A DNA stretch of 41,795 nucleotides from Planctomycetota bacterium (GTDB taxonomy: Bacteria; Planctomycetota; Phycisphaerae; Phycisphaerales; SM1A02), in assembly GCA_016873255.1 (NCBI GenBank), contig VGXR01000019.1:1-41795 (forward strand), written 5' to 3'. The position numbers and the translations under genes were made by a program. The notes beneath the pieces are model-generated. The model was not told the DNA's origin. It did no database searches and worked only from the letters and a program-made list of their open reading frames with translations. Of this stretch, positions 1-41,795 are shown one piece after another; the stretch's first letter is position 1; each line of letters starts with the position of its first letter.

Positions 1-1
1 C

Positions 2-470
2 AGCGTCGCCTTCAGCCCCGACGGCAAGACGATCGCCAGCGGGAGCTGGGGCAAGACGATCCACCTGTGGGACGCGGCGACGGGCAAGCCGCTCGGCGAA
101 CCACTCCGCGGGCATGAGGACTGGGTCCTCAGCGTCGCCTTCAGCCCAGACGGGAAGACGATCGCCAGCGCGAGCGAGGACAAGACCATCCGCCTGTGGG
201 ACGCGGCGACGGGCAAGCCGCTCGGCGAACCACTGCGCGGGCATGAGAACTTTGTCTCCAGCATCGCCTTCAGCCCCGACGGCACGACGCTCGCCAGCGG
301 GAGCTGGGACACGACGATCCGCCTGTGGGACGCGGCGACGGGCAAGCCGCTCGGCGAACCACTCCGCGGGCATGAGAGCTTTGTCTCCAGCGTTGCCTTC
401 AGCCCCGACGGCACGACGCTCGCCAGCGGGAGCAATGACAAGACCCTTCGCCTGTGGAGCGCCGTGCCGA
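2..470 (+). repeat. 129-bp tandem repeats encoding WD40 blades (about 3.6 copies)
   Basis: Units begin at 2, 131, 260 and 389, exactly 129 bp (43 codons) apart, and are nearly identical at the DNA level. The array probably continues to the left of the window. Differences cluster in the loop after the G-H-E motif (DW, NF, SF) and just before the [ST]-[IL]-[HR]-L-W strand (SWGK, SEDK, SWDT, SNDK), which are surface positions of a propeller. Confidence 0.9.
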
Positions 471-1237
471 CACGCGAACGCATCGCGCTGTACCGCGCAC
501 GCATGGCGCAGGTTGAACGGGTTCGGGCGCAGCTCGCCGAGCGCATGGCACGAGTCGATGACTCCATCGAGGCCGTCCAGGCTCTTGATGCTGAAGTCCG
601 CGCCGACCCCCGCTTCACAGGTGACTTGCGCACCGCTGCGCTGATCATGGTGCGCGAGGTCGACTCGGCGCGGCAGGAGGATCGCGCCAGCAAGGCCGCG
701 GAGGAAGAGCGCAAGCGCGCGGAGGAGCAGCGCAAGCGCGCGGCTCTCCGCGAGCGGATGAAGCCCCTCGGGGATGCCCGGACGAAGAAGGACTGGGCTC
801 TCGCGCTCCAACTCGCGGCTGCCGCCAACCCTGATGACTTGGCCACGGCGCCCGCCTCTTTCTGGAACGAACTCGCTTGGAGCGGCCTGACCGAGCTCCC
901 GGCCGACTCTCCCGCGCGGAATCTGAAGCAGCTGCTCGCCTATGCCGAACGCGCTGTCGCGCTCACGATGCGCAAGGATGGTGCGGTCCTCGACACCCTT
1001 GCCCGCGCCCGCTGGGAGCTTGGCGACAAGGCGAAGGCCATCGAGGTGCAGCGCGAGGCGATCGCGGTGCTCACCGCACAGATCGCCGCGGCGCCCGCAG
1101 GCGCTCCCGCCGAACAGGCGCAGCAGCGCAAGACCATGCTGACCGAACTCCAGGCCACGCTCGCCATGTACGAGCGGGAGCAGCCACCCGCGCCGTCTCC
1201 GGTCCAGCCCGCGGCGCCTCCGCCCCCCGTCCCCTGA
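2..1237 (+). CDS. WD40-repeat protein with C-terminal TPR-like region (5' partial)
   Basis: The reading frame is already open at the left edge, so only the last 411 residues are visible. The first ~155 residues are WD40 beta-propeller blades of 43 residues each, with S-V-A-F-S-P-D-G, a [ST]-I-R-L-W-D strand and G-H-E at the blade junction. They are followed by a charged, probably coiled-coil stretch rich in A, E, K and R (codons around 655-770). Next comes a helical TPR-like part with W-N-E-L-A-W, A-Y-A-E-R-A and L-G-D-K-A-K-A-I motifs, then a Pro/Ala tail. WD40 domains are scaffolds for protein contacts. In planctomycetes such propellers are often fused to an N-terminal Ser/Thr kinase, but that part would lie outside the window, so a kinase here is only a guess. 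The TGA stop abuts the stop of the convergent mutase gene. Confidence 0.85.
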   Translation, partial: SVAFSPDGKTIASGSWGKTIHLWDAATGKPLGEPLRGHEDWVLSVAFSPDGKTIASASEDKTIRLWDAATGKPLGEPLRGHENFVSSIAFSPDGTTLASGSWDTTIRLWDAATGKPLGEPLRGHESFVSSVAFSPDGTTLASGSNDKTLRLWSAVPTRERIALYRARMAQVERVRAQLAERMARVDDSIEAVQALDAEVRADPRFTGDLRTAALIMVREVDSARQEDRASKAAEEERKRAEEQRKRAALRERMKPLGDARTKKDWALALQLAAAANPDDLATAPASFWNELAWSGLTELPADSPARNLKQLLAYAERAVALTMRKDGAVLDTLARARWELGDKAKAIEVQREAIAVLTAQIAAAPAGAPAEQAQQRKTMLTELQATLAMYEREQPPAPSPVQPAAPPPPVP

Positions 1238-2629
1238 TCACACCCCCGCCGCGCGCCGGCACACCTCGCACAGCTCGTCCGCCCGCGCCTCCGTCGCCGC
1301 CTCGGCGATCACGCGCATGATCGGCTCGGTGTTGCTCGCGCGCAGGTGCACCCAGCCGTCGGCGAAGTCGACGCGGACGCCGTCGACGTCGCTAACGCGC
1401 TCCTTCGCGAACGCCACCTTCACCTTGGCGAGCGCGGGCGCCACGGCCGCCATGCCGCCCACCGCCGCAAGCTCCATCTTGCGCTTGACCATCGCGTAGC
1501 GCGGCAGGGCGGCCACCAGCTGCGAGAGGGGCTTGCCCTCGTGCGCCAGGAGTTCGAGCACCAGCGCCATCGCGCTCAGCGAGTCGCGCACCCAGCACAC
1601 CGGCGGGAAGATCACGCCGCCGTTGCCCTCGCCGCCGAGGATGCCGTTCGCCGGGCGCAGGCCGGCCACCACGTTCGCCTCGCCCACCGCGGTGCGGATG
1701 ACGCGTGAACCCGCGAATCGCGCGGCCACGTCGTCGATCATCCGGCTCGTGGAGAGGTTCGCGGCGAGCGCGCCGCCACCCGTGCGCTGCAGCATGCGCA
1801 GCGCCGCGAGCACCAGCGTGCATTCCTCGCCGATGAAGCGGCTGGTCTCGTCGACGATCGCGAGGCGGTCGGCGTCCGGGTCCTGCGCAAAGCCGCAGGC
1901 CGCGCCCTTGGCGTTGCGTGTGGCGTTCGCGAGGTCCACCAGGTTCTCGACGAGCGGCTCGGGGGTGTGCCCGAACACGCCCGTCGGCTCGCCGAAGATG
2001 TGCTCCACGCGGCAGCTGAGCTCCTCCAGGAGCATCCGCCCGCCCACGCAGCCGCTGCCGTTCACGCTGTCGAGGACGACGGTGAATTTCTTTGCGCGGA
2101 TCGCGGCCACGTCCACGTTCCCAAGCACGCGGTCCACGTGTACGCGCGCTGCGCTCCCGTCCTGCTCCACGCGGCCCGTGGCCGTCGGCGCGCACCAGTC
2201 GATGCGGCGCTCCTTGAAGCGGTCGACGATCTCCTTGGCGATCGCGGGCGGCGGCGCCAGGCCGTCGCCGTCGAGGCACTTGATGCCGTTCCACTGGATC
2301 GGGTTGTGGCTCGCCGTCACGGTGAGCCCGCCTTCGGCCTTGTGGTGGCCGATCATCACGCCGACGGTCGGCGTCATCGCCACGCCGATGTCGATCACGT
2401 CGCAGCCGGTGGCGGTGAGCCCGCCGATCGCGGCGGCGGCGAGCGGCGGGCCGCTGATCCGGCCGTCGAGGCCAACCACGACGCGCGGGCGCGCCTTCCG
2501 GGTGGTGGCCTTCAGGAACGAGCCGAACGCGCCGCCGTACGCGGCCGCCACCTCGGGCGTCATGGTCTTGCCCACGATGCCGCGGGCGCCGGAGACGGAG
2601 AGCATGAGCGGGGCGTCGGGGGTCTGCAT
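1238..2629 (-). CDS. Phosphoglucosamine mutase / phosphomannomutase family phosphohexomutase
   Basis: This 463-residue protein is an alpha-D-phosphohexomutase, which moves phosphate between C1 and C6 of a hexose phosphate through a phosphoserine enzyme. All four signatures are present: the catalytic serine loop T-A-S-H-N-P (Ser107), the metal loop D-P-D-A-D-R (250-255), the sugar-specificity loop G-E-G-N-G-G (333-338), and the phosphate-binding loop R-A-S-N-T-E-P (430-436). The G-E-G-N-G-G loop, rather than G-E-x-S-G, resembles GlmM-type enzymes of archaea and Bacteroidetes. Phosphoglucosamine mutase, feeding UDP-GlcNAc and the cell envelope, is therefore my favoured role. Phosphomannomutase or phosphoglucomutase activity cannot be excluded. 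Length is normal. The gene is convergent with the WD40 gene, and the two stops form a single TGATCA palindrome at 1235-1240. Confidence 0.93.
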   Translation of the reverse strand: MQTPDAPLMLSVSGARGIVGKTMTPEVAAAYGGAFGSFLKATTRKARPRVVVGLDGRISGPPLAAAAIGGLTATGCDVIDIGVAMTPTVGVMIGHHKAEGGLTVTASHNPIQWNGIKCLDGDGLAPPPAIAKEIVDRFKERRIDWCAPTATGRVEQDGSAARVHVDRVLGNVDVAAIRAKKFTVVLDSVNGSGCVGGRMLLEELSCRVEHIFGEPTGVFGHTPEPLVENLVDLANATRNAKGAACGFAQDPDADRLAIVDETSRFIGEECTLVLAALRMLQRTGGGALAANLSTSRMIDDVAARFAGSRVIRTAVGEANVVAGLRPANGILGGEGNGGVIFPPVCWVRDSLSAMALVLELLAHEGKPLSQLVAALPRYAMVKRKMELAAVGGMAAVAPALAKVKVAFAKERVSDVDGVRVDFADGWVHLRASNTEPIMRVIAEAATEARADELCEVCRRAAGV

Positions 2630-2667
2630 GGAACGCGGAAGGCTATCGGAATCGACTTGCCTCTTCC

Positions 2668-2682
2668 TATACTTGCGGGGCT
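2668..2682 (+). promoter_or_regulatory. Probable leaderless-type promoter of the PTPS-family gene
   Basis: TATACT at 2668-2673 is followed by 9 nt and then the ATG at 2683. A -10 box at that distance puts the transcription start at or within about 3 nt of the start codon, leaving no room for a ribosome binding site. I see no good -35 box at the usual spacing. Confidence 0.5.
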
Positions 2683-3063
2683 ATGTACCTCCTCCGGATC
2701 GAGCGCACCTTCAGCGCGGCGCATGCCATCTCGATGGCCGGCGTCCAGGAGGAGGTCCACGGCCACGACTGGCGCGTCGAGGCCACCGTGGCGGGGGCCA
2801 GCCTCGATGCCGACGGGCTGCTCGTGGACTTCCACGCGCTCGAGCGCTCGCTCGACGGCATCGTCGGGCGGTTCCGCAACCGCAACCTGAACGCGGTGGC
2901 CCCCTTCGACCGCGTCAACCCGACCGCCGAGCTGGTGGCGCAGTTCATCGCGACGCGCCTGGCATCCGACCTCCCGCCCGGCGTCCACGTGCAATCGGTG
3001 AGCGTCGGCGAGGCGCCGGGCTGCACCGCCACCTACACCAACCCGTTCGGAGGGGGCTCGTGA
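2683..3063 (+). CDS. 6-pyruvoyltetrahydropterin synthase / QueD family protein, PTPS-III-like
   Basis: A 126-residue T-fold protein of the PTPS/QueD family. The three zinc-binding histidines are kept: His14 in F-S-A-A-H, and His26 and His28 in H-G-H-D-W. The QueD catalytic Cys, four residues before H-G-H, is Gln22 here. The D-H-H-Y-L-N motif that carries the other catalytic residues reads R-N-R-N-L-N. Instead there is Glu23 in E-x-x-H-G-H. That is the signature reported for PTPS-III paralogues, which replace dihydroneopterin aldolase (FolB) in folate synthesis. I infer cleavage of dihydroneopterin to 6-hydroxymethyl-dihydropterin rather than queuosine synthesis. The conserved Glu of the C-terminal strand (V-G-E-A-P-G-C) is present. 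The stop codon overlaps the start of ppk by one base. No Shine-Dalgarno is visible. Confidence 0.85.
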   Translation: MYLLRIERTFSAAHAISMAGVQEEVHGHDWRVEATVAGASLDADGLLVDFHALERSLDGIVGRFRNRNLNAVAPFDRVNPTAELVAQFIATRLASDLPPGVHVQSVSVGEAPGCTATYTNPFGGGS

Positions 3064-5240
3064 TGAGCGACTCGGCCATCGGAAGCCCTGGCGCCGCCGG
3101 CGCACCCGCGGGCGCGTCGGTCCGTTCGCCGCTGAACGTGGAGGCGAACGACCCGGCCCGCTTCCTGAACCGCGACATCGAGTGGCTCGAGTTCAACGCC
3201 CGCGTGCTCGACGTGGCCGCCGACCCGCGCACCCCGCTCCTGGAGCGGCTGCGCTTCCTGGCCATCTACTCGGCGAACCTCGACGAGTTCTTCATGAAGC
3301 GCGTCGGCGTGATCCGCCGGCAGCTCGAGGCCGGCGTCTCGGGCCCGGTGCCCGACGCGCTCACGCCGCAGCAGCAGCTCGACGGCATCCGCGCGCGCGT
3401 GGCCACGCTCGGGCACCGCCAGTCCATCGTCTTCCGCGACCGGGTGATGCCCGCGCTTGCGCCCCACGGCGTGCGGCTCCTTCGCTGGGAGCAGCTCGGC
3501 GAGGCGCAGCGCGCCGAGGCCGAGCGCTGGTTCCGGCGCAACCTGTTCCCGATCCTCACGCCGCTTGCCGTCGACCCGGGCCACCGCTTCCCGTTCATCA
3601 GCAACATGAGCGTGTCGCTCGGCGTGATGCTGCGCCGCCCCGGCGAGAGCGAGCAGCTCTTTGCGCGCGTCAAGGTGCCCGACATCCCGTCGCGGCTCTA
3701 CCGCTTCGAGGGGACGTCCGACTTCACCCCGGTGCAGGAGATCGTGGAGCACAACCTCGATGACCTCTTCCCCGGCATGGAGATCCTGAAGGTCCTCCCG
3801 TTCCGCGTCACCCGCAACGCCGAGATCGAGCGCGACAACGAGGACACCGAGGACCTGCTCGAGGCCACGCAGCACCTCCTCAAGGAGCGCCGCTTCGCGC
3901 GCGTGGTGCGCCTGGAGATCGGTTCCGGCGCCAACCCGCGCATCCTCAAGTTCCTGATGGAGGAACTGCAGATCGACGAGGACGACATCTACGAGACCGA
4001 GGGGCTCGTGGACTACGGCTCGCTGAACGAGGTGGCCGACCTCGACCTCCCCGAGCTGCACTGGCCGCGGATGGCGGCGCTGGCGCCCCCGGGCCTCGAG
4101 GAGGGCGATGCCGACATCTTCGCGGCGATCCGTGCGGGCGACATCCTGGTGCACCACCCCTACGAGAGCTTCGAGCGCTCCGTTGAGAAGTTCATCGAGG
4201 ACGCCGCCGCCGACCCGAAGGTGGTCTGCATCAAGCAGAGCCTGTACCGCACCTCCGGCGACAGCCCGTTCATCTCCAGCCTCATCCGCGCCGCCGAGAG
4301 CGGCAAGCAGGTCGCGGTGCTGGTCGAGCTGCGCGCGCGCTTCGACGAGGCGCGCAACATCCTGTGGGCGCGCAAGCTGGAGGACGCGGGCGTGCACGTG
4401 GCCTACGGCGTGGTCGGCTACAAGACGCACACCAAGACGGCGCTCGTGGTGCGCCAGGAGCAGGGCGGCCTGCGTTCCTACGCGCACGTGGGCACGGGCA
4501 ACTACAACAGCCGCACCGCGCGCGTCTACGAGGACATCGGCCTGCTGACGGCCGATCCCGAGATCACCGACGACCTGGTCAACCTGTTCAACTACATGAC
4601 CGGCCGCTCGCGGCAGCGCGAGTACCGGCAGCTGCTCGTGGCACCCGTCGCCATGAAGCGGCGCTTCCTGGAGCTGATCGACCGCGAGGCGCAGGTCGCC
4701 GCGGCCGGCGGGCGCGGGCGCATCGTGGCCAAGATGAACCAGCTCGAGGACCGCGGCGTGATGGACGCGCTCTACCGCGCCAGCGAGGCGGGCGTGCAGG
4801 TCGACCTGGTGGTGCGCGGCTTCTGCTGCCTGCGCCCCGCGATGCCGGGCCTGAGCTCGAACATCCGGATCCGGTCGGTCGTGGGCCGATTCCTCGAGCA
4901 CAGCCGCATCTTCTGGTTCGGCGCCGGCAAGGAGGACCCGCTCGACGGCGAGTTCTTCATCGGCAGCGCCGACTGGATGTACCGCAACCTGCAGACGCGC
5001 GTGGAGGCCGCCACGCCCGTGCGCAGCCGCGAGGCGCGGCGCAACCTCTGGGACGTCCTGCAGATCTGCCTCGAGGACCGGCGCTCGTCGTGGCAGATGC
5101 AGTCCGACGGCACGTACCGCCAGCTCGACTGCTCGGACCTGGCGCCCGACGACCCGCGCGCGCTCGGTGTCCACGCGCGCCTCGCCGCCTACTACGCCGA
5201 GCGCGCCGCCGCCCGCGCCATCGCCGCCCGGGCGTCATGA
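3063..5240 (+). CDS. ppk1: Polyphosphate kinase 1
   Basis: A 725-residue cytoplasmic or membrane-associated enzyme that reversibly polymerises the gamma-phosphate of ATP into polyphosphate. The N-terminal part contains the typical S-A-N-L-D-E-F-F-M-x-R-V-G stretch. The two PLD-like catalytic domains carry the conserved histidines: His456 in K-T-H-T-K-T, the probable phosphohistidine, and His613 in L-E-H-S-R. The G-T-G-N-Y-N motif follows the first. Length is normal for PPK1 (about 690-730). The reading frame is open far upstream, back to 1533, but homology starts only after the ATG at 3063 that overlaps the preceding TGA (TGATG). This implies translational coupling with the PTPS-family gene. 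A GTG at 3060 is an alternative start. Confidence 0.97.
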   Translation: MSDSAIGSPGAAGAPAGASVRSPLNVEANDPARFLNRDIEWLEFNARVLDVAADPRTPLLERLRFLAIYSANLDEFFMKRVGVIRRQLEAGVSGPVPDALTPQQQLDGIRARVATLGHRQSIVFRDRVMPALAPHGVRLLRWEQLGEAQRAEAERWFRRNLFPILTPLAVDPGHRFPFISNMSVSLGVMLRRPGESEQLFARVKVPDIPSRLYRFEGTSDFTPVQEIVEHNLDDLFPGMEILKVLPFRVTRNAEIERDNEDTEDLLEATQHLLKERRFARVVRLEIGSGANPRILKFLMEELQIDEDDIYETEGLVDYGSLNEVADLDLPELHWPRMAALAPPGLEEGDADIFAAIRAGDILVHHPYESFERSVEKFIEDAAADPKVVCIKQSLYRTSGDSPFISSLIRAAESGKQVAVLVELRARFDEARNILWARKLEDAGVHVAYGVVGYKTHTKTALVVRQEQGGLRSYAHVGTGNYNSRTARVYEDIGLLTADPEITDDLVNLFNYMTGRSRQREYRQLLVAPVAMKRRFLELIDREAQVAAAGGRGRIVAKMNQLEDRGVMDALYRASEAGVQVDLVVRGFCCLRPAMPGLSSNIRIRSVVGRFLEHSRIFWFGAGKEDPLDGEFFIGSADWMYRNLQTRVEAATPVRSREARRNLWDVLQICLEDRRSSWQMQSDGTYRQLDCSDLAPDDPRALGVHARLAAYYAERAAARAIAARAS

Positions 5241-5264
5241 CGGGCATGCGCGCCGCGGGCGCGC

Positions 5265-5777
5265 TCACCCGCCCGCGGGAACCGCGTTCGCCGGCGCCTT
5301 GCCCGTTGGGGACCCGCCAGGACCGGCGCCCGCCGCGACGCCCGTGCCGGAGGTGCCGAAGCCGGTGCTGAGCCTGTTGACGCCGAGCTGGTACAGCAGC
5401 TTGTCGAGGGAACCCGTCGCTCGGTAGCCGAGGCTGCCGCCGATCCGCCACGAGGCATCCGCCGGGTCGCCGAGACCTGCCGGCACCAGCGCCGGCAGCT
5501 CGGTGCGCATCGTGGCCTTCGGCGGCAGCGTCAGCGCCGTGATCCACTGCCCGGAGTACGCGGTCCGGTCGTTGACCGACACCGAGTAGTCCCAGGACGT
5601 GAGTTCCACCGGCGCCTCGTTCGGGTTGTGCAGCTCGAGGACGACATGGATGGCCGTGCCGTCGGCGGACTGGCCGACGCGGCGCGCGGAGACCGCCTCG
5701 ACCGACGGTCCGGCCGCACAGCCGGCGGCGAGCGCCGCGAGCACGAACGGGAGTTTGCGGATGCCCGGGGCGCGCAT
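5265..5777 (-). CDS. WHy / LEA14-like domain lipoprotein
   Basis: A 170-residue protein with a lipoprotein signal peptide: positively charged start, hydrophobic core and L-A-A-G-C with the acylated Cys at residue 20. Residues ~30-105 resemble the WHy/LEA_2 domain, an immunoglobulin-like beta sandwich marked by the N-P-N-x-x-P-V motif, here in L-E-L-H-N-P-N-E-A-P-V. In bacteria these domains occur on lipoproteins linked to envelope or desiccation stress. No enzymatic role is expected. The C-terminal ~30 residues are Gly/Ala/Pro-rich and probably disordered. The gene is convergent with ppk1 (24-bp gap) and divergent from the large PQQ-type protein. Confidence 0.75.
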   Translation of the reverse strand: MRAPGIRKLPFVLAALAAGCAAGPSVEAVSARRVGQSADGTAIHVVLELHNPNEAPVELTSWDYSVSVNDRTAYSGQWITALTLPPKATMRTELPALVPAGLGDPADASWRIGGSLGYRATGSLDKLLYQLGVNRLSTGFGTSGTGVAAGAGPGGSPTGKAPANAVPAGG

Positions 5778-5792
5778 CGAGGGGAGAATGTA
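5778..5792 (-). promoter_or_regulatory. Probable leaderless-type promoter of the WHy lipoprotein gene
   Basis: On the minus strand TACATT (plus-strand 5787-5792) is followed by exactly 9 nt and then the ATG at 5777. This is the same geometry as at 2668, 27412 and 38226. No clear -35 box. Confidence 0.4.
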
Positions 5793-5816
5793 TCACCCGA
5801 AGCCATCGATGCGCCG

Positions 5817-8800
5817 ATGACCCGCCTCCCACGCCCCATCCCCGTGATCGCCGCGCTGCTGGCCGCGCTTGCGTCCGCGCCGGCACTCGCGCAGGAACTG
5901 GCGGTGGCCGCGGTGGACGATTCCCCGAGCGCGCAGCTTGCCCTGGAGCAGGCCATGGACCAGGCGCGTGCCAACCCCCGCGAGGCGGTGCGCCTCCTCG
6001 CGGCCGCGCTCGATGCCGGGCCGTTGCGCCTGGTGCGCGCGGGTGCGGACCCCGACCTCTTCGTCACCGTCTCCCGGCGGGTCCACGGCGTGCTTGCCGC
6101 GGATGCGGCACTGCGCACGGCCTTCCGGCGCGAGCTTGACCCCGACGCGGACGAGCGGCTTGCGCGCGGCGAGCTGGAGTTCCTGGTGGAGCGCCGGCTC
6201 GACACGCGTGCCGGCGTGCGCGCGTGCATCGCGCTGGCGGAGCGCGCGCTGGTGCGCGGGCGTTTCTCGGCGGCGCGCGGGCTGCTTGACCGCATCGCCG
6301 GGCACGACCTCGTGGACGGCGACCTCGCCGCGCATGTGGCCCGCCTGGCCGGCGAGTGCGCACGCGGCCCGGCCTCGCCCGCGGGGCCCGTGCCGCAGTC
6401 GTTCGATCCCTCGTTTGCCTCGGCGCGCTGGGGCGAGACCTGGCGCATCGCCTTCGACGGCGGCGCCGTGCCCGCGGTCGCCGACGAGCGCGCCCGCCCC
6501 GGCGATGCGCCGCTCCCGCGCAGCATGCCGGTGACGGATGGCGACCGGGTGTTCGTCTCCGACGGCGGCGCGATCCGCGCGTTCGACCGCCTCGGGGGAC
6601 GCGCGCTCTGGAGCGTGCCGCTCGACGGCAACGAGGGCCTCGGGTCGCTTCGGATGCTGGGCGCAGGGCCCTGCGGCGTGGTCGGCTTCGCCGTGAACGC
6701 CGGCCCGGCGCGCACCGCGCAGCCGCGCGTCGTCTGCATCGACCCGGCAACCGGTGCGGTGCGCGTTGATGCGCGGCTCGACCGCGCCGGCGCCCCCGCC
6801 GACCTCGACGGCATCGTGCCGGAGGGAACGCCACTCGAGGTGGATGGGCGCATCATCACCGCCGCGAGGCGGACGTCGCCCCGGCTGGAGACGGTGAGCT
6901 GGCTGCTGTCGGTGGACGCCTCGGGCAGCGCATCCGTCCCCTGGGCCCGTGCGCTTGCCACCACGGGCAGCGTCCGCGTGGGCACCTCGCGCATCTCGGA
7001 GAGCCCCGTCCTTGCCGGCGGCGTCCTGTACGTGGCCACCGCGACGGGTGCCGTGGCCGCGGTCGACCCGTGGGACGGCTTCATCCGCTGGCTGCGGCGG
7101 TTCCCCGTGCCCGTCCGCGATGCGGGCGTGCGCAGCGACTCGCTCGATGTCATCATGCCCGCGGTCGCGGGTGACCGGGTGATTGCACTCACCCCCGACC
7201 GCGCGCGCCTGGTGACGCTCTCCGCCGTCGACGGGACGGCGATCTCGGAAGTCCCCACCGCCGCGGATGCCGGGCTGTCGCTGCCGACGTCGCTCGTCGG
7301 CGACCCCGCCAGCGGGCTGGTGGCCCTGGTCGGCGAACGGCTGGCGTGCGTGCGGGCGGAGGACCCGGGCGTCGCGCTGTGGACGCTGCCCGAGGACGTG
7401 CGCGTGCGCGGCCGGATCCGCTTCGCCTCGACCGGTGACCCGGCTTCACCGGTGCTGGTGGTGCCATTGGCGCAGGACCTGCTGTTCATCGACGCCCGGA
7501 CCGGCGCGGAGCGCCTGCGCCTGCGCCTTGCCGGCGCCGGCGGCGCGAACGTCGCATGCGCGGGCAACCAGCTGGTCGCCGCGGGCACCTCGACGCTGTC
7601 CGGGTGGATGCCCGTGAGCGAAGCCGAGCGCATCGTCCGTGCCCGCATGGCCGGATCGACCGCCGCGGGCGATGCGCTTGCGCTCGCGGCGCTGGCGCGG
7701 CAGGTGCGATCCGGGCCGATGGCCGCCGAGGCCGCGCGCGAGGCCGTGCGCCGGTCGCGCGGCGAGTCGGACGCGGTGCGCGCGGAGGTGTTCGAGGCGC
7801 TTCTCTCGCTCGATGCGCTGGAGCTGGCCGAGGGCGCTGACCGGTCGGCGCTCGATGCCGCGGTGGACGCGGCGGCCGTGGCCGCGGGCGAGGAGGTGCG
7901 CGGCGGCTTCGTCCGTGCCCAGCGTGCGCTGCGCCGCGGCGATGTGCGTGCCGCCGTTCAGATCGCCGTGCAGACGACCGTCTCGGCCCCGGAGGGCACG
8001 CTGGTCCCGCACGTCGACGGTCTCGCATCTCCCGAGGCCGAGTGCCGGCGCATCACCCGCGATGCTCGTGCGGCGGATGCCGGTGCCGCAGCCGTCCTCG
8101 ACTCCGCGGTCTCCGCGGCCGTCGCATCGGCGCCGGCGCCCGCACGCGAGCGCATGATCCGCATGGCCGCCCGCATCGGTGCCGGCACCGCAGCCGGCGA
8201 CCGCGCCCTGGCGGCGCTGGTGGCCGCGTCGACGGAGCCGGATGCACGGCGCGCAGCCGCGCGCCTGGCTCGCGAGTGCGCGGTGCTCGGGGCGCGTGCC
8301 GATGAATCCGTTGCGCGAGCGCTGGCGCTGCCGGTCTCGGCGCTGCAGCCGCCCGCCGCGCCCGCGGTGCTTTCGGGCGAGCCCATGCGCGCCATCGAGT
8401 GCTCGGGCCGGCTGCCGCGCATGGGTGCCGGTGCGGCGCCGATCGGCGGCGGGTTCCTGTCGCTCGACGGCGACCGCCTCGTCATGCGCACGGCGCCTGC
8501 CTACTCGCCGCGTTGGCAGGCACCTGCCGGCGGTTCCGACGCGACCGTGCTCGCGACTTCACCCGACATCATCGTGTGCGACGATGCCCTCGGCGGCAGC
8601 GGTCGGCTCACCTGCATCTCGCCCGACGGCGTGCTTCGCTGGTCCGCGGAGCCCGAGCGGTCCACCGAGGCCGCGCCCGCCGTCAACGACCCGCCTCTCG
8701 GCGAGGAGCCGGGTCTCGAGCCGGTGCGTCGCCTGCGCGGCGTGGGAGCCGCCGGCTTCGTCGGCACCGCCACCGTGGCCGTGCTCTCCGGTGACGGTGC

Positions 8801-9638
8801 GATCACGGCGTTCGGCCGGGAACGCGGGGACCGGCGCTGGCATCGACCGCCGGTGGGGCTGATCGCGGCCTGGGCGCACGAGGCGTTCGCGATTGCGCTT
8901 GCCGAGGAAGTCGATGCGGAGATCCGGATCACGGTGATCGACCCCGACGATGGGCGCCAGATCCTGTCGTGGACGTGTGCGCTCGCCAGCGAGGTCCGCT
9001 GGATGCGCTTCGCCGCCGGCGGGCTGCTGGTGGTCGGCACCGACGACGGCATCGAGGCACGCCGCATCGCCGGGGGCGACGAGGGCTCGCCCTACTGGAC
9101 CCTCGACTCCGTGGATGCCCGGGAGTCGGCGCGGGGCTGGACGCCGCTCGGCATGGTCGCGGTGCTGGACCGCTTCGATGGCCTGCGCGCGGCCGATGCC
9201 TGGTCGGGCCGGTTCCGCGGGGCCGACCTTGCGTCCGCTGCACGGTCGCCGGTGCGCGACGTGGTGGCCGGTGCCGGTTGGATCGCGGGGATCCGCGACG
9301 ACGGCGTGGACTTCCTCGACGGGACGGGTCGTCCGATCGGCCGCGATGCGCCCGGCGCGGAGCGTTCGCTCGTGGCGGCCGCGGCCTCTGCGGACCGACT
9401 CTTCGTGCTCGATGCCGGCGTCGAGGGTTCCGACCCGGTGCCGATGCGCTTCGGCGCGCTGCTGCACTCCCTCGCGGCCGGGGATGGCGGTCGGGAGCCG
9501 GAGCCGCCGCTCCTCGTCCGGATGCTCGGGCAGCGGCCGGGTTCGCTCCGCGTGATCGACGGCGGGGTGGCCGTCTCCAACGGCACCTCCATCCAGGTCT
9601 TCGAATTTTCTCGCCCTTCCGCCGTCCCGGGCCGATGA
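5817..9638 (+). CDS. Large secreted PQQ-like beta-propeller repeat protein
   Basis: A 1,273-residue protein. The ATG at 5817 begins a clean Sec signal peptide (hydrophobic A/L core ending A-L-A-Q, about residue 26). The frame is open upstream, but that extension has no signal and overlaps the divergent lipoprotein gene. The body holds two sets of PQQ/BamB-like blades, recognised by strands such as I-R-A-F-D-R-L-G-G-R-A-L-W, V-A-A-V-D-P-W-D-G-F-I-R-W and I-T-A-F-G-R-E-R-G-D-R-R-W. An alanine-rich helical section (roughly residues 600-850) separates them. Such propellers usually serve as periplasmic scaffolds or, if PQQ is bound, as dehydrogenases. I see no quinoprotein dehydrogenase cysteine pair or haem motif, so a structural role is more likely. 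No Shine-Dalgarno is evident. Confidence 0.8.
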   Translation: MTRLPRPIPVIAALLAALASAPALAQELAVAAVDDSPSAQLALEQAMDQARANPREAVRLLAAALDAGPLRLVRAGADPDLFVTVSRRVHGVLAADAALRTAFRRELDPDADERLARGELEFLVERRLDTRAGVRACIALAERALVRGRFSAARGLLDRIAGHDLVDGDLAAHVARLAGECARGPASPAGPVPQSFDPSFASARWGETWRIAFDGGAVPAVADERARPGDAPLPRSMPVTDGDRVFVSDGGAIRAFDRLGGRALWSVPLDGNEGLGSLRMLGAGPCGVVGFAVNAGPARTAQPRVVCIDPATGAVRVDARLDRAGAPADLDGIVPEGTPLEVDGRIITAARRTSPRLETVSWLLSVDASGSASVPWARALATTGSVRVGTSRISESPVLAGGVLYVATATGAVAAVDPWDGFIRWLRRFPVPVRDAGVRSDSLDVIMPAVAGDRVIALTPDRARLVTLSAVDGTAISEVPTAADAGLSLPTSLVGDPASGLVALVGERLACVRAEDPGVALWTLPEDVRVRGRIRFASTGDPASPVLVVPLAQDLLFIDARTGAERLRLRLAGAGGANVACAGNQLVAAGTSTLSGWMPVSEAERIVRARMAGSTAAGDALALAALARQVRSGPMAAEAAREAVRRSRGESDAVRAEVFEALLSLDALELAEGADRSALDAAVDAAAVAAGEEVRGGFVRAQRALRRGDVRAAVQIAVQTTVSAPEGTLVPHVDGLASPEAECRRITRDARAADAGAAAVLDSAVSAAVASAPAPARERMIRMAARIGAGTAAGDRALAALVAASTEPDARRAAARLARECAVLGARADESVARALALPVSALQPPAAPAVLSGEPMRAIECSGRLPRMGAGAAPIGGGFLSLDGDRLVMRTAPAYSPRWQAPAGGSDATVLATSPDIIVCDDALGGSGRLTCISPDGVLRWSAEPERSTEAAPAVNDPPLGEEPGLEPVRRLRGVGAAGFVGTATVAVLSGDGAITAFGRERGDRRWHRPPVGLIAAWAHEAFAIALAEEVDAEIRITVIDPDDGRQILSWTCALASEVRWMRFAAGGLLVVGTDDGIEARRIAGGDEGSPYWTLDSVDARESARGWTPLGMVAVLDRFDGLRAADAWSGRFRGADLASAARSPVRDVVAGAGWIAGIRDDGVDFLDGTGRPIGRDAPGAERSLVAAAASADRLFVLDAGVEGSDPVPMRFGALLHSLAAGDGGREPEPPLLVRMLGQRPGSLRVIDGGVAVSNGTSIQVFEFSRPSAVPGR

Positions 9639-9678
9639 TGGCGGGAACCGTTCCCGGCCCCACCTCCGGGGCCGGGGC

Positions 9679-9684
9679 TACACT
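9679..9684 (+). promoter_or_regulatory. Putative -10 box upstream of the acidic protein gene
   Basis: TACACT lies in the 119-bp gap between the PQQ-type gene and the acidic ORF, about 70 nt before the ATG at 9758. The same hexamer is found upstream of rpsO, ndk and the CoA-transferase gene. A GAGG ribosome binding site precedes the ATG. No convincing -35 box. Confidence 0.35.
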
Positions 9685-9757
9685 CCCGCCCGACTTGCTG
9701 CGTTGAGCCTTCGCCTTCACCCCGCGCCGTCCGCGGCACCCCATCACGAGGCAGACC

Positions 9758-10138
9758 ATGAATCCGTCGATCACCCTCCCCGAGCCCGAGCAACCCTGCG
9801 CAGAGGACGAGCTGGTCCTGTTCGGCCGTGGCCCATCCACCGCCGTGCTCGCCGCCGACGAGGACGAGGACGACGACTTTGTCTTCGATGACGACGATGA
9901 GGACGAGGATGACGACGAAGACGAGGATGGGGACGACGAAGAGAATGAGGACGACGAGGAAGAGGACGAGGACGACGGCGAATACGAAGACGACGAGGAA
10001 GAGGACGAGGAAGAGGACGAGGAAGAAGACGAGGACGAAGAAGAAGACGAGGAAGAAGACGAAGAGGACGAGGAAGACGACGACGACGACGACGAAGAGG
10101 ACGACGAAGAAGAAGAGGAAGAGGAAGACGAGGACTGA
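9758..10138 (+). CDS. Hyperacidic Asp/Glu-rich protein of unknown function
   Basis: A 126-residue protein with two parts. Residues 1-33 are an ordinary, mildly acidic segment with one Cys (14) and the string F-G-R-G-P. Residues 34-126 are about 86 Asp/Glu out of 93, broken only by F, V, F, G, N, G and Y. I believe it is translated. It has an ATG with a GAGG site at suitable spacing, a -10-like box upstream, an inverted repeat just after the stop, and mixed GAC/GAG/GAA/GAT codons rather than one expanded trinucleotide. There is no signal peptide, so it is probably cytoplasmic. Function is unknown. Highly acidic tails occur on histone chaperones, DNA-mimic proteins and metal or basic-protein buffers. 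The opposite strand reads as poly-Ser, which I take as a shadow. Confidence 0.7.
   Translation: MNPSITLPEPEQPCAEDELVLFGRGPSTAVLAADEDEDDDFVFDDDDEDEDDDEDEDGDDEENEDDEEEDEDDGEYEDDEEEDEEEDEEEDEDEEEDEEEDEEDEEDDDDDDEEDDEEEEEEEDED
9857..10135 (+). repeat. Purine-rich low-complexity tract (GA-rich, ~280 bp)
   Basis: The tail codons GAC, GAG, GAA and GAT make the plus strand very rich in G and A, with few pyrimidines outside third positions. It is a compositional island in otherwise GC-balanced DNA and may form triplex or unusual structure. Confidence 0.8.
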
Positions 10139-10167
10139 CCTCGCCTTGCCACCCCCGGAGCCCCCTG

Positions 10168-10195
10168 CGCCGGCCGCCTTGCGGCCGGCGTTTCA
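10168..10195 (+). terminator. Hairpin terminator after the acidic protein gene
   Basis: A perfect 10-bp inverted repeat (10168-10177 with 10181-10190, 3-nt loop) lies 30 bp after the stop and is followed by TTTCACTT. The T run is short, so it may be an imperfect intrinsic terminator. It also separates the convergent T2SS operon end at 10214. Confidence 0.55.
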
Positions 10196-10213
10196 CTTCC
10201 GGCGGCCCCCGTC

Positions 10214-11437
10214 TCACTGGGTTATCGAGAGCCGCAGCTCTGCAAACTCCGCGGTCCGGCTGCGGACCCGGAACGCCACGAGGGGCCGGCCGGGCGCCGG
10301 GGGCGGGCATGCAAACCATGATTCGGTCGACAGCGTCTCGTCCGTGCTTGTGGATCCAAGCCGGTGCCGCAGCAGGGCGTCGGCGGTGGTGACCAGCACG
10401 TTCCCCTCGTCCACGCGCAGCGCGGCCATCGAACCGCGTGGAAGCAATTCCGTTTCGGCGCCCGGCGCCCACAGTGCGGCGCGCCCGGCATCCGGCAGCC
10501 AGAGCGACATTCGGTCCGAGCCCGGCGGAGCGGCGTTCAGGCCTCCCACCGGCGACAGCGCGCGCACGGCCCACGAAAGCCCTCCGCGCACCGTGAGCGG
10601 CACGGACGTGCCCGCCGCCCCGCCGCCGTCCTCCGCGGGCAGGCCGTCGTCGCCGAACGGCATCCACGCGAGCGACACCGCGTTGCCGTCAAGGCGCAGC
10701 GCGAAGAGGCCGTTGCCGTCGCCGGCGAAGACCGGGAGCACCCAGCCCGACCCCTCGGGCGCACGGACCACCGCCTGCCGCCCGGCCACGCGGACCACCA
10801 GCTCCCAGTCGCCGCCCTCGGGCTGACGCCGGCTCCATGCGAGCGCACCGTCGGGCCGCACCGTGGCGTGCGCGTTGCACCATTCGTCGTCCGCAATCGC
10901 CTCGAGGCCGCCGCTCCAGCCTGCCATGGCGATCCAGCGGCGCCCGTCCGGACGCGGCCGCTCCACGAGGAAGCCGCGGTCCGTGGCGGCCCGGCCGAGG
11001 AGCCACGGGCCCTCCAACCGCGAGAGCGGCGCCCCGGGCGTCGCACGGTCGAGCGACACGGCCTCGATCTGCGTGTCGAAGCCGGCGGGAGCCAGCGGAT
11101 CACCCACTCGCTCGGGCCATGTCGCGGTGCTGCGCGCCTCCGTGGCGGCCTTGGTGCCATCGGGAGACACCACCGGGAGCGCGCCGCCGCCCCAGGGGAT
11201 GCGCGTGAGCGGCTCGAGCGCCACGGTGACCACCGGGACCTGCCGCCCTCGTTCGTCGTCGACCACGGTCCGCGTGGCATTGGGGCCAGGCTGCGATGCC
11301 AGGGTCAGCCGCTCCGAGCTGGCCAGTCGCTCGCGGGTGCAGCCCGGGTTCGCCGCCAACAGCACCGCGAGGGCGGCCCATCGGGCCGCCCTCGCGGGTT
11401 GAGAACGCTTCTCCTCGGGCAGTTGCCCCATGCTCAC
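10214..11437 (-). CDS. Putative lipoprotein with TolB/WD-like propeller repeats, last gene of the T2SS operon
   Basis: A 407-residue protein. The N-terminus has a charged start, the hydrophobic stretch A-A-L-A-V-L-L-A-A and N-P-G-C at Cys33. This suggests a lipoprotein, although Asn at -3 makes the lipobox weak. The mature part contains repeated strands with P-D-G or G-D-G turns (V-V-S-P-D-G-T-K, V-R-P-D-G-A-L-A-W, F-A-G-D-G-N-G), as in TolB-like or WD propellers. Its GTG start overlaps the gspD stop (GTGA at 11434-11437), so it is probably translated together with the secretin. An ATG two codons later is an alternative. A lipoprotein made with GspD could act as a pilotin or secretin-associated factor, but that rests on position only. 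I do not recognise a named family. Confidence 0.7.
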   Translation of the reverse strand: MSMGQLPEEKRSQPARAARWAALAVLLAANPGCTRERLASSERLTLASQPGPNATRTVVDDERGRQVPVVTVALEPLTRIPWGGGALPVVSPDGTKAATEARSTATWPERVGDPLAPAGFDTQIEAVSLDRATPGAPLSRLEGPWLLGRAATDRGFLVERPRPDGRRWIAMAGWSGGLEAIADDEWCNAHATVRPDGALAWSRRQPEGGDWELVVRVAGRQAVVRAPEGSGWVLPVFAGDGNGLFALRLDGNAVSLAWMPFGDDGLPAEDGGGAAGTSVPLTVRGGLSWAVRALSPVGGLNAAPPGSDRMSLWLPDAGRAALWAPGAETELLPRGSMAALRVDEGNVLVTTADALLRHRLGSTSTDETLSTESWFACPPPAPGRPLVAFRVRSRTAEFAELRLSITQ

Positions 11438-14181
11438 TGCGGCTTCTGCTGCTGCGGGGCCGGAGGTGCGGCGGGAGCCGGAGCCGCGGGCGCCGGCGCC
11501 TGCTTCTGGTCATCGGGGATGTCGATGGGCTGCAGCGGTTCCTTCGGTCCGGCGTCCACCGTCCCGTCCTCGCTCAGGAGGTCATGCTTGCGGATCAGGT
11601 CCTTCGACATCTCGGCGACCGGCTTCGCCAGCTCGCGCAGGCGCTTGCGCTCCTCGGCGTTGAAGTTGCTGTCGTTGGCGTCGGGGTTGTCCACCACCAG
11701 CGGCGTGACGAACACCAGCAGCTCGGTCACGGCCTTGGTCTCGCTGGTGTTGGCGAACACCCAGTCGAGCACAGGGACGTCGCCGAGGAGCGGCACCTTG
11801 TTCTTGATCTTGTTCTCCGTCTCCTTGCGGATGCCCGAGAGCACGATCGTCTGACCGTTCTTCACGGTCGCCGTGGTGTTGGTCTGGCGGCGGTCGATGA
11901 TGGGGTTGCCGCCCACGCCCTCGGGGCTGGTGACGTTCACGTTCGACAGCAGCACCTCGATCTGCATGTTGACGTTGCGGTCCTTGGTGATGCGCGGGCG
12001 CACGTTGAGGCCGATGCCGACCGGGATCTGGTCGAAGTTGGCCTGCACGCCGCCGCCGGTGTTCAGGTTGCTGAGGCTGGAGGCCTGGAAGGGCACGTCC
12101 TGGCCCTGGAAGAACTTCGCCTCCTTGTTGTCGCTGGTGAAGACGCGCGGCTGCTGCAGGATGCGCACCGTGGTCTCCTGGGCGAGGGCCTGCAGCACCA
12201 CGTTGGCGCTCACGTCGAAGGAGAGGGTGCTCGTGCCGAGGTCGGGCGGGAAGATGTCCGTCTTCTCGCCGGTGAAGATCGGGTCACCGGAGATGATGAT
12301 GGCGTTGTTCGGGTTGGTCGGAGCGACGTTGTTTCCCCACTTCACGCCGAGCTGGAAGTCGTCGCCGAGCTGCACCTCGGCAAGCACCACGCTGATCATG
12401 ACCTGCCGCCCGGGGCGGTCGAGGTCCTCGATGATCTTGGCGAGGCTCTGCTGGATCTCCGGCGGCGCCAGGATGAGGAGCGAGTTCTGGCCGGCGTTGG
12501 GAACGACGCGGCTCTTGCCGACGAGCGCGCTCACCTCCGCCTGGTCCTCGCCCGCGCCGCGTGCCGTGGCCCACGGGAACTGGATGCCCTGTCCTGCGCC
12601 CGCGCCGCCCTGCTGCGCGCCGCTGGTGAAGGCGTTGGTGTTCGAGGTCCCGTTATCTCCTCCGCTGGCGACGTTGAAGTCGATGCCGCTGAGGCCCTCC
12701 TCGGGCGCGCGGATGGTGGCGGAAGCGCCGCTCTGCGCCAGCAGGGCGTTGAGGATCTCGGCCAGCTCGATGGCGCTGGCATGCTTGAGCGGGATGTTCG
12801 TGGGAAGCCCGGCATCGAGCGGCCGGTCGATCTCGCCGATCAGCTCGTCGAGCCACTTGAAGTTGTCGGGCGTCTTGCTCACCACGATGAGGCGGTTGGA
12901 GTCCGGGTACGCCTCGATGCGGAAGATGTTGGCGATCGCCACGTCGGCGCCGGACTCGCCGCCGCCGCCCCCGCCGATGCCCTGCACGCGCTGGACGCCG
13001 GTCTGGCCCCGCGCCCCCGCGCCGCCCGTGCGCCGCGCGCCGCCGCCGCCGCCCTCGAGGAGCGACTGCAGGACCGTCTGCACCTTCAGCGGGTCGGTGA
13101 ACTTCAGGTCGTAGAGGCGGAAGATCTCGCCCTTGCCGCCCGAGCTCGGCGCATCGAGCACGGAGATCAGCGCCTCGATCTCCTTCATGATGTTGGGCTC
13201 GGCGCGGATGGTCATGCTGTTCGTGGCCGGGAGGGTGGTCACGATCAGCTGCTCGCTGGTGCCCACCAGCTCGCCCTGCTGCTGCTGGCCCGGCACGCGG
13301 CCGCGGTTCTGGCCGGGCTGCTGCGGCTGGCCGGCGCGCGCGCTGGTGCTGCCGCCCGACGGCGGGCGCGCCGAGAACAGGTCGGTGATGATCGTCGAGA
13401 TGGTCTGCGCGTCCTGGTAGGCCAGCTTGATGGTCTTGGTGCGCACGTCAACGTAGGCGGTCACGTCGAGCAGGTCGATGAGCCGCTGCACGCGCTTGGC
13501 CAGCGCGATGTCGCCCTCGAGGATGATCTGGTTCGAGTTGTTGTCGACCTGGAGCGTGGAGTAGCTCGGCAGCGTGCCGTCGAGGCGGTCGTAGACCTGC
13601 TGCGCCTTGGTGTTCTTGATGCGGAACACCTTGACCACGATGTTGCCGTTCTCGGGAAGGTCGGTGATGTCGACGTCGGGCCCGAGCACCCGGGCCGGCT
13701 GCAGCGTGTTCAGCTCGGTCAGGTTGTCGATCAGGATCATGTCGTCCGTCTCGACGACGCCGAGGCCGTTGAGGCGGAACGCCTGGAAGATCAGGTTCAG
13801 CGCGTCGCTCTTGGGCATCTTGCGGTCGCTGACGATGGTGATCTTCACCGGTGTCAGCGCCGTCTGCTTCGGGATCACCACCTTGCCGGTCCACAGCGAG
13901 ATGGTGTCGATGAGCGTCTTGATCTCCTGGTCTCGGAACTGCAGGCCGACCAGTTCCTCGCCCGAGTCGGGCTTGCGGCCGGAGGCGGGGCCGGGGACGG
14001 TGTCCTGTGCGGCGGCGGGTTCCGGCGCCGGGGGCGGCAGTTCCATCGGCTGGTTCATCCCGCCGTCGCCCTGCGCCGGTGCGGCGGCGGGGTCCTGGAA
14101 GGCGGCGACTGCTGCCGTGCCGACGGGCGCCGCAAGCATCGCGACGAGAAGGGCGATGGAGGAGGGTTGGCAGGTCTTCAC
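11434..14181 (-). CDS. gspD: Type II secretion system outer-membrane secretin GspD
   Basis: A 915-residue secretin, which forms the multimeric outer-membrane channel of the T2SS. An N-terminal signal peptide (about residues 1-26) is followed by an Ala/Pro linker. The periplasmic N-domains come next, with an N0-like I-K-T-L-I-D-T-I-S start and N1-N3 copies of the V-x-x-I-x-x-L-D type. They carry Gly/Gln-rich insertions near residues 270-310 and 380-420. The C-terminal beta-barrel domain shows V-x-I-S-V-V-L-A-E-V and the secretin signature V-P-L-L-G-D-V-P-V-L-D-W-V-F. A Pro/Ala/Gln tail ends the protein. The start is GTG with GGAG seven bases upstream. 183 bp separate it from the previous gene, so it may also have its own promoter. 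Confidence 0.95.
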   Translation of the reverse strand: MKTCQPSSIALLVAMLAAPVGTAAVAAFQDPAAAPAQGDGGMNQPMELPPPAPEPAAAQDTVPGPASGRKPDSGEELVGLQFRDQEIKTLIDTISLWTGKVVIPKQTALTPVKITIVSDRKMPKSDALNLIFQAFRLNGLGVVETDDMILIDNLTELNTLQPARVLGPDVDITDLPENGNIVVKVFRIKNTKAQQVYDRLDGTLPSYSTLQVDNNSNQIILEGDIALAKRVQRLIDLLDVTAYVDVRTKTIKLAYQDAQTISTIITDLFSARPPSGGSTSARAGQPQQPGQNRGRVPGQQQQGELVGTSEQLIVTTLPATNSMTIRAEPNIMKEIEALISVLDAPSSGGKGEIFRLYDLKFTDPLKVQTVLQSLLEGGGGGARRTGGAGARGQTGVQRVQGIGGGGGGESGADVAIANIFRIEAYPDSNRLIVVSKTPDNFKWLDELIGEIDRPLDAGLPTNIPLKHASAIELAEILNALLAQSGASATIRAPEEGLSGIDFNVASGGDNGTSNTNAFTSGAQQGGAGAGQGIQFPWATARGAGEDQAEVSALVGKSRVVPNAGQNSLLILAPPEIQQSLAKIIEDLDRPGRQVMISVVLAEVQLGDDFQLGVKWGNNVAPTNPNNAIIISGDPIFTGEKTDIFPPDLGTSTLSFDVSANVVLQALAQETTVRILQQPRVFTSDNKEAKFFQGQDVPFQASSLSNLNTGGGVQANFDQIPVGIGLNVRPRITKDRNVNMQIEVLLSNVNVTSPEGVGGNPIIDRRQTNTTATVKNGQTIVLSGIRKETENKIKNKVPLLGDVPVLDWVFANTSETKAVTELLVFVTPLVVDNPDANDSNFNAEERKRLRELAKPVAEMSKDLIRKHDLLSEDGTVDAGPKEPLQPIDIPDDQKQAPAPAAPAPAAPPAPQQQKPQ

Positions 14182-14364
14182 AAGGTGTCTCCGGTCGGGT
14201 CGCCGGTCCGCGGCGAAGGCCTTTCGGCCACGTGGTCTTATCGGCTCCCGAGGGCCGGCGTTCGCAATCTCCGGCAGGGGTCAGACGCGGGCGGCGGTGC
14301 AGCCATTGCCGCAAGCCGTCGGGATGGGAAGGGTTTCGCCCCGGAGCGGTCCCGGGATGCCGCT

Positions 14365-15216
14365 TCAGCGGTTCAGGGCCTCCAGGTGCTTCACCAGCCA
14401 CTCCTCCTCGGTCTGGAGGCGCTGCATGGTGGCCGCGTCGAGGTCCGCCCGCTCACGGGCGGCGCTGACGGCCGCCAGCGCGGTCCGCGCGGCGCCGGCG
14501 TCCATCCGTCCGACGGCATCCTGGCTCACCGGGCTGGGCGCGGGGGCGCCGGTGCCGGCGGGCACGGCCGGGGAGGCGGTCAGGGTCGGCGTGCCGCCGC
14601 CTGCGGGCGTGGCCGGGGCTGGCGTGCCGCTGCCGGCGCCGGGGGCGGGTGCCACGGTCACGCCCGAGGGGGGCGTGGCTGTGGTGATCGGCCGGAAGAT
14701 CGTGTCCACGGGCTTCTGGCCCAGCGCGACGTCGTAGTCCTTGCCCTTGTGACGGATCTTGAGCGCCCACGGCGACACGATCTCCGTGACGGTGGCGCCC
14801 TCGAGTTCCTTGCCCACTTCGGTGGATCGCCCGCCCTCGAAGTAGATGACGGAGCCGAGCATGCCGATCGGCTTGGGCCCCGTGTACTCCGTCGGCGGCG
14901 GCGGCGGAGGCGGAGGCGGCGGTGGCGGCGGCGGCGGTGGCGGCGGCGGGACCTTCCGCTTCCAGTCCGGCGGCGCGAAGAAGAGCGATCGGCCCTCGAA
15001 GCGGCGCACGTAGAGCCCGTGCGTCTCGTCGTGCTGCGCGAGGAGCGGAGTGGTGACGTCCACGGCCTCCACGTTGCCCGATGGCCGGAACAGGTCGATG
15101 AGGAGCGGCACGCCATGCGAGACGATGACCACGGCACCCGCGCCGACGGCGATGACCGCCGCCACCAGCGTGCCCGACCAGCGTGCGCCCAAGGGCAGCC
15201 CGAACGGGAGGTTCAT
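14365..15216 (-). CDS. T2SS GspC/PilP-like inner-membrane protein with polyproline linker
   Basis: A 283-residue bitopic protein. One membrane segment (about residues 14-34) is followed by a periplasmic part, a run of 19 prolines (90-108) and a small beta domain. That domain has the PilP/GspC homology-region pattern: G-S-V-I-Y-F at the start, then V-T-E-I-V, then I-R-H-K-G-K-D-Y-D-V. In other T2SS/T4P machines this domain links the inner-membrane platform to the secretin. After a Pro/Ala/Thr/Gly linker, the last ~45 residues form a charged helical module also found at the end of the GspL-like protein. The frame is open further upstream, but the ATG at 15216 overlaps the previous stop (ATGA), which fixes the start. 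Assignment as GspC-like rests on fold pattern and operon position. Confidence 0.75.
   Translation of the reverse strand: MNLPFGLPLGARWSGTLVAAVIAVGAGAVVIVSHGVPLLIDLFRPSGNVEAVDVTTPLLAQHDETHGLYVRRFEGRSLFFAPPDWKRKVPPPPPPPPPPPPPPPPPPPTEYTGPKPIGMLGSVIYFEGGRSTEVGKELEGATVTEIVSPWALKIRHKGKDYDVALGQKPVDTIFRPITTATPPSGVTVAPAPGAGSGTPAPATPAGGGTPTLTASPAVPAGTGAPAPSPVSQDAVGRMDAGAARTALAAVSAARERADLDAATMQRLQTEEEWLVKHLEALNR
14893..14949 (-). repeat. Polyproline-encoding triplet run (19 codons)
   Basis: Nineteen consecutive Pro codons, mostly CCG with some CCT and CCA, inside the GspC/PilP-like gene. Ribosomes need EF-P to pass such a run efficiently, so translation of this gene should depend strongly on EF-P. Confidence 0.9.
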
Positions 15217-15920
15217 CGGCCCCCCCTTCCGCCCGCGGACTGCACCCAGGCCTCGATGGTGGCCTGCACGGTGATCTTCCGCGTCTGCTCGTTCTTGTCG
15301 ATCCGCAGCGAGGTGATGCCGTCGATGACCGGGTTCGACTCGAGGTCGGCGATGACCTTCGGCAGGTCCTCGGCCTTGGCCTCGAACTTCACCTCGGCCT
15401 GGAGGCGATCGACGGCGCCGCCGAGGATGCCCGCATCGGCATCCTTCACGCGCTGCCCGGTGCGGGCCTCGTAGCTGTACCCGCCCACCTTGTGCTTCCG
15501 CAGGACATCGTCGATGGCGCGCGCCAGCTCCTCGCGGCCGTTCGCCGCCGGGCCCGGGGGCGCCACCGGGCCGAAGGTCGCCACCGAGCGCCGCAGGTCC
15601 GTGGTCACCGTGGACTCGCGGCGCGCGCCGCGGTCGAGCGCCAGCTCGATGCGCTCGCTCTCGGCGGCCCACGCGCGCGCGGGTGCCCAGAGGAGCTCGT
15701 CGGCCACCAGCCAGCCGAGCACCGCGAGCGTGCCCGCCACCAGCCAGCGCTGGCGCGTGGGCAGGGCGTCGAACCTGCCGCGCAGGTCCGCGGCCTGCTC
15801 GCGCAGGCCCTTGCGCGCGACCTTGCGCGGGGCCTGTGCGGCGGACCCGGCGGCATCGGCGCCGGAGGCGGCGGCCGCATCGCCGGAGGCGACGCTCAGA
15901 TGTGTCGTTGCGTCGTTCAT
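15213..15920 (-). CDS. T2SS GspM/PilO-like inner-membrane protein
   Basis: A 235-residue bitopic protein. A cytoplasmic Ala-rich N-terminus with a basic patch precedes one membrane segment with W-L-V-A-G-T-L-A-V-L-G-W near residues 58-76. Then comes a coiled-coil-like helix and a ferredoxin-like periplasmic domain (about residues 120-230). The layout matches GspM/PilO, which dimerise with GspL/PilN in the inner-membrane platform. Sequence conservation in this family is low, so the call relies on topology, size and its place between gspL- and gspC-like genes. The ATG at 15920 overlaps the preceding stop (ATGA). A GTG at 15932 would add four residues. Confidence 0.7.
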   Translation of the reverse strand: MNDATTHLSVASGDAAAASGADAAGSAAQAPRKVARKGLREQAADLRGRFDALPTRQRWLVAGTLAVLGWLVADELLWAPARAWAAESERIELALDRGARRESTVTTDLRRSVATFGPVAPPGPAANGREELARAIDDVLRKHKVGGYSYEARTGQRVKDADAGILGGAVDRLQAEVKFEAKAEDLPKVIADLESNPVIDGITSLRIDKNEQTRKITVQATIEAWVQSAGGRGGR

Positions 15921-18028
15921 TCCTTCCGGCACCTCTCGAGCAGCAGGTCGAACTCGTTCTTGAGCCTCACCTTGGTGGCGTCGTCGATGTCCGCGCGGTT
16001 GCGCGCGCGCGACACGGTGACCAGCGCCTGGCGCGCCTCCTCGCGGCTCATCTTGTTGATCTCGTTCTCGGTGATCGGCGCCGGGAGCGGCTCGGGCTCG
16101 TTGGTCGCGCCGGGGTTGCTGCGCGTGGCCAGGCCGCTGCGCGAGGAACCCGAGCCGCGCGCGGCGCGCGCCGATGCCTTCGCGTCTCCGGCGGCTTCGC
16201 CCTCCGACGGCTTGGCGGCTTCGCCTGTCGCCGCGGCGGCGTTGTCGGTGGCGGACTTCGCGGCGGGTGTCGCGGAATTCGCGGCATCGGCCTTGGCGGC
16301 GGAGACGACGCTCGCGGCGCCCATCTGCAGGCCGCTGTCGGCGCCGGTGCGCTGGGGCGCGAGCGCGCCGGTCGGCGCCGGCGCGTCGGATGCGCCGGTG
16401 CCCGAGGCCGTGGTCGTGGCCGTGGTCGTGGTCGTGGTACCGCTCTCGCGCACGGGCGGCGTGGCCGGGCGGTCGGTTGCTGGCTTGGCGGACGCGTCGG
16501 GCGTCGCGAGGCCGCTTGCGGCGTGGTCGACGTCATCCGGCGGAGGGCCGTACCGGCGCTCGCGCATCGAGGTCTTCGCGAAGTCCTGCGCCTCGGGGAA
16601 GGACGCCATCATCGTCGGCCGCACCGCCGTCGCGTTCAGCGAGAAGGCCTGGTAGCCGCGGCTGTCGGGCGCTTCGGAGCTGCGCTGGATGGACTCGAAC
16701 GCGCCGCACTCGCGCATCTGGCGCTCGAAGTCGAGCATCACCTCGGTCGGCTGCTGCGACCCTGCGGAGCGCGCCTTGCCGCGCACGGTCACCGCCTGGC
16801 CCTTCGCCGACTGCGACACGTTGATGAACTCGATCTCGATGCCGTCCGGCGCCGTGCACGCGAGGTCGGAGAGCGTCTTCGTCATCGATGCTCCCTGCCT
16901 CGAGAGGACGCGGTACATCGCCTGCCGGCGCCGATCCTCGTCCTCGGCCTTGATGTAGGCGGCGAGGTCAGGCATCTTCCATCGGAGCACCAGGAGCCGC
17001 AAGCCCTCGATGGCAAGCGGCCCGAGCAGGACCGCCGCAAGCCCGGCCACCAGGAGCCTTCGCGCGGTGCGCGGCTCGCTCATCCGGTTGATGAACGCGC
17101 CCGCACGGTCGGGCTTGGCGCCGATGTCGCGCGACTGGAGCCGCGTCAGCGCGGCGAGCGGCCCGAGCGCGGCCAGCGCAAGGCCGATGTCGATCCCGTG
17201 CTCGTGCCACCATGCCGCGCTGCGATCGCCGCCCTCGCGCAGCGTCTCGAGCCGCGGAAGGTCGTCGGCGCAGAACCCGAGCCCGCCGCCGAGGACGGCC
17301 GCCGCGGCCTCCGACGTGCGTGCGATCGCCGCGGGGATCTCGGCGGACGGGACGCCTGCATGCACGCACGCCTCGCCGACCGCCTGCGCGATCGCGGATG
17401 CCGGCACCGCGCCTGCGACGGCGCCGGCCCGGGTCGCGCGCACGAGGAGGCCCCGCGAGGTCGGGACGCACACCCCGATCACGCCTTCCCCGGCATCGAC
17501 GAAGACGAGCGGGTGGTCGGTGGCCGCCGCCAGCGCGGCGATGCCTGCGGTGGCAGCCGCGAAGGTGACTCCCGTGCCCTCGGCCACGCCGGGCGGCAGG
17601 GCGCCGGTGCCGGCCTCCTCGGGCCATTCGGCCACGAGGCCCGTCCGAACGGCCTCGCCGCGTTCCCGCGGCAGCAAGGCGCTCGCGACGCGCCACGACG
17701 GCGTGCGCCCGAGCACGAACGTGCTGGCATTCAGCTGGAGCGCGCCCTCGAGCCTGCGCTCGTCGGCGGAGGGAAGCTGCACCGCGCGCACGATCACGTC
17801 GGCGCTCGGGAGCACCACCACCGTCCGCGCCGCGCGATGCGAGTCGATCCACGGGCCGATCGGGGCGCCGGAGGCACCGCAGGCGGTGGACGCGAGGACC
17901 TCCACCGAGCCGCTGCGCACCCGGAACGCCGACACGGCGAATCCGCCCGCCGACGGGCGCGCGATGGCCACCACGCCGGGGTCTGCGGCGGTTGCTTCGC
18001 TGGCCTGCTTGCGGCGGGACTGCTTCAT
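15917..18028 (-). CDS. T2SS GspL-like protein (PilM/PilN-type architecture) with long C-terminal extension
   Basis: A 703-residue protein. Residues ~15-260 look like the cytoplasmic actin-fold domain of GspL/PilM (V-F-V-D-A-G-E-G-V-I-G core strands). A membrane segment spans about 323-348, and a PilN-like periplasmic ferredoxin-fold domain occupies about 350-500. In the T2SS this protein ties the GspE ATPase to the platform. It is much longer than usual GspL (about 400 residues). Residues ~520-645 are low-complexity Thr/Ala/Ser/Pro. The last ~50 residues form a charged helical module, shared with the end of the GspC/PilP-like protein two genes downstream. The gap to the gspK stop is 6 bp. Confidence 0.75.
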   Translation of the reverse strand: MKQSRRKQASEATAADPGVVAIARPSAGGFAVSAFRVRSGSVEVLASTACGASGAPIGPWIDSHRAARTVVVLPSADVIVRAVQLPSADERRLEGALQLNASTFVLGRTPSWRVASALLPRERGEAVRTGLVAEWPEEAGTGALPPGVAEGTGVTFAAATAGIAALAAATDHPLVFVDAGEGVIGVCVPTSRGLLVRATRAGAVAGAVPASAIAQAVGEACVHAGVPSAEIPAAIARTSEAAAAVLGGGLGFCADDLPRLETLREGGDRSAAWWHEHGIDIGLALAALGPLAALTRLQSRDIGAKPDRAGAFINRMSEPRTARRLLVAGLAAVLLGPLAIEGLRLLVLRWKMPDLAAYIKAEDEDRRRQAMYRVLSRQGASMTKTLSDLACTAPDGIEIEFINVSQSAKGQAVTVRGKARSAGSQQPTEVMLDFERQMRECGAFESIQRSSEAPDSRGYQAFSLNATAVRPTMMASFPEAQDFAKTSMRERRYGPPPDDVDHAASGLATPDASAKPATDRPATPPVRESGTTTTTTATTTASGTGASDAPAPTGALAPQRTGADSGLQMGAASVVSAAKADAANSATPAAKSATDNAAAATGEAAKPSEGEAAGDAKASARAARGSGSSRSGLATRSNPGATNEPEPLPAPITENEINKMSREEARQALVTVSRARNRADIDDATKVRLKNEFDLLLERCRKE

Positions 18029-18034
18029 GGGCGC

Positions 18035-19552
18035 TTACTGCTCTCGGTAGGTCGTGATGCGGACGGGGAACTCGGACTTGTCGAGCACCGCCTCCACCTC
18101 CACCTCGGTGCCGGTGCTGGCGGCGCGTCCGCGGCTGGTCACGGTATACACGCTGCTCGTCACGTCGAATTGCGTGGCAACCTGGCTGAGCACCTGGGGG
18201 TTCATGCCCGACATCGATGCGAGGTCGGCGAGGCTCGCGATGCCCTCGGGCCGCGACTTGCGGCGCGCGATGATGGCATCGGCCATCCGCGGGTCCATGT
18301 CGAGCACTTCCTTCAGGACCGCCTCGGGCACCGTGTTGATGTTCATCCGGCCCGGGACCGGCTTGGTGAAGTCATCGACGGTCAGTTCGCGGACCACCGC
18401 CCGGACCTGCTCGGGAGTGAGGTCGGGCACTCCAGATCCGCCGGTCGCGCCCGCGGCTCGCCCTGCGCTCGACCGTCCGCTGGTGGCCGACTGGCCGGAC
18501 CCGGTCGACGACTTGCCCCCGGATCCGCCCGCGACCGATGCGCTCCCGCCGGACCCACCGCGCGTCGAACCCGTGGACGCGCCGCTCGAACCGCTCCCGG
18601 TCCTGCCGCCGCCCATCGATCCGCCGCCGGTGCCGTCGGCCCATCCCGTCCGGCCGCTCGCCGCGCCGCCGCCGGCGGCGAGCTGGCTGAGCGGCGTCGA
18701 AAGGAACGCCTCGGGCCGCGCGTTCGCCTGGTTCCCGTACGTGACGATCGCCTGCGCCTGCTCGGCCGAGACGCCGAGGCGCTTGGTGAGGCTCTCCGCG
18801 TCCGCACCCTTGAGGGGCAGCTTGGTCTCGCCTGACGAGGACGTCTGGCTCTGCTTCGAGCGCGCGGTCAGGAACGACGACCAGCCGGCGTCGAGCTTCC
18901 CGTCGGGCTTGTCCTTCGGGAAGGAGCGGGTGGAGTCGTCCTCGTTGGGGTCGAGCCGGCTGTTGAGGTTCCAGTCCTCGCCGCGGACATTCTCCGGCCA
19001 GGCACCCGCCACCAGCTCAAGCTCCGCGATGCTTCGGAACGAGCCGTTGCGCGGCCGGTAGCCCAGCGAGCGGTTGGAGTAGTAGTCGCGCTCGGCACCG
19101 AGCCCCTCCACCTCGTCGTTGTCGTCGCGCCAGTCGACGATGGCATCGACGACGTCGGGCGTCATGCCGGGAAGGTTGAGCAGCTGCACGCGCGTGGCGG
19201 TGTTGATGTTGAGCTTGGCGCCCTCGTCGAGCGGGCCTGCCCACTCGATGCCGTCCAGGAAGTGGCGGATGTCCCACGAGCCGGTGGCAACCTCGCCGAC
19301 GGCGTGCTCCTCCATGTCGCGCACCACGGCCATCGGATCGTCCGGGTCCGCGTTCTGCAGGTGGAACTCCATGATCGCGACCATCTGCTCGACGCCCGCG
19401 CGCGCGGCCCAGCGCGCCTGCACGCGGGCGAGCGTCTCGCGACCGATCACCGCCTGCCGGAACGTCACGACCTGCGTCGCCGCCACCAGCACCGCGGCGA
19501 TGGCCACGCTCCAGACCACCACGACCACCACGCTCGCGCGGCGCGTCCTCAT
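18035..19552 (-). CDS. gspK: T2SS minor pseudopilin GspK
   Basis: A 505-residue protein with a short basic leader and a hydrophobic N-terminal helix (A-S-V-V-V-V-V-V-W). It lacks the usual Glu at mature position 5, as is normal for GspK. The globular part contains the family's paired helix-hairpin-helix-type motifs: L-N-I-N-T-A-T near residue 113, and M-N-I-N-T-V-P near residue 400. Between them lies a low-complexity Gly/Ser/Ala/Arg insert (roughly residues 290-375) that is absent from ordinary GspK (about 320 residues). It explains the extra length. GspK caps the pseudopilus tip with GspI and GspJ. The ATG overlaps the gspJ stop (ATGA). Confidence 0.88.
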   Translation of the reverse strand: MRTRRASVVVVVVWSVAIAAVLVAATQVVTFRQAVIGRETLARVQARWAARAGVEQMVAIMEFHLQNADPDDPMAVVRDMEEHAVGEVATGSWDIRHFLDGIEWAGPLDEGAKLNINTATRVQLLNLPGMTPDVVDAIVDWRDDNDEVEGLGAERDYYSNRSLGYRPRNGSFRSIAELELVAGAWPENVRGEDWNLNSRLDPNEDDSTRSFPKDKPDGKLDAGWSSFLTARSKQSQTSSSGETKLPLKGADAESLTKRLGVSAEQAQAIVTYGNQANARPEAFLSTPLSQLAAGGGAASGRTGWADGTGGGSMGGGRTGSGSSGASTGSTRGGSGGSASVAGGSGGKSSTGSGQSATSGRSSAGRAAGATGGSGVPDLTPEQVRAVVRELTVDDFTKPVPGRMNINTVPEAVLKEVLDMDPRMADAIIARRKSRPEGIASLADLASMSGMNPQVLSQVATQFDVTSSVYTVTSRGRAASTGTEVEVEAVLDKSEFPVRITTYREQ

Positions 19553-20529
19553 CGGGCGCCTCCGCGGCCACCGCCATTGCCGCCGCGGCCGCCATTGCTG
19601 CCGCGGCCCCCGCCGAACCCGCGCCCACCGGCGTTCGGCGGAGCGTTGCCGCGACTGCCGCCGGCGCCGCCGCCTCGGCCGGGCGCTCCGCCTTGGCCGG
19701 GCGCTCCGCCTTGGCCGGGCGCGCCGCCGTTGACGACCGCGTCTGCGGGAATCGCCGGCGCTGCAAGCCCGCCTGTGCCGACGGGTGCGGCTCCCGCCGT
19801 CGCCGCCTCATCCGCAGGCATGCTGCCCGGGTCCTGTCCCTCTCCCTCGGCCGGCTCCTCCGGCTTCGGCGGAGGCACTCGGTCGATGGCCACCACCGTC
19901 CGCAGCGTGACCTCGGGGGTGAGCGCGGTGGGCTCGGTGCCGATCTCGGCGCCGGTGGCCGTCACGGAGATGCGAACCAGCTTGGGAACGCCGTCGATGT
20001 CCGAATCCCACTCGTCGCGCCAGCCGCCCTCGCCGTCGCTGGCCTCGACAAGCAGCCCCACCACGCCGTCCGCCACCGGCGACGCGAGGCCGCCGCCATC
20101 GGGCACCTCGTCGGGGACGTTGTCTCGTCGGTGCCAGAGCGCCGAGCCGAGCTCGTCGTCCTCGATGCGGAAGTGCGCCTCGTACTCCTGGCCCTCGCCT
20201 TGGTACTCGATGGGCCGTATGGCCCGCAGCGACGTGCAGAAGAGGAGGAGGTCGCTCCGGTCGTAGCCGTCGTCGGCATCGGCCGTCAGCAGGAACCGCG
20301 TCTCGAAGAGGTCGTCCGTGCGCAGCGTCGCGGCCACGTCGCGGCGGACCGCTTCCAGGCCGGTGGCGGCGCGCTGGAACGCCTCGGCGCGGTCGCGCGC
20401 GATGTTCCGTGCCCGTCCGAGCTGCGAGAGCGAGAACGTCACCGCACCGAGCACCATCGCTGCGATGGTGCCGGCCACGATCAGCTCCACCAGCGTGAAG
20501 CCGCGGCGACGGTCACTGCGCTTCGTCAT
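19549..20529 (-). CDS. gspJ: T2SS minor pseudopilin GspJ with Gly-rich tail
   Basis: A 326-residue pseudopilin with a canonical prepilin leader, R-R-G-F-T-L-V-E-L, cleaved after Gly10 and with Glu at mature +5. The helix and GspJ-like globular domain (about residues 40-215, with R-D-V-A-A-T-L and L-F-C-T-S-L) are followed by an Ala/Pro linker. The ~60-residue tail is almost entirely Gly, Ala, Pro, Asn and Arg. Such a tail is unusual for GspJ and would project from the pseudopilus tip. The gene overlaps gspI by 17 bp and gspK by 4 bp. Confidence 0.85.
   Translation of the reverse strand: MTKRSDRRRGFTLVELIVAGTIAAMVLGAVTFSLSQLGRARNIARDRAEAFQRAATGLEAVRRDVAATLRTDDLFETRFLLTADADDGYDRSDLLLFCTSLRAIRPIEYQGEGQEYEAHFRIEDDELGSALWHRRDNVPDEVPDGGGLASPVADGVVGLLVEASDGEGGWRDEWDSDIDGVPKLVRISVTATGAEIGTEPTALTPEVTLRTVVAIDRVPPPKPEEPAEGEGQDPGSMPADEAATAGAAPVGTGGLAAPAIPADAVVNGGAPGQGGAPGQGGAPGRGGGAGGSRGNAPPNAGGRGFGGGRGSNGGRGGNGGGRGGAR
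19677..19730 (-). repeat. Three 18-bp tandem repeats in the gspJ tail
   Basis: Units at 19677, 19695 and 19713 encode G-G-A-P-G-Q repeats. The first two are identical and the third differs at two bases. The unit is a multiple of three, so copy-number change would keep the frame. Confidence 0.8.
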
Positions 20530-20962
20530 AGCGTGCCTGCCGGTCGATCGGCGTCTCGGGGGTGCGTGCGGGTTCGGGCGGGCCGTCCTCGGGCTTGGGC
20601 GCCATCAGCGTCTCGACGCGGTATTCGCCGCCGACCTCGTCGCGCGCGATGGCCAGGACGCGGTAGGGGTCGCCCAGTCCCTGCTTGTCGATGTCCAGCT
20701 CCCATGTCCACGACTGGAATGGCGCGTCGAACGTGCCGTCCGCGGCCCGCGTCAGCTGCCAGTCGGCGACGCCGGTCGCCAGCACCTCCGACAGCAGCCC
20801 GTCGAGGAGCTGCGCCGCCACCAGCTCGCGCTCGGCGCGCTGCTGCATGGCGAGCGACCGCTCGGCGATCGAGATCACCGCCGCCAGCCCGATGCCGAGG
20901 ATCACGCCGCCGACGATGACGTCGACGAGCGCCCAGCCGCGCCTCGTGCCGCGCCTCACCAT
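20513..20962 (-). CDS. gspI: T2SS minor pseudopilin GspI-like
   Basis: A 149-residue protein starting with the prepilin-like leader R-G-W-A-L-V-D-V-I-V-G. If cleaved after Gly9, mature residue 1 is Trp rather than Phe or Met, and position +5 is Asp rather than Glu. The hydrophobic helix and the small globular domain (W-E-L-D-I-D near residue 85) fit GspI in size and operon position between gspH and gspJ. Residues after ~125 are Pro/Glu-rich. The frame stays open upstream, but the ATG at 20962 gives the leader the correct length and overlaps the gspH stop by 7 bp. Confidence 0.8.
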   Translation of the reverse strand: MVRRGTRRGWALVDVIVGGVILGIGLAAVISIAERSLAMQQRAERELVAAQLLDGLLSEVLATGVADWQLTRAADGTFDAPFQSWTWELDIDKQGLGDPYRVLAIARDEVGGEYRVETLMAPKPEDGPPEPARTPETPIDRQARYDEAQ

Positions 20963-21543
20963 GGTTCGCGCGACCTTCCTGCCTGGTCGAGGTCGATCTC
21001 GGCGCGCGCGAACGGCTCGGGCTTGTCGGCGTCCACGCGCACCACGCTCGGCGACCCCGGCGGGAGCACCACCGTCGCATCGACTCCGTGGCCGGCCAGG
21101 CGGATCTCGACCTTCGGCCGCTCGCCGCCCGGGACGCTGGCGATGGTCCATTCCGAGGGATCCACGCGCTGGTCGTCCTTGCGGATCTCGAGGAGCTCGA
21201 GCCCCTCCGGAAGCGCCACCGGTGCTGCGAAGCGGTCGGCCCTCCACTCGGGAGCCGAGGTGGGATCCGCCGGATCGACGTCCTTCACGATCAGGTGGAT
21301 GCGGCCGTCGGCGCCGTCGCGCCAGAGCGCCACCTGCTGCGACCCCAGCGCCTGCCGGTACGCGAACAGTCGCATCAGCTCCGCCACCCGGTCGACCGCG
21401 TTGCTCGACTCCTGCCGCAGCGTGCCCGTGAACTTGGGCACCACCGCCACGGCGGTGATCGCAAGGATCACCACCACGACGATCAGCTCGATGAGCGTGA
21501 ACGCCCGGGCGCGTGAAGGGTGCTGGGTTCGTGCTCGGGACAT
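20956..21543 (-). CDS. gspH: T2SS minor pseudopilin GspH-like
   Basis: A 195-residue pseudopilin. The leader R-A-R-A-F-T-L-I-E-L has Ala14 instead of Gly at -1 of the peptidase site and the usual Glu at +5. The rest is a hydrophobic helix and a beta-rich globular domain (W-R-D-G-A-D-G-R-I-H-L-I near residue 75) compatible with GspH. GspH sits in the minor pseudopilin tip complex. The gene lies 27 bp after gspG and overlaps gspI. Confidence 0.8.
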   Translation of the reverse strand: MSRARTQHPSRARAFTLIELIVVVVILAITAVAVVPKFTGTLRQESSNAVDRVAELMRLFAYRQALGSQQVALWRDGADGRIHLIVKDVDPADPTSAPEWRADRFAAPVALPEGLELLEIRKDDQRVDPSEWTIASVPGGERPKVEIRLAGHGVDATVVLPPGSPSVVRVDADKPEPFARAEIDLDQAGRSREPW

Positions 21544-21570
21544 GCGCGGATGCCCCGCGCGCCGGGAGGG

Positions 21571-21999
21571 TCAGGTGGGGCGCTTGTCCCCGGCCACGAT
21601 GTCGGCGTTGTCGCCCTCACCGCCGGCCTGCCCATCGGCGCCGAAGCTGTAGATGTCGAAGTCGAGGTTCACCTCGCCCGGGACGCGGATCTGGTACGGG
21701 TTTCCCCAGGGGTCGCTGAGCTGGTTCCTGTTGAGCAGCGCACCCTCGCCCTCGGAGAGCTCCACCAGCTCGAAGTCCGACGGCAGCACGCTCAGGCCCT
21801 TGGCAGTCATGTACATGCGGACCTGGTTGGAGATGGTCTCGGCGTCGGCGCGGGCCGACTTGCTCTTCGTGAAGCCGACCCACTGGGTGACGCGCGGCAC
21901 CACCAGCGCGGCCAGGATCGCCATGATGGTGACGGCGACGATGAGCTCGATGAGCGAGAAGGCGCGGCGGTCGATTCGGTGGCGGCGGGGGCTTCGCAT
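21571..21999 (-). CDS. gspG: T2SS major pseudopilin GspG
   Basis: A 142-residue major pseudopilin, the building block of the periplasmic pseudopilus piston. The leader R-R-A-F-S-L-I-E-L has Ala13 at -1 and Glu at mature +5. The C-terminal domain carries the GspG hallmarks D-P-W-G-N-P-Y and the calcium-site loop F-G-A-D-G-Q-A-G-G-E-G, followed by D-N-A-D-I. The open frame extends well upstream of the ATG at 21999, but only this start gives a short leader. The 119-bp gap to gspF is the largest within the E-to-J block. Confidence 0.94.
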   Translation of the reverse strand: MRSPRRHRIDRRAFSLIELIVAVTIMAILAALVVPRVTQWVGFTKSKSARADAETISNQVRMYMTAKGLSVLPSDFELVELSEGEGALLNRNQLSDPWGNPYQIRVPGEVNLDFDIYSFGADGQAGGEGDNADIVAGDKRPT

Positions 22000-22118
22000 G
22001 GGACGCGAGTCTCTTGGGCTGAACGGGGCGGTTGGATGCGTATTCGTAGACCGAACGCACCAGTCCGTGCGATCTGACATCGGCATTTGCAGGTCGCGGC
22101 CAGAGTGGCCAATAACCA

Positions 22119-23420
22119 TTAGCCGCCGAGCGACTTCTGCATCTCGAGAAGGGGCAGCAGGATCCCGGCGAGCACGAACGCGGCGATGAGCGCCATGATC
22201 ACCAGCAGCACGGGCGGCAGCAGCTTGGTCAAGATCTTGAGCGACGTGTTCACCTGCCGGTCGAAGGCGCCCGCGGCGTGGATCAGCATCTCCTCGAGGC
22301 GCCCGGATTTCTCGCCGATGTTCACGATCTGGACCAGGAGCGGCGGGAAGAACCCGCACTTCTCGAGCGGCTCCGCGAGCGACTGGCCCGTGGTCACCTT
22401 CTCCTGCACGCCGTCGACGGCCTCCATGAGCACGGTGTTGCCGAGCGTGTCGCGCACGATCCGCAGCGCGCTGAGGATGGGGAGGCCCGCCGACACCAGC
22501 GTGCCGAGCGTGCGCGTGAAGCGCGCCACGGCCACGTCGCGGAGGAGCGTTCCCAGGATCGGCGTGCGCAGCAGCACCAGGTCCACGATGCGTCGGTTGG
22601 CCGGCACCGACACCCAGCGACGGAAGCCGACGTACGCCGCGAGCGCGCCGATGACCACCAGCCACCACCACGCCGCCATGAAGCCCGCGAATCCGAGCAG
22701 CACCGCGGTGGGGAAGGGGATGGTCACGCCCGGCTGCCCGATGATGGGGGCCATCAGCCTCGGCAGCAGGAACGTCACGGCCACGATGATGCTGATGCCG
22801 ATGAGCCCGGCCACGATCAGCGGGTAGATGGTGGCGCCGATCATCTCGCGGCGCAGCTCGACCGAGCGGTCGAGCAGGTCGGCGAGCTGGTGCATCACCT
22901 CCGCGGTGCGGCCCGAGGCGTCCGCGGCGCGCACCATGCCGACGATCATCTCGTCGAACGGCTGCCCGTACTCCTCCATGGCCTCGTGGAGCGGGCGGCC
23001 CGCCTCCACGCGCTCGATCAGGAAGTCGAGGATCACCGGCTGCCCCTTGCCCGAGGCGGAGCGGCGCACGGTCTTGAGCGAGTTGAGGAGGGGCAGGCCG
23101 GCCTCGATCGCGGTCGCGAGCTCGCGCACGATGTTGGCAAGCTCGGTGCGCTTGAGGGACGGGCGGCCCGCGCGGCGTCCGAGGAGCGAGCTGCCGAGGG
23201 ACGCAAGGCCGGGCGCGGCCCCGCCCGCGGCATCCGCCTGCTGCCCGGGCCGGCGCTGGGCCGGCTGCGGTGCCGCTTCCCCCGCGTCGGCCTCGAGCGA
23301 GAGCGGCGCGAGGCCCTTCGACTGCAGCTGGCGCATCGCCGCGGCTCGGTCGCCGGCCACGATCACGCCGCCCGCGATGGCCCCGCCTCGGTCGATGCTC
23401 TGGTGGCGGTAGCTCGGCAT
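22119..23420 (-). CDS. gspF: T2SS inner-membrane platform protein GspF
   Basis: A 433-residue polytopic protein with two GspF domains, at about residues 95-220 and 300-425. Each has the pattern F-x-R-x-L-x-x-x-x-x-A-G-L-P-[IL]-L (F-T-R-T-L-G-T-L-V-S-A-G-L-P in the second). Long membrane segments lie near 205-230, 250-280 and 395-425. GspF is the platform core that contacts the GspE ATPase. An Ala/Gly/Pro/Gln-rich linker near residues 45-75 separates the N-terminal region. It lies 14 bp after gspE with no visible Shine-Dalgarno. Confidence 0.94.
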   Translation of the reverse strand: MPSYRHQSIDRGGAIAGGVIVAGDRAAAMRQLQSKGLAPLSLEADAGEAAPQPAQRRPGQQADAAGGAAPGLASLGSSLLGRRAGRPSLKRTELANIVRELATAIEAGLPLLNSLKTVRRSASGKGQPVILDFLIERVEAGRPLHEAMEEYGQPFDEMIVGMVRAADASGRTAEVMHQLADLLDRSVELRREMIGATIYPLIVAGLIGISIIVAVTFLLPRLMAPIIGQPGVTIPFPTAVLLGFAGFMAAWWWLVVIGALAAYVGFRRWVSVPANRRIVDLVLLRTPILGTLLRDVAVARFTRTLGTLVSAGLPILSALRIVRDTLGNTVLMEAVDGVQEKVTTGQSLAEPLEKCGFFPPLLVQIVNIGEKSGRLEEMLIHAAGAFDRQVNTSLKILTKLLPPVLLVIMALIAAFVLAGILLPLLEMQKSLGG

Positions 23421-23434
23421 GGGGCGTCCGCGGC

Positions 23435-25072
23435 TCAGGCGTCGTCGATGTCCTGCGTGGCGCGCAGGACCTCGTCGATGGTGGTCATGCCGGCGGCGGC
23501 CTTCAGCATGCCGTCGTCGCGCATGCTCTGGAAGTCCTGGTCCACCAGCGTACGGAGGTCAAGGGCGGGCCGGTTCTTGCTGATCCCCTCGCGCAGGCGC
23601 GCGTTGATGCGTGCCAGCTCGTAGAAGCCCATGCGCCCGCGGAAGCCCGAGCCGTTGCACTTGTCGCAGCCCTTGCCCTTGGGGACGCCGTCGCGGAAGA
23701 GCGCGCGCTCCTCGGGGGTGATGCGCGAGGCCGTCTCCTCGGTCATCGGCACGCGCGTCACGCACTCGCGGCAGAGGCGGCGGCCCAGGCGCTGCGCGAG
23801 CAGGCCCTCGAGGACGCTCGCGATGAGGAACGGCTCGGCGCCCATGTCCACGAGGCGGCCGACCGACGAGATCGAGTCGTTGGTGTGCAGGGTGCTGAAG
23901 AGCAGGTGGCCCGTGAGCGCGGAGCGGATCGCGATGTCCACGGTCTCGTTGTCGCGCACCTCGCCGACGAAGATGACGTCGGGGTCCTGGCGGAGGATGG
24001 CGCGCAGGCCGGTGGCGAACGTGAGGCCGCGCTTCGGGTTCACGGGGATCTGGTTGATGCCGCTGAGCTCGTACTCGACCGGGTCCTCGATGGTGATGAT
24101 CTTCTTGCGCGGGTCGTACAGCTTGTTGAGGCACGCGTAGAGCGTGGTGGTCTTGCCGCTTCCCGTGGGGCCCGTGACCAGCACCATGCCGTGCGGCTTC
24201 TGGATGAGGCGGTCCATCATCCCGCGCATCCCCTCGCGCATGCCCAGGCTCACCAGGTCGAGCGGCAGCGAGCTCTTGTCGAGGATTCGCATCACGATGC
24301 TCTCGCCGTAGACGGTCGGCACCGTGCTGACGCGGATGTCGACCTTGCGCCCCTCGAACCGCAGCGTGATGTGCCCGTCCTGCGGCACGTAGCGCTCGGC
24401 GATGTTCATGTGCGCCATGATCTTCACGCGGCCGATCAGGGCGGGCTGCAGGTGCTTGGGCGGCGGCGGCTGCTCCACCAGCACGCCGTCGATGCGGTAC
24501 TTGACCTTGAGCTCGGTCTCGAACGGCTCGATGTGGATGTCAGACGTGCGGTTCTGGATGGCCTCGAGGATGATGAGGTTCACCAGGTTGATGAGCGTCG
24601 GCTGCTCGGCCATCCGGTGGACGTCGTCCGCCTCGATGGCGTCCAGGTTGTGCTCGATCTCGCTGCCGGCGAGCTCGCTGTCCTCCGCCAGGCTCTCGGC
24701 CATGCGCGCGGCGGTGGTGCCGTACGCGGCGCGCATCAGCTCGCTGAAGAGCGCCGGCTCCATGCCGACGCGCGCCACGGGCATGCGCGCCAGCGCGGAG
24801 GTCTCGTCGACCGCGGCGATGTCGAGCGGATCGACCATCGCCACCACCAGCCGGCCGGACTCCACGCGCAGCGGCACCACGCGCAGGCGCACCGCGACGT
24901 CGGGCGCGATGCGCGCCGACACGGCGGCGTCGAGCACGGGGATCGCCTCGGCCCACTCGATGCCGAACATCCGGCAGCGGTCACGGAGCGGCGCATCCCC
25001 CGCCAGCGCGGCGAATGCGCCTGCGTCGAAGGTCGATGCAGGGACAGGCGTTCCGTGGAGGTCGTGGTCCAT
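23435..25072 (-). CDS. gspE: T2SS ATPase GspE
   Basis: A 545-residue hexameric ATPase that powers pseudopilus assembly. An N-terminal N1E/N2E region (about 1-150) precedes the ATPase domain. That domain has Walker A G-P-T-G-S-G-K-T (about 301-308), an Asp box (I-T-I-E-D-P-V-E), Walker B V-I-F-V-G-E-V-R-D (about 366-374) and a His box (T-L-H-T-N-D). A zinc-binding tetracysteine domain follows (C-R-E-C near 434, C-D-K-C near 469). I chose the ATG at 25072, with GGAAG just upstream. A GTG at 25087 overlapping the previous stop (GTGA) would add five residues. Either way the gene is tightly coupled to the upstream LTPEQ-type gene. Confidence 0.95.
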   Translation of the reverse strand: MDHDLHGTPVPASTFDAGAFAALAGDAPLRDRCRMFGIEWAEAIPVLDAAVSARIAPDVAVRLRVVPLRVESGRLVVAMVDPLDIAAVDETSALARMPVARVGMEPALFSELMRAAYGTTAARMAESLAEDSELAGSEIEHNLDAIEADDVHRMAEQPTLINLVNLIILEAIQNRTSDIHIEPFETELKVKYRIDGVLVEQPPPPKHLQPALIGRVKIMAHMNIAERYVPQDGHITLRFEGRKVDIRVSTVPTVYGESIVMRILDKSSLPLDLVSLGMREGMRGMMDRLIQKPHGMVLVTGPTGSGKTTTLYACLNKLYDPRKKIITIEDPVEYELSGINQIPVNPKRGLTFATGLRAILRQDPDVIFVGEVRDNETVDIAIRSALTGHLLFSTLHTNDSISSVGRLVDMGAEPFLIASVLEGLLAQRLGRRLCRECVTRVPMTEETASRITPEERALFRDGVPKGKGCDKCNGSGFRGRMGFYELARINARLREGISKNRPALDLRTLVDQDFQSMRDDGMLKAAAGMTTIDEVLRATQDIDDA

Positions 25073-25083
25073 TCCGCTTCCGA

Positions 25084-26463
25084 TCACTCCTTGGCGCCAG
25101 GGTCGAGCTTCGGGTCGACGGGCTTCCCGCCGCCGCCGCGGGCATCGCGAATTTCCTTGCGGCGCTCGCGCTTGGCGCCCTCCTCGTCGGCAGGTTCCGC
25201 GGCCTTCAGCCGCCGGGACTTCTCATCCGCCTCGGGGTCGATCTTCACCGCGCCCGGCATCTCCATGCGCTGCTCGGGCGTCAGGATCTCGAGCAGGCGC
25301 TCGCGGAACGGCTTGCCCATCTCCTCGCGCGCCACGCGCGCGCGCACCACCGGGTCCGCTGCATTGCCGGCCTGCGGCGTGCCGGGGGCGCTGCCCGACC
25401 GGCGCTCGGCGGCCTGCAATGCGCGCTTGCGGGGCGCCTTCGGCTCCTCCGACCGCACGGCCTCGTAGAGCTTGGTGTCCTCCGCGTCGCAGGCAACGGC
25501 GAACTCGGCCATGAGGGCGTCGATGGCGGTGGCCTGCTCGGGGGTCAGCGACGACAGGGCGCGCGCCTGCTGCATCATGACCATCACCGGGTGGATGCGG
25601 AAGACGTCCGGGTAGCCCGACTCGAGCGCCGTCCGCCGGAACTGCGCGCCGCGCTCGCCGCCGAGCGCCGCGGTGATCGACTCGATGCCCGCGTCGTTGG
25701 CGCTTCGCACCGCGATCCGCAGCGCCATCACCTTGTCCTGCGCCACGGCGCCCGCGTCGAAGTTCATCGCGCGCATCGCGTCGGTCAGCTCCGGCTCGAG
25801 CTCCTTGATGCGCCGTGCACGCGTCGACAGCGCCGTGTCCAGCGCGATCTCGTACTCCGTGACCGCGGCACGCGTCGATTCCTCCTCGGCGGCCGAGAGC
25901 TGCATGCGGCCCATCACGGCCCAGAGATCGACGCTCTCGCCGGACAGGTCGCCCTCGGGCAGCATGCGCTCGCGGCGCAGCGCGCGCTCGAAGCTCGGCC
26001 AGCGCTCCTGCTGCTGCGGGCCGAGCTGGTTCTTGAGGTCGCCCATGAACTTGTCGAACATCCGGCGCTTCTCGTCGCTCCAGGCGTTCATCGGCTCCAT
26101 CACGCGGGCGAGGATCTGGTCGCCGCTGGCGGCGTTGCCCTTGGTGGCCTCGACGGACGCCGCCTTCATCTTGTCCTTGAGCGCCTCGACGCCGGTGTTG
26201 AAGCTCGCGGCGTAGTCCTGCATCAGCGCCTCGACGATCGGCCGCTGCCATTCCTCGAGCTGCAGCGTGGAGTTCATGAGGTTGATGTCGCGCTGCAGGA
26301 TGTCAGGCTTGAACGCCTCGCCGAACGCGGCGCGGCCGCCGAACTGCGCCGCGGCCGGCGCGGTCACGGCGCCGGCGGCGAAGAGGGCCACGGCGAGTGC
26401 CGCGGCGCGGGTGCGGGAGATGAGGGTGACGGGGCGGGACGAGCGGGGAGGCATGAAGTTCAT
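25084..26463 (-). CDS. Secreted alpha-helical LTPEQ-motif protein, first gene of the T2SS operon
   Basis: A 459-residue protein with a Sec signal peptide (basic start, A/V/L core, ending near A-A-A-Q at about residue 40). The rest is almost all helical and charged. L-T-P-E-Q occurs twice, in S-L-T-P-E-Q-A and I-L-T-P-E-Q-R, and similar helical pairs occur elsewhere. L-T-P-E-Q is the signature of Spy/CpxP-type periplasmic helical proteins, which act as chaperones or metal-stress sensors. This protein is about three times their length, so I do not assign that function. The ATG at 26463 has GGAG at good spacing. The frame is open further upstream, but that part is Arg/Pro-rich and overlaps the CoA-transferase gene in another frame. 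The stop overlaps or nearly touches the gspE start. Confidence 0.75.
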   Translation of the reverse strand: MNFMPPRSSRPVTLISRTRAAALAVALFAAGAVTAPAAAQFGGRAAFGEAFKPDILQRDINLMNSTLQLEEWQRPIVEALMQDYAASFNTGVEALKDKMKAASVEATKGNAASGDQILARVMEPMNAWSDEKRRMFDKFMGDLKNQLGPQQQERWPSFERALRRERMLPEGDLSGESVDLWAVMGRMQLSAAEEESTRAAVTEYEIALDTALSTRARRIKELEPELTDAMRAMNFDAGAVAQDKVMALRIAVRSANDAGIESITAALGGERGAQFRRTALESGYPDVFRIHPVMVMMQQARALSSLTPEQATAIDALMAEFAVACDAEDTKLYEAVRSEEPKAPRKRALQAAERRSGSAPGTPQAGNAADPVVRARVAREEMGKPFRERLLEILTPEQRMEMPGAVKIDPEADEKSRRLKAAEPADEEGAKRERRKEIRDARGGGGKPVDPKLDPGAKE

Positions 26464-26654
26464 TGGATTGCTCCGGAGTTTCGTGCGGAGTCGTATTGTC
26501 GCACGGCGCGGGCCGGGGGGGCCCGGGCCGAACGCACGAGCGGCCGCGGTATCGCATGGAATCGGCAGCAACGCGGGCGGGCAACAGCGGGTTCGCCGGA
26601 TGGTGGGCGATAACACTCCCGGACGCGTTCGCACCCCCGGGCGCGGCGGACGGT

Positions 26655-27356
26655 TCAGCCCGGCGTCACGGTGCGCTGCTCGATCCGCTTGACCGCCTTC
26701 GTCACCACGATGCGCTGGACGAAGATCCCGGGGGTGTCGACCTGGTCCGGGTCGAGGTCGCCCAGGCCCACCAGCTCCTCGACCTCGGCGACGGTGACGG
26801 CACCGCACGTGGCGGCCATCGGGTTGAAGTTGCGCGCCGTCTTGCGGAACACGAGGTTGCCGGCCGGGTCGGCCTTCCACGCCTTCACGAGCGACAGGTC
26901 CGTCCGGATGCCGCGCTCGAGCACGAAGGTCTCCCCGTCGAACTCCATGTGCGGCTTGCCCTCGGCCACCACGGTCCCGACCCCGGTCTTGGTGTAGAAG
27001 CCCGCGATGCCGGCGCCGCCCGCGCGCATGCGCTCGGCCAGGGTGCCCTGCGGCGTGAACTCGAGCTGCAGCTCGCCGCTCATGAACTGGCGCTCGAACT
27101 CCGCGTTCTCGCCGACGTAGCTCGACACCATCTTGGCGATCTGGCGGGTCTTGAGCAGGAGCCCCAGGCCCCAGTCATCGACGCCGGCGTTGTTGGACAC
27201 GCACGTGAGGCCCTTGGCCCCGGAGTCGCGCAGCGCGATGATCAGCTGCTCGGGGATGCCGCACAGCCCGAAGCCGCCCACGGCCACGCTCATGCCGTCC
27301 CGCACGATGCCCTCGAGCGCCTTGGCGGGGGATTCGCAGACCTTGCTTGCACCCAT
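26655..27356 (-). CDS. scoA: 3-oxoacid CoA-transferase subunit A
   Basis: A 233-residue alpha subunit of a succinyl-CoA:3-ketoacid (or acetoacetate) CoA-transferase, which moves CoA onto acetoacetate in ketone-body or short-chain acid use. Family signatures are G-G-F-G-L-C-G-I-P-E near residue 28, S-N-N-A-G near 54, and the G-T-L-A-E-R-M-R-A-G-G-A-G-I region near 107. Length is normal for the A subunit. The catalytic glutamate is on the B subunit, normally encoded directly downstream. Here no B subunit follows: the next 190 bp have no gene and then the T2SS operon begins. An AAGGAG site sits eight bases before the ATG. Confidence 0.93.
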   Translation of the reverse strand: MGASKVCESPAKALEGIVRDGMSVAVGGFGLCGIPEQLIIALRDSGAKGLTCVSNNAGVDDWGLGLLLKTRQIAKMVSSYVGENAEFERQFMSGELQLEFTPQGTLAERMRAGGAGIAGFYTKTGVGTVVAEGKPHMEFDGETFVLERGIRTDLSLVKAWKADPAGNLVFRKTARNFNPMAATCGAVTVAEVEELVGLGDLDPDQVDTPGIFVQRIVVTKAVKRIEQRTVTPG

Positions 27357-27392
27357 GCGGCTCTCCTTGGCGGCCGGGCCGCCGGGCGCGGA

Positions 27393-27398
27393 AGTGTA
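27393..27398 (-). promoter_or_regulatory. Putative -10 box of the CoA-transferase gene
   Basis: TACACT on the minus strand, 36 bp before the ATG at 27356, leaves a leader of about 30 nt that contains the AAGGAG site. It lies back to back with the plus-strand TACGCT of the transporter gene, only 13 bp away. Confidence 0.4.
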
Positions 27399-27411
27399 TC
27401 GGCGGGGCGGC

Positions 27412-27426
27412 TACGCTTGGCCGGAC
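27412..27426 (+). promoter_or_regulatory. Probable leaderless-type promoter of the MFS gene
   Basis: TACGCT at 27412-27417 is followed by exactly 9 nt and a GTG start at 27427. There is no convincing -35 box. Confidence 0.4.
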
Positions 27427-28686
27427 GTGCCCTCCCGACCCTCGTTGCTCCTGGCGCTGCTGCTCCTGCTGTCGGCCATGCCCGACACCATGGCCGCGCC
27501 CGTGCTCAAGGAGATGTTCATCGACCGCTACGGCGCATCGGTGACGCAGGCGCAGGTGTTCATGGCCATCAACCTGCTCGGGGCGGCGGCGGCCATCCCG
27601 CTCCTGGTGTGGGGGCGTCGGCGCCATGGCCCGGTGGCGCTGCTCGTGGCGGCGTCCCTGGCGGATGCGGTGCTCCTGGGCACGCTGGCGGCGCCGATCG
27701 GCCTCTGGCCGTCGCTTGTGCTGCGCGCAGCCGAGGGCGTGACCGACGTGGTGGTGTTCGCGGCGCTCTTCGACCTGGTGCGCCGCACCTCCGGGGCGCA
27801 CGCGGCACGCGGGCTGGGGCTGGCATCGACGCCGCTGCTCCTCGGGCTTGGCTGCGGCGCAGTGGCTGGCGGCATCGCTGCGCAGCGGATCGCCGGGCAG
27901 GCCGGGGGCGCAAGCGAGGCGGATGCCGGATCCGACGTGGCGCTTGCCGTGTTCGGGGTGTCGGCGCTCGCCAGTGCGCTGGTGGCGCTCGGGGCGTTCG
28001 TCTTCCGGCGCTGGCTGTCCGGCATCGCGTCGACCGAGCCGGAGACCGGGCCCATGGTGGCCAGCGGCGAGTCGCACGCAGCACGCGTTCCCCACGGTGC
28101 GCTCGACGATCGCCCGCGCCCGCTGTCATGGAGCTGCGCGATGGCCTTCTGCGACCGCGCGACGGGCGGGCTCATCACCACCACGCTTCCGCTGGTGCTC
28201 GCCGGGTTCCTGGGCTACTCGAAGGAGCAGAGGGGCTGGCTCATCGGGCTGCCGCTCCTCCTGATGGCGCTGTGCACGGGCCCCGCCGGCGCGGTGTGCG
28301 ACCGCGTGGGAAGCCTGCGCGTTCGCGTGGCGGCGGGCCTTGCCTACGCCGCGGCGTTCGCGCTCATCCCCGCGGCTGCCTCCAGCCAGCCGCTCCTTGC
28401 GGCGGTGATGGTGGCGGTCGGCCTTTCCGCCGGTGCGCTGTTCTCGAGCTCGCTGGCCATCGCCGCCGAGAGCGGGGGGTCGACCGTGGCGCTCGGCTCG
28501 TTCCGCGCAGCGGGGGACCTCGGGTTCTTCGCGGGCACCGCGCTGTCGATCGCCATGGTCTCCGCGCTCGGAAGCGACGGCGAAGCCACCTACTCCGACT
28601 ACTCGGCGGTCATCGTGCTCTTCGGAATGGTGCACGCGGCCTGCACGCTCGCCGTCGTCGTGCTCGCACGTCGCGGCGTCAGTTGA
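27427..28686 (+). CDS. Major facilitator superfamily transporter
   Basis: A 419-residue polytopic membrane protein with about 12 hydrophobic segments in two halves and a longer hydrophilic linker around residues 205-235. Signs of the MFS fold are the paired amphipathic helices and basic loops such as G-R-R-R-H-G after the second segment, and C-D-R-V-G-S-L-R after the eighth (the D-R-x-G-R-R-like loop). The substrate cannot be told from sequence. The GTG at 27427 includes the first membrane segment; the next in-frame ATG (27478) would remove it. The frame is open upstream, but that region overlaps the divergent CoA-transferase gene. The end overlaps the stop of the convergent sigma-factor gene by 8 bp. 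Confidence 0.8.
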   Translation: MPSRPSLLLALLLLLSAMPDTMAAPVLKEMFIDRYGASVTQAQVFMAINLLGAAAAIPLLVWGRRRHGPVALLVAASLADAVLLGTLAAPIGLWPSLVLRAAEGVTDVVVFAALFDLVRRTSGAHAARGLGLASTPLLLGLGCGAVAGGIAAQRIAGQAGGASEADAGSDVALAVFGVSALASALVALGAFVFRRWLSGIASTEPETGPMVASGESHAARVPHGALDDRPRPLSWSCAMAFCDRATGGLITTTLPLVLAGFLGYSKEQRGWLIGLPLLLMALCTGPAGAVCDRVGSLRVRVAAGLAYAAAFALIPAAASSQPLLAAVMVAVGLSAGALFSSSLAIAAESGGSTVALGSFRAAGDLGFFAGTALSIAMVSALGSDGEATYSDYSAVIVLFGMVHAACTLAVVVLARRGVS

Positions 28687-29755
28687 CGGCCACGGGCGCG
28701 CTGCCGGCAAGGCTGCCGTGCCCGGCGCCCTCGAATGCCATCCGCAGCTTCTCGAGCGCGGTGTTCTGGATCTGGCGGACTCGCTCCTTGGTGAGTCCGA
28801 TCAGCCGTCCGACCTGAGCCAGCGTGGGGGCACGACCGGGCTCGCCGGCCTCGAGCGCGAAGCGGTGCATCACCACGGCACGCTCCACGTCGGTGAGCTC
28901 GGCCTCGTTGGCCTCCACGATCCGGCGCAGCTCGTCGGCATCGCGGCGCTCGCTCTGCGCGCGCACGGCGGCAACGCCCTCGCCGCGCTCGAGCGCCGGG
29001 TCGAACTCCACCGGGAAGCGCTGGCGGTGCTTGGCCACCTTCATGCCGTGGCGGCTGAATGCCTTCAGGATGGCGCGGCATGCATAGGTGCTGAACTTGA
29101 AGCCGCGTGCGCAGTCGAACTTGTCGACGGCGCGCATGAGGGCCATGTTGCCCTCGCCGATCAGGTCGGGGAACTCGCCCTCGCCCAGGCGCACGCGCTT
29201 GGCCATGGCCAGCACCAGCGCAAGGTTCGTCTCTGCGATCTGCTCGCGGATGCGGGTGGCGGTGGAATGCCAGCGCACGACCTCGCGGGCCTGCTCCAGC
29301 GTGGGGGCAGCGCCCTGCAGGCGGCGGTGCATGCGCTCCACGCGGTAGCGCGCGTAGTTGAGCTGCATGAAGATGACGCGCTCCTGCGCGGCGGTGAGCA
29401 GGATGCCCTCGTTGCGGCGCGGGCCCGCGGAGCCGTCCGCCTCCATCACCGGCCGGTACCAGGCGACGCTCGGCTTCGGCACCGGGGGCGCCAGGTCGAA
29501 GATGCGCCGCTCGGCGCCGACCTTGCTGAACTCGGGGTTGGGCATGAAGTCAAGCTTGCCCTTCAGGATCTCGCTCGCGCGAGCAATCACCTCCGCCGGG
29601 CGCGTAGGAGCGACGGGCGGCTTCCGCTGCGTTCGGTCCGGGCCGGCCGCCGCGCTGGCTTTCGGCACGACCGCTCCTGCCCCCCCGCGCATGCGGAGGT
29701 TGCGACGCGCGAACATCGAGCCGTCGTGAAGAGTGGGGACTGGCAGCGTTGACAT
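28679..29755 (-). CDS. Sigma-70 family RNA polymerase sigma factor (group 2/3-like)
   Basis: A 358-residue sigma factor. Region 2 spans about residues 177-235, with F-P-D-L-I-G-E-G-N-M-A-L-M and D-K-F-D-C-A-R-G-F-K-F-S-T-Y-A. Region 3 follows, and region 4 lies near 290-345 with the helix-turn-helix motif L-A-Q-V-G-R-L-I-G-L-T-K-E-R-V-R-Q-I-Q. Region 1.1 is absent, and the N-terminal ~100 residues are not typical of RpoD. At the position of the promoter-melting pair W-W in region 2.3 (T-W-W-I-R) it reads C-R-A-I-L, with Arg227 and Ala228. This points to a specialised factor rather than the housekeeping one. An AGGAG site lies 10 nt before the ATG at 29755. The frame is open upstream through the ndk region; that is not coding. 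Confidence 0.9.
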   Translation of the reverse strand: MSTLPVPTLHDGSMFARRNLRMRGGAGAVVPKASAAAGPDRTQRKPPVAPTRPAEVIARASEILKGKLDFMPNPEFSKVGAERRIFDLAPPVPKPSVAWYRPVMEADGSAGPRRNEGILLTAAQERVIFMQLNYARYRVERMHRRLQGAAPTLEQAREVVRWHSTATRIREQIAETNLALVLAMAKRVRLGEGEFPDLIGEGNMALMRAVDKFDCARGFKFSTYACRAILKAFSRHGMKVAKHRQRFPVEFDPALERGEGVAAVRAQSERRDADELRRIVEANEAELTDVERAVVMHRFALEAGEPGRAPTLAQVGRLIGLTKERVRQIQNTALEKLRMAFEGAGHGSLAGSAPVAVN

Positions 29756-29910
29756 GGCGTGGCGACTCCTGAAGAGGCGGTCCATCTGGCAGTACGCGGC
29801 GCTTCGCCAGAAGTTCGGATTGGATTCAATGGAATTTGAAAGTTCGATCAGCGAGTGTCCTCCATATGTCTGGGGTCGCCGGGCGCCAACGGCGCCACGC
29901 CGCTCGGGCC

Positions 29911-29940
29911 AATAAAAACCACCAGCCAAGGCTGGTGGTT
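29911..29940 (-). terminator. Intrinsic terminator of ndk
   Basis: An 11-bp perfect inverted repeat (29917-29927 with 29930-29940) reads on the minus strand as a stem followed by TTTTTATT. It lies 43 bp after the ndk stop and insulates the downstream sigma-factor gene. Confidence 0.88.
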
Positions 29941-29982
29941 CTCGGACGTTTTCGTCCAGCGTTCCTTGGCGGGTGCCGCGGG

Positions 29983-30453
29983 TTACTCGGCCGTGCCGCT
30001 CGACATGTCGTACACCCACGCGTCGCCGGCGCGGGAGAAGCCCAGCACCTCGCCGGGGCCGAAGAAGAGGCCGAGCTCTCGAGCCGCCGCCTCCGGGCCG
30101 TCGGAGCCGTGGATCAGGTTGAAGCTGTTGGAGACGCCGAAGTCGCCGCGGATGGTGCCGGCGGCGGCCTTGGAGCCGAAGGTCGCGCCCATCAGGTTGC
30201 GGCAGACGGCGATGGCGCCGTTGCCGCGGATGGCGAGGACCATCACCGGGCTGGAGGTCATGAACTTCACCAGGCCCGGGTAGAAGGGCTTGGAGACATG
30301 GTCCTTGTAGTGCTGGGCAGCCAGCTCGGGGGTGATCCGCGTGAGCTTGGCGCCGACGACCTGCAGGCCCTTCTCTTCGAAGCGGGTGATGATGCGGCCC
30401 ATGAGGCCGCGCTGGACGGCGTCGGGCTTGAGGATGATCAGGCTGGTTTCCAT
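29983..30453 (-). CDS. ndk: Nucleoside diphosphate kinase
   Basis: A 156-residue enzyme that transfers the gamma-phosphate between nucleoside triphosphates and diphosphates through a phosphohistidine. The N-terminal L-I-I-L-K-P-D-A-V strand, the G-T-I-R-G-D-F segment and the active-site loop N-L-I-H-G-S-D (His115) are all present, and length is normal. The ATG at 30453 has GGAG with good spacing. The gene is divergent from the topoisomerase VI operon across 86 bp. Its own terminator follows, so it is a single-gene unit. Confidence 0.97.
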   Translation of the reverse strand: METSLIILKPDAVQRGLMGRIITRFEEKGLQVVGAKLTRITPELAAQHYKDHVSKPFYPGLVKFMTSSPVMVLAIRGNGAIAVCRNLMGATFGSKAAAGTIRGDFGVSNSFNLIHGSDGPEAAARELGLFFGPGEVLGFSRAGDAWVYDMSSGTAE

Positions 30454-30480
30454 GGAGTTCTCCGGGTGGGAAGGGCGAAG

Positions 30481-30490
30481 AGTGTACTGT
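30481..30490. promoter_or_regulatory. Overlapping divergent -10 boxes of ndk and top6B
   Basis: On the minus strand TACACT (30481-30486) lies 28 bp before the ndk ATG. On the plus strand TACTGT (30485-30490) lies 50 bp before the top6B ATG. If both are used, RNA polymerase cannot occupy both at once. Neither has a strong -35 box. Confidence 0.35.
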
Positions 30491-30539
30491 AGTCGCCCGA
30501 TCGGCGGACCCCGCCGGACGGGCATGGAGGCCCCCGCAG

Positions 30540-32657
30540 ATGACAGCCAAGGACGCCGTGATGGCTGAGCCGCGCAAGAAGAAGTCCGCACCCCGGGCCG
30601 ACGCCGAGAGCATGGCCGCGCGCCAGCGCGACATCTCGGTGAGCGAGTTCTTCGCCAAGAACCGCCACCTGCTCGGCTTCGACAACCCCCGCAAGGCGAT
30701 GCTGACGACCGTCAAGGAGGCGGTCGACAACTCGCTCGATGCCTGCGAGGAGGCGGGGATCCTGCCCGAGATCGCGGTCATCGTCGAGGACCTCGAGCCC
30801 AGCCGCCCGGCCACCGCCAAGAGCAGCCGATACCGCGTCACCATCGTGGACAACGGACCGGGCATCGTCCGCAAGCAGGTCGAGAACATCTTCGGACGGC
30901 TGCTCTACGGCTCGAAGTTCCACCGCCTGAAGATGAGCCGCGGCCAGCAGGGGATCGGCATCAGCGCCGCCGGCATGTACGGCCTGATCACCACCGGCCG
31001 CCCGATGACCATCTTCACCAAGCCGAAGGTCGGCCAGCCGACGCACCACATCGAGCTGGCGATGAACACCAAGACCAATCGCGCGGAGGTCACCTTCGAC
31101 AAGGAGGTGAAGGAGTTCCCGCCGGTGCGCCTGCGCGACCTGAGCTCCGGCACGAAGGCGCTTGCCGAGCAGGGCGGCTTCCTCACCGCGGCGGAGTTCC
31201 CCACGGGCACCTCCGTCACCATCGAGCTCGACGGCAAGTACCAGAAGGGCCGCGGCTCGGTCGACGAGTTCCTCGAGCTGACCGCCATCGCCAACCCGCA
31301 CGCGCGCATCGTGTTCGTGCCGCCCTCGCGCGTCACCGAGGACGAGGAACCCGACGTGCTGGCGGCCGCCGAGGCGACCGCCGCCGCCAAGGCCGCGGTG
31401 ACCACCGAGACCAACGGCGTCATCGTGTTCCCGCGCGGCGTGCAGGAGCTCCCGCCGGAGATGCGCGAGATCCAGCCGCACCCGAAGGGAATCGAGCTGG
31501 GAATCCTGCTGCAGATGCTGAAGGACTACGAGCTCGCCGAGAAGGGCGGCACGCTCTACAACTTCCTCCAGGAGCGCTTCTGCCGCGTGAGCGCGTCGAC
31601 GGCCAGCTCGATGTGCGACGCGATCGGCGTCTCGAGCCGCGCGAAGGCCGGCGACATCGAGCCGCCCCAGGCCGAGAAGCTCTACAAGGTCTTCCAGGAG
31701 TCGAAGCTCGCGCCGCCCCCCACGGACTGCCTCGCGCCCATCGGCGTGCGCCAGCTCCTCGCGGGCATGCTCAAGGGCGTGCGCGCCGAGTTCTACTCCG
31801 CGTCGAGCCGCAGCGCCGAGGTGTACCGCGGCCGCCCGTTCCAGATCGAGGCCGCCGTCGCCTTCGGAGGCGAGCTGGCCGCCGACGAGCCGGCGCGCGT
31901 GATCCGGTTCGCCAACCGCGTGCCGCTCCTCTTCCAGCAGAGCGCGTGCTCGAGCTTCAAGGCCGTCACCGAGACCGCGTGGAAGAACTACAACCTGCAG
32001 CAGCCGCGCGGCGGGCTTCCGGTCGGTCCGCTCGTCATCATGATCCACATGGCCTCGGTCTGGGTGCCGTTCACCAGCGAGAGCAAGGAGGCCATCGCCG
32101 ACTACGACGAGATCCGCAAGGAGATGAAGCTCGCGCTCATGGAGTGCGGGCGCAAGCTCGGCACCTACCTCCGCAAGCGCCAGAAGATGCGCCGCGAGGG
32201 CGAGCGCCGGGACGTCTTCGAGCGCTACATCGGCGAGATCGCCAAGGCCATCAACGACATCACCGGCGAGGACGCGCGCAAGGTCTACGACGCGCTCCTC
32301 AAGCAGGCCCGGTCGCGCACCGCGGTCGCCGACCAGGTGCTCGACGAGGACGGCAAGGTGTTGAAGGACGAGCCCATGGACGAGGACGGCGTGATCGTCG
32401 TGCCCGAGTCCATGGCCGCCGGGGCCGGGGGCGCCGCCGCCCCCGAGGCGCCGGCCGCCGAAGCCGAGTCCCCCCCGGGCAAGCGGCGCTCGCGCCGGGC
32501 TACCGAGGGCTCGGCGGCGGCCAGGCCGTCCAAGCCGTCCAAGCCGTCCAAGCCTGCAAAGGTGGATGCCGCGCGCGCCGAGCTCCGCGCCCGCGCCGCC
32601 AAGGCATCCGGCAAGTCCTCCGGCGGCAAGGGCACCGACGGCCCCCGCCTCTTCTGA
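30540..32657 (+). CDS. top6B: DNA topoisomerase VI subunit B
   Basis: A 705-residue ATPase subunit of type IIB topoisomerase, which with subunit A passes one duplex through a transient double-strand break. The GHKL/Bergerat fold is clear: E-A-V-D-N-S-L-D-A (Asn64 for Mg-ATP), D-N-G-P-G-I (Asp104), and the G-Q-Q-G-I-G-I-S lid loop (135-142). The transducer region follows to about residue 610. The last ~95 residues are an Ala/Pro/Ser/Lys/Arg-rich tail with K-P-S repeats. They are probably disordered and may bind DNA; typical archaeal subunits end without it. A GGAGG site precedes the ATG. It forms an operon with top6A (30-bp gap). Confidence 0.95.
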   Translation: MTAKDAVMAEPRKKKSAPRADAESMAARQRDISVSEFFAKNRHLLGFDNPRKAMLTTVKEAVDNSLDACEEAGILPEIAVIVEDLEPSRPATAKSSRYRVTIVDNGPGIVRKQVENIFGRLLYGSKFHRLKMSRGQQGIGISAAGMYGLITTGRPMTIFTKPKVGQPTHHIELAMNTKTNRAEVTFDKEVKEFPPVRLRDLSSGTKALAEQGGFLTAAEFPTGTSVTIELDGKYQKGRGSVDEFLELTAIANPHARIVFVPPSRVTEDEEPDVLAAAEATAAAKAAVTTETNGVIVFPRGVQELPPEMREIQPHPKGIELGILLQMLKDYELAEKGGTLYNFLQERFCRVSASTASSMCDAIGVSSRAKAGDIEPPQAEKLYKVFQESKLAPPPTDCLAPIGVRQLLAGMLKGVRAEFYSASSRSAEVYRGRPFQIEAAVAFGGELAADEPARVIRFANRVPLLFQQSACSSFKAVTETAWKNYNLQQPRGGLPVGPLVIMIHMASVWVPFTSESKEAIADYDEIRKEMKLALMECGRKLGTYLRKRQKMRREGERRDVFERYIGEIAKAINDITGEDARKVYDALLKQARSRTAVADQVLDEDGKVLKDEPMDEDGVIVVPESMAAGAGGAAAPEAPAAEAESPPGKRRSRRATEGSAAARPSKPSKPSKPAKVDAARAELRARAAKASGKSSGGKGTDGPRLF

Positions 32658-32687
32658 CCGAACACGCACGGAAAGCGAGCAACGACC

Positions 32688-33821
32688 ATGGCCAAGGGCA
32701 AGAGACCCGCCGTCACGCGCAGCCTGAAGGAACGCGACGCCGTCACCACCCGGAAGATCGTCGACCTCGTGGCGCTGGTCGCGCGCAACTCGCTCGCCGG
32801 CAAGGAGCCGAGGCTGGAGATCCCGACGCGCACCAAGGGCAACACCATCTGGAACAAGAAGCGCGGCATCCTGGAGATGGGCGACGGCGTGGCCGAGCGG
32901 CCGCTCTTCGACCTGAAGACCGCCAAGCAGTTCATGCAGACGATGCTGCACTCGTCCACCATCAAGGACCTGATCGCGGCGCAGAAGACCAGCAGCCTCC
33001 GCGGCGTCTTCTACAAGGCCAAGCACACCGTGGCCGGCACGAAGGAGAACACCTTCGACACGCAGGACGAGAGCGACCCGATCCTCGAGGACCTCGAGGT
33101 GGCGCTGGGCGCGCTGCGCGAGGAGCTGCACATCTTCGCGGAGAACCGCGGGTCGATGGTCGGCAACATCACCATCGTCGACAAGGGCGACGAGATCGAC
33201 TGCCGGCGCATGGGCTCGGGCGGCTACGCGCTGCCCTCGATCGTCGAGCCCGACGTGATCCAGTTCAAGAAGTGCGAGGCCAAGTTCGTCCTCCACGTGG
33301 AGAAGGGCACGGTCTGGAACCGCTTCAACGAGGACCGGTTCTGGGAGAAGAACAACTGCATCCTCACGCACGGCGCCGGCCAGCCCCCGCGGGGCTGCCG
33401 ACGCCTGCTGCAGCGCCTCAACCAGGAGCTGGGGCTGCCGATCATCTGCGTGCTCGACAACGACCCGTGGGGGCACTACATCTACAGCGTCATCAAGCAG
33501 GGCTCGATCTCGCTGGCCTTCGAGAGCAGCCGCCTGGCCATCCCCGAGGCCAAGTTCCTCGGCATCCGCGCCAAGGACTTCAAGGAGTGCGGGCTCGACG
33601 ACGCCGTCAAGATCGATCTCACCGAGAACGACGTGAAGCGGGCCAAGGAGATCGCCGCCTACCCGTGGTTCGCGCAGCACAGGGGCTGGCAGCGCGAGAT
33701 CGACGCGCTGCTCTCCAATGGCTTCAAGATGGAGGTGGAGTCGCTCATCACGAAGGACATCTCCTACGTGAGCGAGACGTACGTCCCCGAGCGCCTGAAG
33801 CGGAAGGACTGGCTCGAGTGA
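32688..33821 (+). CDS. top6A: DNA topoisomerase VI subunit A (Spo11-like)
   Basis: A 377-residue DNA-cleaving subunit. The winged-helix (5Y-CAP) domain carries the catalytic tyrosine as Tyr109 in S-L-R-G-V-F-Y-K. Archaeal enzymes usually have Y-Y at this point; the first is Phe here and the nucleophile is kept. The Toprim domain supplies the metal-binding Glu in V-E-K-G-T and the acidic pair in L-D-N-D-P-W-G-H-Y-I-Y. The homology continues to a normal C-terminus. Length is typical. It follows top6B directly, in the B-A order also common in archaea. Subunit A shares ancestry with eukaryotic Spo11. Confidence 0.95.
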   Translation: MAKGKRPAVTRSLKERDAVTTRKIVDLVALVARNSLAGKEPRLEIPTRTKGNTIWNKKRGILEMGDGVAERPLFDLKTAKQFMQTMLHSSTIKDLIAAQKTSSLRGVFYKAKHTVAGTKENTFDTQDESDPILEDLEVALGALREELHIFAENRGSMVGNITIVDKGDEIDCRRMGSGGYALPSIVEPDVIQFKKCEAKFVLHVEKGTVWNRFNEDRFWEKNNCILTHGAGQPPRGCRRLLQRLNQELGLPIICVLDNDPWGHYIYSVIKQGSISLAFESSRLAIPEAKFLGIRAKDFKECGLDDAVKIDLTENDVKRAKEIAAYPWFAQHRGWQREIDALLSNGFKMEVESLITKDISYVSETYVPERLKRKDWLE

Positions 33822-33826
33822 GCCCC

Positions 33827-33846
33827 GGGCGCCGCCCGCGGCGCCC
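33827..33846. terminator. GC hairpin between convergent top6A and histidine kinase genes
   Basis: A 9-bp perfect inverted repeat (33827-33835 with 33838-33846) sits six bases after the top6A stop and 18 bp from the convergent stop. There is no T run on either side, so intrinsic termination is doubtful. Confidence 0.35.
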
Positions 33847-33863
33847 CGCGTGCGCCTGCGCCG

Positions 33864-34754
33864 CTACTGCGCCACGTCGCTGGTGCAGGGCAGGGTGATC
33901 CGGAAGCATGCGCCGCCCTCCGGGGCATCGAGCGCCTGGACGCGGCCGCCGTGCGCCTCGACGATGCGCCGGGTCGTGGCAAGGCCCAGTCCGTTGCCAC
34001 CGGGCTTGGTTGTGCGGTAGGGCTCGAACGCGGCGGCGCGGATCTCCGGCGAGAGCCCCGGGCCGGTGTCGATCACCTCGAGCACCGCGCGCGGCCCGGC
34101 CCGGTCGCCGGCAGGCTCGCGCGCTGCGCGGAGCGTCAGCGTGCGCGGGCGGTCCTCGGGCAGGTCCTGCATGGCCTGCACCCCGTTGAGGAGCAGGTTG
34201 AGGAGCGCCTGCTTGAGGAGCGCCGGATCGACGTCGGCGCGCAGCGGGTCATCGTCTGCGCGCACCACGAACCGCACGCCCGACTGCTCGGCCTGGGGCA
34301 TGAAGAAGTCCGCGAGCTCCTGCGCCACGTCCCGCAGGTCGCAGGCGCGTCGGTCAAGCTGCATCCGGCCCGCATAGCGCAGGAAGTCCGTCAGGATGTC
34401 GCGCAGGCGGGCCGCCTCGCGTGCAAGGGTGTCGACGCGCCGCGTCATGCGGGCGCGGTCGTCGTCGGCAAGCGGGCTGTCGAGGATCTCCTCGCGCAGG
34501 AGCTGCGCGTTGAGCGCCACCGTGGAGAGCGGGTTCTTGATCTCGTGCGCCAGGCCGCGCGTCATCGACGCGACCTCCGCGTTGCGGGCGTTCTCCCCCG
34601 CGGCGAGCTCGGCCTCGGCCACGCGACGGCGGAGCGAGCGCGACGAGACCCACCACGCGACCAACCCCGCCACCGCCACCGCGGCGACCACCATCAGCGC
34701 GATCTCGGACGCGTCCGGACCGGCCGCATCCACCGCTGTCAAGTGATCGTTCAC
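33864..34754 (-). CDS. Orphan sensor histidine kinase
   Basis: A 296-residue membrane-bound histidine kinase. A short N-terminus and one hydrophobic segment (about residues 17-36, ending W-W-V) lead to the HisKA dimer helix G-L-A-H-E-I-K-N-P (His70). The HATPase domain has the N box L-L-N-L-L-L-N-G-V-Q-A, the G1 box D-T-G-P-G-L, F box E-P-Y-R-T-T-K and G2 box G-N-G-L-G-L. There is no periplasmic sensor domain and no response regulator nearby, so the signal and partner are unknown. The start is GTG at 34754, 19 bp after the cold-shock gene stop, so the two may be co-transcribed. No Shine-Dalgarno is visible. Confidence 0.9.
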   Translation of the reverse strand: MNDHLTAVDAAGPDASEIALMVVAAVAVAGLVAWWVSSRSLRRRVAEAELAAGENARNAEVASMTRGLAHEIKNPLSTVALNAQLLREEILDSPLADDDRARMTRRVDTLAREAARLRDILTDFLRYAGRMQLDRRACDLRDVAQELADFFMPQAEQSGVRFVVRADDDPLRADVDPALLKQALLNLLLNGVQAMQDLPEDRPRTLTLRAAREPAGDRAGPRAVLEVIDTGPGLSPEIRAAAFEPYRTTKPGGNGLGLATTRRIVEAHGGRVQALDAPEGGACFRITLPCTSDVAQ

Positions 34755-34773
34755 GCGCGTGCCGGTGCGCGTC

Positions 34774-35028
34774 TCAGGCGCCGCTGCCGGCTGCCGGGAC
34801 GCGGGTCAGCGAGCGGGCCCTGGTGGCCGCCCAGCCCTTGGCGCCCTGGTTGGCGGAGTACATGACCATCTCGCCGTCATTGAGGGTGCGGAAGCCGCCC
34901 TCCTGCTCGATCACGGAGAAGTGGACGAAGATGTCCTGACCCTCGGGACCGACGATGAATCCGAAGCCCTTGCGGGGATCGAACCACTTCACCTGTCCTT
35001 CGACGTTCTCGAGCGCATTGTTCGCCAT
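34774..35028 (-). CDS. Cold-shock domain protein
   Basis: An 84-residue single-stranded nucleic acid-binding protein of the CspA family. RNP1 is K-G-F-G-F-I (residues 20-25) and RNP2 is D-I-F-V-H-F (32-37). V-K-W-F-D near residue 13 begins the OB-fold. It is slightly longer than CspA because of a short N-terminal part and an Ala/Arg-rich C-terminus. An in-frame upstream extension to 35154 would cover the promoter and inverted repeat and has no homology, so I set the start at 35028. Such proteins act as RNA chaperones or antiterminators. Confidence 0.95.
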   Translation of the reverse strand: MANNALENVEGQVKWFDPRKGFGFIVGPEGQDIFVHFSVIEQEGGFRTLNDGEMVMYSANQGAKGWAATRARSLTRVPAAGSGA

Positions 35029-35092
35029 GGTTCCAAAGCTCCGTCTGTCGGGCCCGCCTCCATTCCCACACATGGCGGCGGTGTCTCGTGAC

Positions 35093-35124
35093 CGTATGGT
35101 CCTGAACTTCTGAAGAACCATACG
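35093..35124 (-). promoter_or_regulatory. Inverted repeat at the csp transcription start region
   Basis: CGTATGGT (35093-35100) and ACCATACG (35117-35124) form perfect 8-bp arms separated by 16 bp. The interior contains CTTCAGAAG on the minus strand, itself a short palindrome. From the predicted promoter, the upstream arm spans the likely start point. It could be an operator or the base of a 5' leader hairpin. Confidence 0.5.
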
Positions 35125-35125
35125 T

Positions 35126-35154
35126 ATTGTGGCGCGGTTCCCGGACGAGTGCAA
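35126..35154 (-). promoter_or_regulatory. Putative sigma-70-type promoter of the csp gene
   Basis: On the minus strand TTGCAC (35149-35154) and CACAAT (35126-35131) are separated by 17 bp. This predicts a start near 35119 and a leader of about 90 nt before the ATG. Confidence 0.5.
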
Positions 35155-35290
35155 GCCGGAAACCGCGATCTCGCGTCATGAGGCGCGGTTCGGCCTCGGG
35201 AGCAACGAGGCCGACGGCAGCGGCAGACCGGCGCCCGGACCCCTTGCAGTCGGCTTGCAACGGTGTGGGGGATGATGGAATCCCAATCTC

Positions 35291-35324
35291 AAAACGAAAG
35301 GGGGCCCCTAAGTCAAGGGCCCCC
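35291..35324 (-). terminator. Intrinsic terminator of pnp
   Basis: An 8-bp GC stem (35300-35307 with 35317-35324, 9-nt loop) is followed on the minus strand by TTTCGTTTTG. It lies 44 bp after the pnp stop. Confidence 0.85.
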
Positions 35325-35367
35325 AAGGGTTTCGGTCGAGGGTCTCTGTCGCGGATCCGGCCTTCGG

Positions 35368-37671
35368 TCAGTGCTGGGCCGGGGCGCCTTCGCGGTCCCG
35401 GTCGTGGCGCCCGCCGTCCCGGCGTCCGCCACGGTCGCCGCCGCGCCCGCCACGGTCGCCGCGGTCACCCCGGTCGCGCCGCTCGCCGCGGTGCTCGCCG
35501 CCGCCATCGTCCTCCATGCCGGCCGGGCGCTCGAGGAGCGCCTTGCGGCTGAGCTTGACGCGGCCGCTGTCATCCACGTTGATGACCTTGACCTTGATGA
35601 CGTCGCCGATCTTGACCACCTCGGTCACGGTCTTCACGAAGCCGTGCGCCAGCTCCGACACGTGGCACATGCCGTCCGAGCCGGGGGCAAGCTCCACGAA
35701 GCAGCCGAAGTCCTTGATCGAGATGACCTTGCCCTCGTAGATGGCGCCCACCTTGATCTCGGCGCCGAGCGCCTCGACCTCGGCGCGCGCGATGGCGGCC
35801 TTCTCGCTGTCGGAGCACGCGATGAAGACGGTTCCGTCCTCCTCGACGTCGATCTGCGCGCCGGTGCGCTCCTGGATGCCGCGGATGGTCTTGCCGCCCG
35901 GGCCGATGAGCTTGCCGATCTTCTCGGGGTCGATCTTGACCGTGATGATGCGCGGGGCGTACTTGGAGATGTCCGCGCGCGGCGCCGGGATCACGGCCTC
36001 CATCTGGCCGATGATGTCGTGGCGACCCTTGCGGGCGATCTCGAAGATGGTGGTGATCTCCTCGATCGACAGGCCGCGGGCCTTCAGGTCGAGCTGGATG
36101 CCGGTGATGCCCTCGCGGGTGCCGCTCACCTTGAAGTCCATCTCGCCGAAGAAGTCCTCCTCGCCGATGATGTCGATCACGTGGCCGACGGTGCCGTCGG
36201 AGCTGGTGAACCGGCCGACCGAGATGCCCGCGCAGGTGGCCTTGATGGGCACGCCCGCGTCCATGAGCGCCAGGCACCCGCCGCACACGCTCGCCATCGA
36301 GCTCGAGCCGTTGGACTCGGTGATCTCGCTGATGAGCCGGACGGTGTAGGGGAACTCCTCGGGGTTCGGCAGGATCGCGCGCAGGCTGCGCTCGGCGAGC
36401 GCGCCGTGGCCGATCTCGCGGCGGCCGGGGCCGGTGATGCGGCCGGCCTCGCCCGTGCAGAACGGCGGGAAGTTGTAGTGGAGGTAGAACTTCTTGGCGT
36501 ACTCGGGGAGCAGTCCGTCGACGATCTGCTCGTCCTTGATGGTGCCGAGCGTGCAGGTCACGATGCTCTGCGTCTCGCCGCGCTGGAAGAACGCGCTGCC
36601 GTGGGTGCGCGGCAGGATGCCGACGTCCATGGTCAGCTTGCGGATCTGGTCCTTGGAGCGGCCGTCCGGGCGGACGCCGTGGTTCGACACCAGGTCGTGC
36701 GTGATCTTCTTCTCGAGGATCCGCAGGGCCTCCTTGGCCTCCTTGGCGCGCTTGTCGGCGGCCTGCCAGGCGAGGAAGCTGACGTCGCCCGAGGGCATCG
36801 CGAAGTGCGTGTCGAGTACGAACTTCTTGACCTCGTCGACCTTGGCGTTGCGGTCCTTCTTGCCGGGGATGCGGCGGGCCTCCTTCATCGCCTCGTACGC
36901 CTTCTCCTTGACGAGCTTCATCACCTCGTCGGAGGGGAGCACGGGCGCGCCCATCTGCACGGCGGGGGCGCCGCACTTGGTGCGGAGCTCGTCGATCATC
37001 GAGAGGATCGGCTTGATGCCGTGCTCGTAGCCGAAGCGGATGGCCTCGAGCATCGCGGCCTCGTCGACCTCGGCGGCGCCGACCTCGATCATGTTGATGC
37101 CGTCCTTGTGGCCGGAGAGCACCAGGTCGATGTCGCTGAAGTCAAGCTGCGCGACGGTGGGGTTGATGACGAACTGCGGGCCCTGATCGGTGATGATGCG
37201 GCCCACGCGCACGGTGGCGATCGGGCCCTGGAACGGGGCATCGGTGATGCCCAGCGCGGCGCTGGCGCCGGTGCAGGCGATCACGTCGCTGTCGTTCTGG
37301 CCGTCGTGGCTCAGCACCAGGCACTGCAGCTGGATCTCGTCGATGAAGCCCTCGGGGAAGAGCGGGCGGATCGGGCGGTCCATCATGCGCATGGTGAGGA
37401 CCTCCTTCTCGCTCGGGGCGCCCTCGCGCTTCTTGAAGCCGCCCGGGTACTTGCCGGCGGCGGCGGTGCGCTCGCGGTAGTCGCAGGTGAGCGGGAAGAA
37501 GTCGATGCCCGCGCGCGGGTTGGCGCGCACGGCGGTGCACAGGACGACGGTGTCGCCGTAGGTGGTGACGACGGCGCCGCTGGCGAGCTTGGCGACCTTG
37601 CCGGTCTCGAACCGCAGCGTGCGGCCGCCGATCTCGCGCTCGACGATGGTGTGCTTCATGGTCTCTGACAT
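35368..37671 (-). CDS. pnp: Polyribonucleotide nucleotidyltransferase (PNPase)
   Basis: A 767-residue 3'-5' phosphorolytic exoribonuclease. There are two RNase PH domains, one near residues 10-220 and one near 315-545. The second contains the catalytic-site stretch G-R-R-E-I-G-H-G-A-L-A and S-E-I-T-E-S-N-G-S-S-S-M-A-S. A KH domain (I-G-K-L-I-G-P-G-G-K) lies near 555-620 and an S1 domain (I-K-D-F-G-C-F-V-E) near 620-700. The C-terminus adds ~50 residues rich in Arg, Gly and Asp, which may help RNA or protein binding. I place the start at 37671, which has GAGG eight to nine bases upstream. The in-frame ATG at 37686 would consist of that site itself. It lies after rpsO, as in many bacteria. Confidence 0.97.
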   Translation of the reverse strand: MSETMKHTIVEREIGGRTLRFETGKVAKLASGAVVTTYGDTVVLCTAVRANPRAGIDFFPLTCDYRERTAAAGKYPGGFKKREGAPSEKEVLTMRMMDRPIRPLFPEGFIDEIQLQCLVLSHDGQNDSDVIACTGASAALGITDAPFQGPIATVRVGRIITDQGPQFVINPTVAQLDFSDIDLVLSGHKDGINMIEVGAAEVDEAAMLEAIRFGYEHGIKPILSMIDELRTKCGAPAVQMGAPVLPSDEVMKLVKEKAYEAMKEARRIPGKKDRNAKVDEVKKFVLDTHFAMPSGDVSFLAWQAADKRAKEAKEALRILEKKITHDLVSNHGVRPDGRSKDQIRKLTMDVGILPRTHGSAFFQRGETQSIVTCTLGTIKDEQIVDGLLPEYAKKFYLHYNFPPFCTGEAGRITGPGRREIGHGALAERSLRAILPNPEEFPYTVRLISEITESNGSSSMASVCGGCLALMDAGVPIKATCAGISVGRFTSSDGTVGHVIDIIGEEDFFGEMDFKVSGTREGITGIQLDLKARGLSIEEITTIFEIARKGRHDIIGQMEAVIPAPRADISKYAPRIITVKIDPEKIGKLIGPGGKTIRGIQERTGAQIDVEEDGTVFIACSDSEKAAIARAEVEALGAEIKVGAIYEGKVISIKDFGCFVELAPGSDGMCHVSELAHGFVKTVTEVVKIGDVIKVKVINVDDSGRVKLSRKALLERPAGMEDDGGGEHRGERRDRGDRGDRGGRGGDRGGRRDGGRHDRDREGAPAQH

Positions 37672-37729
37672 GGGTGGAATCCTCATTCTTTCTCAGTCTT
37701 CCGAACGTGTTGGTGTTCCTGTGTGCTCC

Positions 37730-37748
37730 GTCGCCGTCCCACGGCGAC
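37730..37748 (-). other. Hairpin in the rpsO-pnp intergenic region
   Basis: GTCGCCGT and ACGGCGAC form a perfect 8-bp stem with a CCC loop, about 60 nt before the pnp start. It has no T run, so it is not an obvious terminator. In E. coli the same interval contains an RNase III processing stem used in pnp autoregulation; a similar role here is only a guess. Confidence 0.4.
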
Positions 37749-37850
37749 AGCGGTCCGCCTTCCGGGGGCAGGAGCCACTGCGCAGGGGATCCGGGGTGCG
37801 GAAGGCTGCGCGGTGCCAACTGCCGCCCGCGGGGCGGCCGGGCGCGCGCC

Positions 37851-38120
37851 TTACTTGCGCAGGCCGAGACGCTTGATCAGGTTCTGGTACCGGTCGCGGT
37901 CGGTGCGCGCGAGGTACGTGAGCAGGCGGTTGCGGCGGCCGACCATGAACAGCAGGCCGCGGCGACCGTGGTGGTCCTTGGGGTTGCCCTTGAAGTGTTC
38001 CTGGAGCGCGGTGATGCGCTCGCTCAGGATGGCCACTTGGACCTCCGGGGAGCCGGTGTCCGAGGCGTGCGTGCGGTTGCCGGCGATGACGGCGGCCTTC
38101 TTGGTTGCGGAGATCGACAT
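37851..38120 (-). CDS. rpsO: 30S ribosomal protein S15
   Basis: An 89-residue primary 16S rRNA-binding protein. The signatures are [16 protein letters not shown] near residue 21, H[14 protein letters not shown] near 42-55, and R-R-N-R-L-L-T-Y-L near 62. Length is the family's usual 89. It is the first gene of the rpsO-pnp unit, with its own promoter 37 bp upstream. The gap to pnp is 179 bp. Confidence 0.98.
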
Positions 38121-38156
38121 TGCTTTAGTGTGTCCTTGCTTGGTTTCGAGCCATGC

Positions 38157-38184
38157 AGTGTAGTGGAAACCGCATGGCGCTCAA
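38157..38184 (-). promoter_or_regulatory. Sigma-70-type promoter of rpsO
   Basis: On the minus strand TTGAGC (38179-38184) and TACACT (38157-38162) are separated by 16 bp. The predicted start near 38150 gives a leader of about 30 nt containing AAGGA. Confidence 0.6.
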
Positions 38185-38225
38185 GGGTTCGCGGGTCCGC
38201 CCGCGTTATCGGCAGCATCGGCGCC

Positions 38226-38240
38226 TATCCTCCCCTCAGC
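38226..38240 (+). promoter_or_regulatory. Probable leaderless-type promoter of the acyl-CoA carboxylase gene
   Basis: TATCCT at 38226-38231, then exactly 9 nt, then the ATG at 38241. No Shine-Dalgarno and no clear -35 box. Confidence 0.45.
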
Positions 38241-39893
38241 ATGTCCGCCACCGCCGCTTCCAGCGCTCCGAAGAGCCTCCCGGAGGCCATCGCCCAGTTC
38301 GTTGCCGATGCCGCGCGCATCGAGCAGGGCGGCGGTCCGTCGGGCATCGAGCGGCAGCACCGGCACGGGCGCCTCACCGCGCGCGAGCGCATCGCGCGGC
38401 TCGTCGACCCGGGCACCGCGTTCACCGAGCTCGGCCTCTTCGCCGCCTGGAACATGTACCGCGAGTACGGCGGCGCGCCGGCCGCGGGCGTGGTGACCGG
38501 CATCGGCACCGTGCAGGGCCGCCAGTGCATGGTGATCGCCAACGACGCCACCGTGAAGGCGGGCGCGTTCTTCCCGATGACCTGCAAGAAGATCATCCGC
38601 GCGCAGGTGATCGCCGAGCGCGCGCGGCTGCCGCTCCTCTACCTCGTCGACAGCGCCGGCGTGTTCCTGCCGCTGCAGGAGGACGTGTTCCCCGACACCG
38701 ACGACTTCGGCCGCATCTTCCGCAACAATGCCGTGTTCAGCGCGATGGGCATTCCTCAGTACGCGGCCATCATGGGCAACTGCGTCGCGGGCGGCGGCTA
38801 CCTGCCGGTGCTCTGCGACACGCTGCTGATGACCGAGGGCAGCGGCCTCTACCTCGCGGGGCCCGCGCTCGTGAAGGCCGCCATCGGCCAGGAGGTCACG
38901 AGCGAGGACCTCGGCGGCGCCGAGATGCACGCGCAGATCTCGGGCACCATCGACTTCCGCGAGAAGGACGATCCCGCGTGCATCGCGCGCCTGCGCAGCC
39001 TGCTGCGGGCGAACCGCGCCGCGCCCGCCGCGCCGCAGCCGCCGGTGGCGGCGGCCGACCCCGCGCAGCCCGCGGCCGGCGTGCTCGAGGCCTTCCGCGG
39101 CGAGCCCGGGCAGCAGTACGACATGGTCGGCCTGCTCGCGCACCTCGTGGACGCAGGCAGCATGGACGAGTATCGCGCCGAGTACGGCCGGTCGCTCGTG
39201 TGCGCCTACGCGCGGATCGGCGGCTTCGCGGTCGGCATCGTCGCCAACCAGAAGAAGCTCACGCAGAAGAAGATGCCGGGCGGCAAGGCCGGGCCCTCCA
39301 CCGCCACCAACATGCCGGCGGTCATCTACGACGACAGCGCCGACAAGGCCGCGCGCTTCATCATGGACTGCAACCAGCGGCGCATCCCGCTCCTCTTCGT
39401 GCACGACACCAACGGCTTCATGGTGGGACGCGACAGCGAGCAGGGCGGCATCATCCGCGCGGGCGCCAAGATGGTGAACGCCATGGCCAACTGCGTGGTG
39501 CCGAAGCTGGTGCTCGTGGTGGGAGGAAGCTACGGCGCCGGCAACTACGCCATGTGCGGCCGCGCCTTCGACCCGCTGCTCACGCTCGCGTGGCCGAACG
39601 CCAAGTGCAGCGTGATGGGCGCGGCGCAGGCGGCCGGCACGCTGCTGCAGATCGACCTCGCCGCACGCGAGCGCAAGGGCGAGAAGGTGGACGACGCCCT
39701 CCGCAGGCAGCTGCTCGACGCCATCACCGCGAGCTATTCCGAGCAGCAGGACATCCGCTACGCAGCGAGCCGCGGCTGGGTCGACCGCATCATCGAGCCC
39801 GGGCACACACGCGACGAGCTGCTCGCGGCGGTGCGCGTCGCGTACCAGGCGCCCGTCGAGGGCCCGTTCCGCACCGGCGTGCTGCAGACGTGA
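38241..39893 (+). CDS. Acyl-CoA carboxylase carboxyltransferase (beta) subunit, methylcrotonyl-CoA carboxylase-like
   Basis: A 550-residue carboxyltransferase that moves the carboxyl group from biotin to an acyl-CoA. Both crotonase-fold halves are present. The N-half has the A-N-D-A-T-V-K-A-G, Y-L-V-D-S-A-G and V-A-G-G-G-Y-L-P motifs. The C-half has V-H-D-T-N-G-F-M-V-G, G-G-S-Y-G-A-G-N-Y-A-M-C-G-R and A-W-P-N-A-K-C-S-V-M-G. These resemble methylcrotonyl-CoA carboxylase beta (leucine breakdown) more than propionyl-CoA carboxylase, but I cannot settle the substrate by eye. An Ala/Pro-rich linker with few counterparts joins the halves near residues 260-285. No biotin carboxylase or biotin carrier gene is adjacent. 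The frame is open upstream across the rpsO promoter, but homology begins after the ATG at 38241. Confidence 0.9.
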   Translation: MSATAASSAPKSLPEAIAQFVADAARIEQGGGPSGIERQHRHGRLTARERIARLVDPGTAFTELGLFAAWNMYREYGGAPAAGVVTGIGTVQGRQCMVIANDATVKAGAFFPMTCKKIIRAQVIAERARLPLLYLVDSAGVFLPLQEDVFPDTDDFGRIFRNNAVFSAMGIPQYAAIMGNCVAGGGYLPVLCDTLLMTEGSGLYLAGPALVKAAIGQEVTSEDLGGAEMHAQISGTIDFREKDDPACIARLRSLLRANRAAPAAPQPPVAAADPAQPAAGVLEAFRGEPGQQYDMVGLLAHLVDAGSMDEYRAEYGRSLVCAYARIGGFAVGIVANQKKLTQKKMPGGKAGPSTATNMPAVIYDDSADKAARFIMDCNQRRIPLLFVHDTNGFMVGRDSEQGGIIRAGAKMVNAMANCVVPKLVLVVGGSYGAGNYAMCGRAFDPLLTLAWPNAKCSVMGAAQAAGTLLQIDLAARERKGEKVDDALRRQLLDAITASYSEQQDIRYAASRGWVDRIIEPGHTRDELLAAVRVAYQAPVEGPFRTGVLQT

Positions 39894-39900
39894 GGCGCGC

Positions 39901-40521
39901 ATGCGGATCGTGATCGCCACGGGCAACCCGCACAAGGTGGACGAGATCCGCGCCGTGCTCGCGCCGCTCGGGTTCGAGGTGCTGTCGCTCGCGGACCTCG
40001 GCGGGCCCGCCCCCGCCGAGCCGGAGGAGCCGGGCGCGACCTTCGAGGAGAACGCGCGCATCAAGGCGCGCTACTACGCCGCGGCGCTGGGCACGGCGGT
40101 GCTCGCCGACGACAGCGGGCTCGAGGTGGACGCCCTGCAGGGCGCGCCCGGCGTGCACAGCGCGTACTGGGCCGGCAGCGAGGGCTCGCGCGCCGAGCGC
40201 GACGCCCGCAACAACGCGAAGCTCGTGGCCGCGCTGCGCGGCGTGCCCGCCGAGCGGCGCCGCGCGCGCTTCGTGTGCACCATGTGCGTGGCGACCCCCG
40301 AGGGGGCGGTCCTCGTGGAGACGCGCGGCGAGTTCGAGGGCACCATCGTCGACGAGGCGCGCGGCGGGCACGGGTTCGGCTACGACCCGCACCTGTGGCT
40401 CGCCGACCGCGGCATGACCAGCGCGGAGCTGGCGCCCGAGGAGAAGAACGCACTCAGCCACCGCGGGCGCGCCGTGCGCCGCCTGGCGTACCTGATCCGC
40501 CACAAGCGGATCGCGTGGTGA
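39901..40521 (+). CDS. rdgB: XTP/dITP diphosphatase (RdgB/HAM1 family)
   Basis: A 206-residue house-cleaning pyrophosphatase that hydrolyses dITP, XTP and similar noncanonical nucleotides to monophosphates. Family motifs are the N-terminal I-A-T-G-N-P-H-K, T-F-E-E-N-A-x-x-K-A near residue 48, the metal site D-D-S-G-L-E-V-D-A-L near 69, G-H-G-F-G-Y-D-P near 156 and the C-terminal S-H-R-G-R-A near 189. Length is normal. It starts 7 bp after the carboxylase stop with GAGG just upstream, so it is probably co-transcribed, and it touches the next gene. Confidence 0.96.
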   Translation: MRIVIATGNPHKVDEIRAVLAPLGFEVLSLADLGGPAPAEPEEPGATFEENARIKARYYAAALGTAVLADDSGLEVDALQGAPGVHSAYWAGSEGSRAERDARNNAKLVAALRGVPAERRRARFVCTMCVATPEGAVLVETRGEFEGTIVDEARGGHGFGYDPHLWLADRGMTSAELAPEEKNALSHRGRAVRRLAYLIRHKRIAW

Positions 40522-40523
40522 GC

Positions 40524-41795
40524 ATGGCGGCCGCCGCGGCCATCCCGCTGAAGGTGCTGCCGCTCGGCGAGCAGCGCTACAGCTGCCACGGCTGCGGCGA
40601 CTGCTGCCGCGACTTCACCGTGCAGCTCCGCGAGCGCGACCTCGCGCGCCTGCGCGAGCAGGGCTGGGAGCGCGAGCTCGGGGACGTGACCGTCGAGTTC
40701 CGCGGCCGCCGGTACCTGCGCCAGCGCGCGGACGGCGCGTGCGTGTTCCTTCTGTCCGACGGCAGGTGCCGCATCCACGCCGAGCACGGGTTCGAGGCCA
40801 AGCCCGTCGCGTGCCAGCTGTTCCCGTTCACGCTGGCGCCTGATGCACGCGCCGTGCGCGTCGGCGTGAGCTTCGCGTGCGCGAGCGTGCTGGCGAGCAA
40901 GGGCGCCTCGCTCGCCTCGCACCTGGCCGAGGTGCGCCGCATGGCCGGCGAGGTGGACGAGCTTGCCGCTGCGCGCACCATGCTCGACGCGCGGACCGAG
41001 GCCACGCCCGAGGAGGCCGATGCCGTCGCGGACGCGGTCGAGCGCTGGATGGCCGACGGCGGCGTGCCGCTCCCGGTGCGCATCGACGGGCTCGCGTGGC
41101 TCGCGCAGCAGCTTGCGCGCGCGCGGTTCGACAAGGTGCGCGGCGCGCGGCTCCGCGAGCTGCTCTCCACGCTGGTCGGCGCGATTCCCGACGAGCTTCC
41201 GCTGTGCCCGGTCGAGCCGCCGACGCGCCAGCAGCTCGCCGCGCTTCGGCAGGCGGCCTTCTTCCGGCTCGAGGACCCGAAGATCGGGGACCTCGCACGG
41301 CTCGGCCGCGTGCGCGCCACGGTGGGCCAGTACCTGCGCAGCCGGGCCTTCTCGCGCGGCCGGGGCGCCATGCCCGCCATGGGCGACCGGTGGCCGAGCG
41401 CGCCGTTCGCCGCGATCGAGGCGGCGGAGACGATCACGTCCTCGCCCGACCGCACGGCGTGCGAGGAACTCATCGCGCGCTGGGTGCGCGCCACGGTCCT
41501 CGGCGGGCGGACGTGGGGAAGCGGCTTCTACGGGTGGAGCGTGGTCGACGGCCTGCAGGCGCTTGCGCTCAACGTGGCGTGCGCGGGCTGGCTCGCGCGC
41601 GCGCATGCCGCGGCGGCGGGCCGCGCAGCGCCGACCGCGGACGACCTGCGCGCGGCGATCGGCCGCGTCGACCGCACGAGCGGCCGCGCGCCGTGGATCG
41701 GCGGGCGTGCGGAACGCATCCGCCTGCGCTGGCTCTGCATCGACGACGGGCTGCGCCGCGTCGTCCGCGCTCAGTTCGCGCCGGGCGCCGCCTGG
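40524..41795 (+). CDS. YkgJ-family cysteine cluster protein (3' partial)
   Basis: At least 424 residues, open to the right edge of the window. The N-terminus has C-H-G-C-G-D-C-C (Cys21, 24, 27, 28). G-A-C-V-F, G-R-C-R-I-H and K-P-V-A-C-Q-L-F-P-F follow. This is the C-x-x-C-x-x-C-C zinc/iron-chelating domain of the YkgJ/FliB type (Pfam CxxCxxCC). In FliB-type proteins the domain accompanies lysine methylation of flagellin; most other members are uncharacterised. The ~320 residues after the cluster are helical with no domain I recognise, and are longer than simple YkgJ proteins (80-250 residues). The start is the ATG at 40524; a GTG at 40518 overlaps the rdgB stop and is an alternative. Confidence 0.85.
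   Translation, partial: MAAAAAIPLKVLPLGEQRYSCHGCGDCCRDFTVQLRERDLARLREQGWERELGDVTVEFRGRRYLRQRADGACVFLLSDGRCRIHAEHGFEAKPVACQLFPFTLAPDARAVRVGVSFACASVLASKGASLASHLAEVRRMAGEVDELAAARTMLDARTEATPEEADAVADAVERWMADGGVPLPVRIDGLAWLAQQLARARFDKVRGARLRELLSTLVGAIPDELPLCPVEPPTRQQLAALRQAAFFRLEDPKIGDLARLGRVRATVGQYLRSRAFSRGRGAMPAMGDRWPSAPFAAIEAAETITSSPDRTACEELIARWVRATVLGGRTWGSGFYGWSVVDGLQALALNVACAGWLARAHAAAAGRAAPTADDLRAAIGRVDRTSGRAPWIGGRAERIRLRWLCIDDGLRRVVRAQFAPGAAW

Follow-up and report, generated by a model that had tools for sequence, protein, structure and literature searches.

The window analyzed here is a 41,795-nt stretch of contig VGXR01000019.1 (assembly GCA_016873255.1), from a Planctomycetota bacterium (Phycisphaerales; SM1A02), and it harbors a type II secretion system (T2SS) operon. 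The Pfam families T2SSE, T2SSF, T2SSG, T2SSK and Secretin were all found above their cut-offs around gspL; of the NCBIfam models, gspD was above its cut-off and GspK below it. The genes and the features of the two proteins considered in this study are collected in Table 1.

Table 1. Genes and protein features at the T2SS locus (window positions)
Feature	Position	Strand	Description
Secretin GspD gene	11434..14181	-	NCBIfam type_II_gspD above cut-off; Pfam Secretin, Secretin_N, GspD N0; no module
GspC/PilP-like gene	14365..15216	-	283 residues; hydrophobic helix, residues 15-42
GspC C-terminal helical module, residues 227-283	14368..14538	-	Predicted helices 232-236, 240-254, 261-282
GspC linker, residues 174-226	14539..14697	-	Pro/Ala/Thr/Gly-rich; pLDDT < 50 over 174-184, 186-222
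GspC HR-like beta domain, residues 113-165	14722..14880	-	Predicted structure, Foldseek
Gene between gspL and gspC	15213..15932	-	Read as GspM/PilO-like from position and size only; no module
GspL-like gene	15917..18028	-	703 residues
GspL C-terminal helical module, residues 648-703	15920..16087	-	Predicted helices 654-659, 662-676, 683-702
GspL linker, residues 506-647	16088..16513	-	Ala/Thr/Ser/Gly-rich; pLDDT < 50 over 506-643
GspL core, residues 1-473	16610..18028	-	PilM/PulL-like domain, hydrophobic helix, then strand-helix region
GspL hydrophobic helix, residues ~319-351	16976-17074	-	Predicted structure
Upstream T2SS genes: GspK, pseudopilin-motif genes, GspG, GspF, GspE	18035..25087	-	No module

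Because the GspL of the window does not reach the Pfam T2SSL cut-off (E 0.16; 11.8 bits against 25.5), its identity was assigned from its fold and its place in a T2SS operon. A PilM/actin-like cytoplasmic domain is present, with Foldseek matches to PilM (5eoy, E 3.6e-6), PulL (5tkw, E 1.0e-4) and GspL (4pht, E 4.5e-4). Beyond the hydrophobic helix, the model of the whole core predicts a strand-helix pattern over residues 397-468 (pLDDT 84-92 by ten-residue block), which we read as a ferredoxin-like periplasmic domain. The GspC-like protein begins with a predicted transmembrane helix. For its HR domain, the best Foldseek row was the GspC structure 3oss (probability 0.91, but E 0.3), and residues 110-166 of the model, aligned on 3oss, gave a Z score of 7.2 and an rmsd of 1.9 over 56 residues with 21% identity. 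No Pfam family was found for the GspC-like protein as a whole, in a search where the HMMER filters remove most hits weaker than E 0.1, nor was a PDZ domain found after the HR domain, where Pfam is empty and the model predicts a disordered linker followed by the module.

An earlier note on this DNA had aligned the C-terminal ends of these two proteins by eye. The gapless alignment, its positions on the reverse strand and the residue pattern that the note quoted are correct, with 19 of 40 positions identical when counted from the methionine and 19 of 47 when the full gapless alignment is taken. Its tails of ~45 residues were rightly placed and slightly too short, as the module comprises about 56 residues. 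The long linkers that it described before both tails are real according to the pLDDT values in Table 1, and the module does lie outside the GspL and GspC cores, where no Pfam or NCBIfam family was found at cut-off.

As both tails are Ala/Arg-rich helices, a chance resemblance between amphipathic helices of this composition had to be considered. The local BLOSUM62 score of the two tails is 83, whereas shuffled tails averaged 22.5 (sd 4.4, maximum 48) and none of 5000 reached 83. When the whole genome was searched with a profile of 34 GspL tails, nothing up to E 10 came up besides the GspL tail (1.3e-24) and the GspC tail (3.2e-10); the GspL tail alone as query found the same two places and no third, and the GspC tail alone added one at chance level (E 0.55). 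With a control profile built solely from GspL tails of genomes with a tailless GspC, all 34 real GspC tails scored 22.8-71.7 bits, while reversed tails reached at most 5.0 and shuffled tails at most 8.6. Profile-profile comparison gave a probability of 99.3 and an E value of 1.3e-20. The similarity thus exceeds that of random Ala/Arg-rich helices, a comparison that the note had asked for, and we consider the likelihood of a chance resemblance to be practically nil. In addition, two separate AlphaFold2 models predict, after the disordered linkers, a short helix and a helical hairpin in both proteins, with helix spacing in common (a constant offset of 422 residues). On these sequence comparisons, the two tails are two copies of one duplicated helical module.

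The module corresponds to no curated Pfam or NCBIfam family at cut-off. The 34 GspL tails matched 28 Pfam families, the best E value among the 25 listed being 0.0021 (one member); NblA was matched in three of these tails, the first at 14.8 bits against a cut-off of 25, and Ribosomal_L29 was not among the 25 of 28 families listed. A PDB profile search returned the designed protein 9zem at E 3e-9, with profile positions 4-19 alone as its best stretch, then NblA at 0.0029 and weaker matches. In structure comparison, the helical hairpin resembled chains in rows that name ribosomes, presumably uL29 (Z 5.5 to 7.3, with 52-57 residues aligned in most rows). Identity in these rows was 2-11%, the arrangement of helices is a common one according to the tool's note, and a Z score of ~7 at best is below the level that the tool's warning sets for helical models; the predicted likeness to uL29 is one of fold only, and no family relationship is claimed.

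Convincing module matches were confined to one order, the Phycisphaerales as judged from the titles of the records, and to part of its families. No match was found in 15 of 31 sampled genomes of the order or in four genomes of the family, and when its other families were searched with the GspL core, 27 genomes yielded one partial match. Eleven genomes from elsewhere gave matches at E 0.001-0.01; the sequences displayed for these look to us like seryl-tRNA synthetase coiled coils, possibly non-gene frames, or chance.

Among 62 named loci, 33 contain two module stretches (GspL and GspC) and 29 contain one; no module was found in the other T2SS genes of these loci or of the window on either strand. 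The expectation that sister loci would carry both tails holds for GspL, which has the tail in all 62 loci and lacks it at no readable end, and fails for GspC, whose 53 complete genes encode the tail in 33 cases and lack it in about two fifths. Likewise, many genomes yielded a single module match, located on GspL wherever the locus was read. As GspL keeps its tail in the part of the family where GspC has none, pairing of GspL with GspC is neither the only nor the original role of the module, and the many genomes with the module on GspL only indicate that such a contact is not its basic role.

The history of the GspC tail was examined on a tree of GspL cores from 56 genomes, on which its presence requires 2 changes against a mean of 18.8 after shuffling. 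A single clade of carriers was not rejected by the AU test (p 0.363), and a single change was recovered in just 4% of 200 bootstrap trees. The value for GspC against GspL tails was 80.7 within genomes and 78.2 across genomes (permutation p 0.16, 24 genomes), which gives no signal of concerted evolution or gene conversion between them. Since tails from the same genome are no closer than tails from different genomes, the GspC copy is old and has been kept; judged from these sequences, one or two changes suffice to explain where it occurs on the tree.

The module was described in the earlier note as a duplication on two inner-membrane T2SS proteins; the duplication stands, and restriction to the T2SS is ruled out by 21 other carriers in 13 related genomes. 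These carriers, which are the matches that were fetched (several weaker ones were left out), hold 27 modules, six of the 21 having two, and include proteins above the Pfam cut-offs for DUF1579, AhpC-TSA, Beta-lactamase, Pkinase, vWF_A and WD40. A hydrophobic segment over the threshold precedes the module in 13 carriers and an apparent signal peptide was seen by eye in six more, so that 19 of 21 have one or the other, both figures being raw counts. That kinases are among the carriers, as is a vWF_A protein having a membrane segment, fits poorly with a simple secretion signal. A likeness to Secretin_N considered for six carriers proved weak and was set aside: Secretin_N was below cut-off in three (E 0.0015 in L161, 0.037 in L154 and 0.04 in L159) and not listed for L158, L172 and L176, and when five of the six were compared as profiles with GspD N0-N1 the probability was 1.7.

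For 17 of the 27 extra modules, the closest GspL among 43 genera was that of their own genus, with a mean rank of 6.0 against 22 expected; 12 of the 27 come from one genus and are not independent, and the four GspL tails of that genus in the ranking slightly help its own rank. The eight modules on DUF1579 proteins have a closest GspL other than their own. In one genome (G020), 263 bp from the 3' end of gspL occur again at 93.5% identity, and this copy runs through the stop codon and at least 26 bp further. Judging from these comparisons, the module has been copied repeatedly onto other proteins, in several genera from the 3' end of the resident gspL.

We infer that the module is periplasmic and serves in protein-protein docking, and we lean slightly towards the explanation that it is a portable periplasmic docking element common to GspL, GspC and other exported proteins. 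The GspL tails, present in several copies in the inner-membrane platform, would make contacts there, either tail to tail or with a common partner. GspC, having gained the tail at the position occupied in other GspC proteins by PDZ or coiled-coil domains, would join this contact, and further exported proteins would be drawn there by acquiring the tail. A bolder extension, which we offer tentatively and regard as rather doubtful, is that the gspL 3' end acts as a reusable recruitment tag in the Phycisphaerales, docking exported proteins on the T2SS platform; GspC would have taken the tag long ago in place of a PDZ-type adaptor, and lineages would rewire their T2SS partners by gene fusion.

Several other explanations deserve consideration. 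The module may bind an envelope component outside the T2SS, such as peptidoglycan or another wall or outer-membrane part, as the carriers are diverse and share little beyond an apparent export signal or membrane segment, two modules on six of the 21 would suit avidity, and the OutB extension is reported to cross-link to peptidoglycan and to matter for secretion (PMC9239104). However, the Pfam matches listed include no wall-binding family, and an extra reason would be needed for the resident gspL being so often the closest; we judge this explanation unlikely. It is quite improbable, in our estimate, that the GspL tail serves GspL oligomerization only and that its copies self-assemble their own carriers without recruitment to the T2SS. 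The genomes with GspL as the sole identified carrier, the existence of tandem modules and the reported place of Klebsiella PulL in a hexameric hub (PMC6882859) agree with such a role, but oligomerization alone does not explain why GspC, which belongs to the same platform, has an old copy and has kept it.

Spread of the module could also have little function and simply follow from duplications of the gspL 3' end, which supplies a stop codon and a ready-made soluble tail. The copy in G020, with its stop codon and flanking sequence, has the form expected of such an event. However, the older copies on DUF1579 proteins and GspC keep the motif over large divergence and nearly all carriers look exported or membrane-anchored, making this explanation very improbable.

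No description of a planctomycete T2SS was found in the literature searched. The module represents a lineage-restricted domain added to the T2SS machine, and, being common to GspL and GspC, unrecognized by Pfam or NCBIfam and spread by gene fusion, it provides a natural experiment for comparing carriers with non-carriers inside one bacterial family. Few handles on partner choice and positioning in the T2SS are known, and the variable C-terminal end of GspC is among them. This end is reported to vary and to matter for substrate choice (PMC12369372). In proteobacterial GspC, according to the same source, the C-terminal domain is optional and variable, with PDZ in many T2SSs, a coiled coil in XcpP and no such domain in LspC; the C-terminal addition to the GspC of the window is similar in this respect. 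Unlike the PDZ domain or the XcpP coiled coil, it is a predicted helical hairpin without a Pfam match, homologous to the GspL tail and to domains of unrelated proteins. The C-terminal extension of GspB/OutB offers another parallel, as an addition to a periplasmic HR-domain T2SS protein that is reported to be important for secretion (PMC9239104). As described, the two are distinct: that extension is a 28-residue polyampholyte reported to contact peptidoglycan, whereas the module is a predicted fold found on both GspL and GspC.

The T2SS operon lies on the minus strand of the window. Pfam names GspE, GspF, GspG, GspK and the secretin GspD in it, the last also above the NCBIfam cut-off, and N-methylation motifs were found in the genes surrounding them, while three operon genes (first rows of the table) received no Pfam name at the cut-off. 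In AlphaFold2 models, the N-terminal fold of the 703-residue protein is PilM/PulL/GspL-like (PilM 5eoy, E 3.6e-6; PulL 5tkw, 1e-4), with a hydrophobic helix near residues 319-351, and the model of the 283-residue protein shows a hydrophobic helix at the N-terminus and an HR-like domain. The best match to this domain was the GspC of 3oss, with a Foldseek probability of 0.91 but an E of 0.3, and structure alignment gave a Z of 7.2 and an rmsd of 1.9 over 56 residues. On these predicted folds we call the two proteins GspL and GspC; GspM is our reading of the middle gene, given its place between them. Elsewhere in the window, a 126-residue frame at 9758-10138 (plus strand), between frames 5628-9638 and 10214-11437, contains a very long Asp/Glu run, across which an opposite-strand frame (8929-10152) reads poly-Ser.

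Features of the operon, the module and the G020 repeat
Feature	Position	Strand	Remark
GspL	15917-18028	-	703 residues; AlphaFold2 fold match
GspM	15213-15932	-	middle gene; reading from place
GspC	14365-15216	-	283 residues; AlphaFold2 fold match
L tail	15920-16087	-	GspL residues 648-703
C tail	14368-14538	-	GspC residues 227-283
L tail helices	residues 654-659, 662-676, 683-702		AlphaFold2
C tail helices	residues 232-236, 240-254, 261-282		AlphaFold2
G020 gspL 3'-end repeat	L154:3768-4030 and L099:3076-3338		93.5% over 263 bp

GspL and GspC end in similar helical tails (L tail and C tail), whose ends align without gaps with 19 identities in 47 positions, or in 40 counted from the M, in agreement with the count in the earlier note. 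The alignment score was 83, against a mean of 22.5 and a maximum of 48 in shuffles (0 of 5000 at or above 83). The 47-residue L tail found two places only in the window's genome, itself and the C tail (E 4.2e-5); the C tail as query added a third at chance level (E 0.55). A profile built on 34 L tails detected the C tail at E 3.2e-10 and gave no third place in this genome up to E 10; another, built on 39 L tails of genomes not in the window's genus, detected the window's C tail at E 2.5e-8 (per 10,000 sequences). The L-tail and C-tail profiles matched each other over 63 columns (probability 99.3, E 1.3e-20). An alternative is that any two Ala/Arg-rich helices would look this similar. As a control, a profile was built solely from L tails of genomes with a tail-less GspC: real C tails (n=34) scored 22.8-71.7 bits (median 39.3), reversed tails (n=34) at most 5.0 and shuffled tails (n=170) at most 8.6, and the window's C tail scored 38.8 against 3.0 for its reverse. 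In addition, 23 same-genome L-C pairs (24 genomes) exceeded the maximum of 4800 shuffles. The likeness therefore goes beyond that of random helices and, as judged from sequence, is homology.

Each of the two proteins was modelled on its own, with input alignments of 37 and 34 natural sequences, and both models end in a short helix followed by a helical hairpin. Ten-residue means of pLDDT within the module were 88-96 in GspC and 90-94 in GspL, with the last three GspL residues lower (75). The three helix starts each differ by 422 residues between the two proteins, so that helix spacing is equal in both tails. The long linkers previously noticed before the tails are indeed present and were predicted to be disordered by AlphaFold2. 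The arrangement resembles a ribosomal hairpin, which we take to be uL29, at a Z of about 7; as such values are common for helices, no conclusion on family was drawn. Just before the module, the Arg at position 636 (residue numbering of the window's GspL) is nearly invariant among relatives in an otherwise low-complexity linker.

GspL core relatives were detected in 54 of 81 genomes, the window's own included. Among the 52 relatives' loci fetched, the motif aligns in all 50 with a readable C-end, the weakest being that of G035 (profile E 3.8e-4). The GspL of genomes G041 and G044 breaks off at a contig end or N run; on separate stretches (L116 and L117) the module is followed by a GspM-like gene and the GspC core, and because of this order these stretches are most likely the missing GspL ends. 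More widely, the module is present in 107 of 111 family genomes (at least 90% completeness), and 27 of the 244 genomes sampled across the phylum matched at E <=0.01. Sixteen of these belong to the window's order (E <=2.7e-6), in which the same search found no match in 15 of 31 sampled genomes; the remaining 11 (E 0.001-0.01) look like chance. By family, it was found in 9/9 listed genomes of the window's family, 5/10 of f2, 2/2 of f4, 0/3 of f5 and 0/7 of f6, and the f2 carriers are read as probable GspL from a membrane helix and the subsequent motif. Within the window's genus, both tails are present in 11 of 13 relatives; the exceptions are G012, whose contig stops short of GspC, and G011, a 64% complete genome without a match.

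The distribution on GspC is different. In the 56 genomes that have GspL along with a complete GspC (G024, whose GspC is cut, was left out), the C tail occurs in 30 and is lacking in 26. A check of sister loci for both tails gave a mixed result in a separately fetched set of 62 loci from named genomes (some genomes being common to both sets): the GspL tail is present in 62/62, whereas GspC was not found in five and cut in four, and among the 53 complete GspC genes the tail is present in 33 and lacking in 20. On a GspL-core tree built without the C-terminal 130 residues, the C tail required 2 changes, compared with a shuffled mean of 18.8. A single change was obtained in just 4% of 200 bootstrap trees, and one clade of C-tail bearers was not rejected (AU p 0.363). 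Families f3 and f4 (seven rows) have the L tail and lack the C tail. From the tree and these rows, the L tail seems to be the older of the two, and the C tail arose by a single gain, or by one gain and one loss. Since the two tails of one genome are no closer than tails across genomes, the copies have long evolved apart.

In the window's genome, a profile search found the module nowhere but on GspL and GspC. A renewed search of fifteen family genomes, the majority of them with extra matches, led to loci in 13 genomes that encode 21 additional proteins with 27 modules; six of these proteins have two. Pfam domains above cut-off were DUF1579, AhpC-TSA, Beta-lactamase, protein kinase with TPR, vWF_A and WD40. 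As raw counts without a background rate, a hydrophobic segment over threshold precedes the module in 13 of the 21, and a signal peptide was seen by eye in six more; L156 has no visible signal, and the gene start of L162 is beyond its contig. The module is mostly at or near the C-end (exceptions L160, L174 and L176). DUF1579-like proteins of two genera (L152, L153, L170, L171; Pfam on L153 only) each have two tandem modules near the C-end, and these eight modules form one old lineage of their own. In genus g35, kinase-like L173, L175 and L178 (Pfam kinase and TPR matches seen for L173) have a membrane segment, a long C-terminal part and a terminal module, and the small lipoprotein-like L177, L249 and L250 seemingly contain little besides the module.

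When GspL tails of 43 genera were ranked by alignment score for each extra module, the own-genus GspL scored highest for 17 of 27 (mean rank 6.0, with 22 expected), and for 18 of 27 among 59 tails with genus stand-ins; the 17 are not independent, as 12 come from g35 and 5 from four genera. In genome G020, the gspL 3' end is repeated at the end of the gene for another protein, whose N-end is signal-like. The repeat runs from the linker past the stop codon, including at least 26 bp of downstream sequence, and is a recent duplication fused to that gene. The WD40 gene L162 of G087 is 87% identical over 147 bp to the gspL of a sister species, and its module fits the sister's GspL better than its own (score 215 against 103); either an interspecies transfer or a mixed bin may thus explain this copy.

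Taken together, our sequence comparisons showed one module that every GspL read carries, that has long been on GspC and that was repeatedly copied onto further proteins, which look mostly exported or membrane-anchored. The module would be located in the periplasm and may act as a docking element. Homo- and heterodimers of the periplasmic domains of Dickeya GspL and GspM have been described (PMC3815138), and a tail held by a long, flexible linker could reach across such a platform. The main rival partner is the cell wall, for which the OutB extension (PMC9239104) provides a parallel. In a full-text search of open-licence literature on T2SS, GspL and planctomycete topics, we could not find, among the papers listed, a description of such a module or of a T2SS that carries a portable accessory module, in line with the earlier note, which knew of none. 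According to PMC12369372, the PDZ domain of GspC influences the choice of secreted substrates, and the GspC of other systems has a PDZ domain, a coiled coil or nothing at the position where the GspC of the window has its tail.
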